64,000 nucleotides of DNA from a virus. Position 1 is the stretch's first letter. Each line of letters starts with the position of its first letter. The position numbers and the translations under genes were made by a program. Shown here piece after piece: positions 1-64,000 of the stretch. The DNA is taken from the IMG/VR virus record IMGVR_UViG_3300032245_001520, positions 1 through 64,000 of that record. The stretch is one strand, 5' to 3'. The notes beneath the pieces were generated by a model. The model had not been told where the DNA came from and did not search any database. It saw nothing but the letters and a program-made list of their open reading frames with translations.

Positions 1-367
1 AATGAGTAGGGATCTCAGAAAGGTTCTTGCCTTCTTTCTCAGCATACTCCTCCCATGCTTGTTTGACGACTGTAGACTCGGTCATGTACTTGTCACGCCA
101 GTAGTTGCCGGTGTCCTTGAACCGACTGTCGGCAACCACGACGATTCGGTAGGAATGACGAGGCAACATGTCCGGTCCGCGATTGACCTTCAGTGCCCAC
201 GCACCCTTGATCAACTTGTCCTCAACTTCCTTTGAGAAGGACCCTTCGATCTTCTCTTGATACCAGCGGAGCACGTCGTGCAGGTATACGTGATAGTCGA
301 CAACCACCACGGGTGCGGGGTTCCGGTCAAGGACGATAGATTTCTCAAGGTGCGTTCTTTCAATCAT
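1..367 (-). CDS. Partial gene, possible PIN/FEN-like 5' nuclease
   Basis: Only the first 122 codons are visible; the 3' end runs off the left edge. The ATG at 365-367 overlaps the TGA of the upstream gene (ATGA), which indicates translational coupling. Two hydrophobic strands are each followed by charged residues: VVVVDYHVYL (residues 20-29) and IVVVADSR (75-82), with YWRDKY at 89-94. Phage T4 RNase H and related FEN/PIN nucleases show a similar order: a hydrophobic strand ending in Asp, then a second strand ending in D and a YWR motif. Position in a nucleotide-metabolism operon with thyX and an exonuclease fits. The assignment is a pattern match only, because the catalytic carboxylates further along lie outside the window. 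Confidence 0.55.
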   Translation of the reverse strand, partial: MIERTHLEKSIVLDRNPAPVVVVDYHVYLHDVLRWYQEKIEGSFSKEVEDKLIKGAWALKVNRGPDMLPRHSYRIVVVADSRFKDTGNYWRDKYMTESTVVKQAWEEYAEKEGKNLSEIPTH

Positions 368-585
368 GTCGGAGAGGGTACGTCGATCCAGTATGCGGGT
401 GTTTCGTAGGGGACTTCGTCAAGACCTGGTTTCCACTCGCCCTTGATGAACCAAAAAAGGTCATAGTCAGTGTACTTATTGGTAGCATCATCGAGAAAGC
501 ATACGAGGTACTGGCCATCGCGTGATGGAAAGTCCTCGATGATGCGCCAGTCTGCGCGGACGTTTTGTTTAGTGAGTGTTGCCAT
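364..585 (-). CDS. Small DUF551-like protein
   Basis: A 73-residue protein with the pattern W-x-I-(I/V)-E-D-x-P-x-x-D-G-x-YLVC near the N-terminus, then FxxGEW, and a C-terminal AYWIDVPS. This matches my memory of DUF551 proteins, short phage and prophage polypeptides of unknown function that begin with a W-I-x-x-x-D-x-x-P block and end with W-x-x-x-P. There is no signal peptide or membrane segment. The gene sits in an overlapping operon, its stop shared with the start of the next gene at 367. No biochemical role is known to me. Confidence 0.8.
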   Translation of the reverse strand: MATLTKQNVRADWRIIEDFPSRDGQYLVCFLDDATNKYTDYDLFWFIKGEWKPGLDEVPYETPAYWIDVPSPT

Positions 586-587
586 GG

Positions 588-749
588 TCAGAGGGTACCT
601 CGGATTGTTGCGTTAAGGACTGAGATTTCTGCTTGCAGTTCAGTGAGTTGTTTCTTCAGAGACTCAACCAGGATTGTTGAATCGTCGTGCTGGTTTATTT
701 TCTTCAACCAGATTCTGGTCGCGATTTTTTCTTTTGTCCAGGTAATCAT
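588..749 (-). CDS. Short coiled-coil protein
   Basis: A 53-residue frame, too short for most gene callers, runs from ATG 747-749 to TGA 588-590, two bases before the next gene's ATG. It overlaps the end of the 151-residue gene upstream in another frame. The second half (from about residue 27) shows heptad spacing of Leu/Ile (ILVESLKKQLTELQAEI), as in a short coiled coil. The ribosome binding site is weak. The exact fit between neighbours and the coiled-coil register argue for a real gene; the shared-frame overlap argues for caution. Confidence 0.5.
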   Translation of the reverse strand: MITWTKEKIATRIWLKKINQHDDSTILVESLKKQLTELQAEISVLNATIRGTL

Positions 750-1119
750 CGATCTCATCGAGTGATCTCATCTGTTTGACTTTGTTGAGTTCGTACAAGA
801 AATTTCGTTCGTCGTAGGTCTTCCTCATGCTTCTGACGATTGAGTCCCAGGTCTCAACTACCCTTTGCTGTTTGCTGGGTGTCAAGTCCAGTAGTAGTCT
901 TGGGGGACACCTTGTCTCTTTCCGTAACTCGCTCTCTGCTCTTATAGCGGACAGGAGTTTGTGGTGCTTCTCCTCTCCGAAGAGTTCAACTACGGCACTC
1001 CGTATCTCTACCAACTCGTCCCACTTCTGCAACACCTCCAGCAGGTGATCCGAAGAGTAGTTGCTGTTTGAGTTGTTTACCACGTCAGGGAATCTCCGGG
1101 TCACAAGCGACTCTTTCAA
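664..1119 (-). CDS. Hypothetical charged helical protein
   Basis: A 151-residue, highly charged, mostly helical protein without recognisable domains. The start at 1119 is supported by a strong Shine-Dalgarno (AGGAGTTGA directly before the ATG), and the gene overlaps the end of thyX by 35 bases. It contains Leu-rich stretches (LLEVLQKWDEL around residue 28; FLYELNKVKQMRSLDEIDDYL around 105-125) compatible with coiled coils. It lies between thyX and two small genes, so it is probably co-expressed with nucleotide-metabolism functions. Function unknown. Confidence 0.75.
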   Translation of the reverse strand: MKESLVTRRFPDVVNNSNSNYSSDHLLEVLQKWDELVEIRSAVVELFGEEKHHKLLSAIRAESELRKETRCPPRLLLDLTPSKQQRVVETWDSIVRSMRKTYDERNFLYELNKVKQMRSLDEIDDYLDKRKNRDQNLVEENKPARRFNNPG

Positions 1120-2002
1120 TCAACTCCTGGTACCGGACAACTCTAGATTTGAGCGTTGCATTTTCCTGCTCCAGGTCAGAGTCACGAAGGTTTCGCAGTT
1201 CCTCTTTGTAGTAGTCCCTTCTTTGCTCAGTCCAGTCCAACTCCGCCATAAGTTGACCCTTCTCCCCCTCCAGTTCTGCCAGGAGTTTGTCTCGAGGGTC
1301 GGGATCCGGGTGGAACCACGCCTTGTTGACAGTGGGAAACTGCGTGGCGAAGATCGTCTTGATTGCTTGCGCCAGTTCGACGTGCTCGTGCTGGACGACT
1401 CCAGGTTCATCTCGCACCTTGAGGTAGGTCATCCACGACCGAACCGACCCTGAGACGTAGAGGCGAGTGAAGGTGCCCTGTGGCAACACCAGTCTGGCGA
1501 CCTCTTTGGCGACACCCCTGTCCAGCAGGTCTTGGTATGCCATGTCGGCAACCTTGTACGAAGTCTCCATCGTCGACCACATGGCGTCGGTCAGAGTCGG
1601 ATCGTCAGACTCGATGCTGTTCTGTCGATTCTTCGTATCCTGCAGTCGAGCAACCTCGGGCACGTAGTACAGAGATCCGTACTCGCCCAGCAGATCTTTC
1701 ATCTCCTCCGTCGTGCTGTACCGCAGAGATAGCTGTTGAAAGCAAAACGACCTATGCCGCAGCAACTGTGTGGCGATTGCCAGTGGCGTGATCACCTCCA
1801 CGCACATGTTCGCCTGCTCAAAGATAGAAATATGTCCGTGCTTGATGCAATACTTGAGCAGACCCTCAAAACTAGGGTTGTCCTGGTTCTTCGGACTCGA
1901 GACCCTCGCAATGTAAGCGATGATCTCCTCTGCGTCAGGTGTGGTCCATACCAAACGAGCACGAGACGATCCCTCGATCATCCACGGATTGCGGTTATTC
2001 AT
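1085..2002 (-). CDS. thyX: Flavin-dependent thymidylate synthase ThyX with coiled-coil extension
   Basis: ThyX makes dTMP from dUMP using FAD, NADPH and methylenetetrahydrofolate. The ThyX signature is present: RHRSFCFQQLSLRYS, with RHR at residues 82-84 and Ser seven residues later at 92. Typical flanking segments follow (ARLVLPQGTFTRLYVSGSVRSW; QHEHVELAQAI). The ATG at 2000-2002 has GGGGA seven bases upstream; an in-frame GTG four codons earlier is less likely. The catalytic part ends near residue 235. A further 70 or so residues, rich in Glu, Leu and Arg with heptad spacing, form a predicted coiled coil not usual in ThyX (normally about 220-250 residues). A host-type promoter lies 47-74 bases upstream. 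Confidence 0.95.
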   Translation of the reverse strand: MNNRNPWMIEGSSRARLVWTTPDAEEIIAYIARVSSPKNQDNPSFEGLLKYCIKHGHISIFEQANMCVEVITPLAIATQLLRHRSFCFQQLSLRYSTTEEMKDLLGEYGSLYYVPEVARLQDTKNRQNSIESDDPTLTDAMWSTMETSYKVADMAYQDLLDRGVAKEVARLVLPQGTFTRLYVSGSVRSWMTYLKVRDEPGVVQHEHVELAQAIKTIFATQFPTVNKAWFHPDPDPRDKLLAELEGEKGQLMAELDWTEQRRDYYKEELRNLRDSDLEQENATLKSRVVRYQELIERVACDPEIP

Positions 2003-2048
2003 GGGTGTCCCCACAGTTCATCGTTCCACCTGTGTGTGTTGTGATTTG

Positions 2049-2076
2049 AGTATAGCAGTCGCCAACCGATTGTAAA
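2049..2076 (-). promoter_or_regulatory. Sigma-70-like promoter for thyX
   Basis: Reading toward thyX: TTTACA (2071-2076), 16-base spacer, TATACT (2049-2054), followed by CAAA. It lies entirely in the gap between the upstream 75-residue gene and thyX. The same hexamers with the same spacer recur at 3517-3544. Confidence 0.7.
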
Positions 2077-2077
2077 C

Positions 2078-2305
2078 TCACAGCTCGTCCTCAGTCGACC
2101 CGATCACCCAGTCCAACCGCAGCATCACCTGCTCCAAGTCTTGAAGAACATTTTTCAGCACTCGCCGATTGATCGGGGACAGGTTGGTGTTCACTGTCTG
2201 ACGGCGGATGCTCGGCAGAACAAGCTCGATTCGAGACGTAACTGCGAAAAGTTCTATCGCTGCGTCATTCTTCGATGTGTTTGTTTTCGTGGCGATTTGT
2301 GTCAT
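2078..2305 (-). CDS. Hypothetical protein, 75 residues
   Basis: Small protein of unknown function. The second half (INRRVLKNVLQDLEQVMLRL) is predicted helical and amphipathic. Its ATG overlaps the TGA of the DEDDh exonuclease gene (ATGA at 2303-2307), so the pair is translationally coupled and may act together. It ends just upstream of the thyX promoter. No Shine-Dalgarno of note, no membrane segment. Confidence 0.7.
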   Translation of the reverse strand: MTQIATKTNTSKNDAAIELFAVTSRIELVLPSIRRQTVNTNLSPINRRVLKNVLQDLEQVMLRLDWVIGSTEDEL

Positions 2306-2931
2306 CAGAAGTTCAGGTCGAGGTCATTGGCGTCAATGGTGCTGGGGTCGTATTTTCCTGCCATCTTCTCCATCACCTTGATCGTGGACACGCAATCAGA
2401 GTATGCGTCGTGGGCAGGCATGCCGGAGAGATTTGGCAGTTTTTGCCACTTCCATCCCTCTTTCTTCTTGGACCACTCGCCACACCATTCGCTGTATTTG
2501 TCCATGCAGCAAGAGATTGAACTTACGGCAGGAAGGTCGAGTTGATACTTTCGGAACATGTGCCACAGCAGCTTTACGTCAAATTCAGAATTGAACGCAA
2601 CCAGATGCTTGTCCTTCAGTACGAACGCGATCATCTTCGCCACTTGCGGGAAGGTGGGTTGGTTGATCACTTGCTCGTTTGTGATCTTGTGAATGCCAAT
2701 CACCTCGTCCGACATAGGTTTGTTCGGTTTCAGCAGCATAGAGAACAAGGGTTTGCCCTTGGCGTCGGTGATGGCAATCTGGCATATCTCCGTGTCAGGG
2801 TCTTTTTGCAAAAGACCAGTCGTCTCAAGATCGAGGATCACCGTCTTGGGGTCCTTCAGACGATCCTCTGCCCACATCTCCGCCTTCTCTTTCGCGTCTT
2901 TCCGGTCATAAACCGTTGGTTCAGGGATCAT
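2305..2931 (-). CDS. DEDDh 3'-5' exonuclease (DnaQ/RNase T superfamily)
   Basis: A 208-residue protein with all three Exo motifs: ILDLETTGL (Asp34, Glu36), FNSEFDVKLL (Asp118) and HDAYSDC (His174, Asp179). This is the DEDDh arrangement of DnaQ-like exonucleases, which remove nucleotides from 3' ends using two metal ions. The start is taken at ATG 2929-2931, preceded by GAGGA; the frame is open further upstream but that part overlaps the preceding gene and looks non-coding. Likely roles are proofreading, degradation of host DNA or RNA trimming in the phage nucleotide operon; the sequence cannot separate these. Confidence 0.92.
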   Translation of the reverse strand: MIPEPTVYDRKDAKEKAEMWAEDRLKDPKTVILDLETTGLLQKDPDTEICQIAITDAKGKPLFSMLLKPNKPMSDEVIGIHKITNEQVINQPTFPQVAKMIAFVLKDKHLVAFNSEFDVKLLWHMFRKYQLDLPAVSSISCCMDKYSEWCGEWSKKKEGWKWQKLPNLSGMPAHDAYSDCVSTIKVMEKMAGKYDPSTIDANDLDLNF

Positions 2932-3139
2932 TGTTGTCCTCGTAGTTGTTGTCGGTGTCAATGTCTTGCGTGTAGTCCAGTGCGATTCTCTCGCGCCACT
3001 CCATGATTTTGGTAAACGCGATAACGATGTCAGAGGCAAACCCCCTGGCATGCTCGATCCCATCAGGGCCATCGTAGATCTCCCAGCGGAAGTACTCGCG
3101 TTTGTCAGAGGTGAAGTGGTTGGTAATCTCTACTTTCAT
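2921..3139 (-). CDS. Hypothetical acidic-tailed protein
   Basis: A 72-residue protein starting at ATG 3137-3139; the frame stays open upstream, but that stretch overlaps the preceding gene. It begins with a beta-like segment (MKVEITNHF, YFRWEIYDGPDG), continues with a helix (SDIVIAFTKIMEWRERIALDY), and ends in an acidic, Asn-rich tail. The stop overlaps the start of the DEDDh exonuclease gene by 11 bases. Unknown function. Confidence 0.65.
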   Translation of the reverse strand: MKVEITNHFTSDKREYFRWEIYDGPDGIEHARGFASDIVIAFTKIMEWRERIALDYTQDIDTDNNYEDNNDP

Positions 3140-3488
3140 GTGTGTACTTAGTGGGTCGGATCCCGTAATCTTGATGGCCGAGGAGGTTCCTCTCGGCGGA
3201 TTTCCCACCAAGACGTGTGTAAGAATAAACCTCGCCAAGGAAGTAAACCCTCTCGTTTTGCTCGGGAACTCCCCCCAGAGACTTAAACTGCCTGCGGAGG
3301 AACCAAAGATGGTCCAGAAACAGCGACTCACCGAAGGGGGAAGGTGTGACAATCAAAGAGACCAGGAGCACAGTGTCAAGGTCGCGTCGTTTCGGATGCT
3401 TTCTGTATTCTTTGACCCTGCCCGAGACGGAAACCAGCGTGTTCTCAAGATAGCGAAGATCCTCTCTGGTTCTGATGACGGTATTCAC
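3105..3488 (-). CDS. Hypothetical protein, possible OB-like fold
   Basis: About 127 residues from a GTG at 3486-3488. This start is chosen because a good promoter (3517-3544) would begin transcription near 3510, excluding the in-frame ATG at 3569 that lies inside a repeat. The body alternates strand-like segments (LVSVSGRVKEYRK; VLLVSLIVTPS; VYFLGEVYSYTRLGG) in a way that could form a small beta barrel. It ends overlapping the next gene by 35 bases. I do not recognise the family; the OB-like idea is weak. Confidence 0.6.
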   Translation of the reverse strand: MNTVIRTREDLRYLENTLVSVSGRVKEYRKHPKRRDLDTVLLVSLIVTPSPFGESLFLDHLWFLRRQFKSLGGVPEQNERVYFLGEVYSYTRLGGKSAERNLLGHQDYGIRPTKYTHESRDYQPLHL

Positions 3489-3516
3489 ATGGGCGACACG
3501 AGGGGCAGGCAGTTTG

Positions 3517-3544
3517 AGTATAGGCGGCGTTGACGGTGTGTAAA
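3517..3544 (-). promoter_or_regulatory. Sigma-70-like promoter, leftward, head of the thyX-side genes
   Basis: TTTACA (3539-3544), 16-base spacer, TATACT (3517-3522), then CAAA. Hexamers, spacer length and the downstream CAAA are identical to the thyX promoter, although the spacers differ in sequence. It fixes the likely GTG start of the gene at 3488. Confidence 0.65.
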
Positions 3545-3566
3545 TCAGAGTGTTGGTGCCGCAGGA

Positions 3567-3632
3567 CATCGATGCATCGATCGATCGAACACATGGCACA
3601 TTGTTCGAACACAAGGCACATGTGCGCACATT
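3567..3632 (+). repeat. Composite palindromic repeat, copy A
   Basis: Starts with a block of overlapping ATCGAT and GATC palindromes, then GAACACATGGCACAT, a degenerate second unit (TTCGAACACAAGGCACAT) and the perfect palindrome ATGTGCGCACAT (3620-3631). Bases 3567-3601 are identical over 35 bases to the inverse strand of 41759-41793. It lies 16 bases upstream of a GGGTAAAACC element, oriented toward the plus-strand gene. Confidence 0.85.
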
Positions 3633-3647
3633 TTCTTCGAGGTCGCA

Positions 3648-3657
3648 GGGTAAAACC
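3648..3657 (+). promoter_or_regulatory. GGGTAAAACC element before the plus-strand gene
   Basis: Exact 10-base element, 22 bases before ATG 3680. It is the only copy on the plus strand and the only one serving a plus-strand gene, which shows that its orientation follows transcription. Confidence 0.7.
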
Positions 3658-3679
3658 AGTCAGAAGACAACCAACAATA

Positions 3680-4429
3680 ATGTTAGGTAAAACTACGTTC
3701 AATCTCAACAAAGGTCAGTACTCCGAAAAGTTGGGACGCATCATCGCCAACCACCGAACCAATTCTCGCCTCATCGGTGAACCCGCCGATTTCATTCTGC
3801 GGTCGTGCCGATTGACAGAGCAGTGGGGCAAACTCGGTGCCGACCCCGATACTGTCGTTTACCTCAGAAATGTTGATATCGCCGGAGGTCGTAAAGTCAA
3901 GATGCTTTCCCTCGAGCGTTCGGGAACGAAACAGCCAATCGGCAAGTCAAAACTTGTTGACGCGTTATACCCCGTCAAGAAAATTGCGACGACGGCAACG
4001 GCAGAGGAGAAACATTACAATGGTGTCAAAGCAGCAATGCGTCGTGCTGTGACATCGCAGTTGACCGGATTTCGCGATCTGCAGGCATTACCTGTTGTCT
4101 GCTACCTGACAGGAAAACACATCCGTCGTGGCATGCGCACGGATGTCGACCATGTTGGTACCCCCTTTTCGGAGCTTTGCGACCAATTTCTCTTGCTCAG
4201 GGACCTCAAGTACACTGACATCGCACTCGTAGGTCCCCCGACCGGCAAGCATTTCAAGGACGTTGAACTTTGGGTCGCTTGGCAAGACTACCACCGAGAG
4301 CACGCTCGCTATGCTCTTGTCTGTGCCTCTGCCAATCGCAGCAAGGGGAATGAAGGGTACACGACGCCGCCTGAACTCTACGGATCGTTCTCTGCGGAAG
4401 ACCCCGAGACCATGTCGTTGGACTTTTAA
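3680..4429 (+). CDS. DUF3223/HNH-like phage protein
   Basis: A 249-residue protein, the only convincing rightward gene in the window. It contains CYLTGK (141-146) followed by TDVDHVGTPFSELCDQFL (154-171). This order resembles the CPLTGK...HVDHV...TFKEL block that I associate with DUF3223 (DCL-like) phage proteins, where a degenerate HNH-type Cys/His pair is proposed. Here one Cys and DxDH remain. The ATG at 3680 is chosen because a GGGTAAAACC element and repeat copy A precede it; upstream in-frame ATGs lie inside that repeat. It converges on the fibre gene at 4446. Likely nucleic-acid-related, exact role unknown. Confidence 0.85.
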   Translation: MLGKTTFNLNKGQYSEKLGRIIANHRTNSRLIGEPADFILRSCRLTEQWGKLGADPDTVVYLRNVDIAGGRKVKMLSLERSGTKQPIGKSKLVDALYPVKKIATTATAEEKHYNGVKAAMRRAVTSQLTGFRDLQALPVVCYLTGKHIRRGMRTDVDHVGTPFSELCDQFLLLRDLKYTDIALVGPPTGKHFKDVELWVAWQDYHREHARYALVCASANRSKGNEGYTTPPELYGSFSAEDPETMSLDF

Positions 4430-4445
4430 TCTCCGCTCCCGAAAA

Positions 4446-4874
4446 TCAGAGCAGCGAGACAGTCCGCCAACCGGTCGGTGTGTACACTTCGGGTGCGTTG
4501 AACGTCGTATTCCATCGGATCATGCCGATGACTCCGACAGGTCGCTCTGAGGTGAGACCGGCAGGGAGTTGAGCAGCGCCGACGTCCGACGTCTTGACGA
4601 CGACTCTCGCCGTGTTGACCGACAGAGTTCCGGTCGTTGTGATCGGAGCGTTCGCGGGCAGAGACGTCTGGAGACCATCACCGGCAGCGACAGATGTCAC
4701 CGTACCGAGACCGCCTGTGGCGATGGATCCGAACGACGTCCAGACGCCACGGGCACCGTCGTAGACGTAGGTGAAGCTGTTGCTCGTATTTGCCAGCGGT
4801 GTGGATGCTGGCGAGAACGTGTTCGAGGGAGTTTGCGCCGCTGCTTGGGTGGGGGTGGGGAAGGTGATTGCCAT
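4446..4874 (-). CDS. Small tail-fibre-like protein
   Basis: A 142-residue protein. It starts with the short FP-P adaptor pattern (MAITFPTPTQ), followed by a Tyr/Trp strand (FTYVYDGARGVW), as in the genes at 17048 and 62111. A central fibre repeat (GTVTSVAAGDGL; ITTTGTLSVN) leads to a C-terminal segment (TSERPVGVIGMIRWNTTFNAPEVYT) like one inside the fibre at 15233. Last gene of its transcription unit, 11 bases after the 986-residue fibre. Probably a fibre tip, accessory spike or relic of a larger fibre. Confidence 0.8.
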   Translation of the reverse strand: MAITFPTPTQAAAQTPSNTFSPASTPLANTSNSFTYVYDGARGVWTSFGSIATGGLGTVTSVAAGDGLQTSLPANAPITTTGTLSVNTARVVVKTSDVGAAQLPAGLTSERPVGVIGMIRWNTTFNAPEVYTPTGWRTVSLL

Positions 4875-4885
4875 TGGGTGTTAGG

Positions 4886-7846
4886 TTAGGGGAGGGCGGG
4901 GAGGGCTGTGATAGCAAGATTATTAGCCAATCGGGCAGAATCAACGCGGACGCCGTGAGTTGATGCCCCGTTCCATGCCATTAGAGTAGGGAAAGTCGCT
5001 TGCCAAGGGTTGGTGGCGTTGGTGTCATTGACTGCAGACCCGTCCGGTGCTGTCCCTGCGGAAGCGTCGAAGATGACGTGGCCATTTCCATACTGCTTCC
5101 ACCCCAACAAACCAACAACGTTGGCGCCAACCAACCCATTCGTAACCCAGTTAGCGGCAGTTGAGGTTAGTGCGGCAGCAGTCCCCGTGACGTTAATCCC
5201 CCAGGTGCCAGATGCCCGAGCGCCAGTCGTTCCAGGGTACAGTGCCTCTTGCTCCTCCTGAGAGATGCGCAGGCGATACCAGGCAGACCAGACGCCGTTG
5301 TTGCAGTCTCGCTGCCAAGTTTGGGTGTCGGCGGCAGTATCGGAGGTGAACGAACAAACTGTCTGGGTGGGCCAAGGGGTATTCTGAGAGACCACAGTGC
5401 CGCAGTACCAGCCTGTGGGGGTAGGGGCATTCTCTGCGTCAAGAGCCGCGTACCACCCGTTTTCAACGGCGTCATTCCAGTCCGTGATCAGCTGAGCTAA
5501 AGCACCTAGCCTCGTCGGCAGCGTGTAGGTTGGGGGGATGGCGGTGGATGACAACAGGCCGTTGGCGTCGGCGACGACCATGCGAGTGCCTGTACCGGCA
5601 AGGTTGGAGATAATTACTACACCTCCGGCGCTAATATTTATTCTTTCCTGAAGGGTCTGACCAGCAGTGCCCACAGGTCTAGTAAAAAACCCTAATCCAC
5701 CTTGTATTTCTGTTGTGGCCGTATTAGCCAAGAGACCTTGGACTTTCGCCATTGGGGCAGCGGCGGGAAGCACGGTAAGACCGAAGTTGACGGCACCTCC
5801 ATCGCCCGCTGCGTAGCCACCGTTGCTAACCGTGAAATCTCCGCCTACGACTTGAAGTCGCGATTGCGGATCGTTTGTACCAATACCGACGTCAGTTGTC
5901 GCCGTGGTGGTCGGATACAGATTGGTTCCCACTTGTGTCCAAACCTGACTCAATCCATCCAACTTAGTCTTATCTGCCGACGACATTGAACCGGCAGTGG
6001 TCGTTGTCGCAGCGTTGATACTGATTGCGGGGGTGGCGCCACCAGAGGAGACGATAGGCAGAGTGCCAGTGACGTCGGTTACGGTTCCACCGCCAGGGAC
6101 TGCTTGTGTGCTCAGGACGCCAGTTGCGTCCGCAACGACCATCCGGGTGCCTGCTCCCGCCAAGTTACCAACAGTGACGGGGCCAGTTTCGGCCACACTG
6201 ATCCGCGCGACACCCGCCGTGACAAGGTTTACCGTTTTACCTTGCAAGGCCAAAACGTCGTAGGCAGTGTTGGCAGGGTCCACTGCGCTGATAGTGAACC
6301 CGCCAGCGCGATTGTCAAACAGCCCTCTGAAGGTGGTCGCCAGGATGTCCAGCTTAGCTGCTGCTGCGGTTAGACCACCAATCGCAACTTCACTTGTGGA
6401 GACCGTGGGGTATAGGCTGTTACCAGCCTGCGTCCAAACCTGACTCAATCCGTCCAGTTTGACCTTGTCCGCCGACGACATCGAACCGGCAGTGGTGGTA
6501 GTGGCGGCGTTGATACTAATGTCCGGAGCAGCGCCACCGGAGGAAACAATAGGTAGAGTGCCGGTGACGCCAGTTACTGTGCCTGCGGGGATGGCAGCAG
6601 AGGAAAGCAGACCGTTAGCATCAGCAACAACCATCCGGGTGCCGGTGCCAGACAGATTGGAAATAGTTATCAATCCGCCAGAACTGATACTCAGTCTCTC
6701 GGCCAAAGATTGGCCAGCGGCACCAAGGGGTCTTGTTAAAAAACTTACGCCGCCTTGCAACTCAGTTCCAGGCGCATTAGCCAGAGCACCTTGGATTTTC
6801 GCCATGGGGGAGTAGGTTGAAGCGGAGGCGATTCCAAAGTTGATAACCCCTCCCTCTCCGGGAGTGAACCCGCCCGTGCTAACAGTAATTTCTCCCCCGG
6901 AAACATGAAGACGCGTTTGCGGCGTAGTTAATCCAATGCCCACTTCAGTCGTTGCAGTGGCGGTCGGATACAAGTCGGTGCCGGCCTGGGTCCAGTCTCC
7001 GCCGCCAGCGGGGATGGATTGGGTGCTGAGGACGCCGCTGGCGTCCGCGGTGACCATCCGGGTGCCTGTGCCACTCAGACTGCGAACGGTCACGAGGCCA
7101 GCTGTGGACACACCTATCTGTGCAACCCCGTTTGTTACGAGGTTGACTTCACTGCCTTGCAGTGTTAGAATACTTTGGGCACTGTTTCCTGCGTTGACCG
7201 AGGTAACTGTAAACCCCCCAGCCCTGTCATCAAACAACCCCCTATAGACCCCTGCCAGGATGTCTAGCTTGGCCGCCGCTGCGGTAAGCCCGCCAAGTGC
7301 AACGTTGCTTGTGGTGATTGTGGGGTACAGATTGTTACCCGCCTGCGTCCAAGGTTCAGATGGCAACGCCTGGGCGCTGAGGACGCCCGTTGCACTGGCC
7401 GTGACCATTCGGGTACCGGCCCCTGCAAGACTTCCAAGGGTGACTGCGTTTGCAGGTGTTACGGTTATAGGAGTGCTAGCGTTGGCGACGAATCCGTCCG
7501 TTGTGTACTGAAGAATGAGGTTATCGCCATCGAGGGCCCACCGATATCCTTTAGTGGTCTCCGTTTGCAACAGGGCAAGGTTCGCAAAAGGACTAAGAAG
7601 AACTGCACCGCCGTTAACCTGAAGCAAAAATCCTGCCTTAACCGTCGTCGTCCCAATGCCCACCGCATTGCCAATAACACTCGGACTCAAAATGTTGCCA
7701 CTTACAGTCCAAGGTTGGGTCGAGCTGATAACCCCGGTAGGAGAGATGGCGATGCCAGCCCCTGCCACAACACCTTGCGCTCTCCCTGGGAGGACGACGC
7801 CTTTGGTGCTGTCCCCGGCGATTAATTGGGCTTGCGAGAGAGGCAT
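4886..7846 (-). CDS. Long tail fibre with pyocin-knob-like and receptor-binding tip
   Basis: A 986-residue trimeric-fibre candidate. N-terminal adaptor MPLSQAQLIAGDSTKGVVL belongs to the RAQ/GDST class shared with genes at 7968 and 16418. The shaft is built from alternating, partly duplicated modules (GTGTRMVVADANGLLS, LTAAAAKLDILA, SMSSADKVKLDGLS). Near residues 770-860 lies a knob-like block (NGWYAALDAENAPTPTGWY... NGVWSAWYRL). The end (GWKQYGNGHVIFDASAG ... WNGASTHGVRVDSARLA) resembles receptor-binding tips of cyanophage fibres as I remember them. The last residues are ITALPALP, a tail shared with two other fibres. It is preceded both by a host-type promoter and by a GGGTAAAACC element. 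Confidence 0.9.
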   Translation of the reverse strand: MPLSQAQLIAGDSTKGVVLPGRAQGVVAGAGIAISPTGVISSTQPWTVSGNILSPSVIGNAVGIGTTTVKAGFLLQVNGGAVLLSPFANLALLQTETTKGYRWALDGDNLILQYTTDGFVANASTPITVTPANAVTLGSLAGAGTRMVTASATGVLSAQALPSEPWTQAGNNLYPTITTSNVALGGLTAAAAKLDILAGVYRGLFDDRAGGFTVTSVNAGNSAQSILTLQGSEVNLVTNGVAQIGVSTAGLVTVRSLSGTGTRMVTADASGVLSTQSIPAGGGDWTQAGTDLYPTATATTEVGIGLTTPQTRLHVSGGEITVSTGGFTPGEGGVINFGIASASTYSPMAKIQGALANAPGTELQGGVSFLTRPLGAAGQSLAERLSISSGGLITISNLSGTGTRMVVADANGLLSSAAIPAGTVTGVTGTLPIVSSGGAAPDISINAATTTTAGSMSSADKVKLDGLSQVWTQAGNSLYPTVSTSEVAIGGLTAAAAKLDILATTFRGLFDNRAGGFTISAVDPANTAYDVLALQGKTVNLVTAGVARISVAETGPVTVGNLAGAGTRMVVADATGVLSTQAVPGGGTVTDVTGTLPIVSSGGATPAISINAATTTTAGSMSSADKTKLDGLSQVWTQVGTNLYPTTTATTDVGIGTNDPQSRLQVVGGDFTVSNGGYAAGDGGAVNFGLTVLPAAAPMAKVQGLLANTATTEIQGGLGFFTRPVGTAGQTLQERINISAGGVVIISNLAGTGTRMVVADANGLLSSTAIPPTYTLPTRLGALAQLITDWNDAVENGWYAALDAENAPTPTGWYCGTVVSQNTPWPTQTVCSFTSDTAADTQTWQRDCNNGVWSAWYRLRISQEEQEALYPGTTGARASGTWGINVTGTAAALTSTAANWVTNGLVGANVVGLLGWKQYGNGHVIFDASAGTAPDGSAVNDTNATNPWQATFPTLMAWNGASTHGVRVDSARLANNLAITALPALP

Positions 7847-7874
7847 GTTTCTTGCGGGGCGCTATCTTTGAAGG

Positions 7875-7884
7875 GGTTTTACCC
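7875..7884 (-). promoter_or_regulatory. GGGTAAAACC element for the 986-residue fibre
   Basis: Exact copy inside a longer inverted repeat (GGGGTAAAACCCC), 28 bases before ATG 7846, in a 121-base intergenic gap that also holds a host-type promoter. Confidence 0.7.
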
Positions 7885-7939
7885 CCTCGATCTTCGCTCT
7901 TAAAAGAACGGAGGCATAAAGGTTATCCAATACGCCCCC

Positions 7940-7967
7940 ATTGTATCATAGATTGTCCAAAAGTAAA
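7940..7967 (-). promoter_or_regulatory. Sigma-70-like promoter upstream of fibre gene
   Basis: TTTACT (7962-7967), 16-base spacer, TACAAT (7940-7945). The -35 hexamer directly follows the stop codon of the upstream fibre gene. Transcription from here would start near 7933 and read through the GGGTAAAACC element, so this gene may be expressed in two phases. Confidence 0.6.
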
Positions 7968-10223
7968 CTAGACAGGTGCGATAGTAGTTGCCACAAACGA
8001 AGCGCCAGTCGGAGGTGCGCCATTGAACGTGATTGCACTACCAGCCACTTCGTACGCATTACCAGCACCTGGCGTCTGAATCACCCCGCCGACGAACACT
8101 TGAATGTTGGTCGCAGGCGTCGGAGGGAATGCAACACCACTAACCTTGAGGTCAAAAGACGTTTCGGTGCCGTCAAAGTCGCCGGAGATGTCGTCAAAAT
8201 AGACGTATTTGGCACCGCCAGGCGCCGCAGCCCACGCAAGGCCCGTCGCGGTCCCGCTGTCAGCCGTGAGGACCAGGCCATTGGCACCCACAGGGAGAAT
8301 CGCCGGAGCGTTGTTGCCAGTCGCGGAGATCAGGTTGCCCTTGGCAGTGACAATCGACTGCAGAATCGGTGCGGTGCCCGCAGTGATCGCAGTGACGCGT
8401 CCTTTACTATCAACAGTGACCGAGGTCGGGTATGCCGAGGTGCTGGCGGGATCGGGAGCCAGATCGACGAGGCTGACGGTGACATTGCCCGTTCCGCCCG
8501 AGACAGCGATTTGGTTCGGCGTACCCGCGATCGAGTCAACGACAGTCGCCCATTTGAGGCCAGTGGCCGTGGTGCTGTCAGCGACCAGCGCGTAGCCATT
8601 GGTGCCAGCGGCGAGTTCGCCCACGACAGCGTTCGCTGTGCCCACGAGCACGTGGCCTTTGCCAGTGGCGGTTGCCTTGGGCACAGCAGCATCGGCAACG
8701 GTCTTGACCGCAGTCAGCTGTGCCTCGGTGGAAACGTCGGTGGTCGATGCACCGCCAAGGTTACCGCTGAGGCGAACCACACCGTAGATGGCCGTCGTTG
8801 CTTGCTGCACCTCAGGACCGATGGGCAGATAGATCCACTGAGTTCCGTCGGACAGGAACCAGTCACCAGGCTTGACGTTGGTGTAGGCAGTGCCGCCTGG
8901 GGGTGTGTAGCTGGCAGCGCCAGTCGTGACGATAACGAAGATGCTCTTGTTGGCATTGCTTGCCGCAGGAAGAGCAGCACCGTTGGCAAGGCCACCAGCG
9001 ATACCTTCAGCGGTGACGTCGGCGGTCAGACCCGTCGCAGCATTCAGTGTGCCGCCCAGAGTCAGACCGGAGCCGAGTCCGGAGATTTGCTGCTGCAGGA
9101 CGAAGATCTGGTTGGCAGTGGCGCCCAGAGTGGTGCTTTGGCTGTCCGAACCGTCGTAGAGTTGGACGACACCAGCTTGCGTCGTCGAGGCACTCTTGAC
9201 ACTGATGGTGCCACCGGCGGTAACGTCGATGTTAGTGCCGACCTGAACAACGCCAAGGTCCGTAGCGGATGCAGGGTTGACGCTGATGGAAACGGTGCCG
9301 GTGGGTGCGCTGACCTCGACGGGGCCGACAGCAGTGATGCTGTTGACGAGAGTGGCCCACTTGACGCCATAGTTGGTGACGGTGGAGTCAGCGACGAGTG
9401 CTTGGCCGTTGGTGCCAACATTCAGAATGACTTGGTCGCTGGTCTGACCAGGAGAGCCAACGACGAGCTGGCCGACAGCGGTCCACGCGATGCCGTCGGG
9501 GTCGGACCAGAACAGTGGGCCGCCAGCGCCGCCGGATCGCAGTTGCTGACCGTTGGTGCCAGCGGTGGCGGGCCAGGTGTAGTCGTTGTACGGTTTGGCG
9601 CCAGTGACGCCGTCCCAGAGTTGAACCTTGGTCTCCTCCAGCACGCGACCGGCATTGGCCGTCAGGGCCTGAGTCAGCGAGGTGCTGGCAAGAGTATCGT
9701 TGAGTTGGACGGCACCGGCTGCGGTCGTCGTAGCACCCGTGATGCCGATGATGGGGTTGGTTGCTGTGCCGGTGTTGCTGATGGGAGCAGTCACCGTGAC
9801 GGAAACCACGCCACCAGGAGTGATGTTCGTCCACTTGATGCCACCGGGGGAGGCGCTGTCGGCTTCGAGGAACTGGCCGTCGACACCGGGGTTGACGTAG
9901 ACGTAAGTACCAGCGCCGGTACCAGCAATCAGCTGACCGAGCGAGGTGAAGTTGAGACTGAAGGGATCGGACCACGCCAGCGTGTTGGCAGGACCGAGCG
10001 TCAGCTGCTGGTTCTGTGTGCCTGCAACTGCGGGCCAGACGTAAGCGTTGAACGCACCGGCGGAGTTGAGACGGACGAAGTCGGTAAGACTAGTCTGGTT
10101 GATCGAGATCTCACCAGTCGCCGAGATGGTGATGCCTGTGCCTGCGGTGACGCCAACGCCACCGGGAACGAGTGTCCCTAGGGTGGAGTTGCCCTGCAGG
10201 AGTTGTGCGCGGTTAAGAGCCAT
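7968..10223 (-). CDS. Tail fibre, 751 residues
   Basis: N-terminal adaptor MALNRAQLLQGNSTLGTLV (RAQ class). The shaft carries repeated phage-fibre motifs (AGAVQLNDTLAS, QLTAVKTVADAAVPKA, TSVTVDSKGRVTAI) and repeats around LVADSTTATGLKWA. The C-terminal module has DDISGDFDGTETSFDL, VFVGGVIQTPG, and YEVAGSAITFNGAPPTGASF. This end recurs in genes at 10306, 17048, 18522 and 25873 and looks like a mobile beta-sandwich cap. A GGGTAAAACC element lies 68 bases upstream of the ATG, a longer leader than usual. The opposite strand is also open for 746 codons, which is a composition artefact of the repetitive gene. Confidence 0.9.
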   Translation of the reverse strand: MALNRAQLLQGNSTLGTLVPGGVGVTAGTGITISATGEISINQTSLTDFVRLNSAGAFNAYVWPAVAGTQNQQLTLGPANTLAWSDPFSLNFTSLGQLIAGTGAGTYVYVNPGVDGQFLEADSASPGGIKWTNITPGGVVSVTVTAPISNTGTATNPIIGITGATTTAAGAVQLNDTLASTSLTQALTANAGRVLEETKVQLWDGVTGAKPYNDYTWPATAGTNGQQLRSGGAGGPLFWSDPDGIAWTAVGQLVVGSPGQTSDQVILNVGTNGQALVADSTVTNYGVKWATLVNSITAVGPVEVSAPTGTVSISVNPASATDLGVVQVGTNIDVTAGGTISVKSASTTQAGVVQLYDGSDSQSTTLGATANQIFVLQQQISGLGSGLTLGGTLNAATGLTADVTAEGIAGGLANGAALPAASNANKSIFVIVTTGAASYTPPGGTAYTNVKPGDWFLSDGTQWIYLPIGPEVQQATTAIYGVVRLSGNLGGASTTDVSTEAQLTAVKTVADAAVPKATATGKGHVLVGTANAVVGELAAGTNGYALVADSTTATGLKWATVVDSIAGTPNQIAVSGGTGNVTVSLVDLAPDPASTSAYPTSVTVDSKGRVTAITAGTAPILQSIVTAKGNLISATGNNAPAILPVGANGLVLTADSGTATGLAWAAAPGGAKYVYFDDISGDFDGTETSFDLKVSGVAFPPTPATNIQVFVGGVIQTPGAGNAYEVAGSAITFNGAPPTGASFVATTIAPV

Positions 10224-10291
10224 TCTGACTGAGAAGGTAAAGGTCTGGAGTTGCTAGTTTCACCCTCTAGTCGAGGCTTGTTTCGTTGAAG

Positions 10292-10301
10292 GGTTTTACC
10301 C
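10292..10301 (-). promoter_or_regulatory. GGGTAAAACC element for the 751-residue fibre
   Basis: Exact copy (GAGGGTAAAACCCTTCAAC context), four bases after the TAG of the upstream gene and 68 bases before ATG 10223. Confidence 0.7.
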
Positions 10302-10305
10302 TCGT

Positions 10306-10788
10306 CTACGGCAAGACACTCACAATGCTAAATGCCGCAAATGTCAGTCCCGTCGGTGGCGGATTGGAGAATGCCACTCTGCACCGACCAGCATTCACAT
10401 TGAATGTGTACGCATCCGGCAGTTGGAACACACCGCCGAGAAACACTTGAATATTCGTCGCTTCCACCACTTTGTCGTTGCCTTGATAGGTAAGGAAGAA
10501 CGTCGTCCTGACCCCGTCAAACTGTCCCGAGATGTCGTCCCAGTTGAGAAATGTCCAGTCGCCACCGACGCCACCCGAAGACGAGATGACAACGTCTCCG
10601 ATACCGGCAGGCGGGTCCAGAGTGATGTTGGTTCCGGCAATGATTCGGTTTACTGCACCGCCACCACTCCGAACAATCCGCCATGTCGCTGTCACTGCCT
10701 CCCAGCGATACTGCGTCTGCCCCGGAAGTGGGGCGGTAGGGTACAGCTGACCGTTGGTTGGTGAAGGTGGGAAGGAGAGTAAGGACAT
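10306..10788 (-). CDS. Short fibre/adaptor protein, 160 residues
   Basis: The N-terminal 75 residues (FPPSPTNGQLYPTAPLPGQ, YRWEAVTATWRIVRSGGG, RIIAGTNITLDPPAGIGDV) are closely similar to the start of the 846-residue fibre at 12169. They are joined directly to the C-terminal cap module DDISGQFDGVRTTFFL / VFLGGVFQLPDAY. The gene is therefore an adaptor plus a cap with no shaft, which shows how modules are shuffled. It has its own GGGTAAAACC element 35 bases upstream. Confidence 0.85.
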   Translation of the reverse strand: MSLLSFPPSPTNGQLYPTAPLPGQTQYRWEAVTATWRIVRSGGGAVNRIIAGTNITLDPPAGIGDVVISSSGGVGGDWTFLNWDDISGQFDGVRTTFFLTYQGNDKVVEATNIQVFLGGVFQLPDAYTFNVNAGRCRVAFSNPPPTGLTFAAFSIVSVLP

Positions 10789-10823
10789 ATTTGCGGAAAC
10801 TCTGCCGACAGCTTCTGTTAACG

Positions 10824-10833
10824 GGTTTTACCC
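10824..10833 (-). promoter_or_regulatory. GGGTAAAACC element for the 160-residue gene
   Basis: Exact copy (CAGGGTAAAACCCGTTAAC), 35 bases before ATG 10788 and 10 bases after the end of the 436-residue gene. Confidence 0.7.
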
Positions 10834-10843
10834 TGGGTTGAGG

Positions 10844-12154
10844 CTAAGAGGTTAAGTACAGTGTAGTATTGGTAGTGGGTGAAGGGTTGATTAGTTGATT
10901 TATAGAGTCTATGTTTGTATCAATACGACCGCCTGAAGACCTACGGCGAAACCGGCATTTGAACACAACGGGTCCGGTTTCTCCAGGAGCAAAAGCATAA
11001 GGACCATCGGACACAACAGTGTTAATGAGGCCAATGGGGGGAGGAAGCACTGCAACCGCGTTTTCTGCGGTTACGGTCCCGATCAGAGTTACGCCGTCTG
11101 CTTTGTAAGCTCTTAAAGTTTTTTCAAATTTGTACGAAGGGTTGGTTATACTAGAGCCAGTGTATCCGGTGTTGTACGCCTTGAAGTTTTGATTAGGCGC
11201 GGCGTTGTTATTCAGTCTAACTTTGTACTGATATAAAAAACCAGTGCCCGAGTAGTCAAAACCAGTGCCAATGAATAGGTGGTCAAACCTGTTCTGGTCA
11301 ACATCAAAGGTGAAGGAGCTATTGACCAAATCACCAGCACCTAAACCAAAGAACAGAAACTCAGAGAAAGTTTTGTCACCGATACTGCACTCAAATCCGG
11401 GAGAGGTTAACTCTGCGAAACTGACTGTGACAGGACCTGGAGGGACGTAAATGAGCTGGGTTACAGAGTCGGTGGTCACATCAATGCGACCGCCACTGGC
11501 AGGACGGGTAAAGGTGGCTTTAAAAACAATGGGCCCCGTCTCGGCGGCAGCAAAGTTGTAAGGGCCGTCGGATGTAACGGCTTTAAATATATCAGGGCCA
11601 ACTGGAACAAGGGCCGTGTCTGCTGTTACAGCGGCATTCGCTGGCGCCGGGTTGGAGCCTAGGGTGCCCCCAGTAATTTGAGTTGTTCCGTTGGCCTTGT
11701 AGGCTCTCAGGACTTTTTTATATTTTCCAGTGTTGTTGGTGGAATAATCATTAAAACTTGTGTTGTACCTGTAAAATGCTTGACCGATTGGGGCGCTAGG
11801 AAGCAAGCTAACTTTATATTGATAGTTGAAGCCAGTACCTGTGTAGGCGAGGGACGCCCCACTAAAAATATGGTCCCCCTTTTCGGGGTCAATCGAAATG
11901 GTAAAGAAACTATTGACTAAATCTCCGGCACCTAAACGAGAGAATAAAAACTCAGAGAAGACTTTGTCTCCGAGAGTAATCTCAAACCCAGGAGAGGTTA
12001 ACTCTGCGAAACTGACTGTGATCGAAGATGAGTATCCCTGTCGCGCCACTGGCGGAGACCACACAAGTGCAGATCCACAATACACAGCCTTTGCTGGGTA
12101 GGTGTTGTGAAAAACTTCAGTAACGGTGGAGTCTCCAAGTTTCAGGTTTAACAT
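10844..12154 (-). CDS. Duplicated-domain structural/adhesin protein
   Basis: A 436-residue protein made of a short N-terminal segment (MLNLKLGDSTVTEVFHNTY ... GSALVW, typical of virion surface-protein starts) and two copies of a domain of about 195 residues. Each copy runs from SFAELTSPGFE through LGAGDLVNS, KxLRAYKA, SDGPYxFAxxETGPxVFK to GGRID and an INQLI/VTQLI end. The copies share a 30-base identical DNA stretch (11401-11430 and 11992-12021), so the duplication is recent or homogenised. It follows the leucine-rich-repeat fibre by 14 bases without a GGGTAAAACC element, so they share a transcript. Probably a fibre-tip or decoration protein; I do not recognise the domain. Confidence 0.8.
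   Translation of the reverse strand: MLNLKLGDSTVTEVFHNTYPAKAVYCGSALVWSPPVARQGYSSSITVSFAELTSPGFEITLGDKVFSEFLFSRLGAGDLVNSFFTISIDPEKGDHIFSGASLAYTGTGFNYQYKVSLLPSAPIGQAFYRYNTSFNDYSTNNTGKYKKVLRAYKANGTTQITGGTLGSNPAPANAAVTADTALVPVGPDIFKAVTSDGPYNFAAAETGPIVFKATFTRPASGGRIDVTTDSVTQLIYVPPGPVTVSFAELTSPGFECSIGDKTFSEFLFFGLGAGDLVNSSFTFDVDQNRFDHLFIGTGFDYSGTGFLYQYKVRLNNNAAPNQNFKAYNTGYTGSSITNPSYKFEKTLRAYKADGVTLIGTVTAENAVAVLPPPIGLINTVVSDGPYAFAPGETGPVVFKCRFRRRSSGGRIDTNIDSINQLINPSPTTNTTLYLTS
11401..11430 (-). repeat. Direct repeat, copy 1 (within duplicated domain)
   Basis: 30 bases identical to 11992-12021, offset 591 bases (197 codons). It encodes the TVSFAELTSP start of the second domain copy. Confidence 0.9.
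11992..12021 (-). repeat. Direct repeat, copy 2 (within duplicated domain)
   Basis: 30 bases identical to 11401-11430; encodes the start of the first domain copy of the 436-residue protein. Confidence 0.9.
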
Positions 12155-12168
12155 GATAGTGTCTGGTG

Positions 12169-14709
12169 TCAGTTTGTGTTAACAGTCCACCCTCTTGCCT
12201 CCAGGGCTGCCTTAGCGGCTAATCCTGCTGGGCCGGGGGGCGAGGAGGTGCCCCCGTCGATTGACAGTATACCGTTAGGTTGACCCGCAGTGTTAATGGA
12301 GACAAGAATGTTATCCACGCTGGTTTGATTGAGAGCGCAGAACTGCCAAGCCTCTTCAAAAGCAGTTGCCATGCAAGTGTCAAATATGTTGGCAGGGAAA
12401 GAGACCAGATTTGTACAACCGTACCAAGCGCCGTTGAAGTAAAGTCCAGAACTAAAGTCGAGACTAGGGAAAGAAGTTAGTCCGATGCACCCCGACCAGG
12501 CATAAAAGAACCCCTCCCCTGAACTTGTGTTGAGAATAGGGAAAGATCCAAGGGAGTTGCAGTTACCCCATGCACTGCCGAAATTGGTTCCTTTACTTGT
12601 GTCAAGAAGGGGGAAAGATGTCAAGCTAGTGCAGTTACCCCAGGCGCCCACAAAATTAACCCCTGAACTTACATCAAGCAAGGGGAACGAGGTTAGTGAA
12701 GTGCAACCATACCACGTTTGAAAAAATTCAAGTCCTGAACTCATATTAAGTTGCGGGAAAGAGGTTAAGGAGTCACATTTTTGCCAAGTGAAGGAGAAGT
12801 TTGTGCCTTTGCTCACATCGAGAAGAGGGAAAAAGGCCAAGTCACTGTAATCCCCGGCACGTTCTAACAAGTCCATGTCCCAGGCACTCTCGAAGTTTGT
12901 CCCGTTGCTGGTGTCGATCAGAGGGAAAGAAGTTAAACTATAACAGTTCCTCCAAGCAAAACTGAAATCAGTTCCTTTGCTGGTGTCAATCAAAGGGAAA
13001 GAGGTTAGACCCCAGCAATAACTCCATGCCCTAGTGAAAATTATTCCAGAACTTGTGTCGAGTTGGGGGAAGAAGGTTAACTCAGTGCAACCGTCCCAAG
13101 CGTAGGTGAAATCAGTCACGCAATACGGGTTTACGTCCGTCCTGCACCCATAAGGGGGCAAGTCACACTGAAGTATAACGTACAAAGTGTCAAAACTCTT
13201 TGAGGAAAGAGCATCATAAGCGGTTTGAGACAACGAAACCATGTTGTAGATGCTATCGGACCCTGGCACAAGGTCCACATCACTCACCACGGTCTTGTCA
13301 ATTCTTTGTTTGTCCGCAGCAGACATTGACCCTGGGTCTGTCTGTGTTGCTTCCGTTATAGTGATGTTCGGCGAAGACGGGTTTCCCGTGAGAACAATGG
13401 GTTCAGTCGCTGTAACTTCGGAGACAGAAGTGTCCGTAACGTCCAACCACAACCACTCCGCTCCATCAGAGAGAAACCAGTCACCCTTCGAAGTGTCGTA
13501 AGGACCACCCCCACCCGGTGGATCGTAGGTTCCCCCCACAGTGATGATAACGAAATAGTCCTTATTGGCGGGTGCGGCTATTGGAAGGTCCTGATTGACG
13601 ATGAACCCCGCTGTGTCACCGTCCGGAGTTGTCACGGTCACACGAGAAGTGCTTGCGTCAAACAACCCCGCCAGTGTCAAATTGCTTGCATTTGCCAGAG
13701 CGTTAATCTGCTGCTGCAGAAACCATATCATATTAGCGGTGGCTGCCTGTGCAGTATTGCTCTCTCCCGTGTTCGTATCGTTCAGCTGGACAACACCACG
13801 TGCCGATGTCGTCGCCGATCGCACCGTGATGTTCGGTGTCGTGTCACCAAACGTCACCTCAAGTGGCAGATCGGCAGTGACCTCGGTGACTGTGCCAGGG
13901 AGTCCGTCGACCGCATTGATGTACCCAGCGGCGTTGAGATAGAGTGTTCTCTGCGTTGCGTTGGCCAGGCCCGGTAGTTGCACACCGACTGAGTCCCACT
14001 GCATCTTTTTGACAGCGCCCGCTGAGACTGCGATCGATGTTGCGTCTGGGTTGTACAGTCCGTACGTCTGCCCACCGACTGCGAGAGAGACATTGCCGAC
14101 ATCGCCAGTCTGCACCGTGCGGATGCGACCGTCAGCAGCGAGGTTGATGGCAGGGTTGACGTCGGTGCCGCCGACCTGAACGGCGTTCGCCCGATTGGTC
14201 GGCGCCAGGTTGCTGCCAGTCAGCAGCCAGTCGCTGTTGTTGATGACGCTGATGGCGCCGCTAGGGGTGACCGAGATGGTCGTGCCGTCGGGGATGACTC
14301 CGCCGAGAGTGGCCGTGGTTGCTGCTGGGAGCGTGTAGTTGCTCAGACCGTCCAGTTTGGTCTTGTCTGCCGCTGACAGCGAGCCAGGAGACAGGGTGGT
14401 CGCCGGATTGATCGAGACGACCGGAAATGCTGTGGTGCCACCGACGACGATGGGCAACGTGCCGGTCACCTGTGTGACGGTGCCGCCCCCGCCACCGCCC
14501 GTGGCGCTGACGGTGACGACACCGACCCCTTCAGGGGGACTCAGAGAGATATTTGGCCCTGCAATCAGTCGCTCAACACCGCCACCTGCACGAATGATGC
14601 GCCATGTGCTTGTGGCCGCCTCCCACTCGTACTGCGTCTGGTTCGGCAGAGGGACGACAGGGTAGATCTGTCCGTTGAAGGGATAGTCGGGGAAATTGAG
14701 TAGCGACAT
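12169..14709 (-). CDS. Tail fibre with C-terminal leucine-rich-like repeats
   Basis: An 846-residue protein. The N-terminal FP-P/QTQYEWEA adaptor is shared with the gene at 10306. It is followed by fibre-shaft motifs (LSAADKTKLDGLS, GVVQLNDTNTGESNTAQAATANMIW) and a DGAEWLWLD block. From about residue 535 to 790 there are ten or so repeats of 23-24 residues with the pattern LTSFPLLDxSxGxxFxxAWxxC. This is a BspA/DUF285-style surface leucine-rich repeat, here with conserved Trp and Cys. The C-terminal part (SVDNILVSINTAGQPNG ... LEARGWTVNTN) closes the repeat. Such domains usually bind proteins or glycans, so this is a candidate receptor-binding fibre. A GGGTAAAACC element lies 32 bases upstream. 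Confidence 0.9.
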   Translation of the reverse strand: MSLLNFPDYPFNGQIYPVVPLPNQTQYEWEAATSTWRIIRAGGGVERLIAGPNISLSPPEGVGVVTVSATGGGGGGTVTQVTGTLPIVVGGTTAFPVVSINPATTLSPGSLSAADKTKLDGLSNYTLPAATTATLGGVIPDGTTISVTPSGAISVINNSDWLLTGSNLAPTNRANAVQVGGTDVNPAINLAADGRIRTVQTGDVGNVSLAVGGQTYGLYNPDATSIAVSAGAVKKMQWDSVGVQLPGLANATQRTLYLNAAGYINAVDGLPGTVTEVTADLPLEVTFGDTTPNITVRSATTSARGVVQLNDTNTGESNTAQAATANMIWFLQQQINALANASNLTLAGLFDASTSRVTVTTPDGDTAGFIVNQDLPIAAPANKDYFVIITVGGTYDPPGGGGPYDTSKGDWFLSDGAEWLWLDVTDTSVSEVTATEPIVLTGNPSSPNITITEATQTDPGSMSAADKQRIDKTVVSDVDLVPGSDSIYNMVSLSQTAYDALSSKSFDTLYVILQCDLPPYGCRTDVNPYCVTDFTYAWDGCTELTFFPQLDTSSGIIFTRAWSYCWGLTSFPLIDTSKGTDFSFAWRNCYSLTSFPLIDTSNGTNFESAWDMDLLERAGDYSDLAFFPLLDVSKGTNFSFTWQKCDSLTSFPQLNMSSGLEFFQTWYGCTSLTSFPLLDVSSGVNFVGAWGNCTSLTSFPLLDTSKGTNFGSAWGNCNSLGSFPILNTSSGEGFFYAWSGCIGLTSFPSLDFSSGLYFNGAWYGCTNLVSFPANIFDTCMATAFEEAWQFCALNQTSVDNILVSINTAGQPNGILSIDGGTSSPPGPAGLAAKAALEARGWTVNTN

Positions 14710-14741
14710 ACCCGTGGCGGACTAGGGTGGTTCTGTTGAGT

Positions 14742-14751
14742 GGTTTTACCC
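14742..14751 (-). promoter_or_regulatory. GGGTAAAACC element for the LRR fibre unit
   Basis: Exact copy with the most typical downstream context (ACTCAACAGA), 32 bases before ATG 14709 and seven bases after the preceding gene. Confidence 0.7.
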
Positions 14752-14758
14752 CTGACTG

Positions 14759-15223
14759 TTAGGGGAAGACGATGGCGTTCACTTCGGCGATGGTTGCCGC
14801 TGCGGCAATGTCCACTTGCTTCTGCAATGTGGCAGCGGACTCGGCATTCAAATCGTTAATGATGTTCTGGAAACGAACGTCGCGACTGATGGCTGCGAGG
14901 GCGGCCTGAGCGGCGATTTGCTCGGCAGTGTAGCCGTCGAGGAGAGTCTGTTGAGTGGCGACGGACTCGGTCTGCACCGTGTGGTCAGCATACAGTTTCG
15001 CAGTGGCGAGGTTGAAGGTGACGGTGTTCGGGGAGGGCAGGTTGTCGACTAGATCGAATGCCATAGGCCAGTACTGACAACCGGGGAAGTCAGCGAGGTC
15101 CACGACTGCCCACTGGTCAGCGGCGAGACCGGACTGCTCGGCAAACTCCTCTGTGGTCAAACCCTCTGGAACTTCCCAAATTTGGGGTGTGACGTTATCG
15201 TTGAGTCCAAGAATGTGTGTCAT
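14759..15223 (-). CDS. Fibre-associated helical protein, possible assembly factor
   Basis: A 154-residue protein between fibre genes. Its first 60 residues are mixed (IWEVPEGLTTEEFAEQSG; DLADFPGCQYWPMAFDLVD). From about residue 75 it is a continuous Ala/Gln-rich helix with coiled-coil character (DGYTAEQIAAQAALAAISRD). Small helical proteins downstream of fibre genes are often tail-fibre assembly chaperones, and this is the only such candidate here. That role is inferred from position and composition only. It follows the 392-residue fibre by nine bases in the same unit. Confidence 0.7.
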   Translation of the reverse strand: MTHILGLNDNVTPQIWEVPEGLTTEEFAEQSGLAADQWAVVDLADFPGCQYWPMAFDLVDNLPSPNTVTFNLATAKLYADHTVQTESVATQQTLLDGYTAEQIAAQAALAAISRDVRFQNIINDLNAESAATLQKQVDIAAAATIAEVNAIVFP

Positions 15224-15232
15224 AGTTCGTTA

Positions 15233-16411
15233 TTAGAATGGGCTACCAGCAGTGAGCAAGACACCGTCTCCACCTGTCAAGGGCTCGATGTTGAACGGTA
15301 GAGTACCTCCCGGACCTGTAAAGACAAGAGCGCCACCTCCTGTGCCCCCGTTGGAACCGCCACCGCCTCCTGCAATTATCCCACCTGTGGAGATCGTTCC
15401 TAGGCTTGCGCCCGCTGCCCCCCCTGTAAGGGTGGTTGTTCCTGACCCAGTGTACCCAAAAGTGCTTTGAATAAGCACAACACCGCCACCGCCCCCTCCT
15501 CCGCCGTTCCACGTAGCGGTGCCGGGAGAAAGGTCTGAGTATGCGTTGGACCCTGCACCCCCGGTGACTGAGATGGCACCGTTGTGAGTAATCTGCTTAT
15601 CTGCATGCAGAATGATTGTTCCTCCAGACCCTCCGCCAGACCCGGTGAGGAGCCACCCAGGGCCACTGGTAGCGGACTGGGAATTACGGAAAGAATTCCT
15701 GCCATTCGCAGTCAAAAGCGACCCAGCAAAAGTTGTGATTGTGCCGTAGGATCGGATAGCAATACCGCCACCCCCTGGCCCACCGGGGTTGGGCGCCGCT
15801 GAAGCCCCAACGTTGACCTGAACAGTTCCGGACCCTCCGGCAGAACCCACGATAGACACGGAAGGTGTGTATGGGTTAGTGTCCAGATTATACCCACCTC
15901 CACCGATACCCAACCCGGTTACCCCTATATCCCTTTGATTACTAGTGAGTGTTGCAGCACTTTCGAAGTATCCCCCACCGGAGGGACCTGAGTAGTTCAG
16001 GTCAATAGTGCCGCGAATCACCACGTTACCGGTGCAGATAAACACCAGCGCCTGCGTCGTGGAAGTGACCGTTACACCGGCATTGATTGTCAGGTCGTTG
16101 ACGTAGTAGGTGCCTTGGGTGAGTGTCGTGTTCGTGGAGATGGTAAGGTCAGCGGGCAGCGTTGAGGGTACTGGGACGTAGTCTAGCTGATTCCACTGCG
16201 TAACCGCGTTGGTGTAAACCTCCAGGTATCCAAACTCTGTGTTCCACCGGGTTTGACCAGGGACCGGAGCACCTGGCCTCTCCGCCGTGGTCCCCGACGG
16301 CAGGGTGGACGCACCGTTGGCGCCGGTCTTGGCCGTGACTTGATCAGCGGCCATCTTGTAGTTAGTGCCTCCGCGGTCAACCACAAAAAGGTCAGTATTC
16401 TGAAGTGCCAT
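15233..16411 (-). CDS. Glycine-rich tail fibre
   Basis: A 392-residue fibre protein. The start MALQNTDLFVVDRGGTNYKM defines a distinct adaptor class that I associate with cyanophage fibres. A TTAERPGAPVPGQTRWNTEF linker follows, then a beta-solenoid-like strand run (DLTISTNTTLTQGTYYVNDL; ITVNAGVTV-like repeats). The last 180 residues are extremely Gly-rich (GGGGG tracts), as in adhesins whose receptor-binding loops pack on polyglycine helices. No GGGTAAAACC element directly precedes it; it is read from the unit starting at 17014. Confidence 0.88.
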   Translation of the reverse strand: MALQNTDLFVVDRGGTNYKMAADQVTAKTGANGASTLPSGTTAERPGAPVPGQTRWNTEFGYLEVYTNAVTQWNQLDYVPVPSTLPADLTISTNTTLTQGTYYVNDLTINAGVTVTSTTQALVFICTGNVVIRGTIDLNYSGPSGGGYFESAATLTSNQRDIGVTGLGIGGGGYNLDTNPYTPSVSIVGSAGGSGTVQVNVGASAAPNPGGPGGGGIAIRSYGTITTFAGSLLTANGRNSFRNSQSATSGPGWLLTGSGGGSGGTIILHADKQITHNGAISVTGGAGSNAYSDLSPGTATWNGGGGGGGGVVLIQSTFGYTGSGTTTLTGGAAGASLGTISTGGIIAGGGGGSNGGTGGGALVFTGPGGTLPFNIEPLTGGDGVLLTAGSPF

Positions 16412-16417
16412 ATCGAG

Positions 16418-17014
16418 TTAGGGGAGGGCGGGAAGAGGTGTGATTGCGAGTGCGATTGTCCTGTTGGTGTTAGCACCGGAGATCGCGATCGCGGAGCCTG
16501 CGGTAACGGCCAGGACGCCAGTGTTGGAGATGGTCGGGTTCTGTCCCGCAGTAACTCCGATGCCACCACCTGCCGTCACTGTTAGGATGCCGGTGTTGGA
16601 CAGAGTGACGTTGCCGGTGCTTCCGCCGCCGGAGATGCCATTGATGCCGAACACGCCAGAGATGCCGCTGGTGGCGCTGCTGTAACTGGTGCCAACTTGC
16701 ACCCAGACGGGTTGGCCGCCATTGGAGTAACGCAGAAAGAGACTGGCGAGGTTGTTGTCCCAGTAGAGGGACCCGTCGACAGCTTGCAGTCGGCCACCGC
16801 CGGGGGAGGGGGGGAGTCCGAGGCTCGGCAATGCCACCTTGACGAAGGTGCCGTCAACGGTGAGACCAAGACCCAGGGAGCTCACCCAGTCTACTCGTGC
16901 AACACCTGTTGCATCGATAGAGATGCTTTCGCTGCCTTTGACAGCTTGGACCTGGCCAGCCAGGACTGCTCCCTGGGTGGTGTCCCCGGATAAATACTGA
17001 GCCCTAGTTAGCAT
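16418..17014 (-). CDS. Short tail fibre, RAQ-type adaptor
   Basis: A 198-residue protein with the RAQ/GDTTQGAVL adaptor (MLTRAQYLSGDTTQG), a strand-rich middle (GGGRLQAVDGSLYWDNNLASLFLRYSN is split by loops) and short repeated fibre motifs (GNVTLSNTGILTVTAGGGI; NPTISNTGVLAVTAG). It ends in ITPLPALP, the tail also found at 4886; the last 15 coding bases, stop included, are identical between the two genes. First gene of a unit that continues into the genes at 15233 and 14759. Confidence 0.85.
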   Translation of the reverse strand: MLTRAQYLSGDTTQGAVLAGQVQAVKGSESISIDATGVARVDWVSSLGLGLTVDGTFVKVALPSLGLPPSPGGGRLQAVDGSLYWDNNLASLFLRYSNGGQPVWVQVGTSYSSATSGISGVFGINGISGGGSTGNVTLSNTGILTVTAGGGIGVTAGQNPTISNTGVLAVTAGSAIAISGANTNRTIALAITPLPALP

Positions 17015-17037
17015 GGACGACCCCCGTGTTCTTGACT

Positions 17038-17047
17038 GGTTTTACCC
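17038..17047 (-). promoter_or_regulatory. GGGTAAAACC element for the 198-residue fibre unit
   Basis: Exact copy, abutting the stop codon (17048-17050) of the preceding gene and 23 bases before ATG 17014. Confidence 0.72.
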
Positions 17048-17527
17048 TCACCCGCCACTAGAGATGGCGATGAACGAGGCATCGGACGACGGTGCTTCGA
17101 AGAACGAGATGGTCGATCCGACAACTTCATAGGAGTCGCCGTACACCTGGGAAACACCGCCGACCGAGACGAAGATGTTGGTCGGAGGGTTGGGGGAGAA
17201 AGGAGTCATCGTCCCTGCCATCACCAGAGTGAAGTCACCGAGGACTCCGTTGAACGGTTCCAGCAGTTCGAGCGACTGGAAGAAGCTGCGACCGGAAAGG
17301 TCCCAGGTGACGCCGTCGACACCTATTCGACTCAGCTGTGTCCCAGCAGGGCCATTCGCAGCAGACCAGACGTATCCGTTGTACGCAAGCTGGTTATTGG
17401 TGCGGACGAACGATGGCACCACGTCCCACTTTGTTCCGTCCCAGCGCCATTGGCTTACGCCAGGGGTGCCGGGGTCCGCGGGAAACCGCTGGTTTAGGGT
17501 GGGAGAAGCAGGGAATGTTAGAGCCAT
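17048..17527 (-). CDS. Short fibre/adaptor with cap module
   Basis: A 159-residue protein. The N-terminus has the FP-P pattern and WRWDGTKWDVVPS, a Trp-rich adaptor. The middle has NNQLAYNGYVWSAANG, a segment also seen in the 693-residue fibre. The C-terminal cap module has LGDFTLVMAG, FVSVGGVSQVYGDSYEVVGS and ISFFEAPSSDASF. As in the gene at 10306 there is almost no shaft between adaptor and cap. Its unit is a single gene bounded by two GGGTAAAACC elements. Confidence 0.85.
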   Translation of the reverse strand: MALTFPASPTLNQRFPADPGTPGVSQWRWDGTKWDVVPSFVRTNNQLAYNGYVWSAANGPAGTQLSRIGVDGVTWDLSGRSFFQSLELLEPFNGVLGDFTLVMAGTMTPFSPNPPTNIFVSVGGVSQVYGDSYEVVGSTISFFEAPSSDASFIAISSGG

Positions 17528-17550
17528 CTTCGTCTTCGTCTAGATGAAAG

Positions 17551-17560
17551 GGTTTTACCC
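17551..17560 (-). promoter_or_regulatory. GGGTAAAACC element overlapping a stop codon
   Basis: Exact copy in an extended inverted repeat (AAAGGGTAAAACCCTTT), 23 bases before ATG 17527. Its bases GGG TAA are the last Gly codon and stop of the glycosyltransferase gene. Confidence 0.75.
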
Positions 17561-18472
17561 TTTTGCCTCGTTTTGTTTTTCAATTGAGTCGATGATGCGG
17601 TCGATGTCGTAGAGGTTGTCAAGGTCTGACTCTTCATAAGGAAATTCCACGTCGGACCCCGGTCCGTCAAATTGGTAGTCAAAGAGGTAGGAACCGGGCA
17701 GTTTCTCCGACTCCTTCGGTTTGGCAGTAATGTTGTCGTGCATCCTGTGTCCGAAGATGACAGGAGAAGTCGCTTGCCAAAGCACCGTCGATGGTAACCC
17801 CAGAGCGCATGCCCCGTGCTGCATCGAACTGTCAATCAGCAATCGCTTGGAGGTCACTTCCAGCATGCCCATAAGCTCCGTGTTGCTTAGAGCCTCGTTG
17901 CGGCAATAAACGTCATCTAGTTTGTACCCGCCTTTGCGCGTCACCTGAATCGGAAAGTACCGATCTCTGAAGTGGTTAACAACTTTCTGCGCCACGTTTT
18001 GAGGCATGTCTCGCGCCCAGGAATACGGCTTTTCGTTGGTGTAGAGACCTCCGCCAGTCTGAATCAGCAGAATGGGCTTGTCTGCTTTGTAAAAATCTCG
18101 AATCGCTTTCTTGTGTTGCGGGTTGATCTTGATGAATGGCTGCTCTCCGTCATAGGTTAGACCGTAGAGTTTGCACCACGTTTCCACAAGCGGCAGTTCC
18201 TTGCGAATGTGGGTTCCGGCAAGGTACGGTTCGTGAATGTAAAACTCCGTGTCCTTGCCACGCACGAAATCGTCGTAGAAGTAAGCTGTCGACCCAAGCT
18301 GGTAGGCTCGATCAACAAATGGCAGATTTCCCCACAATTCCGGCCAGGCGACGACCGCAATCAACTGTCGGTCAGGGTGTGCCTTCTTAATGACTTGGGC
18401 GACGGCTGTAGCCAGAGTATTTTTCCCCAGCCCCCCTTGCACTTGAAATACTACGTACTTGTTGTCTGACAT
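17555..18472 (-). CDS. GT-B glycosyltransferase, family 9 (heptosyltransferase)-like
   Basis: A 305-residue protein. The N-terminus VVFQVQGGLGKNTLATAVAQ has the Gly-rich donor/acceptor loop of ADP-heptose:LPS heptosyltransferase-like enzymes. PILLIQTGGG near the middle marks the start of the second Rossmann domain, and LIDSSMQHGACALGLPSTVLW matches the SxxxHxAxAxGxP nucleotide-sugar site of GT9 enzymes. It may modify fibres, virion proteins or host surface glycans. It is the only enzyme inside the first fibre block and has its own host-type promoter, so it looks like a moron gene. It ends with a Gly-stop formed by the GGGTAAAACC element. Confidence 0.85.
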   Translation of the reverse strand: MSDNKYVVFQVQGGLGKNTLATAVAQVIKKAHPDRQLIAVVAWPELWGNLPFVDRAYQLGSTAYFYDDFVRGKDTEFYIHEPYLAGTHIRKELPLVETWCKLYGLTYDGEQPFIKINPQHKKAIRDFYKADKPILLIQTGGGLYTNEKPYSWARDMPQNVAQKVVNHFRDRYFPIQVTRKGGYKLDDVYCRNEALSNTELMGMLEVTSKRLLIDSSMQHGACALGLPSTVLWQATSPVIFGHRMHDNITAKPKESEKLPGSYLFDYQFDGPGSDVEFPYEESDLDNLYDIDRIIDSIEKQNEAKG

Positions 18473-18493
18473 TGGTTTGAGTGCACTGAGTGT

Positions 18494-18520
18494 ATTGTAG
18501 CGGTGGTGTGACAGTGTAAA
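18494..18520 (-). promoter_or_regulatory. Sigma-70-like promoter for the glycosyltransferase
   Basis: TTTACA (18515-18520), 15-base spacer, TACAAT (18494-18499), in the 49-base gap between the 693-residue fibre and the glycosyltransferase. GTGAGTTTACA at its upstream edge matches the thyX promoter. Confidence 0.7.
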
Positions 18521-18521
18521 C

Positions 18522-20603
18522 TCACGCGACAGTCACAATGATCATCGATGTACTGTTAGGGGGAGCAGTGGCAAAGGTTAGGGTACTTCCCGTGAAATTG
18601 TAATGAAGACCAGGCACCTGGGGAACCCCTCCAACAAACACAAGAAGATTGTTCGCGGACGGTGAATATGGAACTCCACTAGAAGACATTCCAAACACAG
18701 TCGCAGTGCCATTGGGCGCGGGAGTCGTAGCGAGGAAGAGGAAGGAGGGGTTGCCCGCAGCACCAGGTGCGCTGAGGATACCGTCTCCGTCGACGAACAC
18801 CGTCGCGTTGTCCGGCCTCACGACGCCGACGGCAGTGGTCGTCGCTGCGGTGATGCCGAGCGTCGGCGTGGTAACAGCGCCGGTCTTTGTCAAAGGTGCT
18901 GTGACCGAGACACTTTGCACTGCGGTACCAGTGGCAGCTGCTATGAGTTGACCCTGTGCGTTAACCGTAATGTTCGCGTTGGCATAAACACCAGGAGTTA
19001 CGCCGCTGTTCGCCAACGAGATCGTGCCGGTGGACGTGATGGGTCCGCCAGTCAGACCGGTGCCGGTGGCCACAGAGGTCACAGGTGTGTCACCGCTTGC
19101 CGCTGCTGTCAGACGACCTTGGGGGTCGACGGTGAACGACCCGTATGTGTAGTCACCAGCAGCGACTGCCGTATTCGCGAGAGAGACGGTGCCGACACTA
19201 ATGATAGGACCGCCAGTCAGACCAGTGCCGGTGTTGACTCGGGTGACGGTGCCCGTGCCGGTGCTAGCGCCATCGCATATCTGCGTGATGCGACCTTGCT
19301 GATCGACTGTTACGTCTGCATTGAGATAAGTGCCAGGGATGACTGTTGTGTCAGACAGGTAGACTGTGCCAACAGTTGTGATCGGACCACCCATGAGTCC
19401 GACGCCAGTGTCGATTTGAGTGACGGTGCCGTTGACTCCACACTGCGACCGCCATCCGACCTGACCGGTGACCTTATCGAGCAGGGTGAGGACCGACCCA
19501 TTCTGGCCAGGGGCGATGCCCGGCGAGGTAGGGATTGGCCAGATGTACGAGTTGTAGGAATATGGGTTGTTGGTGCGGACCACTTGGTCAGCACTAATGA
19601 CGCCATCCGTTCCGATGCTAATGTTGGTGCCTGCCCGGACGCCACCGAGGGTCGTGGCAGTCGGAGGGAGGAGACGGATCGTGCCGCTGGTCGTGATTAG
19701 ATTGCCCGAGACCGGAGCGCCGAGTCCAGGACCCGCCTGAATGCTGGTGACGGTGCCGAGGTTGACGGACGACAACTCGCCCTGGGCAGTGATGTTGAGT
19801 CCGTTGCCGATGGAAACGGTGCCACGGGTGACTCGTGTGGCAGGGGCGACTGAGACGCCAGGGAATGTTTGGGTGGGCGAGAAGACGATGTCTCCTGCCA
19901 TCGTACCACCTGCAAGAGGCAGTTTGGTGTTGGTGACAGCAAGAGCAGCGATGACTGAGTCTGCAACCGTCTTGACTGCCTTACTCGTCGCTGCTTGTGT
20001 CGAAGAACTGCTGTCGGTGGCGTCCGAGAGAGTTGTGAGACCGAACGCACCGCCAGTCGTGGCGATCTTGTCGCGCAGGGTCAGAGGGGTGACAGCGAGA
20101 CTGCCATTGTTGCCATCGACAACCTGCTGTGATGTGGCAAGTTGGATGACACCTCGACCACCAAGAGAGGCAGAGGGGACGTCGATCTGACCAGCATTGA
20201 TCGTGAGCGACGGTCCGACACGGACGATACCCGCGATTGCGTTCGTGGCGACGTTGGCATTGAGGGTGACTGTTCCGCTGAGACCGCCACCGTTGAGTCC
20301 GGTGCCCGCGACGACCCCAGTGATGGTGCCGGTTCCGGGAGAGGCGACGGAGATGGTGCCATCGGGGGATATTTGGACATTCGCCCCCGCTTTAACTCCT
20401 CCGATTTGGCCAGCGAGAGGTGGCAGCAGACCGACAGTGCCTGTCGTTGCGATGGTGCCGCCAGACAAACCAGTGCCAAATGTGATCGAGGTGACAGTGC
20501 CGCCAGCGGTGGAGGCGACGTTGAGGTATCCTTCCTGGTCTACTGACAGTCCCGCACCCAACAGCAGGGTTCCTTGGGGCCAAGTTACGTTGAAAGCAGG
20601 CAT
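18522..20603 (-). CDS. Tail fibre, 693 residues
   Basis: The start (MPAFNVTWPQGTLLLGAGLSVDQEGYLNV) differs from the main adaptor classes but keeps the GxGLxVxxxGYLNV strand also seen at 53670. The shaft has many copies of GTGLTGGPI(T/I)(S/T)xGTV and VTVDQQGRIT-like repeats, typical of phage fibres. A NPYSYNSYIWPIPTS segment resembles one in the genes at 7968 and 17048. The cap module ends the protein (VFVGGVPQVPGLHYNFTGS, LTFATAPPNSTSM). The GGGTAAAACC element is 27 bases upstream. Confidence 0.9.
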   Translation of the reverse strand: MPAFNVTWPQGTLLLGAGLSVDQEGYLNVASTAGGTVTSITFGTGLSGGTIATTGTVGLLPPLAGQIGGVKAGANVQISPDGTISVASPGTGTITGVVAGTGLNGGGLSGTVTLNANVATNAIAGIVRVGPSLTINAGQIDVPSASLGGRGVIQLATSQQVVDGNNGSLAVTPLTLRDKIATTGGAFGLTTLSDATDSSSSTQAATSKAVKTVADSVIAALAVTNTKLPLAGGTMAGDIVFSPTQTFPGVSVAPATRVTRGTVSIGNGLNITAQGELSSVNLGTVTSIQAGPGLGAPVSGNLITTSGTIRLLPPTATTLGGVRAGTNISIGTDGVISADQVVRTNNPYSYNSYIWPIPTSPGIAPGQNGSVLTLLDKVTGQVGWRSQCGVNGTVTQIDTGVGLMGGPITTVGTVYLSDTTVIPGTYLNADVTVDQQGRITQICDGASTGTGTVTRVNTGTGLTGGPIISVGTVSLANTAVAAGDYTYGSFTVDPQGRLTAAASGDTPVTSVATGTGLTGGPITSTGTISLANSGVTPGVYANANITVNAQGQLIAAATGTAVQSVSVTAPLTKTGAVTTPTLGITAATTTAVGVVRPDNATVFVDGDGILSAPGAAGNPSFLFLATTPAPNGTATVFGMSSSGVPYSPSANNLLVFVGGVPQVPGLHYNFTGSTLTFATAPPNSTSMIIVTVA

Positions 20604-20630
20604 TTACTGAGACGGCGACCTTCTTAAAGT

Positions 20631-20640
20631 GGTTTTACCC
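20631..20640 (-). promoter_or_regulatory. GGGTAAAACC element for the 693-residue fibre
   Basis: Exact copy (GAGGGTAAAACCACTTTAAG), 27 bases before ATG 20603, 25 bases after the preceding gene. Confidence 0.72.
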
Positions 20641-20665
20641 TCGTTCTTGTGGGGAGGACCCTTTG

Positions 20666-21784
20666 TCAGATCGTTACGTCACCCCAGACTCGCGCACCTG
20701 TAACGATTGTGACATTGACAATCCTGCCGTTCTTTTCGATAGCTGACCCTCCAGCGCCGCCACGCGCAAGTACCGCGCCAGCTACAAAGTTAGAGTTTTG
20801 GCAGTTCCCCCCTGAAGCACCCCAACCACCTCCGCCAGCGGCACCCTGTTTTGTGCCTGTACCTGCGTATCCCGTGTTAGGCCCCGCGTTGTTCTGCTGT
20901 CCGCCGACACCGCCTGCATAAGCTGAACCTAGAATCACAAATTGACCACCCCACGCGCCCGCACCTGCTGAGGAGTACAGAGATCCTACGGGGTTGATTA
21001 AGTTGTCGCCAGGCAGTATCGTACCCCCCATACCGCCGGAGTACTTGCGGTTATCCGGTGTGTCTCCTTGAGGGGGACCGAAAGAAGGGGTGGGGGTAGG
21101 GATTGTTGTTACCGGGTTGGGACCTCCCCCGATGCCAAAACCTGCTCCGCCTCCTCCTCCGCCTGACGCGATGGAGACTAGACTAGTCTGCCCACTGGCA
21201 GCTCCACCTCCGCCACCTCCGCAAATGTACCCCGGTGTGCCATTGGTGACAGAGATATTTACACTGCACGGAACGTAGACGTTGGTTTCAAACCTCAACG
21301 CTGGCCCACCCCTGGCCCCGTTCCTGAAAAGAGGGTCGTTGCTCTGAGACCCGCCAGTACCCCCCTTGCCTAGGAGTGCTCCAGCCACGTCCATCACGAA
21401 AGAGTCTTTCCAGTAGGTGTTGTTGTAGGCTTGGCCTCCTGCAATTGTGAGTGCGGCGGTGGTAGTGAACCTTGAGAATATGTAGGTAGAGCGGGGCACT
21501 GTAACAACGAAGGCAGTCCGGCCACGAATAATGGCCGCGCTGTTCATATCGAACGTATAGTTGGTTGTCTGGGTTTGACTTAACAGGTTCACGGATTTTG
21601 TAAATATCCAACTTGAACCTAACCACTGAGAAGCAGAGACTGAGGCGGAGTTTTGAGCAGGGAACTCCTCAAATAGCGCTAGAGAGATGGACTCAGGGGA
21701 ACCCCAGTTGAAGTTGACGCGAGACATCCCTATTTCGTTGGCGACGTCTAGAGCGGAGATTGGGCCGGTTGAGGGAAGTGCCAT
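20666..21784 (-). CDS. Glycine-rich adhesin-type fibre tip
   Basis: A 372-residue protein starting LPSTGPISALDVANEIG, a widespread phage fibre/adhesin start (S/T-GPISxxDVxxExG). Residues 150-365 are dominated by Gly tracts (YICGGGGGGAAS; ASGGGGGGAGFGIGGG; GAAGGGGWGASGG). This composition recalls gp38-like adhesins of T-even relatives, where variable loops between polyglycine strands bind the receptor. It follows the YadA-like fibre by eight bases in one unit, the order of fibre then tip adhesin seen in such phages. Assignment as tip is inferred. Confidence 0.85.
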   Translation of the reverse strand: MALPSTGPISALDVANEIGMSRVNFNWGSPESISLALFEEFPAQNSASVSASQWLGSSWIFTKSVNLLSQTQTTNYTFDMNSAAIIRGRTAFVVTVPRSTYIFSRFTTTAALTIAGGQAYNNTYWKDSFVMDVAGALLGKGGTGGSQSNDPLFRNGARGGPALRFETNVYVPCSVNISVTNGTPGYICGGGGGGAASGQTSLVSIASGGGGGGAGFGIGGGPNPVTTIPTPTPSFGPPQGDTPDNRKYSGGMGGTILPGDNLINPVGSLYSSAGAGAWGGQFVILGSAYAGGVGGQQNNAGPNTGYAGTGTKQGAAGGGGWGASGGNCQNSNFVAGAVLARGGAGGSAIEKNGRIVNVTIVTGARVWGDVTI

Positions 21785-21792
21785 AGCTAGGG

Positions 21793-24700
21793 TCAGGGCA
21801 GGGTGGCGAAAGCAGTGATGTTTCCACGAACTTGAAGGTCGCCTGTGTTGGTGAGACGCATCAGAACGGAAGCGTTACCAACGAGTCTGAAGTCGAGGTT
21901 TGTACCGTTTTCGCGAATCCACCAGTTGCCGAACACACCGTCAAGTTTCCAGGCGACACCTGCAGCACCTGCGGACCCGAGAACGTAACCTGCTCCGCCA
22001 TTGGAGAGGTTGCAGTCAATGATGCCAGCGCCAAACTGGACGGACTTGTCTGTGTTACCCCGAATCCAGTAGTTGGTACCGTATCCGATGGCCATCTGAC
22101 CGCTGGCAGTGGGGGAAGGTGCTTGGACGTTCGGTCCGATGAGAACGTTGTTGCTTCCGGTAGTCAGGGTGCTGCCAGCGTTAAGACCGACTGCCACGTT
22201 ACATCCGCCAGTGGTGGTAGCAAGTGCCGTTGCGCCGATGGCCACGTTACCAGCAGCTCCTGTGCTTCCGCCGCACATCGAATTGTAACCCAGGGCAACG
22301 TTGAAGTTGCCGGGGGCGCCGACGGAGAGGGCGGCGTTGCCGATCGCGACGTTACCGTTGGAGACTCCACCAGACTTCAGAGCCCCGTCCCCCAGTGCGG
22401 TGTTGTTGGAACCAGTCGTGACTTGGAATCCTGCACACTGGCCGATGAGGGTGTTGAAATTAGCGACGGTAAGGCATTGGCCGGCGAATCCCCCAAGGGC
22501 AGTGTTGACTCCATTGATCGCTGAGGCTAGGGCACAGTTGCCAACGGCCACGCTGTTGTTGAGACTTCCGCCAAGAACCGTCCCACTGAGGGCGCTGGCT
22601 CCGACCGCGACGACCCCGTTGGAAGTGGCAACACATTGCCCGGCAAGGGCGCCAACGGCGGTGTTTCTCTCTCCGTTGCTGGAGCGAAGAGTGCAGGTGC
22701 CGACCGAAGTGTTGTTCGAGACCAGAGCGCCGACGTTCTGAGCGCAGTAACCTACAGCGGTGTTGTTAAGGGAACCCGAACCACTGGAGAGGTTCTGAAG
22801 GGCGGCGAAACCAATACCCGTGTTGGATACTGAAGTAGAGTTGTTGTTCCCGGCGCACTGGCCGAGATAGGTCGGACCGCCAACGCATGTCTTGGCGAAG
22901 ACCGTTCCGGCAACGACCGGAGTAGCGGCGGAGGTGGCTACCGACCCCCAAGCTGTGCCGGTGCCTGTGCTCGTGAGTGCCTGACCTGATGTGCCGAGGT
23001 TACCAGCGGTGTCCCTCAGACCTTTGACGATCTGAACATTGAAACCGGAGTCGCCCTTGATCCAGGTGCCAGAGGTGACCCAATCGTTGGACCCGATGAC
23101 CAGTTGGAGGGATCCAGCAGCATCGTCGACTTGAGTGCAAGCACCAATGACAACGTTGCCACAACCGGTCGTGACGTTGCGTCCGGAGGCATGACCTAAG
23201 AAGGTGTTATGGCGACCAGTCGTAAGAGTGAGACCAGATTGGCAACCGACAGCAACGTTGCGACATGCCTGACCTGCACCGTTCAGAACAGGCAGAGCAC
23301 AGAAACCAACGGCAACGTTGCCGGGGTCGTTAGCGGTCATGGCAGACAGTGAGAAACCGCCGATGGCCGTGTTCCCGGAAGAAGATGTGCTAACCTGAAG
23401 AGCAGATATTCCGATGGCAACGTTGTCCGACCCCCCGACCAAGAGGTTGCCGGCACAGTACCCGTTGACAGTGTTTCGCGTGCCGGTCCGCAAGGAACTC
23501 AGAGCATTCTGGCCGATAGCCGTGTTGAGGGTGCCGGTCGTTACAGAGGCCAGGGCGCAGTTGCCAAACGCGGTGGTGCCGTTTGCCGCGTCACTCGTGC
23601 AACCAAAGACGATGCCTGCGACTGTCGGTGTGGCCGATGGGACCGACTGAGCACCGGCAGAGATGACGCCGGTCGGACTAACTGTGATGGTCGTGCCATC
23701 GACGCACACACCACCGAGGACGGTGGTCGTGGCGAAAGGAAGAACGTAGGCACCAACCCCGTTGACCCAGGTGAGACCACCCGACCCATTGCGAGAAAGG
23801 TACTGGCCAGTCGCACCAGTGTTGCCGCCGGAGTCGAGAATGGTGTTGGCGAACTGGACCGCGCCAGTCGAGTTTCCACGGATCCAGGTAACGTTGTTGG
23901 AACCGATCGCGAGTTGCTGGTTGCCCGCAGGGAGAGTGACGTTTGTTTGGGGTCCAATGATGACGTTGCACGACCCGGAAGTTAGACCGTATCCGGCACA
24001 GAAACCGACGGCGACGTTGGTTGAACCTGTCGCAGACCCCGAAACATCGCCAATAGCCAGGTAACCTAGGGTAGTGTTGTTACTTCCAACTCCCAGCCCT
24101 AGTCCGGAACAAGAACCCACAGTTGTGTTTCCGGACGAGTTTGAAGCGATCCCTGACCCGGAAGTGAACCCTAGGAAGGTGTTGTTGCATCCGCCCACGA
24201 CAGATTCACCTGCGGACTCGCCTAGGGCAGTGTTGGAGGAACCAGTGGATCTACGCAGGGCGCACATTCCGACTGCGGTGTTGCGGGTTCCTGTCACCAC
24301 GCTGCAGAGACTGTTGTAACCCACCGCAGTGTTGTTCGCGCCAGCGGCGAGACTTCCTAAGGCGTTGAATCCGACAGATGTCGCGAAGGAAGGAGCGTTG
24401 AGGGAGCACCCGTACACCAAACCGAAGTTGGTCGGAGTGGCAGGCGTAGCGACGGGAACGCTACCCCAAATGACCCCGTCTCCTGAGGATGCCAGCACTT
24501 GACCAGCGGTGCCAATAAGTCCGTTGCAGTCGATCAGACCAGCGCCGAGGGCCACGTTGCGGTTTTCATCTCCGCGAAGCCAGTAGTTGGGACCGCCTAA
24601 ATCGCTGTTTCCGATGACCAGTTCGTTGCTAACTGTAGGAGAACTGGTCTCCACACCGTATCCGATCAGAACATTACCACATCCGGCAGTGTTGTTCTGC

Positions 24701-25302
24701 CCTGCGTTTAAACCTAGAAAGATATTTCCGATCCCCTCGGTGAACGAGAGTGCAGCCTCGGAACCAATCGCAATGTTTCCTCCTGAAACGCCTACGTTAT
24801 TGCCCGACAGAGCATTGTAACCGATAGCGACGGACCGCTGCTCATCTGTCTTGCTCCCCATTGCGAGGACGCCAATGGCAACGTTGTGGTCGCCCACCAT
24901 CGGGGTGGCACCGCCACCTGAGTCAGCCCCCAGGAAGGTGTTCTCAAAGGGGCTGCCATTAGGGTCTGTATGAGCGAAAACGATGCCAGGCACGACTGTG
25001 CTGGCAAAAGGCGCTCCTGCGGGCTGCCAGTTTGCTCCGTCCCAAATAAGGGTATTTTTGGCATCGGGATTGTACCAAAGCTCGCCCAGTGCGTTGCCCG
25101 GTGACCCAGTTCCGGCAGTGTTAGGCGCATTGTCTCCAACGAAAGCAGCGCCGACTTTCTGCAGTGTGCCCGCAGCGTTCTTGAAGTACACACCGCTGTC
25201 GGCAGTGCTGTAGTTCAGTGCGAGTTCGCCGAATGACAAATCGGTGGAAAAAGGTCGTTTCCCGTTGACGGACGACTTCTTGAGAGTGATTGTGATGGCC
25301 AT
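21793..25302 (-). CDS. YadA-head-like fibre, 1169 residues
   Basis: The N-terminal adaptor is of the KRS/KRP-GELALN class (LKKSSVNGKRPFSTDLSFGELALN ends at about 30), continuing with VYFKNAAGTLQKVG and GNALGELWYNPDA. Most of the protein is YadA/Hep_Hag-type repeats of about 14 residues (NTAVG-x-x-AL; NVAIG-x-x-AL), arranged in several blocks separated by STPxVAGIVFGCT-like joints. Trimeric autotransporter heads use this left-handed beta-roll to bind host surfaces. The unusual feature is frequent Cys at repeat turns (GNCAL, GYCAQ, GQCAG). C-terminal residues NITAFATLP resemble the LPALP tail. It lies in one unit with the genes at 25341 and 20666. Confidence 0.92.
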   Translation of the reverse strand: MAITITLKKSSVNGKRPFSTDLSFGELALNYSTADSGVYFKNAAGTLQKVGAAFVGDNAPNTAGTGSPGNALGELWYNPDAKNTLIWDGANWQPAGAPFASTVVPGIVFAHTDPNGSPFENTFLGADSGGGATPMVGDHNVAIGVLAMGSKTDEQRSVAIGYNALSGNNVGVSGGNIAIGSEAALSFTEGIGNIFLGLNAGQNNTAGCGNVLIGYGVETSSPTVSNELVIGNSDLGGPNYWLRGDENRNVALGAGLIDCNGLIGTAGQVLASSGDGVIWGSVPVATPATPTNFGLVYGCSLNAPSFATSVGFNALGSLAAGANNTAVGYNSLCSVVTGTRNTAVGMCALRRSTGSSNTALGESAGESVVGGCNNTFLGFTSGSGIASNSSGNTTVGSCSGLGLGVGSNNTTLGYLAIGDVSGSATGSTNVAVGFCAGYGLTSGSCNVIIGPQTNVTLPAGNQQLAIGSNNVTWIRGNSTGAVQFANTILDSGGNTGATGQYLSRNGSGGLTWVNGVGAYVLPFATTTVLGGVCVDGTTITVSPTGVISAGAQSVPSATPTVAGIVFGCTSDAANGTTAFGNCALASVTTGTLNTAIGQNALSSLRTGTRNTVNGYCAGNLLVGGSDNVAIGISALQVSTSSSGNTAIGGFSLSAMTANDPGNVAVGFCALPVLNGAGQACRNVAVGCQSGLTLTTGRHNTFLGHASGRNVTTGCGNVVIGACTQVDDAAGSLQLVIGSNDWVTSGTWIKGDSGFNVQIVKGLRDTAGNLGTSGQALTSTGTGTAWGSVATSAATPVVAGTVFAKTCVGGPTYLGQCAGNNNSTSVSNTGIGFAALQNLSSGSGSLNNTAVGYCAQNVGALVSNNTSVGTCTLRSSNGERNTAVGALAGQCVATSNGVVAVGASALSGTVLGGSLNNSVAVGNCALASAINGVNTALGGFAGQCLTVANFNTLIGQCAGFQVTTGSNNTALGDGALKSGGVSNGNVAIGNAALSVGAPGNFNVALGYNSMCGGSTGAAGNVAIGATALATTTGGCNVAVGLNAGSTLTTGSNNVLIGPNVQAPSPTASGQMAIGYGTNYWIRGNTDKSVQFGAGIIDCNLSNGGAGYVLGSAGAAGVAWKLDGVFGNWWIRENGTNLDFRLVGNASVLMRLTNTGDLQVRGNITAFATLP

Positions 25303-25340
25303 GTTCGCCTATAGAGACAGGAGGGACGTCGGGGGGACCA

Positions 25341-25802
25341 TTAAGAAATGGTGGCGGAAGAGGTTTGCACCCACTGCGTATTATACAGCACATAGAGCAA
25401 ACCCGTGGCGGTATTAAACCACATGGTGCCGTTCACATAGTTCGCAGCATTGGGTGTGGTGTCTTGGGTTAGTGCCTGCGCATACTGGGGCATGGCAAAC
25501 ACGAAATTGCTACCATCAAACACTCGCAGTTTGGGTACAGTTTCCGAAGTGTCTAACCACAACTCACCCTTGGTGTTTCCAAGGTCTCCAGGAGCACTCG
25601 CTCCGGTGTTGGGGGCAGTGGTGCCAACAGAGCACGGTCCCACCTTGAAAAGTGTCGTACCAGTGTCATCTGCGAAGAATAACCCTGGTTGTCCGGCATT
25701 GGTGTTGATCGCTCCTTGACCCGGAAGAAGTAGAGCAGCGATGGGTCGTTTATTGAGAACGCTGCTCCTTAATAGCTGAACCGGGGTGACTTGTGTTGCC
25801 AT
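25341..25802 (-). CDS. Stand-alone KRS/GEL adaptor protein
   Basis: A 153-residue protein consisting of little more than the adaptor: LLRSSVLNKRPIAALLLPGQ, GLFFADDTGTTLFKVGP, APGDLGNTKGELWLDTSE, followed by a second Trp-rich strand set (GTMWFNTATGLLYVLYNTQW). It has no shaft or tip. It may be a spacer protein between baseplate and fibres, or the remains of a fibre that lost its shaft. First gene of the unit that continues with the YadA-like fibre; its GGGTAAAACC element is 51 bases upstream. Confidence 0.8.
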   Translation of the reverse strand: MATQVTPVQLLRSSVLNKRPIAALLLPGQGAINTNAGQPGLFFADDTGTTLFKVGPCSVGTTAPNTGASAPGDLGNTKGELWLDTSETVPKLRVFDGSNFVFAMPQYAQALTQDTTPNAANYVNGTMWFNTATGLLYVLYNTQWVQTSSATIS

Positions 25803-25853
25803 GAGTGACTAGACGTCGGGGGTAGACCCCTGTAGACCAGAGGTTGTGTAAGT

Positions 25854-25863
25854 GGTTTTACCC
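25854..25863 (-). promoter_or_regulatory. GGGTAAAACC element for the YadA-fibre unit
   Basis: Exact copy, 51 bases before ATG 25802. The leader between them contains a short GGGG-TCTA-CCCC hairpin. Confidence 0.7.
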
Positions 25864-25872
25864 CGACCGTTG

Positions 25873-28800
25873 TCAATCCAGCAACCCTTCATCGATGACG
25901 TCGATACTACCGTCGCTTCTCTGCGTCACGCCATCTCCCGCCAGCAAAACATACTGAGTGACAAGACCTTCAGATTGTGTGGCAGCGCAAGCGATAAACT
26001 CGGCAGCAGTGACCACCCGGATGTTGCAAGTCGTCAGTGCCTGCGGCGGTTCTGAGAACTGAATGCCCAGGGTGCCCGTCGCAAGATTGGGAACGACTCG
26101 GTAGGAGATGGAGTTGGGATCCAGAGTGCTCGCCTTGGACGGAGTTTGCAGGACACCACCCAGGTTGACGAACAGGTTCTCCGCATTGACGATGGTCGCG
26201 TCAACTGGTTTGCCACCGATGATCAGATCAAAAGTGACCTTAACCCCATTGAACTGCGGGGAGATATCGTCTAGATTCTGCACGTAGACCGAAGTTGCCT
26301 CGCGAGACCGGTACCCTGCGCCAGACAAGATGGCGCGATAGTCGTACGAGGTGCCCAGGGCAGGCGACTCGCCCAGATAGCTGAGTTGGGTGACCTTCGT
26401 GGTCGACACGAACACCTGCTGCACCTGGTACGAGGCATCTCCCTGAAAGTCACCAGTGGGAATCTGCCCGACACCACTGAGGAATGCGAACAGATCCTTG
26501 CTCTTGAGAGTGATCTCGGTCGGAGATAATGTGAACAGCGAAGTTGTGCCATCGATCTCTGGGATAGCGGACAGAGTCACAACCTCGAGTGTCGTCTCGT
26601 TGTCCTCCGATGTGACAACACGGATGTCGCAGATGGCGCCGATCGCAGGTGGCGATGTGAATAGGATCTTCGGTTGGACCACACCGTCTTGAATCACCAG
26701 ACTGTAGGCAGTGCCAGGTTTCTGTACGACACCACCGAGGTTGACGAACAGGTTTGACCCGTTCTCGAGCAACTGGGTGGAGGGCAGGTTGTACCCTTCC
26801 CGTTTCAGGTCAAACTCAACTTTCGTCCCATCAAACTCGCTCGAGATGTTGTCGGTGGAGTACACCAGAATAGGTGCAGGGTACTGAGTCGGTGATGGGG
26901 GCAGGTAGACCAGTCGGTTGGCAGGGTTGTTGCTGGGATTCTCGTTCTGATAGAAGTTGCCAGTGACTGCCTCGCGAACGGGACCGTACAGAACGGTGGA
27001 TCCGTAGTCGTTGACACCGGCGACGACCAGGCGACCACCCCAGACGGAGGTGGCGTAGTAGTCGAACAGCAACTTGCGCGAAATGTCGTTGGTCTGATAC
27101 TTGAGGAGACCACGCGAGGGATTGTAGTATCCGCAGTACTGCCAGGTGTGAGTGTTGGACAGAACCTGAGATGGCTGGTTGAACTCAATCGGCCAGGGCG
27201 ATGTGAAGGCGGCATAGCCATTGATGGGAGACAGTCGGATGCTCTCGATAGGCAGGACTCGATCGCCCCAGTACTGGGGTTGCAGGTAGGTTTTCATCAG
27301 TTCGGCACTGTATCCCATCACCTCGAAAAATCGGTACATCGTCGACTTCGTGATGGACCAGAACGGGTCGTACACGGTCGGTTCCGGTGTGTTCGTCTCC
27401 TCGCACAGTGTGACAGTCGTGCCCTTTGGCCACTGCTCGGGTGTGAACGTTCCGTTGTCGGAGTTGAAGACGCCAGGGTTGTACTCGGGATAGTAGTTGC
27501 GGATGGCACGCACGTTGCTCGACACAACATTGACGATGCGCACATACTCGGTGGTCGCCACATCCGGGTGAGAGAGTTGGGCGACGATCAGACCCTCTTT
27601 GGGGTCGCCGATGCCTAGGACGGAGAGGACGTCGAGTTCGATGATCGCAGGGCGACCGCGAGTCGCACCGCTATCGCTGGGGAGAGACATCGCCTGATAC
27701 GTCTGAACCGTGCGCGAGACAGTCAGAGTGGCAGTGGAGACGGGAGTCAGACGTCGCTTGTAGATGATGCCGAGACCGGATGACCCATCGTCACCGTCGT
27801 ACACATTCTGAGCACCGAATTGGGTGATCGGAGGTGTGGCACCTCGCATGAATGTCAGATTCGGTTGCTGGGCGAGGTATCCGGTGTAAGTCGGGTAAAG
27901 AGTGGGTTGGACGTATCCGAGGTAGGAGTCGGTAATTGGTTCTTGTCGCAAGGTGACACTCGTTGTGACAAATGGCGAGTCGACCTTGTTCGGAGAGACC
28001 TTGGTGGGTCCGTTGAGAGTAGTGAAGTTGGTTTGGTAGTAGAGTGTGTTCCAGATGTTGTTCTCTGCCGCGAAGTAGTTGCGATTCTGATAGGTGAAGT
28101 ACGAACCGGCAGCGGAGTTGAATGCAGTCTGCCCATTGGTGTTGAACCCCAACTCGGTAAAGTTGGCAGACTGGACCCAGGGGGCACTGCCGTCGACGAG
28201 TGTGGCGTAGACGTTGTACGTCGTGCTCTGCGTGGCGTCGGCGACCTTGTTGTTGAAGTTGGCTGAGAGACCGGAGACTGTCGGTGAAGACCCGACCACC
28301 GAGAAAGTCTGAGAGACGCCACCGTTGATGCCAGGGTCAAACTGGTACCCTCGCTTGAGGGTGTTTGACAGGTTCTGACCTGTCTGGTTGAGTCGGAGGA
28401 CGGAACCGTACTGGGGTGCGAGCGATGTCGGGTTGGTCGAGGACACGAAGAACCCGTAGGACCGTTGCTCCTGCGACCGAGGGTCGATAAACCGACGAAT
28501 GTACGGAGTGTCAAAACCGGAGGTGTCGTTGGAGTACTGGTCGCCCATCGGAATGCGCGAGTCAGACAGTCGCAGACGGAGAACACCACCACCGTTGTAG
28601 GTCGGGTCGGAGAGGATGGCTGTGGGAGAACCGTCGGTGACGAAGAATCCCTGGTACGAGCAGTCAGGGTCGGCGATGTACAGAGCGCTGCCAGGGGCGA
28701 GAGAGAAGGGCAGGATGCTCTCGGGATTGAAGGGGTGGCTGAGCACCACGAGTTGAACCGAGGAGTCGGTAGGGTCTTGAACCACCCGGACCACCTTGCT

Positions 28801-30825
28801 TCCCAAGTTGAGGATGCGTTTCTGCTCGTTCGACTTGACCTCTTCTTCGAGGAGGACAAGAGGGCGAGAGATGCCTGAGAGGAGGAACCCTCGGTCGTTA
28901 GCATTGGCGCCACCCAGTGTGCCGATGCCCGCGAAACCCTCGGACTGAATAGCGACAGACCCGAAGTCGGTCTTGCTATTGGTGAGCGACAGAATGGCAC
29001 CGTTCATAGCCCAGGCACCGACAGCAGCGCCGATGGTGTAACATTCGCCTGCCTCGGTGAATGCGTTGGCACCACGCACTCGGAACCCGAAGTGGCGGAA
29101 GTCGTTGTCCAGATCGGTGATGCCAGTGCTCAGTCGCCCGTCGCCGACTCGCAGAGTCTCGTAGTAGTACCGGATGTTCGAGATGGAAGCACGGTTGAGT
29201 GTCTCGAGTTGGTACTCAGTCGGAACCTCGTACGGATAGGCATACTCGGTGACCAAGGACTGACCCAGTGTTGAGAGAGACACCCAGTCTTGATCGGAGG
29301 TGGCGTACACCTCGTAGGCAGCAGGGTCGAGTTGTAGGGAGAAGGCAGTGCAGGTCTCGGTGATGGCGGATTTGAATCCGGAGACCAGATCGCCGTCGTT
29401 GTCTTCGAGGCACATGCCATAGCTCGATCGAAGACTCAGACGTGTCGCACGAGGCGAGGCGAATGCTGTCGAGTTGCTGCTGATGTTGTCAGGGAAAACA
29501 CCGGTGGTCGGCGCCACGATCGTGGTCTCGCCAGGGAAGGACACTCGGGTGTCGACGCGACCCGCAAACTCGGGGAATGCTTTCTGCACTTTGGTGTAGA
29601 AGTCGCGCAGTTCCTGCAGAGTGGCACTGGTGTGACCACGCAGTCGATGGTGAGAGTAGTTGTGCAGTTCGTACGATGTGCCGTCTGCCGGTTTGAAATA
29701 CGGAAAAATGTTGCTAACTGCCAGTTTGGTGCCACTCAGATCGTTGATGCCGGGGGGCAACTGACTGAAGAGCACGTAGGTGGCTCCGGTGCTGTACGCA
29801 GACGAGGTGGGCGACAGACGGAAGGTGAACGAGTCGACGGGACTGGCGTAGTATGCGCCAGGGGGGAATGCGTCGGACCGAATGGTCGTGCTAGGGTACG
29901 ACACCGATGTGAAGTCGTCCTCGCTCAAACCGTGGGGGCGACGAGACCGGAAGACTGCCTCGCCGTTGGCGTTTGCTGTGATGGAGACAACGTCGCGGGT
30001 CTCGACTTTGTCACAGTAGACGAAGTTGTCGAAGAAGCACCCGCCCGACCGTTTGAAGATCGATGTGATGGGTTGATTGCTGATCGCGGTGCTAGTGGTG
30101 GTCAGTGCGTAGGGGACCGGGTACGCAGGGTGGGTGTATTTCGGAACGTACGTCGGATGAATCGAACACTCTCTGGGATTGTCGCTGATGATCGAGATGC
30201 CAGCAGGGATAACGAGAGCACCGTCTGGAGTGTTGAACTCTTGCAACTGGTACTGTTGGACGTTTCCGTCTACCGATTGAGAAAAATCAACTGAGAAATC
30301 TTGGACGGTGTTACCGGGACCATTGACCACACAATTGCGGCCACCAAGGAGAACAACCTGATAGGTGGCGTCAAACCATCCCTTCAGGAAGTTCTCAATG
30401 TATAATTTCGTGAGTTGGATGACAGCGCGATTGACTGTGACAAACGGGATAGACTGTCCATCATTCTGAAGCGAGTCGGTAGCGTTTGGGTACTCAGGTC
30501 CGACGAAGACGGTGTATCCGCCGCTACCACCAAAGAAGGGCGACGAGACTGCCTCCCACGTGTTCCTATCAGATCCAATACTAAGCGACTTGGTGTTGAC
30601 GTCGTACCAGAGTTCGCCTTTTGCAGGGAGGGAGGTTGGTTCCGAAGGCGAATACGCAGTCGGGCCAATCTTGACGATGCTGCTGTCAGAGACTTGGAAA
30701 AATGCTCCAGGATCGACGCTATTTGTATTTAGCCCCAACTCTCCTGGCACCAAATTGGCCGGGGTGGGGCGTTTTCCGAGGATCGAGGATCGCTTGAAGA
30801 CGATTTTTACAGCGTTGCTGGACAT
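25873..30825 (-). CDS. Very large virion structural protein
   Basis: A 1650-residue protein beginning with the KRS/GEL adaptor (FKRSSILGKRPTPANLVPGE; ELWYDVNTKSLSI). The segment YTVFVGPEYPNATDSLQNDG ... PFVTVNRAVIQLTKLYI is typical of the start of a right-handed beta-helix (pectate-lyase-like). From memory, related proteins are large virion structural proteins of cyanomyoviruses. The last 350 residues contain three cap-like modules in a row (SEFDGTKVEFDLKREG...LFVNLGGVVQKPG; the block near LTLSPTEITLKSKDLFAFLS; PQFNGVKVTFDLIIGG...LFVNLGGVLQTPS). It probably forms a prominent baseplate or fibre component. It is a single-gene unit. Confidence 0.88.
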   Translation of the reverse strand: MSSNAVKIVFKRSSILGKRPTPANLVPGELGLNTNSVDPGAFFQVSDSSIVKIGPTAYSPSEPTSLPAKGELWYDVNTKSLSIGSDRNTWEAVSSPFFGGSGGYTVFVGPEYPNATDSLQNDGQSIPFVTVNRAVIQLTKLYIENFLKGWFDATYQVVLLGGRNCVVNGPGNTVQDFSVDFSQSVDGNVQQYQLQEFNTPDGALVIPAGISIISDNPRECSIHPTYVPKYTHPAYPVPYALTTTSTAISNQPITSIFKRSGGCFFDNFVYCDKVETRDVVSITANANGEAVFRSRRPHGLSEDDFTSVSYPSTTIRSDAFPPGAYYASPVDSFTFRLSPTSSAYSTGATYVLFSQLPPGINDLSGTKLAVSNIFPYFKPADGTSYELHNYSHHRLRGHTSATLQELRDFYTKVQKAFPEFAGRVDTRVSFPGETTIVAPTTGVFPDNISSNSTAFASPRATRLSLRSSYGMCLEDNDGDLVSGFKSAITETCTAFSLQLDPAAYEVYATSDQDWVSLSTLGQSLVTEYAYPYEVPTEYQLETLNRASISNIRYYYETLRVGDGRLSTGITDLDNDFRHFGFRVRGANAFTEAGECYTIGAAVGAWAMNGAILSLTNSKTDFGSVAIQSEGFAGIGTLGGANANDRGFLLSGISRPLVLLEEEVKSNEQKRILNLGSKVVRVVQDPTDSSVQLVVLSHPFNPESILPFSLAPGSALYIADPDCSYQGFFVTDGSPTAILSDPTYNGGGVLRLRLSDSRIPMGDQYSNDTSGFDTPYIRRFIDPRSQEQRSYGFFVSSTNPTSLAPQYGSVLRLNQTGQNLSNTLKRGYQFDPGINGGVSQTFSVVGSSPTVSGLSANFNNKVADATQSTTYNVYATLVDGSAPWVQSANFTELGFNTNGQTAFNSAAGSYFTYQNRNYFAAENNIWNTLYYQTNFTTLNGPTKVSPNKVDSPFVTTSVTLRQEPITDSYLGYVQPTLYPTYTGYLAQQPNLTFMRGATPPITQFGAQNVYDGDDGSSGLGIIYKRRLTPVSTATLTVSRTVQTYQAMSLPSDSGATRGRPAIIELDVLSVLGIGDPKEGLIVAQLSHPDVATTEYVRIVNVVSSNVRAIRNYYPEYNPGVFNSDNGTFTPEQWPKGTTVTLCEETNTPEPTVYDPFWSITKSTMYRFFEVMGYSAELMKTYLQPQYWGDRVLPIESIRLSPINGYAAFTSPWPIEFNQPSQVLSNTHTWQYCGYYNPSRGLLKYQTNDISRKLLFDYYATSVWGGRLVVAGVNDYGSTVLYGPVREAVTGNFYQNENPSNNPANRLVYLPPSPTQYPAPILVYSTDNISSEFDGTKVEFDLKREGYNLPSTQLLENGSNLFVNLGGVVQKPGTAYSLVIQDGVVQPKILFTSPPAIGAICDIRVVTSEDNETTLEVVTLSAIPEIDGTTSLFTLSPTEITLKSKDLFAFLSGVGQIPTGDFQGDASYQVQQVFVSTTKVTQLSYLGESPALGTSYDYRAILSGAGYRSREATSVYVQNLDDISPQFNGVKVTFDLIIGGKPVDATIVNAENLFVNLGGVLQTPSKASTLDPNSISYRVVPNLATGTLGIQFSEPPQALTTCNIRVVTAAEFIACAATQSEGLVTQYVLLAGDGVTQRSDGSIDVIDEGLLD

Positions 30826-30870
30826 GTGCTAACGAGCATAGGGACCCAAGAGTAAAGACTCTGGCGCAAG

Positions 30871-30880
30871 GGTTTTACCC
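30871..30880 (-). promoter_or_regulatory. GGGTAAAACC element for the 1650-residue protein
   Basis: Exact copy, one base after the stop codon of the 55-residue gene and 45 bases before ATG 30825. A small AGAGT/ACTCT hairpin lies in the leader. Confidence 0.72.
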
Positions 30881-30881
30881 G

Positions 30882-31049
30882 CTACAGGTATGCAGCACCG
30901 ATGACTGCATCGTCGCTCACATTCCCCCTTTCGCGCAGTGCGATCGCGGCATCCAGGTACTTCATGGCAGCATCGTTCTCCTCACTTGAGGACCCGCGAT
31001 TCTGTTTATACTTGTCGTACAAGGCGACATACTTTTCGTCGTCATTCAT
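30882..31049 (-). CDS. Small acidic helical protein
   Basis: A 55-residue protein from ATG 31047-31049, whose start lies next to the stop of the kinase-like gene. An upstream in-frame ATG lies within that gene and is less likely. Sequence: MNDDEKYVALYDKYKQNRG, a Ser/Glu linker, then a helix MKYLDAAIALRERGNVSDDA. A host-type promoter candidate lies about 54 bases upstream, inside the kinase gene. Function unknown. Confidence 0.65.
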   Translation of the reverse strand: MNDDEKYVALYDKYKQNRGSSSEENDAAMKYLDAAIALRERGNVSDDAVIGAAYL

Positions 31050-31050
31050 G

Positions 31051-32664
31051 TCAAATTCCTGCATAGAGAGTGTTGATGAGGTCCATAGCTTGCTCATCAG
31101 TTATTTTAGCGAACGCGCCTTTCGTGTAAACCTCTGGTTTTTTTCTAATACCACGGGTCATGATCTCGCCGATCTCGTCGTCAGAAAGACCCATCTCATT
31201 CCGCATTTTCGAAATCACGTCGCGTTTGTTCTCATTGACCTTATAAAGGGCAGGTGCAACCGTTTCAAGGTCAGCGTAAGTTTTCTGACCTCTCATCACT
31301 TGATTCAGTTCCCCCAACCCTGGAACATCCCACCGTTTCACCTGCCAGTCCCCGTCACCCACGCTAGTGGAACCGCGAGGGGGTTGAAACGCACCGAGTG
31401 CCTCGGCGAGTGCAGCACGAGGGTTGTCGAGTGCGAGACCCAGATCGACAATTTTGCCCTTGCCGTCTTTGCCAACCATCACGTTGTCAATGTGCATATC
31501 GTTGTGTTGAATGCCAGCACGATGCACATCGGCACGCGTCTCCCAGTAGATAGTTGAGTGTTGTTTACCAGTTGCGTGGTGTGAACCAGGGGTCTTATCG
31601 CCGAGGGGTTTCCCGTCGAGTGCCTCCATTGCGATGCGACCGGTGCGGACGTCGACGAAACTCTGCCTGTTATTGCCAGGACCATTGATCTCAGCACCGA
31701 TGAGTTTCGGTCCGACACCTACCTCGCCCAGTTTCTTGATGATCGCTGCCTCCTCAGAGGAAACATCGCCTCGCTTGTGTGCGACGCCACCCTTGGTCTG
31801 AATTACGGTGCCGTACGCACCCTGACCGAGTTTCTTCGACCCCGACCCCGTGCTCTCTTTCCAGTCGACGGTCTCGCCGATTTTGCGCACTTGGTCGATG
31901 CGTGGGAACGCTGAGTCAAAACTGCTTGCGCTGCTTCTTGCCAGTCGCGTTGCCATCGGAGCGGCGGATGCGTCGGCACCGGGTCCGTTGATGGCACGGT
32001 TGAGTCTCTCGTCGCCGTCGCCTTGCTGGTTTCTCAGGTCTCTGGCGGCGAACAGCAGTGCGGATAGATCACCTTTGAAATCCTCTCGAGTCATCCCCCC
32101 GTGCCCCATCGCCTCGTGCAACATGTCAAGGTGCTGTTGCTTGCGATTGGCAGCGTCAAGTTCCTGGCGCACCGGTCCGACGTTACCGCCGGGCGACCGA
32201 GGCATTTGGCGTGGTGCCTGCCAATCCACCTTCAGGTCGGACATTTTGTCCGGTGCGTTTGCCTCCTCTTCGAGTCTCTTTTGCAGACCAGGAGTCAGAA
32301 ACGGTTTGCGCGCGATACCTATAGGTTTCTTTTCCTCCTTCACAGCGTCAGTCATAGGTTTCCCCGCAGACCCCTTCGGTATCAACCCTGCTGCTTCCAA
32401 CCGTCGCTTAAACTCCCTGCCCTTCTCGCCGGGGACCACGTTGCCCCCTCGCTCCGCTGCGATCTGACGGCGGATGTCTTTCGCTTTCTTCTCTGCTTCC
32501 CTGCCTCCAATGTGCTTGGCGACGGCAACCAGTTCTTTCGCCCTGACCTCCTCGCTCGCCTTTTCCAGGGCGCCACGGAGTGTCGTCGGCATGCTGACAC
32601 GGCAGTATCGCGATTTCTCGATGCAAGTTCCACCGCAGGATTTTCCACTACCGCATTTTTTCAT
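31051..32664 (-). CDS. Kinase-fold protein with Cys-rich N-terminal tag
   Basis: A 537-residue protein. The N-terminus holds Cys4-x5-Cys10-x3-Cys14-x6-Cys21 around GKSCGGTCIEKSRYC. The same Cys spacing and GKSCG occur in the HNH protein at 36871. A charged linker follows. The C-terminal half shows a eukaryotic-like kinase layout: Gly loop LGQGAYGTV (279-287), candidate Lys297, catalytic loop QHNDMHIDN (386-394) and a DLG metal motif (407-409). The HND-N and DLG variants are found in diverged kinases and aminoglycoside/Kdo-type kinases, so substrate is open. The start is ATG 32662-32664, eight bases after the preceding gene. The location among head/packaging genes suggests a virion-packaged protein. 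Confidence 0.8.
   Translation of the reverse strand: MKKCGSGKSCGGTCIEKSRYCRVSMPTTLRGALEKASEEVRAKELVAVAKHIGGREAEKKAKDIRRQIAAERGGNVVPGEKGREFKRRLEAAGLIPKGSAGKPMTDAVKEEKKPIGIARKPFLTPGLQKRLEEEANAPDKMSDLKVDWQAPRQMPRSPGGNVGPVRQELDAANRKQQHLDMLHEAMGHGGMTREDFKGDLSALLFAARDLRNQQGDGDERLNRAINGPGADASAAPMATRLARSSASSFDSAFPRIDQVRKIGETVDWKESTGSGSKKLGQGAYGTVIQTKGGVAHKRGDVSSEEAAIIKKLGEVGVGPKLIGAEINGPGNNRQSFVDVRTGRIAMEALDGKPLGDKTPGSHHATGKQHSTIYWETRADVHRAGIQHNDMHIDNVMVGKDGKGKIVDLGLALDNPRAALAEALGAFQPPRGSTSVGDGDWQVKRWDVPGLGELNQVMRGQKTYADLETVAPALYKVNENKRDVISKMRNEMGLSDDEIGEIMTRGIRKKPEVYTKGAFAKITDEQAMDLINTLYAGI
31103..31130 (-). promoter_or_regulatory. Candidate host-type promoter inside the kinase gene
   Basis: TTTACA (31125-31130), 16-base spacer, TAAAAT (31103-31108), directed at the 55-residue gene starting at 31049. 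It lies within coding sequence, so chance occurrence is harder to exclude. Confidence 0.4.
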
Positions 32665-32671
32665 GGGTGTC

Positions 32672-33169
32672 TCAACGATTTGCGCGACGCTCGGCGAAGT
32701 CACGAATGCGCGACTCCAGACTGGCGATCTTCTCGTCAAGGTTGATGCTCTCCGAGTATCCCATCATGCCATCGTATTGATCAGTCTGGGCAGCACCCAG
32801 GTCATTGACCGCAGCAGCAGCGTCGATCCTGCTCTTCTCCTTCGTCAGTGCCGCCAGTTCTTTCAGTTGAGTCTGCAATGCCTGGAAATTGCCTTGGAGG
32901 CGAGACACGCGAATCTTTTCCTGCACTCGCTCAATTTGATCTTCGACAGCATATCCTTTCTGCTCCAGCGCAGACTGGCGCGACTGGCGTGAGGTAGGGT
33001 ACAGTTCGTCGTATGCGTTTTCGACAACACTTGTATTTTGTGGCTCCATAACCGTGCCTCGGAAGTAGTCCGTGGGGTCATGGGTGAAATTCAGGGTTTC
33101 GTGCCCCCTTTCAGAATAGATGAGGTATGCGCTCTTCAGCGCCTCCTCAGAGATGGCATCTTTCCGCAT
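32672..33169 (-). CDS. Coiled-coil protein, possible scaffold
   Basis: A 165-residue protein. I place the start at ATG 33167-33169, 25 bases after a GGGTAAAACC element; the frame extends 14 codons further, but there the codons would read through the element itself. Residues 60-120 form a strong coiled coil (EDQIERVQEKIRVSRLQGNF; LKELAALTKEKSRID), and a second helix with RIRDFAERRA ends the protein. First gene of the unit leading to the kinase-like protein. It could be a scaffold, terminase-related or internal head protein; no family recognised. Confidence 0.72.
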   Translation of the reverse strand: MRKDAISEEALKSAYLIYSERGHETLNFTHDPTDYFRGTVMEPQNTSVVENAYDELYPTSRQSRQSALEQKGYAVEDQIERVQEKIRVSRLQGNFQALQTQLKELAALTKEKSRIDAAAAVNDLGAAQTDQYDGMMGYSESINLDEKIASLESRIRDFAERRANR

Positions 33170-33194
33170 AGCCGGGAACAGAGGTTCGTTGACA

Positions 33195-33204
33195 GGTTTT
33201 ACCC
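33195..33204 (-). promoter_or_regulatory. GGGTAAAACC element with adjacent repeat copy C
   Basis: Exact copy, 25 bases before ATG 33169. Repeat copy C begins directly upstream (33206), so the two form one composite regulatory block. Confidence 0.75.
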
Positions 33205-33205
33205 C

Positions 33206-33240
33206 TGCCATGTGTTCGATCGATCATGCTTGTTCGAGCA
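33206..33240 (-). repeat. Composite repeat, copy C (short form)
   Basis: On the minus strand it contains GATCGATCGAACACATGGCA (33206-33225), identical over 20 bases to copies A and B, preceded by a degenerate second unit (GCTCGAACAAGCATG). It lies at the boundary between the 246-residue gene and the 165-residue gene. Confidence 0.85.
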
Positions 33241-33964
33241 CATCCTGTCCGATCTTGTTGATGATCTTCTGACGACCGCTACCCGTTTTCTCTTTCACCA
33301 GTTCTTTGCTTAGTTGCTTCACACCTTTCTGGGGAGCAGGTTGAACCATCTTCGGCGAAGGTTTCTTAGAGATTTTCGGCATCTCCTTGTTTTCGCCGTA
33401 ATCCTCCTCGGCACCCTGCACAAAGTCGCCGACCGCATTCATCCCCTCGTAGGCAGAGGAGATTTTGTAGGCAACCCACGGCGGCATGTTCTCGCTGCCA
33501 TCGAGCATGCCGAGAACACTGTCAACGTTCTCTCGCAGAGACCGCAGTTGACTCATCAGCATGCGCCCATTATCCTCCTCTGAGTGCAGAGGATCCTCTT
33601 CCTCGCCCTCCTCAGCATAGTTTGGTGCCGCACGCATTGCCAGTGTGCCATTCTTGTTGCTCGCTTTCGCCAGCACGTCGGATCGGGGCATTCTTTGGGG
33701 CACACCCTCGCTCATCTGCGGATTCTTCAGGTCGCCCTTGCCGGGTTCTTTCGGTAGGTAGTTCGGAGTCATCTCAGCAGTGGCAACGTCACCCTCGCTG
33801 TGCTTGGAGTCCACAGGCGCACAGTTGGGTACCATGCGACCGCCTTTCTTTTTCATCCCAAACGCTTCGTAGTTCTTCCAACAAGCGTCCTTAAGAGACC
33901 TCGCAGTCCCCTCGCTGTACCCCATGGACAGCAGGCGATCCCAGTCGTAGTTCAAGATTTCCAT
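33224..33964 (-). CDS. Putative head-associated protein
   Basis: A 246-residue protein. The N-terminal RLLSMGYSEGTARSLKDACW and FGMKKKGGRMVPNCAP recall a motif I have seen in conserved phage structural or internal proteins. Residues 120-180 are acidic and helical, and contain ENMPPWVAYKISSAYEGMN, a segment typical of small virion or prohead-associated proteins. The C-terminus is Lys/Pro-rich and basic (KKPSPKMVQPAPQKG). It overlaps the 92-residue gene by 13 bases. It ends inside repeat copy C, which supplies the last five codons. Exact role unknown. Confidence 0.75.
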   Translation of the reverse strand: MEILNYDWDRLLSMGYSEGTARSLKDACWKNYEAFGMKKKGGRMVPNCAPVDSKHSEGDVATAEMTPNYLPKEPGKGDLKNPQMSEGVPQRMPRSDVLAKASNKNGTLAMRAAPNYAEEGEEEDPLHSEEDNGRMLMSQLRSLRENVDSVLGMLDGSENMPPWVAYKISSAYEGMNAVGDFVQGAEEDYGENKEMPKISKKPSPKMVQPAPQKGVKQLSKELVKEKTGSGRQKIINKIGQDVLEQA

Positions 33965-34230
33965 GGTGTCTCCGCGTGGCGCCAGATTGTAAACTCTTTG
34001 TCGAGGTCGTCGACTTTTTCGGACAGGCGAACGTGGTCCTCTCTGAGTGTGTATTTCAGGGGGAGGTCTGCACGCATGTCGTTGATGGACTTTTCCATCC
34101 GCTCCATGTGAATGATAATGGACTCAAAACGACCGTCTATCCTCCTGCCATTTTTGTCCAGGAAGTACCCGATACCGGTCACAGTCGTGAAGACAGATCC
34201 GATGATTCCGATAATTACATCAATGCCCAT
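33952..34230 (-). CDS. Single-span membrane protein with coiled coil
   Basis: A 92-residue protein with one N-terminal hydrophobic helix (IDVIIGIIGSVFTTVTGIGY, residues 3-22), then a charged helix with heptads (IIIHMERMEKSIND; LREDHVRLSEKVDDLDKEF). Small phage proteins of this architecture include holin accessory and spannin-like proteins, and tail-fibre or head membrane anchors. No lysin is adjacent, so a lysis role is only a possibility. It is tightly packed between two structural-type genes in the 34971 unit. Confidence 0.75.
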   Translation of the reverse strand: MGIDVIIGIIGSVFTTVTGIGYFLDKNGRRIDGRFESIIIHMERMEKSINDMRADLPLKYTLREDHVRLSEKVDDLDKEFTIWRHAETPWKS

Positions 34231-34232
34231 CT

Positions 34233-34940
34233 CTAACTCGGCAGTCCGGACTCACCTGCTGCCATGCGTTGTTTGACTGAGTCGGGAAGACCGGACTCCA
34301 GACCGTGTGCCTTAGCGATCTTGATGATGTTCGCCATCACTTGACGGGGGTTCTTGGCACGACCAACTGAGGACCATGCCGCAGAGACGTCTTCGGCGGA
34401 GGAGATCGGGAAGGACATTTCTGGACCAGCAAAGGCACCCTTGGCAGCGCCACTCTGCAGTTCCTTGCGCTTTTCAGTGGACCACTCGCGGTACTCCTGA
34501 TCCTTGCGCTTCTTGTCACGACAGGACGCACAGGAGCAGTCACATCCGCAGTCCTCCTTAAAAGCGGGCAGGGGGGTGCTAAGCACCTCGGCGTCGAGTG
34601 ACTCTTCCTCGGAGAAGTTGTACTGGACCCGCTTCATCTCCTTGAATGACTCCATCCGCGCCTTCTTGCGCGAGAAGATTTCTTTCATGGCAGAAGCACC
34701 GTCGCAGTGATCGCAATACTCGCGATTGACTGTTGACTCGTTCTTTTGACGACGTGCTGCGTTTGCCTGAAGGATGCTCTCATTGTGATGGGAGAGATTC
34801 CCGTGGATGTCGGGCGACCACTTTTTTCCTTCGCGGTTCCTCTCCATTAGGTCAGGGATGCCGATCGAGTTACTCGCATTTAACATCCCCCCTGCACCAG
34901 GGAGTGTCACCCCGCTGAAATCAAGACTACTTCCGTACAT
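34233..34940 (-). CDS. Cys-cluster protein with DUF6582-like C-terminus
   Basis: A 235-residue protein. The start at ATG 34938-34940 is set by the GGGTAAAACC element 21 bases upstream. It has a CDHCDG pair near residue 82 and a dense CGCDCSCASC cluster near 130, which could bind zinc. The C-terminal 65 residues (AFAGPEMSFPISSAEDVSAA ... IIKIAKAHGLESGLP) match the FAGPxxSFPI-x-AxxVxxA pattern of a small conserved phage domain (DUF6582 as I recall). That domain often sits at the end of prohead protease or structural proteins. Likely head-associated. Confidence 0.78.
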   Translation of the reverse strand: MYGSSLDFSGVTLPGAGGMLNASNSIGIPDLMERNREGKKWSPDIHGNLSHHNESILQANAARRQKNESTVNREYCDHCDGASAMKEIFSRKKARMESFKEMKRVQYNFSEEESLDAEVLSTPLPAFKEDCGCDCSCASCRDKKRKDQEYREWSTEKRKELQSGAAKGAFAGPEMSFPISSAEDVSAAWSSVGRAKNPRQVMANIIKIAKAHGLESGLPDSVKQRMAAGESGLPS

Positions 34941-34961
34941 ACGGGTCAATCGACGTTGAGG

Positions 34962-34971
34962 GGTTTTACCC
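34962..34971 (-). promoter_or_regulatory. GGGTAAAACC element for the Cys-cluster protein unit
   Basis: Exact copy directly abutting the stop of the acidic-tail gene (34972) and 21 bases before ATG 34940. Confidence 0.73.
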
Positions 34972-35340
34972 TCAGTCTTCTTCGTCGGTGTCGTACTCGA
35001 TCTCGTCGTCACCGATGGAACCGAGCAACTCATCGACGAGTGCGTCGAGTTCCTCGTCGGAGATCACGTCCGAGTCCAACTCATCGTCCTCAACGTTCTC
35101 AGAGTCGTAGTGGTCCTGGGGATTGAACGGTTGGTTCACGGGTTCTGGGTATCTGCCCGAGGGATAGCGCCATAAGCCCGTATGCGCTATCCAGGGGGAA
35201 GTGTTGGAGATTTCTCCGGTTGGAAGTCCTGTCTCCTTATGAACATCCAGGTCTTCGGGGGTTTGCATTTGGGCAGCGTAAGCGGAGCGGAACGCTTCAA
35301 GTGCCTCCGCCGAGTAGTCGCCACCGATTCGATTGGTCAT
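34972..35340 (-). CDS. Acidic-tailed structural-type protein
   Basis: A 122-residue protein, start ATG 35338-35340 (22 bases after a GGGTAAAAAC variant). The N-terminus is helical (AEALEAFRSAYAAQMQTPED), the middle has a Trp-rich strand (WIAHTGLWRYPSGRYPEPVN), and the last 45 residues are intensely acidic (DDELDSDVISDEELDALVDE). Acidic tails are common in scaffolds, DNA mimics and internal head proteins. I do not recognise the family. Confidence 0.72.
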   Translation of the reverse strand: MTNRIGGDYSAEALEAFRSAYAAQMQTPEDLDVHKETGLPTGEISNTSPWIAHTGLWRYPSGRYPEPVNQPFNPQDHYDSENVEDDELDSDVISDEELDALVDELLGSIGDDEIEYDTDEED

Positions 35341-35362
35341 GTTTGATCGAGTTGTTCTGAAT

Positions 35363-35372
35363 GTTTTTACCC
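35363..35372 (-). promoter_or_regulatory. GGGTAAAAAC variant element overlapping a stop codon
   Basis: One-base variant, 22 bases before ATG 35340. As at 17551 and 55496, GGG TAA within it is the final Gly codon and stop of the upstream gene, here a homing endonuclease. Confidence 0.65.
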
Positions 35373-36017
35373 CCTCCACTTGCGTCCGTTTTTCCACTCT
35401 GCCCCCGGGCTGTCCACCTGGTTTCTAATTTCCCCCTCTTTATTTACCCAGTACTTCCTGCCTTTCAGGGTGTCGCTTATTTTACGTCGCTTTTCATCGT
35501 TATACTTTTTTCCTTTCAACGATTCACTAATTTTTCTTCGGGTTTCCTCACTACGTTTTCGACCGGTGTGCAGCTTGATTAACTTTTGCCGGGTTTCCTC
35601 ACTAAGCCTTCGTCCCACCAGGGATGAACTAATTTTTTGTCGAGTAGCTTCGCTTACCTTTTTCCCAAACCTGTGATTTTTCTCTCCTGTGAATGCTTCT
35701 TTAAGGGCTATACGGGTTTCTTCGCTAAGTGTTTTTCCCGTGGTATCGAACTTTGTGCTGGTTTGTTTCGCCCTATTGGCAAATTGAGGATTTCGTCCCA
35801 CATCGTAAAATTCGTGCAAAGTAATTTCATCTGCAATCGCCTCTTCTCTTGTCTTGTAATCGCTTCTCAAAATAATTTTTTGTGCGGGTTTGAAGTTCTT
35901 GTCCGAGTAAGACCCGAAGTATGCCGTGTCTTCTTCAGGTAAGCAGTCACATGACCGGCTGCCTATGTATCCGCGACCCCAATTCTCGAAAGAGTAGTAA
36001 ACGTAGTGGTTTCTCAT
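35367..36017 (-). CDS. GIY-YIG homing endonuclease with NUMOD repeats
   Basis: A 216-residue protein. The N-terminus has YVYYSFENWGRGYIGSRSC, a GIY-YIG core, with TAYFGSYSDKNFKPAQKIIL after it and a conserved Glu (ITLHEF region). The C-terminal half contains three to four NUMOD-type repeats (SEATRQKISSSLVGRRLSEE; SEETRRKISESLKGKK), helix-turn DNA-recognition modules that follow GIY-YIG domains. It would cut an unoccupied allele and copy itself in. Lower GC than neighbours, its own host-type promoter and placement next to a late element mark it as a mobile insertion in the head-gene unit. It ends in Gly-stop within the element. Confidence 0.92.
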   Translation of the reverse strand: MRNHYVYYSFENWGRGYIGSRSCDCLPEEDTAYFGSYSDKNFKPAQKIILRSDYKTREEAIADEITLHEFYDVGRNPQFANRAKQTSTKFDTTGKTLSEETRIALKEAFTGEKNHRFGKKVSEATRQKISSSLVGRRLSEETRQKLIKLHTGRKRSEETRRKISESLKGKKYNDEKRRKISDTLKGRKYWVNKEGEIRNQVDSPGAEWKNGRKWRG

Positions 36018-36023
36018 GCGATC

Positions 36024-36512
36024 TCACCTTTTTTCTATTTTACCGTCGGTGCGCTGAAGTAAACGCGAGTTCCCGGTCAGTCTGGCCTCGTGTTTTTTGC
36101 CCTCCACCTTCACCTCCGCTTTCATTTTTGCCTCACTTAGCATATCTTTCTTCCTCTCCTCCAGAGTCGGTTCTGACTCTTTCTCAGGTTCGAGTGCGGT
36201 GGCATGCTCCTTCAACTTCGCCTTCACCTCGTTTTTCACAATGCCCTCCTCAAACATTTTCTTTCCCTTTTCTTCGGGTGTTTGTTCCACGTTTTCCGGC
36301 ACGACCTTTCCACTCTCGTCGATTTTATGCCCCTTGGGTGCCTCTTTCTTGATTGCTTCGGGGGTGCTGAGGGAGGACAAACGATCTAGAATCTTGGCGT
36401 GGTCCTCGCCTAGCTTAAATCGGCAGACTGCGGATGCCTTAACAGACATAGGACCGCAGGGCATCTTGTGAAGTGTCAGCAAGTCCGAGAGTGAGGGTTT
36501 TTCTTTTGTCAT
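36024..36512 (-). CDS. Lys/Glu-rich helical protein
   Basis: A 162-residue protein from ATG 36510-36512, overlapping the stop of the preceding gene. The N-terminus contains LHKMPCGPMSVKASAVCRF, and the remainder is low-complexity, highly charged and probably a long helix (EEKGKKMFEEGIVKNEVKAK; KDMLSEAKMKAEVKVEGKKH). The end of the gene holds the promoter candidate for the homing endonuclease. Function unknown; possibly an internal or scaffold-type head protein. Confidence 0.68.
   Translation of the reverse strand: MTKEKPSLSDLLTLHKMPCGPMSVKASAVCRFKLGEDHAKILDRLSSLSTPEAIKKEAPKGHKIDESGKVVPENVEQTPEEKGKKMFEEGIVKNEVKAKLKEHATALEPEKESEPTLEERKKDMLSEAKMKAEVKVEGKKHEARLTGNSRLLQRTDGKIEKR
36037..36063 (-). 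promoter_or_regulatory. Candidate host-type promoter for the homing endonuclease
   Basis: TTTACT (36058-36063), 15-base spacer, TAAAAT (36037-36042), 20 bases before ATG 36017. It is inside the 3' end of the preceding gene. AAGGTGAG supplies a ribosome binding site. Confidence 0.5.
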
Positions 36513-36513
36513 G

Positions 36514-36846
36514 TCATGCTCCAGTACGTTGTGGCATCCAACCATCGTTATGCGGTGCGTAGTGAACACCTTTCTTCTTCTCTTTCCGGGGGTTCGAGTC
36601 CTTTCGGTTCTCCTCTCGCATCGATGCGATCATCGTGTCTCGCATGTTTCTGAGGTGGTCGCGTGGCACTGTGCAATGATCTGAGTCACGGTAAGATCTG
36701 TAATGTCGACAAACCTCAGACGGGTCGTCACTGCGGGCCATCATCTCCCATATTCCCAATGCCTGCGAGTCATTGAGGATGCCCGGTTTGAGACCGGACT
36801 GAATCTCGTCCCTTGGAGGGCGATTGAATCGGGTGTCTTTGCGCAT
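36514..36846 (-). CDS. Hypothetical basic protein, 110 residues
   Basis: A basic, Arg- and Asp-rich protein (MRKDTRFNRPPRDEIQSGL; RHYRSYRDSDHCTVPRDHL) with a His/Cys-containing middle and a Lys-rich C-terminal region. It is coupled to the next gene by overlapping start and stop. It lies between the HNH-tag protein and the Lys/Glu-rich protein in the PhoH unit. No family recognised; the charge suggests nucleic-acid or capsid-interior contact. Confidence 0.65.
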   Translation of the reverse strand: MRKDTRFNRPPRDEIQSGLKPGILNDSQALGIWEMMARSDDPSEVCRHYRSYRDSDHCTVPRDHLRNMRDTMIASMREENRKDSNPRKEKKKGVHYAPHNDGWMPQRTGA

Positions 36847-36870
36847 TTGGATCGGGTGATGATGTGGGGT

Positions 36871-38568
36871 CTAGAGGGATAAAATATCTACTAGCACATT
36901 TTCACGTATGTCTTTTATCATACTCGAGATAGCCGCTCTGGATCCGGTTTCCGCGCTCATCTCCAAATCCCTAATTTTTGTACCTTTCCACTCTTTCTCG
37001 TTTAGGTTCAAAAGTTCTCGCTGTGCTCTTCCAAGCAATGCTCCAAGTTTTTTCAATCCTTCCGTGTCTCCCTTAGCCTCCAACTCAGCAACTTTGTCTG
37101 CAATTTTCTTTCCAGCAGGGTTACCTCCTGCCGAAGTTGGCCCCCCGTACCAGTACCACGGCTGGGCGGCGCGGGCCATAGTTCCTTCTTTGGCTGACTG
37201 CATACCGATAGCAACAGTACGAGCAGACCCTTCAGTCCAAAAGGAGATTATTTTACCTAGTAGTTTTGATTTCTTGTCAGACGGAAGCCCTGACTCCTCT
37301 ATCATCTTAATGGCATCAGTTGGTTTGACAGATTTGTCAAGAAGTTTATTTTCCAGATCTGCTTTTGTTCCTCCGCTAGCTTCCCTCAGGGAGTGAAGTT
37401 CTTTCCCCCGAGGGGTCAGCTGCCCTCGATTGTCGAAAGTTACCTGTTCTCGCTTTTTCGAAGTTTGCTTTCCTGTGGGACTCACGTAGAAGTAGCCTTC
37501 AGGGTTGCTTACGTCAAAGTAGTCGGGACTTCCTTCGGACTTACCCCTGTTGAGTCTGGACTTGGTTAGACCGTAATTGTACCCTTGCTCGGAAAACCTC
37601 CCTCCATGGGAAGCAGGTATGATGTGTTCCAGGTCAGCCTCCAGTAAAGGCAGTTTTTCACCCGTGTATATGTCTCTCCACCCCGACTCCAATCCTATTC
37701 GGACTATCAACTCAGCCCTCCCCCTTTGTTGTTCAACGCTGGCCTTTTGAACTGGACCGAAAGAAACGGGAATCACGTCAGATTTAGACCCTGGAGGGAA
37801 GTGACCACCTTCTGCAACTGACCCCGCTTTCCCCAGGAACGTTCTTGCTTCAGCGGGCATGAAAGCCAGAGCCAGTTTAACCTCCGCATCAGATACTTTA
37901 TTCACTCGGTACCCTTCGGCGACTTCTCTCAGAGAATCTCTCATTTGCTCTGCGGTCTTGATTTTGCCACTCAGCATGCCCTCGTAAGCCCTGGTCGCCG
38001 CTTTTATTCTACCCTGTAGTTTGAAGATGCCCTCCACTTCTTTTTCTGAAACAGCTGCTCCGGGGTTTTTTACCCCAAACGCCGTTTCTAGCACTCCGTC
38101 GACAGTTCTGTTAAAGACTTTCTCTCTCTCTTTGGGGTCCGGGTAAGCCCTTTCCAGCTCAGAGTAAGCTTCTGTTAGTTCTTTAGCTCTTTTTCTGATG
38201 TCCTGCTTTTGAGACTCACCCTTTAACTCTGTGTCCCACTCGGACTTTCCAGATTTATCGCTCCCCCCAATTCTCAACTCCCTACTTTGATCTTTAATGT
38301 CCTCCAAACCTGAATACTTCTTGAATACTTTTTCTGCGTCTTCAGGTGTGATGCTACCCTGTTTCACTCGCTCTCGCAAGTGGTCTCTGACTTTGGACAG
38401 TGCTTTTTGCACTTCCGGGTCCGGGAAAATTACAAGACAGTCGTCATCGCGAAAAACACAAGCTGCCCCGCAAGACTTACCTTTTTTGCATACGTCCTTG
38501 CTCTCGGCGAAGGAAACCGCCAACCGATTGGACAAGGCGTCGAGAAGTAGTTGGCGGCGGCAGGTCAT
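36871..38568 (-). CDS. HNH nuclease-like protein with Cys-rich N-terminal tag
   Basis: A 565-residue protein. The tag Cys27-x5-Cys33-x3-Cys37-x6-Cys44 (CKKGKSCGAACVFRDDDC) has exactly the Cys spacing of the kinase-like protein at 31051. After about 240 mostly helical residues comes an HNH domain: IYTGEKLPLLEAD, DLEHIIPAS (His315), Asn331 and Asn340 followed by RGKS. The last 190 residues are helical and Lys-rich. The ATG overlaps the TGA of phoH (ATGA). The protein is too large and too differently organised for a homing endonuclease or packaging HNH protein. It may be a virion-packaged nuclease; this is inferred from the shared tag and location. Confidence 0.85.
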   Translation of the reverse strand: MTCRRQLLLDALSNRLAVSFAESKDVCKKGKSCGAACVFRDDDCLVIFPDPEVQKALSKVRDHLRERVKQGSITPEDAEKVFKKYSGLEDIKDQSRELRIGGSDKSGKSEWDTELKGESQKQDIRKRAKELTEAYSELERAYPDPKEREKVFNRTVDGVLETAFGVKNPGAAVSEKEVEGIFKLQGRIKAATRAYEGMLSGKIKTAEQMRDSLREVAEGYRVNKVSDAEVKLALAFMPAEARTFLGKAGSVAEGGHFPPGSKSDVIPVSFGPVQKASVEQQRGRAELIVRIGLESGWRDIYTGEKLPLLEADLEHIIPASHGGRFSEQGYNYGLTKSRLNRGKSEGSPDYFDVSNPEGYFYVSPTGKQTSKKREQVTFDNRGQLTPRGKELHSLREASGGTKADLENKLLDKSVKPTDAIKMIEESGLPSDKKSKLLGKIISFWTEGSARTVAIGMQSAKEGTMARAAQPWYWYGGPTSAGGNPAGKKIADKVAELEAKGDTEGLKKLGALLGRAQRELLNLNEKEWKGTKIRDLEMSAETGSRAAISSMIKDIRENVLVDILSL

Positions 38569-39383
38569 CAGTCTTCGTATGCTTCTAGGATGTCGGCGAT
38601 AATGCCGTTGCGGACAATGTCAGATCGGTCAAACTGTATGCGACCTACCCCCTTGATGTTGGCCAATCGGTGGTAGGAGTCCAGAAGTCCGCTGTTACGC
38701 GAGAAAACCTCCAGGTCAACTTGGCGAGTGTCCCCTGTGATAACCACTTTGGCATCCTCACCTACGCGACTGATGACAGTCTTGACATTTTCCGGCATTG
38801 AGTTTTGTGCCTCGTCGAAAATGATGAGACAGTTAGAGAATGATCTTCCCCGCAAGTCTTCCAACATCATCGGTTCGACAATCTTCTTGGACACCAAGTA
38901 CTCGGAGGCCCCGTAGGACCTTGTCATGACCGCCAAGTTGTCAAACACAGGACCAACCAAGGGAGCCATTTTTTCCTCCATGGTCCCGGGAAGAGCGCCT
39001 CTACCCCTCTGATGAGCACACCCTACATCACTTCTAACATAGTAAACTTTGTCAAGATTACCGCTAGCTATTTCACTCAAGCCCCACCAAAGGGCCACTA
39101 GAGTTTTACCAACCCCTGAAGGGCCAATTGCGATGGTCACCGTATTTTTATTCAAGGAAGTCCAAAGATCTTCCTGATGGCCGGTTTTAGGGAGGAACGG
39201 GAGAACGTCCATGCCACGAGAATAGGACTTCTCGAGCGACTGTGTGGCTTCGGCACGACGCTTTGTGCGCTTTGTCTTCGAACTTAACATGGGAGTGATT
39301 AGGCAGACGGTGGGTAACTGAAACTCTTTGCTGCTTAGAAGGATTACATCCGACTCACCCCCTTGACACGTGTTCTGAAACAT
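38568..39383 (-). CDS. phoH: PhoH-like ATPase
   Basis: A 271-residue P-loop ATPase of the PhoH family: Walker A GPSGVGKT (87-94), VYYVRSDVGCAHQRGRGALP (a Gly/Pro loop typical of the family), Walker B LIIFDEAQN (186-194), and sensor VVITGDTRQVDL. PhoH is common in cyanophages; its RNA- or phosphate-related role is unresolved. The ATG at 39383 lies 23 bases after a GGGTAAAACC element, supporting this start over an internal ATG at codon 32. It heads a unit containing the HNH-tag protein and the homing endonuclease, so it is expressed with late functions here. Confidence 0.95.
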   Translation of the reverse strand: MFQNTCQGGESDVILLSSKEFQLPTVCLITPMLSSKTKRTKRRAEATQSLEKSYSRGMDVLPFLPKTGHQEDLWTSLNKNTVTIAIGPSGVGKTLVALWWGLSEIASGNLDKVYYVRSDVGCAHQRGRGALPGTMEEKMAPLVGPVFDNLAVMTRSYGASEYLVSKKIVEPMMLEDLRGRSFSNCLIIFDEAQNSMPENVKTVISRVGEDAKVVITGDTRQVDLEVFSRNSGLLDSYHRLANIKGVGRIQFDRSDIVRNGIIADILEAYED

Positions 39384-39406
39384 TGGGGTCTGCTCCAGGG
39401 TTAGGT

Positions 39407-39416
39407 GGTTTTACCC
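39407..39416 (-). promoter_or_regulatory. GGGTAAAACC element for the phoH unit
   Basis: Exact copy, abutting the stop codon (39417-39419) of the upstream gene and 23 bases before ATG 39383. Confidence 0.75.
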
Positions 39417-39608
39417 TCAATGCCAACGCTCCGTAAAGTCCGACCATCCACCTTTGCCACCGCAGAACTCGGTGAACTTCTTTTGGTTGGGGTTCTCTTT
39501 ATTTGCTTTTGTCAGGTACTTGTCCGATGCAGGGTCCGTGATAAGGACTTTGGTGCCGAAGTCTTCCTGCATAATAGCAGGGACTTTGTCTACCGGTGAA
39601 ATAGCCAT
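39417..39608 (-). CDS. Small hypothetical protein after terminase
   Basis: About 63 residues from ATG 39606-39608; an in-frame ATG nine codons earlier is possible. The sequence has a strand-rich first half (VPAIMQEDFGTKVLITDP) and a Lys/Asn-rich, Gly/Trp-containing end (FCGGKGGWSDFTERW). It follows the large terminase by 48 bases. No family recognised. Confidence 0.65.
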   Translation of the reverse strand: MAISPVDKVPAIMQEDFGTKVLITDPASDKYLTKANKENPNQKKFTEFCGGKGGWSDFTERWH

Positions 39609-39656
39609 TGTGATCTGTCTTGTGAGGGACAGCAACTTTTCGTGAGGTTGCGAATC

Positions 39657-41414
39657 TCAGTCGTCGTAACCGATGCGACCCCGCCCGCCACCCCGACGCA
39701 GTCCGAATGATTGAGATCGGTCGTCATCTGACGCAGAGTCATAGTCAACGCTATTGTATCGCGCTTCCCCGAAAGGTAAACTTCTGCTCAGTCCTCGAGA
39801 TGTTTGGGTGAACAGAGTGCTGTCCTTAAGACCCTCGCGTCGCAAATCTCCCAGGTAACGTTTATTTTGAATAATCGCCTCCTGCAGACCCCTGTCGACG
39901 ACGTCCATCGACATTGCATAGTATGTGAGTGCCCATGTGAATGAGTCCACGTCATCGTCATGTTTGACATACGGGAAGGTGGTTAGGTTTTTGACGAACT
40001 TTTGAGTCCAGTAATCGTCAAGGAAGAATACACGCCCGCTCTCAAGATACGGAGTGACCGCCTGCAGACGGGTAGACTTCGACTTGAGGGGTTTCATCTC
40101 TACAACGGGGATCTTCCCCTCCTTCTTCAGCACCTGGATCAGCGATTGACCGCTTGCTGCCTTCTCTATGCACAGCAGTTTTGCCTTGTAGAATGAATAT
40201 GCTTGTTTTACCGCTTCAATCAAATCGGGGAAACCCCACCTCCCGGTGATGATCTCGCGTATGTAAATCTTGGTCGGGTCCTTCAGACAGATCGACGCCA
40301 CACAGAGTGCCGACTCGTCTGACATCTCCCTCTCCTGGAAGGCAGTATCGCAGGCGATCCAAGTGACATCGTACGATGGCGGTTCCTCGTCCTCACCAAT
40401 GACCCGCACCCAGGAGTTTTTAACAATCTGACCCTCAGACGCTTTGGGGACTCCCTGATATAAGGCGGCAAATTTAAATGAACCCATGATTTTCCGCTGC
40501 GACTCCAGCATCGGTACAGAGAATGTCGGGTTGCTCGGCCAGTGCGACTCGCCTACCTTCCGCTCCAGGGGATCATTGTGGGGTTCCTCGCAGAGTCCGG
40601 CAATGTTGATCCACCGCCACCGGAAGTCGTCTTTGTCGGGGTGTCCGACCTCGTCCGGATCGTAGACACCGTCGCCCTGAATCAGCACACCGTGAAGATC
40701 CTTCTCGTGGAATCTCGTGGCGATGATCAACTGGCAGTAGTGATTTGTTCTTCGAGTCGATGCTTGCTCACTCCACCAACTTTCCAAATTGTCCAGTGCC
40801 TGTTTCGAGTCAGACGATTTCAGCGGATCGTCGATGACCATCGCACCGACACCGGGCGAGTCCATATCCGTCGTCCCTGCTGTGAATCCAGTCAGCACCC
40901 CACCCACCGACGTCGCAAGGATGTACCCGCCGCCATTCATGTCGTACTTAGAGTCGGGGGAGAATCCCAACCACTCGGGGAATATTTTCTTGAACGTCGG
41001 TGTCTTCAGCATCCCCACCACCTCGCGGTGGAACTTGAATGACAGCGACGCACCATACGATGCGATAACATGCTGTGTCTTCTGATCGCGTCCGAGCAAC
41101 CACGCCAGGAACATCGTCGCCAGCATCGACTTGCCAGATCGCGGAGGGCAGGAGACGATCAGTCGCCGATTCCTCCGGGTGGCCAGATCTTCGAATGCCG
41201 ACGCAATGATCTCATGGAAATCGGATACTTGAAGGTCGCCTGCCTTCATCAGGTCGCAGAATGCCAGAAAGCAGTCTCGTGCTGCCTTGTGCTTGTACTC
41301 TTGAATGATGCTCCGAGGCGCCTCCAGCAGAGTCAACTCTCGAAGTCCCTTCTGATACTGGCGCCACGAGGAATGCTGCTCCAGCTGGCTGACCCGTGTT
41401 ATTGGCGGTCTCAT
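39657..41414 (-). CDS. terL: Terminase large subunit
   Basis: A 585-residue DNA-packaging motor. ATPase: Walker A CPPRSGKS (89-96), adenine/coupling region VIASYGASLSFKF, Walker B AMVIDDP (191-197), ATRFHEKDL (coupling motif). RuvC-like nuclease: first acidic residue in WIACDTAF (Asp356), middle motif LLCIEKAASGQSL, and C-terminal HDDDVDSFTWAL. The pattern resembles Terminase_6-type TerL of siphoviruses and unclassified large phages rather than T4 gp17. Its ATG overlaps the stop of the 93-residue gene by four bases, typical of a small/large terminase pair. The enzyme docks on the portal, which is not in this window. Confidence 0.95.
   Translation of the reverse strand: MRPPITRVSQLEQHSSWRQYQKGLRELTLLEAPRSIIQEYKHKAARDCFLAFCDLMKAGDLQVSDFHEIIASAFEDLATRRNRRLIVSCPPRSGKSMLATMFLAWLLGRDQKTQHVIASYGASLSFKFHREVVGMLKTPTFKKIFPEWLGFSPDSKYDMNGGGYILATSVGGVLTGFTAGTTDMDSPGVGAMVIDDPLKSSDSKQALDNLESWWSEQASTRRTNHYCQLIIATRFHEKDLHGVLIQGDGVYDPDEVGHPDKDDFRWRWINIAGLCEEPHNDPLERKVGESHWPSNPTFSVPMLESQRKIMGSFKFAALYQGVPKASEGQIVKNSWVRVIGEDEEPPSYDVTWIACDTAFQEREMSDESALCVASICLKDPTKIYIREIITGRWGFPDLIEAVKQAYSFYKAKLLCIEKAASGQSLIQVLKKEGKIPVVEMKPLKSKSTRLQAVTPYLESGRVFFLDDYWTQKFVKNLTTFPYVKHDDDVDSFTWALTYYAMSMDVVDRGLQEAIIQNKRYLGDLRREGLKDSTLFTQTSRGLSRSLPFGEARYNSVDYDSASDDDRSQSFGLRRGGGRGRIGYDD
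39753..39780 (-). promoter_or_regulatory. Weak candidate host-type promoter inside terL
   Basis: TTTACC (39775-39780), 16-base spacer, TACAAT (39753-39758), about 145 bases before the 63-residue gene. It fits the same consensus but is coding and distant, so confidence is low. Confidence 0.3.
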
Positions 41415-41692
41415 TTCCCGTCAGTCAGGCGACTCAGAAGTTCGTCCACTTTTCCGGTGTACTCCTTCGCCAGACTTGCCTCATCCTTCGACTCCTTATC
41501 GCTGAGCGAGACAATATCAGACACAATGTCGCGATGTGTCTTGACGGCACTGTTGAAGATGTTGACGAGGTCGCGCACGGAGCACTCAGTCATTTGGTCC
41601 TGGATGTACCCCAACGCGTCATTCGCAACCTTCAGTGCTTCTGCAGCGAGATATTCCTTCTGCTGAAGAATATCCTCGTGTTTTTTGCTCAT
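41411..41692 (-). CDS. Probable small terminase subunit
   Basis: A 93-residue, mostly helical protein (HEDILQQKEYLAAEALKVAN; VRDLVNIFNSAVKTHRDIVS; SLAKEYTGKVDELLSRL). It lies directly upstream of terL, overlapping by four bases. Position and helical character fit a small terminase subunit, but the usual N-terminal helix-turn-helix is not obvious and the protein is short, so this is inferred. The ATG at 41690-41692 is chosen because a GGGTAAAACC element lies 22 bases upstream; earlier in-frame ATGs fall in repeat copy B. Confidence 0.7.
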   Translation of the reverse strand: MSKKHEDILQQKEYLAAEALKVANDALGYIQDQMTECSVRDLVNIFNSAVKTHRDIVSDIVSLSDKESKDEASLAKEYTGKVDELLSRLTDGK

Positions 41693-41714
41693 GGGGGTGT
41701 GCCCTCTGTTGAGT

Positions 41715-41724
41715 GGTTTTACCC
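41715..41724 (-). promoter_or_regulatory. GGGTAAAACC element for the terminase unit
   Basis: Exact copy (CAGGGTAAAACCACTCAAC), 22 bases before ATG 41692, with repeat copy B immediately upstream. Confidence 0.78.
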
Positions 41725-41793
41725 TGCCAGGTGTTCGATCGATGTGCCATGTGCGCACATGTGCCATGTGTTCGATCGATCGATGCATCGATG
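41725..41793 (-). repeat. Composite palindromic repeat, copy B
   Basis: On the minus strand: stacked ATCGAT/GATC palindromes, GAACACATGGCACAT, ATGTGCGCACAT, GGCACATCGATCGAACAC, and then the GGGTAAAACC element. Positions 41759-41793 equal copy A (3567-3601) over 35 bases on the opposite strand. It lies between a small fibre-unit gene and the terminase unit. Confidence 0.88.
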
Positions 41794-41806
41794 ACATGCC
41801 AGGCAC

Positions 41807-41962
41807 TCAGAACCTTCGACGACAGGAGGAGCACCCTCGCGTCGCTGCCTGCTGCCCATGCCCCTTGTACTGGTGAATCTGCCGAAGGATTCTCGCTGCC
41901 AGTGCGTGATTATTTGTAGAAACTGCGTGTTGGTACTGTTTCCATAACTCTTGAATACCCAC
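41807..41962 (-). CDS. Small protein with SCxxCR end, GTG start
   Basis: A 51-residue protein. It starts with GTG at 41960-41962, overlapping the TAG of the preceding gene (TAGTG). It is helical (VGIQELWKQYQHAVSTNNHA; ILRQIHQYKGHGQ) and ends with GCSSCRRRF, a possible metal or redox Cys pair. An upstream ATG would place 41 codons inside the neighbour's frame, so GTG is preferred. Small proteins of this shape accompany cyanophage structural genes as I remember them; no function known. Confidence 0.6.
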   Translation of the reverse strand: MGIQELWKQYQHAVSTNNHALAARILRQIHQYKGHGQQAATRGCSSCRRRF

Positions 41963-43185
41963 TAGCAAATCCCCACACCAGGGCCACCACCACCGGGACC
42001 GACACCGGAACCGGAGCAGGGGAGGCAACCCAGTCGCCACAGCGAGTTGACCGAAGCAAACTCGAAGGTGTCCTCCAGTAACCACCCACGACCCTGAGGT
42101 GATTGACCAACGAAGTAGAACCGACCGGAAGACGTTTGGATGAACGTCTCCGTCATCACACCGACAAGTGTGCCACCGTCGATGGGTCGCTTCGGTGCTT
42201 CCGGATTCAGAGGGTCTGTGTACAGGTTCTGAACACCGCCAGTCACCACAGCAAAGTCGCCAGTCTTCATGCCACTAAAGAACACCGCATCCAGTTGCTT
42301 CCGGTCGCCACTGATCGACTTGTTCCACAGTTCGAGTGCGTATCGCGCCAGTTTCTTCTTCGTCGTGCAGTACAGCACCTCGCGGATCGGTTGCTTCGTC
42401 ACCGAGTCCCAGATGGTCACCACCAGGTGTCCGTCCGGAGTGTACGAGTTGTTGCTGAGCAGATAGATTGGTTGATTGAGCGGGTCCTCGATGAAGACGC
42501 AATCAGGGTCGCATACGAACACCCAGTCACCAGATTGAGTTAGCTCGTCGCTCCACCGGATGCCGAAGCACTTGTCGTAGTCCTCGTCCGGTTTGCGGTC
42601 GCAAGGGTAGGAGGGAACGTAAATGTCGCCAGTCGCCTCGTCGACCACCCCACCAAGGGGCAGTCGCGTCTCGACACCGAGACCGGGAAATAGCTGCGAG
42701 CAGTTGCCCCGCGCCACGCAAGGGTCAAGAGCGACGTATGGTAGGGTCGCCTGAGTGGTCAGGACATATTCTTGCGTGTAGCAGTATTGAGAGTTTTCAC
42801 TGAGTCCTGTGAATCTCTCAGATTGACAAGTAAAAGATTCCAGTACCTCAACTCCCGCATTGCCCGGCACCCCACCGTTGAGGGTTAAGAAAGCACCGGC
42901 AAGAAGTTGAGTGGCGAAATCATGCCCAGACGAGGACAGGTAGTTCTGCGTTGAAAAATTGCACTCAAACGACATTTGACGAGTGTAAACTAATGGAACT
43001 CTATTCATGACGGAATCAGTGCTCCCTGTGTACCTGACAACGATATTGTTGGTCCCCTGGACTACCCCTTCTTTTTCAATGGCATCCGCAAGGCGTAAAA
43101 CATTAACGCTCAGAGGAATCAAAGGTGATGCAATTAAGGCATCGCAGATGTACTGCTCTATGCGCGAGATGGTATCGAGTCTCAT
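41962..43185 (-). CDS. Structural protein, possible tail-terminator/completion-like N-terminus
   Basis: A 407-residue protein from ATG 43183-43185. The first 70 residues (LDTISRIEQYICDALIA ... LRLADAIEKEG ... NNIVVRYTGS) resemble Mu gp37/DUF1834-like tail completion proteins: a helix, a strand and VxYTGS. The middle has conserved strand/Trp motifs (SGDWVFVCDPDCVFIEDP; HLVVTIWDSVTKQPIREVLY) and eight or more Cys in pairs. The C-terminus carries CLPCSGSGVGPGGGGPG. It is in a unit with the adaptor protein at 43187. Probably a virion protein of the neck, tail tip or fibre network. Confidence 0.75.
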   Translation of the reverse strand: MRLDTISRIEQYICDALIASPLIPLSVNVLRLADAIEKEGVVQGTNNIVVRYTGSTDSVMNRVPLVYTRQMSFECNFSTQNYLSSSGHDFATQLLAGAFLTLNGGVPGNAGVEVLESFTCQSERFTGLSENSQYCYTQEYVLTTQATLPYVALDPCVARGNCSQLFPGLGVETRLPLGGVVDEATGDIYVPSYPCDRKPDEDYDKCFGIRWSDELTQSGDWVFVCDPDCVFIEDPLNQPIYLLSNNSYTPDGHLVVTIWDSVTKQPIREVLYCTTKKKLARYALELWNKSISGDRKQLDAVFFSGMKTGDFAVVTGGVQNLYTDPLNPEAPKRPIDGGTLVGVMTETFIQTSSGRFYFVGQSPQGRGWLLEDTFEFASVNSLWRLGCLPCSGSGVGPGGGGPGVGIC

Positions 43186-43186
43186 T

Positions 43187-43549
43187 TCAACCCACGAATT
43201 GCGTTGTGGAACCGTCGGTATTGGTAAAGGTGATAACCTGCACTCGAGGTTGTGGATCCGCAACCGGCGCAGGGACCGCAGGTTTCCACTCGATGCCCAC
43301 CCAAACCTTCAACATCTGCTCCTCCATATCGAACCATAACTCTCCCAATGTTGGACTCGCCACCGAATCTTCGGGAAGAGAGACATGCGCCGGACCGGAC
43401 TTGACCAGGTTACCCGTGTGATCCTTGAAAAACAACCCTGGCGTCGAAGCATGATAGTTAACGACGATCTCGCCTGTCGACAGATTGCTCGGAGAGGGGC
43501 GACGATGGGCGACGTTTGACCGTTTAAGACGAAGAGTGGGGGTCGCCAT
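43187..43549 (-). CDS. Stand-alone KRS/GEL adaptor protein
   Basis: A 120-residue protein with only the adaptor module: LKRSNVAHRRPSPSNLSTGE, GLFFKDHTGNLVKSGPAHV, TLGELWFDMEEQMLKVWVG. It ends in a short beta-like tail (VQVITFTNTDGSTTQFVG). Like the gene at 25341 it lacks a shaft. The first gene after a terminator and a GGGTAAAACA variant. Confidence 0.82.
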   Translation of the reverse strand: MATPTLRLKRSNVAHRRPSPSNLSTGEIVVNYHASTPGLFFKDHTGNLVKSGPAHVSLPEDSVASPTLGELWFDMEEQMLKVWVGIEWKPAVPAPVADPQPRVQVITFTNTDGSTTQFVG

Positions 43550-43581
43550 ATCTACGGTAGTGGTTCAGGGTGACTTGAAAG

Positions 43582-43591
43582 TGTTTTACCC
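43582..43591 (-). promoter_or_regulatory. GGGTAAAACA variant element
   Basis: One-base variant, 32 bases before ATG 43549 and four bases after a strong terminator hairpin. This is good evidence that the element starts a new transcript. Confidence 0.68.
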
Positions 43592-43594
43592 TGC

Positions 43595-43629
43595 ATACGG
43601 GAAAAGGGACCCCGAAAGGTCCCCCGTAT
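43595..43629 (-). terminator. Rho-independent terminator after the 348-residue fibre
   Basis: In minus orientation: ATACGG outer stem, GGGACC-TTTCGG-GGTCCC inner hairpin, followed by TTTT. The outer arms (43595-43600 with 43624-43629) also pair. It lies 16 bases after the stop codon of the gene at 43645 and directly before a GGGTAAAACA element. Confidence 0.8.
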
Positions 43630-43644
43630 CGCCTGTATCAGAGA

Positions 43645-44691
43645 TCAGAACGTTCCAAAATCCGCCGATGTGGTCACCAGCACGCCATCAACGATGTCAA
43701 GACCATCGCCGATGGTGATCTCGCCGAAGTTTCCAGCGACTTCAGCACCGAGGATGCTCTTCTGGGTTGCCTGTTGGATCTTGGCATAGGTGACGCCATT
43801 GTCAGCGATGCTGATTTCGCGGTTGGCACTGATGTCGCCACCACCTTGCAGACCACCGCTGGTGGAGATGGTGGTTGTCTTGACGGCATACAGGACATCC
43901 GTGATTGCCTGGGTGACGGAACCGGGGGTTCCCAGCATCAGCCATTGGCCCTGTGCCGAGGCGATCAGAGAGACAGCGACGTGCTCAGTGATCGAACCGG
44001 AGAGGTTCAGAATGGCGTAGTTTGGGTCGCTCTGCAGCAGACCATAGGCATCAGCGATGACAACGACGTCGCCTGCCTCGGGAACGGTACTGTAGCCAGC
44101 ACCTTCGGAGAAAGCAGCGACGTTGGCGAAGCCCCGAACGTTGGCCAGGTTGGTGGGAACGTTGGCCCAAACAGGCGCACCTTCGACTAGTTTGAGAAAC
44201 TGGCCATCAGTGCCAGCGGGCAGGGCATCTTGCTTGGTCGCAACACTCTGAGCCAGGGCATCTAGTGCTTCCTGAACTGTGGTTGCAGACAGCTCATAGG
44301 TGTCGACGTAGGAAACCTGAGAGGCAGCCTGGTCGTCAGCACTCTGGTCTACCCAGACGGTCGCGGTGCCATTCCAGCTGAGGACTTGGCCAGCGGTGCC
44401 AGCAGCGGCAGGTTTGTCGATTTTGTCGGAGAGACCAGCGAGCGCATCGGAGGCGTCGCTCTGAGCAGAGGCAATCGCGGCGTAGTCATTCAGACTGACA
44501 GCAAACCATCCCTCCAAAGGGGTGGAGGCAGCGGTTTGAGTGCCGTCAATAGCGGTATAGAAGGAGGTGCCATCGCCGACGAAGAGGATCTTGTCAGCGA
44601 AGTTGAAAGCGATTTCACCAGCTTTCAGCGACGCGGGAGCGTTGCCGGCAGTGGTACTGCGGAGAAACTGAAGATGCTTAGGCAGTGTCAT
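43645..44691 (-). CDS. Tail fibre with LRS/DK-type adaptor
   Basis: A 348-residue fibre. The N-terminus LRSTTAGNAPASLKAGEIAF then FADKILFVGDGTSFYTAI defines an adaptor shared with the 1946-residue fibre (FxADKIxxIGxGSxF). Shaft motifs include QEALDALAQSVATKQDALPA, DDQAASQVSYVDTYELS and the tail-fibre strand set AGDVVVIADAYGLLQS. The end carries KIQQATQKSILGAEVAG and ITIGDGLDIVDGVLVT. Single-gene unit closed by a clear terminator; its element is 51 bases upstream. Confidence 0.87.
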   Translation of the reverse strand: MTLPKHLQFLRSTTAGNAPASLKAGEIAFNFADKILFVGDGTSFYTAIDGTQTAASTPLEGWFAVSLNDYAAIASAQSDASDALAGLSDKIDKPAAAGTAGQVLSWNGTATVWVDQSADDQAASQVSYVDTYELSATTVQEALDALAQSVATKQDALPAGTDGQFLKLVEGAPVWANVPTNLANVRGFANVAAFSEGAGYSTVPEAGDVVVIADAYGLLQSDPNYAILNLSGSITEHVAVSLIASAQGQWLMLGTPGSVTQAITDVLYAVKTTTISTSGGLQGGGDISANREISIADNGVTYAKIQQATQKSILGAEVAGNFGEITIGDGLDIVDGVLVTTSADFGTF

Positions 44692-44742
44692 TTTTGAAAC
44701 TCAAGGGGATATCGTTGGTTCACTTGCGCAATCGCGCTAATC

Positions 44743-44752
44743 GGTTTTACCC
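44743..44752 (-). promoter_or_regulatory. GGGTAAAACC element for the 348-residue fibre
   Basis: Exact copy, one base after the stop codon of the 77-residue gene and 51 bases before ATG 44691. Confidence 0.7.
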
Positions 44753-44753
44753 G

Positions 44754-44987
44754 TCAGAAAACACCGTAGTCCAAGTTACCATCAAGACCGTCCCCTGCGA
44801 TCACAAGTTCGCCATCTCGCACAAAAATGTTCGCACCTGAGTTGAGCATACCCGCACTGGTCTGTATACCAAACTGCTCTGCCTCCAGGATGTCGGGAGT
44901 GCGAAAAGGATCGTTGGGGATCTCTTCCGTCGGGTCGAACGGTTCCGCAGCGTTTATGTTCTTGCGTTGCCTCGGAATCATGCCCAT
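44754..44987 (-). CDS. Small paralogous structural-type protein (1)
   Basis: A 77-residue protein. It shares with the gene at 45015 the layout NDPF...(L)...GIQTSAGMLNSGANIF-type strand...DGxLxGNLDYGVF. The C-terminal strand GxxGxxDxGV is common to both. A start two codons later (ATG 44979-44981) would fit the element spacing better. Likely a small fibre, decoration or capsid-associated protein; function unknown. Confidence 0.68.
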   Translation of the reverse strand: MGMIPRQRKNINAAEPFDPTEEIPNDPFRTPDILEAEQFGIQTSAGMLNSGANIFVRDGELVIAGDGLDGNLDYGVF

Positions 44988-45001
44988 GACGCTGTCTGGG
45001 G

Positions 45002-45011
45002 GATTTTACCC
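45002..45011 (-). promoter_or_regulatory. GGGTAAAATC variant element
   Basis: One-base variant, 14 bases before ATG 44987 or 20 before the alternative ATG 44981, and three bases after the preceding stop. Confidence 0.6.
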
Positions 45012-45014
45012 GGT

Positions 45015-45212
45015 TCACTCACCTAAGACACCGCAGTCTATGTCACCAACAAGGCCTCTAGCTTCGATTGCTGTTGTCTCGCCTTCGACAATCAGAGCGC
45101 CGCTGGGCATCATTTTGTCACCAGACTGGATCAAAAACTCTTCGTTGTCGTTGACAAAGGGTTCGTTGGGGACTGGCTGGTTAGGGTTGAAGGATGGGGT
45201 GTTGATGGCCAT
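45015..45212 (-). CDS. Small paralogous structural-type protein (2)
   Basis: A 65-residue protein paralogous to the one at 44754: NEPFVNDNEEFLIQSGDKMM, PSGALIVEGETTAIEA and LVGDIDCGVLGE align with its neighbour. It follows the first lectin-like fibre by two bases and is the last gene of the long unit that starts at 52421. Unknown function. Confidence 0.68.
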   Translation of the reverse strand: MAINTPSFNPNQPVPNEPFVNDNEEFLIQSGDKMMPSGALIVEGETTAIEARGLVGDIDCGVLGE

Positions 45213-45214
45213 GG

Positions 45215-46375
45215 TTAGATGCTCGCGTGAAGGGAGTTGGCAATGTTGAGCAAGGTTTGGTCGGGTGGGAGGTCGGCAGGATCACCGATCCACCAGGCAA
45301 CGGTGACGATGGGGGAAGACCAGTTATTTGCGGCGGAAGCAGGGGCGGCTCCGCCGATAAACTGAGACCCGTTGACGTACCCTGTGGAAGTGGTGACCAC
45401 CCCGTTCGTCAGAGTGGCTGCACCGTTGATTGAGGAACGTGTTGCTTGCCCCGGACCCCGGTCGATGAACAGGTAGGTGTTTTTACCGAGGGTTGTCGTG
45501 TTTATAGTCTGTTCCCCGAAGCTTCGGGTGATTCCGTTGTCGACGTAGAAGGTGGTGCCGTTTCGTGTGAATGACAGGTTCTTTCCGCTCACAAATGTGG
45601 CGTTACTTGCAAACTCGTACACCCTACCACTTGCAGGGGAGGTTGCTGCGTTGAACTGAAAGATGAACCAACAAGCAGTACCTGTTTGGGGGGAGCCAGT
45701 CTGAGAGGCAACGTTGGTGAACTTTCGGACGGCTTGATCTGTTCCCGACGTCGGCCCCATTAGCTGGCCACAGTAACGCAGGGTGGGTGCGGGGACGGTG
45801 CCTCCGATGATGTCACAAGTCGCCTGAACGCTAAGACCGCTCGCCTGGTCATACCAACGTTGTAGGCTCACGTAAGTAGACCCGGTTAGGGGTGCGTAGT
45901 TCGCCATTGTCCAGTTGTTCGCCGAAGCGTTGTCAGTGACGTTGCGGCATTGAAACCACGCAGGGGTTGTCCACCCGGATGTCATCTGCCCTAGCATCGG
46001 CGTGTAGGAGCTTGTCACCTGCTGCTTCATCGAGTAGATGTGAACCCCAGTCAGACTCGGCAGAAGGTCGAACGGCAGCGGCGGATTCATGTCGACGGCG
46101 TTAAACCATGAGTACCCGTAAGTGTTCAACTGTTGGAGATTGGTATCGTACCACATCTCGCCAGGGGAGTTTCCTGCAGATCCCGCCGGGGTGGAGTTTG
46201 GTACGGTGGTCCCGACCTCGACAGGGCCCACTTTGCTAATGTCGCCACTAGAGCTTTTGAAGAAAATGCCGCCGCTTGTGGGGTTGAAATTTAGTCCCAG
46301 CTCGCCGCTTAGCAGGTCTCCAGGTTGGGGGCGTTTGTTTGCGGTGCCTGAGCGCTTGAGCAGAAAAGTTGACAT
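45215..46375 (-). CDS. Lectin-like tail fibre, tandem paralogue 1
   Basis: A 386-residue fibre. KRS/GEL adaptor: LLKRSGTANKRPQPGDLLSG, GIFFKSSSGDISKVGP, NSPGEMWYDTNLQQLNTYG. Then PLPFDLLPSLTGVHIYSMKQ and a beta-sandwich with WYDQASGLSV, which resembles the W-Y-D-Q-S-G-N motif of LamG/ABFB-type concanavalin folds. Strands include CWFIFQFNA, KNTYLFIDRGPG and, at the end, VTVAWWIGDP. Such folds usually bind sugars. The first of seven paralogues in a row; they keep the adaptor and fold but differ strongly in surface segments. Confidence 0.87.
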   Translation of the reverse strand: MSTFLLKRSGTANKRPQPGDLLSGELGLNFNPTSGGIFFKSSSGDISKVGPVEVGTTVPNSTPAGSAGNSPGEMWYDTNLQQLNTYGYSWFNAVDMNPPLPFDLLPSLTGVHIYSMKQQVTSSYTPMLGQMTSGWTTPAWFQCRNVTDNASANNWTMANYAPLTGSTYVSLQRWYDQASGLSVQATCDIIGGTVPAPTLRYCGQLMGPTSGTDQAVRKFTNVASQTGSPQTGTACWFIFQFNAATSPASGRVYEFASNATFVSGKNLSFTRNGTTFYVDNGITRSFGEQTINTTTLGKNTYLFIDRGPGQATRSSINGAATLTNGVVTTSTGYVNGSQFIGGAAPASAANNWSSPIVTVAWWIGDPADLPPDQTLLNIANSLHASI

Positions 46376-46376
46376 G

Positions 46377-47543
46377 TCAGATGCTCACGTGAAGGGTGTC
46401 GGCGATTGCCTTGATTTGTGCGGCTGTTGGGCAGTTGACAGTGGTGCCGATCCAGTACGCACAGGTCACGATGCCGTTGTTCCACTCTCTGTTGGCCTGC
46501 CGTGTACTGCCAGCACCGCCGACCCCCAACCCCTGACTGCCCACGGTGTATACGCCGGTGAAAGACGTTCCCGTCTGGAGTGCTCCCCCATTGAGCGAGT
46601 ACGAGACGGCGGTGCCAGTGTCATGGACCATGATCGTGTTCTTTCCGCCCACAGCGCCGTTCAAAGCTAAATTCGTGAAAACATTTCCATAGGACCGGTC
46701 AAACCTGATATTCTGCGTTGTGCCAACCCGAAGAAGTGAGAAAGACCCAGTGCCGAAAGTTCCAGAAGATGAGGCGCCTTCGAACAACGGTGGATTGCCC
46801 ACCGGACTGCTCGGGTCCGCAGAGTTAAACTGAACGATGCACCAGAACGCAGCCCCAGTCTCGGTCGCTGAGACCAGGTTGGGCGCGTCGTAGAACGCTC
46901 GGGACAATGCATCGTTGGAAGGTTTGAACCCAATGAGTTGCCCTACTTGGCCAAGAGGGACAGCGCTGGAGTTCGCATAAATCTGCGCCCCACCCGTGCT
47001 GACGAGAGTGCGAGAAGCCACCTGGTCATACAGACGAAAGGCATCCACCCAAGAACCCGACTCCTGATAGTTTCTGAGCCAACTGTTCTGAATGTTGTTG
47101 ACGGAACTTGAAGGAATAGGATTAATGTTGCTGCTATCGATCTGCTGCTTGACGCCCATTGTGTATGGAGTGGCCGTGTCAGAGAACTGCGGCCCAACAA
47201 GCCACTTGACTCCGTAAACGTGAAGGGGGCGACCGGCTGTTGGCAGAGTCGAGAAGAAGTCCTGAGCGAAGGAGTTTGTCGTGGCAGCCCACCCTGTACC
47301 GTTGTACACTCTGAGAGTGTTCATCGTGGTGTCGAGCCACGTCTCTCCTCTACAGGCATCCGCAGGAGCCACGGCGGCGACCTGTGCAGGGCCAACTTTC
47401 CTCAGATTGCTGCTGGAGTCCCGGTAGAACAGACCCAAACTACTGTCGTTGTTGTTGAGGACGAGCTCCCCCGCATAAAGACCCCCTACGAAAGGTCTGG
47501 CGTTTGCTGTTGACGATCTTTTAATCAGGAAAGAGATGCTCAT
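46377..47543 (-). CDS. Lectin-like tail fibre, tandem paralogue 2
   Basis: A 388-residue paralogue. The ATG at 47541-47543 overlaps the TAA of the next gene upstream (TAATG). Adaptor FLIKRSSTANARPFVGGLYA, GLFYRDSSSNLRKVGP. Fold markers: RLYDQVASRTLVST, FWCIVQFNSADPS, KNTIMVHDTGTAVSYSLNGG, VTCAYWIGTTVNCP. The closest C-terminal match is paralogue 5 (CTAAYWVGTTANCP). Confidence 0.86.
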   Translation of the reverse strand: MSISFLIKRSSTANARPFVGGLYAGELVLNNNDSSLGLFYRDSSSNLRKVGPAQVAAVAPADACRGETWLDTTMNTLRVYNGTGWAATTNSFAQDFFSTLPTAGRPLHVYGVKWLVGPQFSDTATPYTMGVKQQIDSSNINPIPSSSVNNIQNSWLRNYQESGSWVDAFRLYDQVASRTLVSTGGAQIYANSSAVPLGQVGQLIGFKPSNDALSRAFYDAPNLVSATETGAAFWCIVQFNSADPSSPVGNPPLFEGASSSGTFGTGSFSLLRVGTTQNIRFDRSYGNVFTNLALNGAVGGKNTIMVHDTGTAVSYSLNGGALQTGTSFTGVYTVGSQGLGVGGAGSTRQANREWNNGIVTCAYWIGTTVNCPTAAQIKAIADTLHVSI

Positions 47544-48802
47544 TATGTGCTCACCGTTGCGTGAAGGAGTGTTGCCGCGTTTCGCACTGCGGTTTGTGAC
47601 GCGATGTTGGCAGGGGTGCCGACCCAAGCAGCTAGTGCGGTGTACGCGTTGCTGTTCCCGAAGTTGCTAGAAGCATTGGCAACGACCGATTGTCCCCCTA
47701 GCCAGGCGTAATTGAGACTGTAAGCTCCGCCTTGACTAACGGTTGTCACAGTTGGCGTGGTCCAAGCACCGCCGTTGTACGAGTACTGAATAAGTCCTCC
47801 GGCAGTTCCGCTGTCCCAGAACGCGAAAGTCGAGACCTGACCTGTCATGTTAGGCACCGCACAGTCGTACTGGGTTCGAGTATTTCCAGCCCCGATAAGA
47901 CGGGACAGACGGACAATCGTGGTGGAGGGTACCCAGGCACCTATGCCACCTCCTGTCCATCCGCCGTTAGTCCCCCCGAACTCAAAAACTTGGGGGCCCG
48001 ACGCGGCACCCGCATTGTACACAAACTGCACGATCCACCACCCGGCGTTGCCAGTCGTGTAACCAGTTGCAGTCCGAGCGTCACGGAACTTGCGGTTAGA
48101 GTTCGAGGTGACGGAGATGAGACCGTACATGTTACCGACTTTCACGGGAGGGAGGGGGAACCCTTTATCTGCAAACTCCGGATTCCCGTTGGCAATGGCC
48201 CCTCCAGACAGAGTCCTACCAGACACCTGGTCGATAATCATCGGAACTTGAATGATGCCGTCAGAGTCGTACAGGTAGGTGCCCATTGTCTTTTGATTGG
48301 ACTCCACCCAGTTCAGTGCCCTGACGGGTTCAGCGCTGTTGCCAATGCTACTAGCAGCAGTCAGAAAATTCCACCCGTTGCCGCTGGCGCGCCGATCGCT
48401 GTAGAGGTCGATGAGACCCCAGACATGCGAGGGGGGTGCGGCTGCCCCACCTGCTGTGGTCAGCCCGTCAAAGGGAAGAACTGTTCTACTTGCGGCTTGA
48501 CGAAGCCAAGCGCTGCCGTCATACGCATACAGAGAAGGAAAGGGCAACCCGGATCCCAACGGGTTCGGCTGCAACCAAGTCTCTCCTAGGCTATTACCGG
48601 AGGATCCAGGGGGGTTGAGGTTAGGCTGGTCTATGGATGTCTGAGTTGGCCCTATTTTTCCTACAGATCCGGAACTTGTAAGAGTGTAGATTCCCCCGTT
48701 GAGTCTGTTCTCGTTCAGGGCGAGTTCTCCTGACTGTAGTTGGGCAGGACTTGGCCTCTTTTCTATAGTGCTGCTGCGCTTGAGTAGGATTGAGACTGCC
48801 AT
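47543..48802 (-). CDS. Lectin-like tail fibre, tandem paralogue 3
   Basis: A 419-residue paralogue. Adaptor LLKRSSTIEKRPSPAQLQSG, GIYTLTSSGSVGKIGP (the usual FFKD replaced by YTLT), SLGETWLQPNPLG. Fold markers: IIDQVSGRTLSGG, WWIVQFVYNAG, VSTFAFWDSGTAGGLIQYSYN, LAAWVGTPANIA. The C-terminus is LLHATVST. It shows longer loops than paralogues 1 and 2. Confidence 0.86.
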   Translation of the reverse strand: MAVSILLKRSSTIEKRPSPAQLQSGELALNENRLNGGIYTLTSSGSVGKIGPTQTSIDQPNLNPPGSSGNSLGETWLQPNPLGSGLPFPSLYAYDGSAWLRQAASRTVLPFDGLTTAGGAAAPPSHVWGLIDLYSDRRASGNGWNFLTAASSIGNSAEPVRALNWVESNQKTMGTYLYDSDGIIQVPMIIDQVSGRTLSGGAIANGNPEFADKGFPLPPVKVGNMYGLISVTSNSNRKFRDARTATGYTTGNAGWWIVQFVYNAGAASGPQVFEFGGTNGGWTGGGIGAWVPSTTIVRLSRLIGAGNTRTQYDCAVPNMTGQVSTFAFWDSGTAGGLIQYSYNGGAWTTPTVTTVSQGGAYSLNYAWLGGQSVVANASSNFGNSNAYTALAAWVGTPANIASQTAVRNAATLLHATVST

Positions 48803-48804
48803 AG

Positions 48805-49983
48805 TTACGACACCCAGAGCTGGTCAGAAATTTGCTTGAGGAGTGCGTTCGTTGGCATATCGACCGGGGCTCCGACCCACCAGGCCACAGTGGCGATGGG
48901 AGCGTTCCACTGCTGGGGGACAAAACTGGTGCCGGTCACAATGGGACCGCCGACGGCGAAGCAGCCGTTCTGGTATCCAGTGTTGAAAGAGAGAGGTCCA
49001 TTCGTAAGTGCGCCCCCGTTCACCGAGTACTGGATGTTGGTTCCGGGCCCACGGTCGCAGTAGAGGATGACGTTCTTGTTCCCAGTGGAGTATGCGATTT
49101 GCAGGTCGACGCTGGTTCCGTTGCATCTCGCGAACACGGTGTTGTTTGCACCGTTGCGAATGATCTGTAAGCTCTTCCCTCCCACGAAGTTGTTGATCGC
49201 AGGCCCGAACTCGCAGATATACCCGTTGTTCGGCACTCTACCCGCTTCGCCGCTGAACACGGCCATTACCCAGCAGGCGTTGCCGTCCTGCCTGGTGACT
49301 GTCGTGCCGTCGAGCATCACACGACCCTGATAGTCAGTCAGCGCAGTCGGAGCGTAGGCACCACCGCAGTCGCCACCGTACAAAGAGTAGAGTACAGGAG
49401 GCCCGTCTGTCTCAGTTGTGTCTCCCTGGAGATGGCGAGTGCCGACCTGGTCGTACCAGCGAGTCATCGTGGCGTACCAACTGCCGGTGTTGGCACTGTT
49501 GTTGCTGGTCCAGATGAGGGCATTCGTCCAAGGTTTACTTGTCCACAGAGGTACCGGAATCAGATTCCTGTCACCGAGTTGCGTATCGAAACTGAACGCG
49601 AGAGGGCTGCTAGTGTTAGTAAGTTGTTTCTGCGTCGAGTAAATGTGGACTCCGGTCGTGCTCGGCAGCAGGTCGAACGGCAGCGCTGGGTTCATGGGCA
49701 CGCCGACCCACCCATTGGCTCCAGTGAAAGTCTTGAGCGAGTTCTGTGTCGTGTCGAGCCACATCTCGCCTAGGGAGTTGCCAGCGAAGCCAGCAGGTGT
49801 GGCATTCGGCGCAGTCGTGCCAACGTGCACCGGGCCAGCTTTCGACAGGGCACCACCAGCGTCCTTGAAGAAGATGCCGGGGGATGCTGTGTTGGTGTTG
49901 AGCGCTAGTTCGCCGTCAGCGAGGAGGGCGGGATCGGGTCGTTTGTTGGCGACTGCGCTGCGTTTCAGGAAAAAGTTTGCCAT
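48805..49983 (-). CDS. Lectin-like tail fibre, tandem paralogue 4
   Basis: A 392-residue paralogue with ATG 49981-49983 (an in-frame ATG three codons earlier overlaps the neighbour). Adaptor FLKRSAVANKRPDPALLADG, GIFFKDAGGALSKAGP. PLPFDLLPS-type linker LPFDLLPSTTGVHIYSTQKQ is nearly identical to paralogue 1. Fold markers: RWYDQVGTRHLQGD, CWVMAVFSGEAG, KNVILYCDRGPGTNIQYSVN, TVAWWVGAPVDMP. Paralogues 1 and 4 are the closest pair in the array. Confidence 0.86.
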   Translation of the reverse strand: MANFFLKRSAVANKRPDPALLADGELALNTNTASPGIFFKDAGGALSKAGPVHVGTTAPNATPAGFAGNSLGEMWLDTTQNSLKTFTGANGWVGVPMNPALPFDLLPSTTGVHIYSTQKQLTNTSSPLAFSFDTQLGDRNLIPVPLWTSKPWTNALIWTSNNSANTGSWYATMTRWYDQVGTRHLQGDTTETDGPPVLYSLYGGDCGGAYAPTALTDYQGRVMLDGTTVTRQDGNACWVMAVFSGEAGRVPNNGYICEFGPAINNFVGGKSLQIIRNGANNTVFARCNGTSVDLQIAYSTGNKNVILYCDRGPGTNIQYSVNGGALTNGPLSFNTGYQNGCFAVGGPIVTGTSFVPQQWNAPIATVAWWVGAPVDMPTNALLKQISDQLWVS

Positions 49984-49988
49984 AGTTA

Positions 49989-51176
49989 TCAAATCAGGGC
50001 ATGCATCTGAGACGCCAAAGATTGCATAGTCGCTGCCGTCGGACAGTTGGCTGTGGTACCAACCCAGTAAGCGGCTGTGCAGAGAGCACAGTTCAAGTTT
50101 CGCGAGTTAGGCTGATAATCAGCGCCACCAATGTTCACGCCACCGTTGCCAATGATGTAATCTTGGTTTCTTGAGGTGTTGCCAGCCACAAGTGCGGAAC
50201 CGTTGATGCTCATTTGAACGTTACCCGTGCCGTTGTCGTAGTAGAGAAGTGTGTTTTTGGCGTACTGCGTCGTGTCACAAACGATGTTGTTGTTGAACAT
50301 GTACGGGTCGGTGCCATCCACTCGCCTGGCGATAAGCAGGTTGCTTCCTGTTCCCCTCTGAATGGTGACAGACCCGTTTCCGTAAGTGTTTTCTGAGGAC
50401 CACAGCTCCATGACGATTTGGCCGTTGTTGGTGTTGGGGGCAGAAAGATTGAACTGAAGGATGCACCAGAACGCTGGCCCCTGCTCAGTCGCCTGAGGAA
50501 TGGTCGACTGGAGATCTTTCCAGTACCGAGTGGCATTGTCCGCATTGGAGGGCACTGGACCCCACAGGTTTCCAACGAGCGGTGTCCCCGTGATTCCGGC
50601 AGCGGGCCAGTACCAGGGAACGTTGCCGACCAGAGTGCGGTTGCCGGTTTGATCGAAAAATCGTTGACACGTGGAGTCGCTTTCGCCATTGACGATGGTG
50701 GCGGGCCAACTGTTCTGAATGGTGTTGTTAGTCGACGCTGGAACGTAAACCTGCTGGTTCGGCGCGTTCGCCGTCTGGATGCAGCATGTGAACCCCGACC
50801 CGACCTTCGCTGTGGACGAAATCGAAACCCACTGCCGGGTGCTCCAGACATGAAGAGGAGTCTGCACCCCTGAGAGAGACCCGAGCACTCTGCTGCTGGT
50901 GCCAGGTGCGGCGGCACGGTACCACGAGGAAGCACCACGAACGTTCAGCCAGGGACCAGTCGTGTCGAGCCAGGTGGAACCGACTGTCGGGTTGACCGGG
51001 GCAGCCACAGACTGCGTGGCCGGACCCACTTTGACTAAGGACCCAGCGGAGTCCTTCAGGAAGATTCCGGGGGAGGATGCATTGTTATTGATATTGAGCT
51101 CGCCTTCGGCCAGATTGCCGACTGTCGGCTGGGCGTTGGCCGTTGAACTTCTTCGAAACAAGAATGAGACTGCCAT
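49989..51176 (-). CDS. Lectin-like tail fibre, tandem paralogue 5
   Basis: A 395-residue paralogue. Adaptor FLFRRSSTANAQPTVGNLAE, GIFLKDSAGSLVKVGP, with a shorter linker (NPTVGSTWLDTTGPWL). Fold markers: RFFDQTGNRTLVGN, FWCILQFNLSAPN, KNTLLYYDNGTGNVQMSING, CTAAYWVGTTANCP. The ending is ASQMHALI. Adaptor and C-terminus pair it with paralogue 2. Confidence 0.86.
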   Translation of the reverse strand: MAVSFLFRRSSTANAQPTVGNLAEGELNINNNASSPGIFLKDSAGSLVKVGPATQSVAAPVNPTVGSTWLDTTGPWLNVRGASSWYRAAAPGTSSRVLGSLSGVQTPLHVWSTRQWVSISSTAKVGSGFTCCIQTANAPNQQVYVPASTNNTIQNSWPATIVNGESDSTCQRFFDQTGNRTLVGNVPWYWPAAGITGTPLVGNLWGPVPSNADNATRYWKDLQSTIPQATEQGPAFWCILQFNLSAPNTNNGQIVMELWSSENTYGNGSVTIQRGTGSNLLIARRVDGTDPYMFNNNIVCDTTQYAKNTLLYYDNGTGNVQMSINGSALVAGNTSRNQDYIIGNGGVNIGGADYQPNSRNLNCALCTAAYWVGTTANCPTAATMQSLASQMHALI

Positions 51177-51179
51177 GAT

Positions 51180-52421
51180 TTACACCGATGCGTGAAGAGA
51201 AACGGCAGCGGCCAACAGCGATGCCTGTGTGGGCATACCTGCGTTATTGCCAACGTAGTAAACGCAAGCGGAGATGGGGTTGGCGTTGCCGAAGTTGTTG
51301 GCAGCGATTGCGTCTCCGGAGTTCCTTCTTCCTAAGAACATTCTGGAGTCAGTGTAGTTCGAGTTGGAGGAAACACCGGACTCCAGGAAGGCTGTCCACG
51401 CACCACCGTTGAAGGAGTAACGAAGGACTGTGCCGTCGTCGTAGACTGCGAAGGTGTTCTTGTTGTTGTCGCCGGTGTTGAAGGCCAGGGCAGCGGTGGT
51501 GCGAATGCTCGTGGCTCCGGAGATGCCCCTGTAATAGGTGATGTTACCGGCCCCCCTGTTAACGTCGATAGCGACGGAGGCATTCCCCCACGCGCCGTCC
51601 GTTTGTGTGAAGGTCATGAAACGACGACCATTCTCAGTGGCGCCGTTCAGACCAAACTGGCAAGTTATCCAGAAGTTCGTTCCAGTGGTTCCCCCACCGA
51701 CAGCGTCTATCCACCCGCGAGAGATGTTGTCAGTGTAGCAGCAAGGGGCGAAGAGGGAACCGACTCTCCACCAGTTGCCGCTGCCTACCACGTTGACAGT
51801 GGCGCCGCCGAATCCAAAGATGGCGCCACTGTTGAGTGCTGAGATAAGAGTCCGCTGCCGAGTCACCTGGTCGATGAGTTGGTAGCAGTGGCAGTAGTCC
51901 TCGACTGCGTTAAGGTTGTAGGTCGTCAGGTTGCAAGCAGCTGCGGATCCACCGCCACCACCGGCAAAGTTGCAACCGGGGTTGGTGGTGGCGTTCGACG
52001 TCATGAACGTGAACGGTAGCTGACCGACGACGGGGTCAGTGTAAAGGTTGTTCATCCCCCAGGCGTGCTTAGGACTCACCTTGGTTCCCGATGCATTGAC
52101 AAGGTTATCGAACGGGAGAGTCTGGTTCAAGTCGGGAAATGTCGACCAAGCTCCGGTACTTACATTGAGCTTAGGCGCAGAGCCGGTCTGCAACCAAAAC
52201 TCTCCGACCGTTGTTCCAGAGGATCCAACCGGATTTCCGTTGGGCGTGTTTGATGATACTTGAGCAGGTCCCAACTTCGAGATGGTGGTCCCGTTACTGT
52301 TCTTCAGGAACAGGCCGGGTGCCACTGCTGCGGTGTTAAGGGCAAGCTCTCCGAAGTCTATTTGAGTCGTGTCGGGACGTTTGTTCGCGACTGCCGACCG
52401 TTTTAACAAAAAATTGGCCAT
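51180..52421 (-). CDS. Lectin-like tail fibre, tandem paralogue 6
   Basis: A 413-residue paralogue and the first gene of the unit. Adaptor FLLKRSAVANKRPDTTQIDF, GLFLKNSNGTTISKLGP, TVGEFWLQTGSAPKLNVS. It is unusually rich in Cys and Gly in the middle (NPGCNFAGGGGGSAAACNL; DYCHCYQLIDQ). Fold markers: LIDQVTRQRTLISA, FWITCQFGLNGATEN, KNTFAVYDDGTVLRYSFNGG, ISACVYYVGNNAGMP. Element 48 bases upstream. Confidence 0.86.
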   Translation of the reverse strand: MANFLLKRSAVANKRPDTTQIDFGELALNTAAVAPGLFLKNSNGTTISKLGPAQVSSNTPNGNPVGSSGTTVGEFWLQTGSAPKLNVSTGAWSTFPDLNQTLPFDNLVNASGTKVSPKHAWGMNNLYTDPVVGQLPFTFMTSNATTNPGCNFAGGGGGSAAACNLTTYNLNAVEDYCHCYQLIDQVTRQRTLISALNSGAIFGFGGATVNVVGSGNWWRVGSLFAPCCYTDNISRGWIDAVGGGTTGTNFWITCQFGLNGATENGRRFMTFTQTDGAWGNASVAIDVNRGAGNITYYRGISGATSIRTTAALAFNTGDNNKNTFAVYDDGTVLRYSFNGGAWTAFLESGVSSNSNYTDSRMFLGRRNSGDAIAANNFGNANPISACVYYVGNNAGMPTQASLLAAAVSLHASV

Positions 52422-52469
52422 GAGGATAAGGGTCCCCCCAAATAATCAGCCGAAGCTGTTTCTCTCAAG

Positions 52470-52479
52470 GGTTTTACCC
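52470..52479 (-). promoter_or_regulatory. GGGTAAAACC element heading the lectin-fibre unit
   Basis: Exact copy, six bases after the stop codon of paralogue 7 and 48 bases before ATG 52421. It would control six paralogues and the 65-residue gene (no other copy until 45011). Confidence 0.73.
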
Positions 52480-52485
52480 TCGCCT

Positions 52486-53661
52486 TCAGGTCTGAGCGTC
52501 AAGTTGCTCCGCCATCGCAACGAGTGCTGCCCAAGTCGGAGAGTTGAACCGGCTGCCAACCCAGTAGGCAACGGTGATAATCGGGTTGTTCACTCCCCAA
52601 TTCTTGGCGTTGTCCACCGTTGCTGGACCGCCGATAGTGATGTTGCCAATGCTGTAGTCGCCAGCGAGGTTGACGAAACCGCTGTCGGTCACACCGTTTA
52701 TCCACGCTTTGACAGGGTCGGTGCCGTTCCCAGGGTCGTGGACGAGCAGCGTGTTCTTGGATCCCAAACCGGGGTTCACCGTAAGAGCGTCGGTGTAAGG
52801 GAGTGTAGAGAGTGGCCCATTTCGGTAAAACTTGACGGTGTTCGTGGAACCCTCTCTCTTGATGTGCACTGACCCGTTCGTCGGTGTGAAACCCGGACCT
52901 GTGAACTCCAGAAGGTACCCGTCCGGAACGACATTCCAAGCACCAAATTGAACAACGCACCAAAATGCTCGACCGATTCCAATCACGTCCGGCGTCCGGG
53001 CAGTCCTAAAGGGAGAGTTCCGAAGCGTAGAGAACTGGGGTCCATAGCTGATACCCACTGAAGCGGGTACTTGGCCAGCCACAAAGACACCGCCCTCGCC
53101 GACCAGGGTCCGCAATTCCTCGGTCTGCGAAAACCACTTCGTCATAGAGGTGGAGGTGGAACCTGCATCGATGGCCAGCAGGTAGTTGTTTGTTTTGTTG
53201 GGGTCGGTGAAGGGTGGCAGAGTCTGCAGGGAATCAGGGTACTGCGACGCCACGAAAGCGCCAACATTGTAAGACGAGGGGTTGGTGTTCACCTGCCTCA
53301 TCGACCACGAGCAGATTGGTTGGCAAGCACCCTGCAGAGGGAAACTAACAGTGGAGGGTGTAAACTGAGACTGTGCCCATCCGCCGCCAGTGTAAATCTT
53401 GAAAGTGTTGTCTCGTGTGTCGTACCACATTTCACCGAGGGAGTTCCCCGAGAAACCCCCTAGTGGCGGAGTCTGGTTTGGTGCAGTGCTGCTGACTTGA
53501 ACCGGACCAACTTTGACCAGACCGGTGCCAGAGGCAGTCTTGAAGAACACCCCTGGATACAAATCGGCATCGTTGACTGCTACCTCACCGAAGGCAAGGG
53601 CGCCGGGTTGTGGTCGTTTATGCTCTGTTGACGACCTTTTCAGCGTGATTGTCAAGGCCAT
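52486..53661 (-). CDS. Lectin-like tail fibre, tandem paralogue 7
   Basis: A 391-residue paralogue in a different unit, eight bases after the 576-residue fibre. Adaptor ITLKRSSTEHKRPQPGALAF, GVFFKTASGTGLVKVGP, NSLGEMWYDTRDNTFKIYTG. Fold markers: KWFSQTEELRTLVGEG (the DQ of the others has become SQ), FWCVVQFGAWN, KNTLLVHDPGNGTDPVKAWI, ITVAYWVGSRFNSP. It is separated from the other six by a transcription-unit boundary. Confidence 0.86.
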   Translation of the reverse strand: MALTITLKRSSTEHKRPQPGALAFGEVAVNDADLYPGVFFKTASGTGLVKVGPVQVSSTAPNQTPPLGGFSGNSLGEMWYDTRDNTFKIYTGGGWAQSQFTPSTVSFPLQGACQPICSWSMRQVNTNPSSYNVGAFVASQYPDSLQTLPPFTDPNKTNNYLLAIDAGSTSTSMTKWFSQTEELRTLVGEGGVFVAGQVPASVGISYGPQFSTLRNSPFRTARTPDVIGIGRAFWCVVQFGAWNVVPDGYLLEFTGPGFTPTNGSVHIKREGSTNTVKFYRNGPLSTLPYTDALTVNPGLGSKNTLLVHDPGNGTDPVKAWINGVTDSGFVNLAGDYSIGNITIGGPATVDNAKNWGVNNPIITVAYWVGSRFNSPTWAALVAMAEQLDAQT

Positions 53662-53669
53662 GGTCGTCC

Positions 53670-55400
53670 TCAGAAGCTGCCGCCGTCAACAGTTCCCGTG
53701 TACCTGAGTTGGTTCCCAGCAGGGTTGACTTCGAGCATTTGACCGGCAGTTCCGATGGGGAGAACACCTGGTCCTGGCCCAGTGGTGAGACCCTGGAGGA
53801 TAGTGCCTGGCTGGGCATACTCACTCTGACCCACCTCATTGAGAACGGTGCTCAAGAAGTCGTACGTAATCGCAGTGGTCGGACCAACGGGGTCAAGGAC
53901 GTCGTCCGCGATAAACACCGGACCCCTTTGGGTGGCGCTGGTTGGAATGCCGAGAAGAGTTTGGGGGGAGACGACTAAGGAAGCCTCTGACCCCGCATTG
54001 ACTTGCTCCTGTGTGGCGTATCGGGCGAGTCCGGACAGACTGGTGCTTGCGATTCTGCCGTTTAACGTGGACGGCGTAACAACCTTGAAGTCATTCTCAC
54101 CAATGTTGACCTCCAACTGAGTCGCCAACAGAGCCAGACCCGGACTGAACTCGCTTGCCTCCAGAGAGGACAGACCGAGAGGCGTCACAGCGATAGTATC
54201 GTCCGTGCCCGCCTGAGTCTCCCCAGGTTCTGCGAGGCGCACGATGCCCTTGACAGTGGTGCTGGCATCGGGTACCGAGGATGAACCGATGGGAATGTAC
54301 TCCCAAGCAGTGCCACTGCACACATACCAGTCGCCAGGGTTGACCGTGTCAGGTGTGCCACCGGGGGGAGTGTAGACTCCAGCAGTGTCGACCACCACGA
54401 AGTAGCTGGTAAGACCAGCAGCGGCAGCAGGCAGGTCAGCACCGACAGTGAAACCTTTGGCAGCACCTGCGGTGGTCACCGTGCTCACTTTGCCGGTGTT
54501 ACCGTTCAGTGTCCCTGCGAGTGTGAGTCCGCCACTGATAGACAGGTTGTTGATTTGAGTTTGGAGAGCAGCGCCAGCACTCGCAGTCAGAGCAATGGTG
54601 TCATCATTGAGAGCCAGAGAGTCTGTCAGTGCGACAACACCAGGAGTGCCGATGGCGCCATCTGCGACACTGATGATTGAGTTGCTATCAACGTTAATGT
54701 TCTGGCCGACCTGAAGTATGCCTGCCTGGCCAACAGAACCGGAGTTGACGCTGACGATACCAGCGGTGGCCGTCAGACCCGTGCCAGGTTGCATGACACC
54801 AACCGTGGTCGCAGAAGCGATGGCGACGCCGATGATGGCGTTGGTCGTGCCGATGACGCTGATGGATCCGGATCCCGCGATCGTCTCCACTCCACCCGGA
54901 CTGGGGAGAACCCACCGGACGCCAGTGGCAGAGGCAGGGTCAGCAGTCAGTACTGTTCCTGGCCCACCGATGGCAACGTTGACTGGAACGCCAGCGCCGG
55001 AAGCAGCCAGGATGGCGCCTTTCGCCGGATAGGCACCCGTGAGGACGGGCGGAGTGGCGTAAAGAGTGGGAGGAGCGTTGAGGCGACCGAAGGCATCGAA
55101 GGAGACACGACGAACATAGTCGTAGCTAGCAGCGGCGATACCAACGGTTGCGAGACCGATCGTGCCTGTGTCGATGATGCCAGTCGCGGGGTTGGTGACA
55201 ATACCGACGCCTGCCGTGACCTCGGAGACACCGCCACCACCACCACCACCACCAGTGACGTTCAGGTAGTTACCAGAAACTGCGAGACCTGACCCAACAA
55301 TCAACAGACCTGTGGGCGTGTTGAGACCGAATGTTGGCGGCCAGTAGAATGGCGAGTTGGGGATGGGGATTAGGAAACTTGGGGGATTAGGCAGCGACAT
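53670..55400 (-). CDS. Tail fibre, 576 residues
   Basis: Start at ATG 55398-55400; the frame is open upstream from a GTG at 55481, but that part contains a hairpin and looks like leader. N-terminus: MSLPNPPSFLIPIPNSPFYW, TGLLIVGSGLAVSGNYLNV, then a Gly tract. Shaft repeats: VMQPGTGLTATAGIVSVNSG, AGILQVGQNINVDSNSIISV, GVVALTDSLALNDDTIALTA, TVKGIVRLAEPGETQAG (Phage_fibre_2-like). The end (GTAGQMLEVNPAGNQLRYTG) is a strand pair also used inside the 1946-residue fibre. Element about 95 bases upstream, with a long structured leader. Confidence 0.87.
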   Translation of the reverse strand: MSLPNPPSFLIPIPNSPFYWPPTFGLNTPTGLLIVGSGLAVSGNYLNVTGGGGGGGGVSEVTAGVGIVTNPATGIIDTGTIGLATVGIAAASYDYVRRVSFDAFGRLNAPPTLYATPPVLTGAYPAKGAILAASGAGVPVNVAIGGPGTVLTADPASATGVRWVLPSPGGVETIAGSGSISVIGTTNAIIGVAIASATTVGVMQPGTGLTATAGIVSVNSGSVGQAGILQVGQNINVDSNSIISVADGAIGTPGVVALTDSLALNDDTIALTASAGAALQTQINNLSISGGLTLAGTLNGNTGKVSTVTTAGAAKGFTVGADLPAAAAGLTSYFVVVDTAGVYTPPGGTPDTVNPGDWYVCSGTAWEYIPIGSSSVPDASTTVKGIVRLAEPGETQAGTDDTIAVTPLGLSSLEASEFSPGLALLATQLEVNIGENDFKVVTPSTLNGRIASTSLSGLARYATQEQVNAGSEASLVVSPQTLLGIPTSATQRGPVFIADDVLDPVGPTTAITYDFLSTVLNEVGQSEYAQPGTILQGLTTGPGPGVLPIGTAGQMLEVNPAGNQLRYTGTVDGGSF

Positions 55401-55459
55401 GAGGTCTCCGAAGGCAGGGATATCTGTGGCGCAAAAGCGAGTTGTGAAAAAGTTGAGGA

Positions 55460-55477
55460 CCCCTGTAGAAACAGGGG
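55460..55477 (-). other. Leader hairpin before the 576-residue fibre
   Basis: CCCCTGT-TTCT-ACAGGGG, seven-base stem and four-base loop, in the leader between the GGGTAAAACC element and the ATG. Eight bases downstream is a TTTTT run. It could be a weak attenuator, an RNA stability structure or part of an N-terminal extension if GTG 55481 is used. Confidence 0.5.
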
Positions 55478-55495
55478 CCACGTTTATCGTTGTGT

Positions 55496-55505
55496 GGTTT
55501 TACCC
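55496..55505 (-). promoter_or_regulatory. GGGTAAAACC element overlapping a stop codon
   Basis: Exact copy for the 576-residue fibre unit. GGG TAA within it is the final Gly codon and stop of the second homing endonuclease. Confidence 0.7.
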
Positions 55506-56213
55506 TACCCTGACTCGATTTTCTTTGCCGTGGGGAAGGCCACGTGATTTTTGTTTGAGGGTGAGACTCCCGGCGCTGAGTGCACCCAATTCAGGGTGAA
55601 GAGGGTCTTCCCACTTTTGGGCAGCCACTTGTTTTCCTCTTTCTCGGCGTTCTTCTGTTGGGATGCCGCAGATGCCAACTCCGAGCTCTTTAGATCGGGC
55701 CCCACCTTTCGCCGCTCCCTTTAGACCGCACCTGCGTTGATAATCGGGGTCTTCGGCTATTCTTTTAGCGATAGCAGCGCGACCCCCCCTAGCAAGTCCT
55801 TCCTTGGTTCTTTTTGCCGCGTTCTTTTTGTTTCGTTCGCTCAAATAAACGGGGTCGTCTGAGTACATGCCCTTTTTCTCAGCCATAAGTTTAGCAGTGC
55901 TCCTCCTTCCATTCTCCCTGGCAACCTTTAATGAGACGCCCGTTCCAGAACACCCCTCATTGAGACAACAAGGGTTGTTAAGATCGGGACGAATTAAACG
56001 GTCTTCTACCAAGTTAGCCTGTTTCCATCCTTCATCAGAGTAAGGGAAACACTCTAGCACTTGCTTTTCAGCGTCGTAAAAATCCCAGGCCCACTTGTTT
56101 GTGCTAGGGGATCCCCAGTACTTTTCGTCGAAGACCCTTTCCTTGTGGACACCCCAGTAGAAGTATGAGGTGCCCGGAAAGGTGATTTTGTAAGTGTAGA
56201 TGCGCGGTTTCAC
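55500..56213 (-). CDS. GIY-YIG-like homing endonuclease
   Basis: A 237-residue protein from GTG 56211-56213 (an ATG is not available in the N-terminal region). N-terminus IYTYKITFPGTSYFYWGVHK with EKYWGSPSTNKWAWDF is a diverged GIY-YIG core: YxYK-I-T...YYxGxxK-like. A conserved Glu follows in ANLVEDRLIRPDLNNPCCLN. The rest is Arg/Lys-rich with repeated short helices (AKRTKEGLARGGRAAIAKRI; RRCGLKGAAKGGARSKELGV). AT content is higher than in the neighbouring fibres. Like the first homing endonuclease it ends in Gly-stop inside a GGGTAAAACC element, and it has a GGGTAAAACA variant 20 bases upstream. Confidence 0.85.
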   Translation of the reverse strand: MKPRIYTYKITFPGTSYFYWGVHKERVFDEKYWGSPSTNKWAWDFYDAEKQVLECFPYSDEGWKQANLVEDRLIRPDLNNPCCLNEGCSGTGVSLKVARENGRRSTAKLMAEKKGMYSDDPVYLSERNKKNAAKRTKEGLARGGRAAIAKRIAEDPDYQRRCGLKGAAKGGARSKELGVGICGIPTEERRERGKQVAAQKWEDPLHPELGALSAGSLTLKQKSRGLPHGKENRVRVG

Positions 56214-56233
56214 AGTGTTGGTGCAACTGCAGT

Positions 56234-56243
56234 TGTTTTACCC
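56234..56243 (-). promoter_or_regulatory. GGGTAAAACA variant element before homing endonuclease 2
   Basis: One-base variant, 20 bases before GTG 56213 and 16 bases after the 1946-residue gene. Together with the exact copy at 55496 it brackets the homing endonuclease, as if the element had been duplicated around the insertion. Confidence 0.62.
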
Positions 56244-56259
56244 TTCAGTAGGGGCCAGC

Positions 56260-59200
56260 CTAAAATCCACCGGCGTCGAAGCTGACAACCGTTTTTAGCT
56301 GACCCGTGCTCAGGTCAACCACAACTCCCAACTGATTCGCAGCAGTCACAGTCGAGGTTGTCTGCAGCGGAGTGGAGAACAGGTTTCCTGTCAGAGTTCC
56401 ACCAGACTTGGGCAGCGCCGCAGCAGCCAGATCGTAAGCAACCTTGACCGAGTTGGGTGTCGCAGCCGTTGTGGCAGAGGTTGAGGCAACGGAGTTGGTG
56501 AGTTGCAGCACACCGACTTCGGAGGTTGATCCCGTCGAGACACTGACGATAACGTTCGCCGGGTCTGTGGAGTTCACAGTGACAGGAGCGACGCCAGCCA
56601 CTGTGTCAACGGTTCCCCCACCGCCACCGCCACCTGCGGTCCAAGTGAGCGGTGAGCCAGGACCGTTGGAGGTTAGGACCTGACCGGCAGCACCGACGCC
56701 TGAGGGCAGAGTGATCGGACCGGCAAGAGACAGTGAGCTGACTGTGCTCAGCAGGTCGATAGAACCGAAGCGAGCCGGTGTATCAATCAGAGCGCCTTCC
56801 AGCAGCGAGTTAGCCTTGTCGAACGTGGAGTCGTCAAGAATGAAACTACCATTGAGGTTGAGGCGAGCAGCAGCGCCGGAGGGAGTGTAGAACTGGCTAT
56901 TGCGCAGGAACGCAGTGGTTCCGAGAGCACTCGTAACGGCAGCGTTAGTCTCGCCAGTGGCAAACACGTTGCTCGTGTCGATAACAGTTGTCCCCAGGGT
57001 GAGAGTGACAGCACCGACGACAGGGCAACCGCTGGCAGAGAAGACACCAGCAGCGTTGTTGATAGTAACAGGACCGATGCGACTATCGTCAACGTTGAAA
57101 TAACCTGCACCCGTGATGTTCAGGGAGGACAGATTGGCCTCGACATCGAAGAACTGAGAGTAGCCATTGCCTGACTTGGTAAAGACGACGCCAGTATTGA
57201 GTGTGCACTCGTCAAGGTAAACTCCGCCAGCACCGCTGTGAGTGATGTTGCCAAAGAACAGAACACCCGAGACGCGAACGCTGGAGGAGGCACCCGTGAA
57301 GGCGACTGTGCCGTTGATGGTGGCACCGGAGCGGTTGGCACCCACGATGTCCAGGTTGAGGTCCGTAGCACCGATGGTCAGGTTCTCGGTGTAGGTGCCC
57401 TGGTGAAGCACAATGCGCTCGCCAGTGTTGCCAGCGGCGGTGAGAGCACGACCGATGGTCAGGAACGGTTGCTCTTCCGAACCAGTGCCGTTGGTGTCGT
57501 CACCGCCCACCGGGTCAACGTTCCACTCTTTGCTGTACTTGTGGAAGTTGGCACCGGAAGTGCGAGTGTAGCTAATGGGGTCGGTGCCGATAGTGTTGAC
57601 GGTGGTGTACTGGGCGTAGGAAGTGCCACCATTGGTCGTTCCGTTGGAGACGAAGTACAGTGCGCCGTTGGGCAACTCGGCCGTAGAGTCAGCGTTGCTC
57701 GCACGGGTCAGCAGGGTTGTAGTCGTCCAGACGTAGACGCCGTTCTGGAAAGCGGAGGCCTGGTTCTTAACTAGAACTCGGTCGGTAGCACCAGTGCGAG
57801 CAACACCGTCGATGGTTGCCAGAGCAGTCCCAAGTGTCAGTGTGGCGCCGACGCCAGCAGTGCCGTTGTTGTAAGTGACGACCCCTGGAATGGCGACTGT
57901 GGTGGCGACTCGGACAGCGTCCTGAGGGCGAAGACCGCCAGAGATCTGGTCGACGTAGAACTTCGAGGTCGGCGACTCGGGGGACGAGGGGATAGGGTTG
58001 CTGCCGTTGAGGAAGATCTCGCCGGAGAAGGTGCCACCCGAGATGGGCATCGCAGCAGCAGCCAGGTCGTAGGCAGCCTTGACAGCGGTGTCGGTGGCGG
58101 CGACTGTGGAAGTCGCAGTGTTGGTGGCGTCGGAGAGTTGAACCGACCCTTTGACCAGCAGGGTACCGTCCTTGGTGTTGACGACGTTGTATCCACTAGG
58201 TTCACCTTCCAGCCAGTAGTAGGAGATGCCAGTGTCGAGAGCGACGTAAAGCGTCTCAGGAACACCTAGCGCAGGGAAGGAACCGAAGTTGGCAAACTGG
58301 GCCACCCCACCAGCGGGGGCGTCACCCGGAGTGATCCACTCGAGAGCGGAACCAGTGGAACTGAGGACTTGACCCGCAGCACCGACGGTGCCCAGTCCGT
58401 CCAGAATGCCCGCACCCGGTTTGATATTCATCGCGCTGTCGCCCGTCAGCCAGGAAGCTGTGGAGTTAGGGGCGATGACGAGTTGACAGTTGGCAGTGGC
58501 GTCTGTAACAGCAGCACCGAAACCTACGGCCACGTTGTAGTTGCCGCTGGTGGCGTTGCCAGAGCAGGCACCCAGAGCGACGTTGCCGATGCCAGTGGTC
58601 AGAGCGTTGTTGGCGCTGAAACCGACGCCGGTATTAGGGTTCTCGCCATCCTCTGTGCTAGCGAAGACGACCCCCAGAGCAGTCGGAGTGGCAGTGTTGA
58701 CGCCAACAATAGGATCAGCGGGGTTCTCGTTGTCAATCGTGATGGGCAGAGTGCCGGAAACGGACTGAACTCCGTCAGCAGCGTTCGTGATCCACTCAAT
58801 GGCAGTGCCAGTGGAACTCAGGACTTGACCCGCAGTACCGAGGTTGCCGGCTGTGTCGCGAAGACCAGCACCGGGTTGGATGTGCTTGCTAGAGTCGCCC
58901 GTCAACCAGTTCTGACCGACGGCAAACGACAGTGCCATTTGGCAGTCGCCGTCTCCGACAGTGGCCTCGTATCCGAGCAGCAAGTTGCGGGAGCCGGTCT
59001 GGAGATCTTCACCAGCGTGAGCGCCAATAGCTGTGTTTCCACTGCCATTCACATCAAGAAGAGCATTGCCACCGATGGCAACGTTATCGCTTGACGCACC
59101 CGCCGCGAAAGCCATGGCGAAACTGCCGATGGCCAGGTTAGAGTTGCCAGTGGTGAGGGAGCAAGCAGTGCCATCACCGATGGCGACGTTCCTGCACCCC

Positions 59201-62100
59201 GTCGTGATAGCAGCGAGAGGAGCACAACCGATGGCAACGTTGTCTGCGCCGGTCAGTGTCGCAAACATCCCTGTTCCCAGGGCGACGTTGTTCTTGACTG
59301 TCTCTGTGCAACCTAGGACGAGACCGGCGACAGAGGGGGTAGCATTGGGGGCACTGTAAGGTGTGACCCATTGAAGACCAGTAGCACAAGCACTGTTGGC
59401 ACTGAGCACTTGGTTGTTGGTGCCGATCGAAAGAGCAGAGTAGGCAGAGGCACCCGTGGCAGCGAGGAGATCACCTTTGGTTGCGTAGGCACTCTTGGGG
59501 ACCGCATCGCCAGCGAGAGTGTTTGCGTCATCTGCCAGGTCGTAGGCACTCTTAACGGCGGTGGAACTGGCTGCAGTGACCGAGGAAGTTGTGGAAACGC
59601 TGTCGCTGATGCCCTCAATCGTGCCACCCTCACCATTGTTGAATGTGACCGACTCGCCTGTTGCGATGTTGACAGTCAGTGCATTTAGCTGCCCTGCCAT
59701 CGTTCCACCGGCAAGTGCCAGGTAGGCAGCGGAAAGGGTGGCGGGAGTGACTGCCTTGGTGGCGTCGGTGCCAGCATCCACTTCGCCTTGAGTAGCGAGT
59801 TGAATGACACCGGGGAAGGTTGTGGAGGCGTAGCCTGGCTGATAACCAACGTCCAGGAATTGCCAAACAGCACCATCGGAGAGGAACCAGTCACCGACGT
59901 GGGTCAGCGTAGGTGTGCCACCCGTGGGGGTCATGGTGCCGTTGACAGTCACGATGACGAAGAACTCGGCGTTGCCAGCGGCAGCGGCAGGGAGGGCAGC
60001 GCCAGGGACGAACGGGGGGACGAGCGCGGCACCGGCACCGGTGACCGTGACCAGCAACCCTGTGGAACCATCAATGGTGCCTGCCAGGGTCAGGTTGCTG
60101 GTAATGACCAGGTTGTCGATCTGATCCTGCAGCGCTTTACCTTGAGCAGCGGTCAGTGCCTCAGTCGTCGAGGTCGAAGTTACGGTGTTGACGAGTTGAA
60201 CGACACCCGATTGCGAGGTCGAGGACGATTTGACACTGATGGTGCCAGAGGACACATCGATGTTGGTGCCCACTTGCACAACACCTTTGGCAGATGTGGT
60301 GGCATCTTGAATACCTGCGACGGGGAAGGTCTGACTCGCGTTGAAAGCGATATCGCCAGACATCGTACCACCTGCCTTGGGCAGGGCAGCATTTGCCAGG
60401 TCGTAGGCAGTCTTGACTGCGTTGGCAGTCGCTGCTTGAGCAGTGCTCGTGGAGTTGGTCGTGTCGTTGAGTTGAACAACACCCTTAGCGCCAGTCGTGG
60501 CGTCGGCGACGCTGATGACACCGTTCTCGACGTCGATGTTCGTTCCAACCTGAACGACACCTTTCTGAGCATCTGTCGCGTCCTGAATGCCAGCGACGGG
60601 GAATGTCTGACCGGAGTTGAATACGATGTCGCCGGTCATCGTGCCGCCTGCTTTCGGCAGAGCGTTATCAGCGGTGGTCTGAGCAGCACCAGCAGCGTCG
60701 TATGCCGACTTGACTGCACTCGGAGTGGCGGCGAGCGCGTCGGAGGTAGAGTCAGTGGCGTTGCTCAGACGGACCACGCCTTTCTGCAACAGGGTGCCGT
60801 CCTGAATATCGCCAACGGGAAGCGTCTGGTCTTCCGCGAAGGTGATGACCCCAGTCATCGTACCACCAGAGAGGGGCAGAGCGGCGTTGGCCAGGTCGTA
60901 AGCAGTCTTGACGGAACTGGGAGTCGCTGCTTTGGTTGTGTCCGTACTGGTGACGGACGTCTCAAGGACGACGATGCCAGCAGTGGTGGTAGTCGCAGTG
61001 GGTTGCGTGCCGGCGAAGACGATGTCGCCGGTCATCGTGCCACCTGCCTTGGGTAGAGCAGCGTCGGCGGTTGCCTGGGCAGCGGCAGCGTCAGCCAGCG
61101 CCTGGGTGGCGTCGCCCTGGGCAGCGGCAGCGTCAGCCAGCGCCTGGGTGGCATCGCCCTGAGCAGTGTTGGCAGTTTCTTGTGCCTGAGTGGCGTCGAG
61201 AGCGGCAGAGTTGGCAGTGTTCTGAGCGGCCAATGCGTCGGCGAGTGCCTGAGTGGCATCGGTGCCAGCGGTGACTGCAACGTCGTAGGCAGACTTAACT
61301 GCGCTTGCTGTGGCAGCGAGAGTCGTGCTGGTGGAGTTGGTCGCGGCGCTCAGTTGGACAGCGCCCGCGACTGAGGTGGAAGCAGCGTTGATTCCGACGA
61401 CCGGGTTAACAGGGTCGGTGTTGTTGACAGTGATGGGCGAGGTGCCAGACACGCTGTCTACGGAACCACCCCCGCCACCACCACCTGTGACCCAGGCAGT
61501 CGCGCCAGTGCCAGGGTCGGTCAGTGCCAGGACCTGGTTGATGGTGCCAGCGACGAGCGGAGAGGAGACTTTGGTGCCTGCAAACTGGTAAGTAATCTTG
61601 ACTGCGTTGGCTGTGGCAGCGACGAGAGCAGAGTTGTCGGTGGTTGAGTCGCTGAGGCGCAAAACACCAGACTGAGTGGTGCTGCCAGTGCGGACAGAGA
61701 CAACAGGATTGGCAGGATCGGTGTTGTTGACAGTGATGGCATTGCCAACGGGGGCAGTGACGCTGTCTACGGACCCACCGCCACCGCCACCGCCGCTACC
61801 CCACACGAGGCGATTTTGAGCGGCATTCCAGGTCGGGACCTGACCGTTAGTCGGGGATCCGCCGTAGTAATTGGGTGAGATGAGGAAGGGGTTGTTGCTG
61901 GCAGCGGTGAGGGGGAACGAGAACCACCCTTGACCAGCGACGCCGGGGTTGGAGGTGCCGGTGAAGTCTGTCTTGAAGTTGCTGCCGTTGCCGATGTAAA
62001 TGATCTTGTCTGCCATGTTATAGCAGACTTGCCCCGGTTGGAGAGCGAGAGGTTGCTCACCGGGGGTGAAAGAGCGTAGATTTAGGACTTGTACGGACAT
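56260..62100 (-). CDS. Giant composite tail fibre, 1946 residues
   Basis: The largest gene. Adaptor LRSFTPGEQPLALQPGQVCY, MADKIIYIGNGSNFKTDF (shared with 43645). Long shaft of Phage_fibre_2-type repeats (GVVQLNDTTNSTSTAQAATA; NAVKTAYDLANAALPKAGGT; GDIVFNSGQTFPVAGIQDAT). An Ala/Gln helical insert (ATQALADAAAAQGD twice) lies near residue 330. A YadA-like stretch follows (NVALGTGMFATLTGADNVAI). Next come a QDAVRVATTVAIPG...DRVLVKNQ block and a right-handed beta-helix start (VDPVGGDDTNGTGSEEQPFL...GERIVLHQGTYTENLTI). The end is LSTGQLKTVVSFDAGGF. The beta-helix may bind or cleave surface glycan; no catalytic residues could be assigned. Confidence 0.92.
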   Translation of the reverse strand: MSVQVLNLRSFTPGEQPLALQPGQVCYNMADKIIYIGNGSNFKTDFTGTSNPGVAGQGWFSFPLTAASNNPFLISPNYYGGSPTNGQVPTWNAAQNRLVWGSGGGGGGGSVDSVTAPVGNAITVNNTDPANPVVSVRTGSTTQSGVLRLSDSTTDNSALVAATANAVKITYQFAGTKVSSPLVAGTINQVLALTDPGTGATAWVTGGGGGGGSVDSVSGTSPITVNNTDPVNPVVGINAASTSVAGAVQLSAATNSTSTTLAATASAVKSAYDVAVTAGTDATQALADALAAQNTANSAALDATQAQETANTAQGDATQALADAAAAQGDATQALADAAAAQATADAALPKAGGTMTGDIVFAGTQPTATTTTAGIVVLETSVTSTDTTKAATPSSVKTAYDLANAALPLSGGTMTGVITFAEDQTLPVGDIQDGTLLQKGVVRLSNATDSTSDALAATPSAVKSAYDAAGAAQTTADNALPKAGGTMTGDIVFNSGQTFPVAGIQDATDAQKGVVQVGTNIDVENGVISVADATTGAKGVVQLNDTTNSTSTAQAATANAVKTAYDLANAALPKAGGTMSGDIAFNASQTFPVAGIQDATTSAKGVVQVGTNIDVSSGTISVKSSSTSQSGVVQLVNTVTSTSTTEALTAAQGKALQDQIDNLVITSNLTLAGTIDGSTGLLVTVTGAGAALVPPFVPGAALPAAAAGNAEFFVIVTVNGTMTPTGGTPTLTHVGDWFLSDGAVWQFLDVGYQPGYASTTFPGVIQLATQGEVDAGTDATKAVTPATLSAAYLALAGGTMAGQLNALTVNIATGESVTFNNGEGGTIEGISDSVSTTSSVTAASSTAVKSAYDLADDANTLAGDAVPKSAYATKGDLLAATGASAYSALSIGTNNQVLSANSACATGLQWVTPYSAPNATPSVAGLVLGCTETVKNNVALGTGMFATLTGADNVAIGCAPLAAITTGCRNVAIGDGTACSLTTGNSNLAIGSFAMAFAAGASSDNVAIGGNALLDVNGSGNTAIGAHAGEDLQTGSRNLLLGYEATVGDGDCQMALSFAVGQNWLTGDSSKHIQPGAGLRDTAGNLGTAGQVLSSTGTAIEWITNAADGVQSVSGTLPITIDNENPADPIVGVNTATPTALGVVFASTEDGENPNTGVGFSANNALTTGIGNVALGACSGNATSGNYNVAVGFGAAVTDATANCQLVIAPNSTASWLTGDSAMNIKPGAGILDGLGTVGAAGQVLSSTGSALEWITPGDAPAGGVAQFANFGSFPALGVPETLYVALDTGISYYWLEGEPSGYNVVNTKDGTLLVKGSVQLSDATNTATSTVAATDTAVKAAYDLAAAAMPISGGTFSGEIFLNGSNPIPSSPESPTSKFYVDQISGGLRPQDAVRVATTVAIPGVVTYNNGTAGVGATLTLGTALATIDGVARTGATDRVLVKNQASAFQNGVYVWTTTTLLTRASNADSTAELPNGALYFVSNGTTNGGTSYAQYTTVNTIGTDPISYTRTSGANFHKYSKEWNVDPVGGDDTNGTGSEEQPFLTIGRALTAAGNTGERIVLHQGTYTENLTIGATDLNLDIVGANRSGATINGTVAFTGASSSVRVSGVLFFGNITHSGAGGVYLDECTLNTGVVFTKSGNGYSQFFDVEANLSSLNITGAGYFNVDDSRIGPVTINNAAGVFSASGCPVVGAVTLTLGTTVIDTSNVFATGETNAAVTSALGTTAFLRNSQFYTPSGAAARLNLNGSFILDDSTFDKANSLLEGALIDTPARFGSIDLLSTVSSLSLAGPITLPSGVGAAGQVLTSNGPGSPLTWTAGGGGGGGTVDTVAGVAPVTVNSTDPANVIVSVSTGSTSEVGVLQLTNSVASTSATTAATPNSVKVAYDLAAAALPKSGGTLTGNLFSTPLQTTSTVTAANQLGVVVDLSTGQLKTVVSFDAGGF
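61074..61157 (-). repeat. 42-base tandem repeat in the giant fibre gene
   Basis: Two nearly perfect copies of a 42-base unit (61074-61115, 61116-61157) plus a degraded third, each encoding 14 residues of Ala-rich helix (ATQALADAAAAQGD). Unit length is two heptads, so copy-number change would alter coiled-coil length without breaking register. Confidence 0.85.
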
Positions 62101-62110
62101 GGTGAGAACT

Positions 62111-62584
62111 TCAGGAAAGGGTACCGCAATCGATGAGAGAGATTTCAGAAGCGTCGTTTATTGTTACTCCTGCGCCGGAGCGGACGTAACCGTTGTCTTT
62201 CAGGTACGCCGTAACGGTACCGTTTACCCACCCGACAGTGACGAACGCTGCCGGATTGTTCGGAACTTCTGCTTGAAGGTAAATCGGTCCTTCAAACACC
62301 CCGCCATTTTGGTCGATGCTGTCGGTGGGATAGGGGACAACTGCCACCCACTGTGAACTGTTTAAGTCTTTGTAGTAGATGTTTAGGTTACTCGTGACTG
62401 TAGAGTACCACAGAGAACCATTGATCGGGTTTGCCGGAGGGGACGCCGACACGAACACAGGTGCGGAAGTGGGGGTCGTAACCTGGGTAGCAACCCATGA
62501 TGTTCCATTCCACTTGAAAGTTCTGCCTGTGTTAGAATATACCTGCCCTAGAGCAGGATTTGGAGGAAACGTCAGTGCTGCCAT
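62111..62584 (-). CDS. Short fibre/adaptor protein with FP-P start
   Basis: A 157-residue protein. N-terminus LTFPPNPALGQVYSNTGRTF and KWNGTSW is the FP-P/Trp adaptor also present at 4446 and 17048. The middle has GSLWYSTVTSNLNIYYKDLN and SSQWVAVVPYPTD, a Trp strand set resembling the end of the stand-alone adaptors. It finishes with GYVRSGAGVTINDASEISLI. First gene of the unit that contains the 1946-residue fibre; element 23 bases upstream. Confidence 0.83.
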   Translation of the reverse strand: MAALTFPPNPALGQVYSNTGRTFKWNGTSWVATQVTTPTSAPVFVSASPPANPINGSLWYSTVTSNLNIYYKDLNSSQWVAVVPYPTDSIDQNGGVFEGPIYLQAEVPNNPAAFVTVGWVNGTVTAYLKDNGYVRSGAGVTINDASEISLIDCGTLS

Positions 62585-62607
62585 TCGCCCTGGAGACTTC
62601 TTTGAGA

Positions 62608-62617
62608 GGTTTTACCC
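62608..62617 (-). promoter_or_regulatory. GGGTAAAACC element for the giant-fibre unit
   Basis: Exact copy (AAAGGGTAAAACCTCTCAAAG), 23 bases before ATG 62584 and 27 bases after the connector-like gene. Confidence 0.73.
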
Positions 62618-62644
62618 TTTCTTGTTGCGACCCTGCGGTAAACC

Positions 62645-63724
62645 TCAGGGGAAGGTATTTTCTTGACCCCAGTTGATGCCACCCGCGTCTGTCGGGTATG
62701 TGATTAACGGGGTTCCTCCCGTCAAATCCTGAGCATTTGCAGTGGTTAACCAGTTCGGGAACGTGTTATTTTGACCTACCGAACCGAATCCTGCCCTGTA
62801 GTCGGGTGTCAGATCCCCCGCAGTGTCGGTTGAAAAACCTGAAAAACCCTTACCACTCACACTATTGTAACGTTGCGGTGTCCGCCACGAACGCATGATA
62901 CCTTCGGGAGTGTCAATCGCTGAGATGCCTGCCCCTGCTCGCGCAGCAGTCATCTTCATCTCTGCGTCGAGAGTCTTGAGCGCTACTTCGTAGTCCTTGT
63001 AGACGTCATCGCGACGACGCACCGTGTCGAGGTAGTACCGAGCGATGATCATCGCAGTGCGACGACGACTGCTGGTGATTAAAAGTTTCCCAGATTTACC
63101 TGACTGCTCAATATAGCTGTCAATTAGCGCATTCGCGTCCTCAATCGCCAGTCGCAGTTTTGCCACGTTGACGGTCGTCGCCGATGCATCATCAATGTTC
63201 GTGAGTTGGACCGCTTCCTTAAGACCGTACGCCATGATAAAGTCGTCCGGCGAGGCACTGCGAGGGTCAGACTTGCCGGGGGTGGCGACACCCGACCGGT
63301 TGTAATAGGGGTACCCCACCCCGGATACGGTCGCCCCGAGGTTAGAGTTGGCACGGGTGTTGTCGGTCTTCTCGTCAGGCGCTAGTTGATTGCGACCAGG
63401 GATTCTATAAAATGCCCTGACAGCATTGCGCTTGCGAACGACGTCGTTGGCAGTCGGCGGAACCGGACCCCGGAGGCACTGTTTCAGATCGAGTGGCGGT
63501 TCGTAGGACACGAAAATCTCGTCCCACGGCGACAGAAACGTTTCCAAACCGAGAGTCAGCATCGTGTCCGATGAGTACACCATCGTCGACACAGTGTGCT
63601 GACCATAGCACACAGTGAAACTCGACAGGGGCACCACGACTGTTGTGTCGAGGGGTGCGTCGAACCAGAGTATGACTGTGCCAGGGGTTGGCACTGTGAC
63701 TTCTTTGATACCAGGGATTGCCAT
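62645..63724 (-). CDS. Head-tail connector-like protein (DUF1320 core)
   Basis: A 359-residue protein. Residues about 10-85 form a strand-rich domain (VTVPTPGTVILWFDAPLD; MLTLGLETFLSPWDEIFVSY). Residues about 195-260 match the DUF1320/Mu gp36 pattern: KLRLAIEDANALIDSYIEQS, then RRRTAMIIARYYLDTVRRRD and YKDYEVALKTLDAE. That family joins the head portal to the tail. The C-terminal tail is Gly/Asn-rich with repeated NTFPNW and ENTFP motifs. The N-terminal domain is not usual for DUF1320 proteins. Located at the edge of the fibre block, upstream of the giant-fibre unit. Confidence 0.78.
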   Translation of the reverse strand: MAIPGIKEVTVPTPGTVILWFDAPLDTTVVVPLSSFTVCYGQHTVSTMVYSSDTMLTLGLETFLSPWDEIFVSYEPPLDLKQCLRGPVPPTANDVVRKRNAVRAFYRIPGRNQLAPDEKTDNTRANSNLGATVSGVGYPYYNRSGVATPGKSDPRSASPDDFIMAYGLKEAVQLTNIDDASATTVNVAKLRLAIEDANALIDSYIEQSGKSGKLLITSSRRRTAMIIARYYLDTVRRRDDVYKDYEVALKTLDAEMKMTAARAGAGISAIDTPEGIMRSWRTPQRYNSVSGKGFSGFSTDTAGDLTPDYRAGFGSVGQNNTFPNWLTTANAQDLTGGTPLITYPTDAGGINWGQENTFP

Positions 63725-63728
63725 AACT

Positions 63729-64000
63729 TCAGGTGTACAGATAGTCGACTGGGGAGTTGGTTAGCGGAACGAATCTCTCCGAGACCCAGAATGCGTAGGC
63801 GCTCTTGTCTACTCGAAATGTGTATCCCTTCCGCACACTGTACAGGCACTGGGTGATATAGTTGGACGCCACTCTCAGAGGCATCTCATCTCGCCAGTTT
63901 ACAGACCAGTCATCAATCGTGATCAAGTTGCCCACGATGGTGTAGTCAATCTGCCCCACAATATGTCCCCCTCGCTGCTCAAAGTTGGCGTAAGGCGGAT
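63729..64000 (-). CDS. Truncated gene, unknown (possible GNAT-like)
   Basis: The 5' end is outside the window; the frame is open to the right edge, so at least 89 codons are visible. An internal GTG at 63957 could be a start but the open frame upstream reads sensibly (PPYANFEQRGGHIVGQIDY). Pattern: HIVGQIDYTIVGNLITIDDW, WRDEMPLRVASNYI, KGYTFRVDKSAYAFWVSE. The last part resembles the beta-bulge and acetyl-CoA strand layout of small acyltransferases, but this is tentative. It precedes the connector-like gene by four bases. Confidence 0.55.
   Translation of the reverse strand, partial: PPYANFEQRGGHIVGQIDYTIVGNLITIDDWSVNWRDEMPLRVASNYITQCLYSVRKGYTFRVDKSAYAFWVSERFVPLTNSPVDYLYT

Follow-up and report, generated by a model that had tools for sequence, protein, structure and literature searches.

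The window analysed here, a stretch of 64,000 nt, comes from a virus record of 82,344 bases that may itself be a fragment. On the minus strand of this window, between positions 45215 and 53661, lie seven consecutive reading frames (F1–F7 in order of transcription, Table 1) that are open throughout without internal stops. Protein lengths are counted from ATG codons, which for F4 and F6 lie 9 and 84 nt, respectively, inside longer TTG frames. In agreement with the original prediction, seven intact tandem genes of 386–419 residues are present at this place, and the encoded proteins are homologous over their full length (26–43% identity). The accompanying claim that starts overlap stops holds at a single one of the six junctions: the gaps from F1 to F7 measure 64, 3, 5, 2, −1 and 1 nt, and only F5 and F6 overlap. 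The array belongs to a larger fibre island, in which the protein encoded directly upstream of F1 is a possible partner of the array proteins, through the connectors described below.

Table 1. Coordinates of the fibre island, its flanking genes and the seven array genes in the window.
Feature	Position	Strand	Description
359-aa flanking gene	62645-63724		upstream side of island
Fibre island	43186..62644		19,459 nt between the 359-aa and 407-aa flanking genes
1946-aa long fibre-like protein	56260..62100	-	same island
603-aa fibre protein	53670..55481	-	directly upstream of F1; closest PHROG family: tail fiber protein proximal subunit
F1	52486..53661	-	391 aa; connector up to about aa 102, then lectin-like domain (aa 103-391)
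F2	51180..52421	-	413 aa; type A, sister of F5; starts 64 nt after F1
F3	49989..51176	-	395 aa; type B, pairs with F6
F4	48805..49983	-	392 aa counted from ATG; type C (sister: F7); structural model built
F5	47543..48802	-	419 aa; type A (sister: F2); structural model built
F6	46377..47543	-	388 aa from ATG; type B; TTG frame 416 aa
F7	45215..46375	-	386 aa; type C (sister: F4); 91% identical to its homologue in relative L035
120-aa gene	43187..43549	-	almost only connector; downstream within island
407-aa flanking gene	41962-43185		downstream side of island

The N-terminus of each of the seven proteins consists of a connector of approximately 95 residues (about 90–106) of the type seen in cyanophage fibres and in the N-terminal part of T4 gp37. 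This connector is 48.8% identical to the corresponding part of the S-CBS4 'tail fiber protein' and 45.6% identical to that of the S-CBWM1 'putative endosialidase', and its similarity to T4-like proteins annotated as distal subunit is weak (35% over 91 residues, E 5e-3). Through the connector, F2, F4, F5 and F7 are assigned to PHROG 356 (minor tail protein). F3 hits a fibre PHROG at 0.002, and no tail-family PHROG match was obtained for F1 and F6. The adaptor that was first noticed in the seven genes is not confined to them: the connector HMM also matches at 21793-25302, 25341-25802, 25873-30825 and 43187-43549, and the 82,344-base record holds 11 copies. Connectors were sought in 27 records of the terminase set, namely S-CBWM1 and 26 of the 55 that terminase had retrieved: 18 contain one to three connector matches, some of which are two pieces of one protein, and nine contain none. 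Three further records, found via the connector itself, contain five to six matches each. A whole-protein alignment scan returned 31 loci of 44 stretches, and every match falls within residues 1–95, the connector. As a separate observation, a comparison of two profiles aligned 31 columns between the connector and the Mtd_N-like beginnings of fibre genes nearby (probability 55%, E 1.2e-4), which is no more than suggestive. The 348-aa neighbour itself has a sub-threshold Mtd_N match (20.6 bits versus a cut-off of 26.3).

The connector is followed by a C-terminal domain of approximately 290–310 residues, modelled as a concanavalin-A (ConA)/LamG jelly roll. In a blastp search among the seven sequences, each of the 21 C-domain pairs gives an alignment; 17 pairs score below 1e-9 and the weakest direction is at 1.2e-4. 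An HMM of this domain run against the six frames of the 82,344-base record matches exactly F1–F7. Of the motifs first described, the C-terminal strand ([AV][YWA][YW][VI]G) is present in all seven aligned proteins; the core motif holds in part, with DQ in six proteins (SQ in F1) and RTL in five. Structure models were built for F4 and F5 from eight sequences and are of low confidence (mean pLDDT 58 each; pTM 0.56 and 0.64, respectively), with residues 117–222 of F4 mostly below pLDDT 50. The best matches to ConA-like folds reach Foldseek E values of 1.6e-5 (F4) and 4.8e-6 (F5), and ConA-like/LamG matches reach VIA Z scores of 13.8 and 13.0. The best rows comprise animal lectin-like domains, carbohydrate-binding modules, toxin binding domains, GH54 and a cyanophage tailspike. 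The models of two divergent members point to the same kind of fold, consistent with the predicted lectin-like tips on a common connector. Because the models are of low confidence, the assignment of F4 and F5 to the ConA-like/LamG superfamily is provisional, and F1–F3, F6 and F7 would, equally provisionally, share the jelly roll by homology only. This fold is common and therefore says little about the ligand. Within the C-terminal domain, predicted strands are better conserved than the rest (mean pair identity of 0.33, compared with 0.21 in loops and 0.19 in the region of F4 residues 117–222), and 1 of 293 circular shifts is equally good. Searches of Pfam-A gave no family for F1–F7 at E 1 and none for eight members up to E 10, and comparison of the C-terminal domains with the sequences of solved structures gave chance-level matches only (E 0.52 and worse) and no match to a solved lectin.

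The fold matches also bear on an alternative in which the C-terminal domains act as enzymes, being jelly rolls of the GH54 kind or of some other glycan-degrading kind, and the array encodes depolymerising tailspikes instead of pure lectins. The GH54 arabinofuranosidase 1wd3 aligns with the F4 model over 227 residues (Z 13.6, rmsd 3.9), the longest type of alignment in the fold table, a similarity seen at the level of the predicted fold. Sialidase chains match as well, though the residue ranges place these matches in their lectin-like domains. However, non-catalytic lectins and carbohydrate-binding modules match equally well, and F2 lacks the E of the ..EF.. stretch; an enzymatic array is thus considered unlikely, and binding tips remain the preferred reading.

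The closest partners are F2 and F5 (type A), F3 and F6 (type B), and F4 and F7 (type C), an order with a period of three. The original prediction had named paralogues 1 and 4, and 2 and 5, as closest; counted along the plus strand, these pairs are recovered (43% and 37–38% identity, respectively), joined by 3 and 6 (35%). Mean identity is 38.2% at a lag of three genes versus 30.2, 30.3 and 30.4% at lags of one, two and four. Among the 5040 possible orders, 16 are as periodic as that observed for the full protein, 16 for the adaptor alone and 32 for the lectin alone; the period was spotted before it was tested, on seven genes, and p is approximately 0.013 after correction for four lags. The tree of the seven proteins supports F2+F5 (100/99) and F4+F7 (97/97), gives F3+F6 94/95, slightly under the double threshold, and leaves F1 unplaced. 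Approximately unbiased (AU) tests covered three of the six neighbour pairs, F3+F4, F5+F6 and F6+F7. All three tested pairs are rejected by the full proteins (p of 0.0006, 0.0011 and 0.0020, respectively) and by the lectins alone (0.005, 0.008 and 0.017). With the adaptor by itself, no clade tested is rejected, and its tree has no supported branch. In the connector, a gap of nine columns is common to F3 and F6, and the 120-aa adaptor-only protein also lacks seven columns at this gap. At the DNA level, the two longest repeats in the array have lengths of 81 and 61 nt and spacings of 3605 and 3624 nt, respectively, a distance of three genes; several shorter repeats have other spacings. At synonymous sites the paralogues have diverged almost to saturation (pS of 0.70–0.76 for the six pairs computed), and the duplication is therefore old.

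Together, the period-three pairs and the three rejected neighbour pairs favour duplication of a three-gene block as the simplest history of the set. The alternative, that the seven genes were copied one at a time and reached their present order by chance, draws on the small size of the array, on a period that was seen before its test, on the F3+F6 support just short of the threshold and on the failure of the adaptors alone to reject any neighbour pair. Against it stand the rejections by both full proteins and lectins, the few orders that are equally periodic and the spacing of the longest DNA repeats, and such a history is judged improbable. The duplication proposed originally is thereby refined to a three-gene block; the mixing proposed with it, for which adaptor and lectin phylogenies had been suggested as a check, is not demonstrated: no branch of the adaptor tree is supported, and the adaptor tests reject nothing. 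For F1, the connector is closest to that of F4 (55%) and the lectin scores best with F6 and F3, and AU tests of connector and lectin reject neither placement, so recombination between adaptor and lectin is not demonstrated in this gene either. The A-B-C order could conceivably be functional, with each block specifying one hetero-oligomeric tip of three paralogous lectins, or an obligatory trio. Gene order is what so far points to this idea, which we regard as a long shot; if true, block duplication would have added a whole second tip and not single specificities.

The tight spacing of the genes, with F2–F7 within 5 nt of each other, suggests that the seven proteins are probably made together. 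The ribosome-site score is strongest for F2 (−9.3), the one array gene to pass the 5% limit that random 20-mers set (−8.6); the weak sites before F3–F7 are not special, because most scored genes of the window are weak. Counts of promoter-like sites (6 versus a shuffled mean of 3.5, sd 2.0) and terminator-like sites (9 versus 11.8, sd 3.6) are uninformative. That the tips are alternatives used one at a time, through phase variation or a diversity-generating retroelement, is very improbable: such systems do yield variable tips on a constant connector and a 19-nt inverted repeat pair lies inside F5, but each gene has its own start, inverted repeats of 20 nt or more are absent from 44700-54000, and the lack of RVT_1, Phage_integrase or Resolvase matches in the 82-kb record, a possible fragment, speaks against switching. 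F1–F7 likewise have no Pfam match to Mtd_N, the domain of Mtd-like retroelement targets. The original view that the array is not a phase-variable cassette is supported.

Outside this record, the lectin domain was found across all scans in just one close relative, L035; by C-domain alignment, its record was the only one matched among 41 chosen from 86 loci (L004-L089). The L035 contig, cut off like that of the close relative L036, begins inside a homologue of F7, so that one end of the array is visible there. This homologue is open to its stop, and the interrupted frames that would speak against the original prediction are not seen in this sole relative, which holds one gene. The dN/dS between F7 and its homologue is 0.156, compared with 0.05–0.15 for four neighbouring genes, and F7 is under purifying selection. 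In scans of contigs, which use short peptide patterns and are best at finding close relatives, paired C-domain alignments hit 20 stretches of viral contigs for type C, 26 for type B and 76 for type A, none of them a relative. The gene upstream of F1 gave no relative among 14 matches, and F7 with its L035 homologue recovered L035 only (one of nine matches) in viral contigs and no relative among 175 in genome contigs. A phage collection held no match to the F7 C-terminal domain up to E 1, and the C-domain HMM run on the fetched loci matched only those of this record and L035. By terminase, the nearest isolate is S-CBWM1 of Synechococcus (55% identity), and from this one isolate a cyanobacterial host is likely.

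The position of the island was compared across 56 loci, S-CBWM1 and 55 others retrieved through their terminase. Both flanking genes are present in 34 loci, the downstream 407-aa gene alone in 12, and the upstream gene alone or neither in 10. In 32 of the 34 loci with both, the flanking genes are merely 3–58 nt apart, although the 32 are not independent cases, since many of the contigs nearly duplicate one another. The distance is 2212 nt in L075 and 1355 nt in L080, with one frame between. By eye, other fibre-like frames are found upstream of the 407-aa gene in L041, L042, L052, L071 and L076, with the connector confirmed in L041 alone, and an endonuclease-like frame occupies this place in L043. 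As the junction is empty in 32 of 34 loci and holds other contents elsewhere, it is a site where fibre cassettes sit, the array being one filling. In the manner of a metaviromic island, the stretch holding the predicted host-recognition genes differs from one close relative to another.

We propose, with good though not full confidence, that F1–F7 serve a tailed phage, probably one that infects cyanobacteria, as receptor-binding tips that are made together and arose largely by duplication of an A-B-C block in a fibre island. A role in receptor binding is indicated by the type of connector, the neighbouring fibre genes, the predicted jelly-roll fold and the variation in the loops. In the proposed mechanism, the N-terminal ~95 residues would serve as a plug, as at the start of cyanophage fibre proteins and T4-like gp37. 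The loops of the predicted C-terminal jelly roll carry the variation and would contact sugars of the host surface, and joint expression would equip virions with several tip specificities simultaneously. The set would have arisen largely by tandem duplication of the A-B-C block, with F1 not assigned to a block. Sitting at a junction empty in most relatives, the island is a candidate host-range cassette.

Phages with several receptor-binding proteins are known, as are tail-fibre islands. F1–F7 resemble gp37 of T4-like phages and the S-CBS4 and S-CBWM1 fibre proteins in the N-terminal connector, weakly so for gp37. In contrast to these proteins, the lectin-like domain follows the connector directly, with no long shaft, and the connector is repeated in seven tandem genes. 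The tailspike of the cyanopodophage Pan3 (9vyh chain p), whose function is taken here from the entry title alone, aligns with residues 98–392 of the F4 model over 212 residues (Z 13.1, rmsd 3.6, 9% identity), whereas its sequence has no detectable similarity to F1–F7. In Ackermannviridae, tail spike proteins are reported to form a branched complex (PMC11414711); there, as here, several receptor-binding proteins are encoded together, widening recognition, but the present set consists of short lectin-like paralogues that share a single type of connector. The metaviromic islands of marine phages described in PMC3909814 are likewise variable stretches with tail fibre and lectin-like host-recognition genes; those were defined by read recruitment, whereas the present island is seen as a filled versus an empty junction. 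The main text of that paper does not contain the terms 'paralog', 'duplicat' or 'tandem', and the titles and abstract openings of a limited literature collection yielded no description of a tandem lectin-fibre array in a cyanophage.

The seven connector-plus-lectin paralogues, apparently derived from block duplication, offer a natural series for the divergence of sugar-binding tips. The filled and empty states of the junction define a site for the gain and loss of host-recognition genes in a probable cyanophage clade. Carried in a variable tail-fibre cassette, the array may aid the recognition of varied hosts.

Synonymous divergence between the window and L035, a close relative that carries a homologue of the tandem lectin-like gene F7, is non-uniform along 43190-46084. 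The dS values are 0.09 in the 348-aa gene and 0.14 in the 120-aa gene, versus 0.40-0.60 in F7, the 407-aa gene and the terminase. The pattern looks as if a stretch had recently been exchanged. L035 also contains a 237-aa frame between its 407-aa gene and terminase (L035:4338-5051); window positions 41730-41805 hold no such gene, and its closest relative in the window's record lies at 68584-69303 (36%).

The 120-aa gene (43187-43549) encodes the connector, the N-terminal adaptor of F1-F7, and almost nothing else. Its L035 counterpart is conserved at 97.5%, and the product could serve as a tipless plug or cap. An Mtd_N-like domain opens neighbouring fibre genes, at 44541-44691 and 61951-62100. 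The Pfam match of the 348-aa fibre gene product to Mtd_N falls below threshold, and an Mtd_N-like start is also found in frames of L071, L075 and L076 at the same junction. These starts are perhaps distantly related to the connector.

Judged by eye, three small proteins share a P(I/V)PNxPF start, and the 603-aa fibre protein (53670-55481) has this motif close to its own beginning. By eye, the P(I/V)PNxPF proteins would form one family around the array.

Small proteins with a P(I/V)PNxPF start
Length	Position
65 aa	45015-45212
77 aa	44754-44987
68 aa	L071:920-1123

Within F5, a 19-nt inverted repeat (95%) has arms at 47665-47683 and 48338-48356, 654 nt apart, and may be due to chance. Finally, the fibre island includes a homing-endonuclease-like gene at 55500-56213 (PHROG 314, E 6.6e-7), which might aid mobility of the island.
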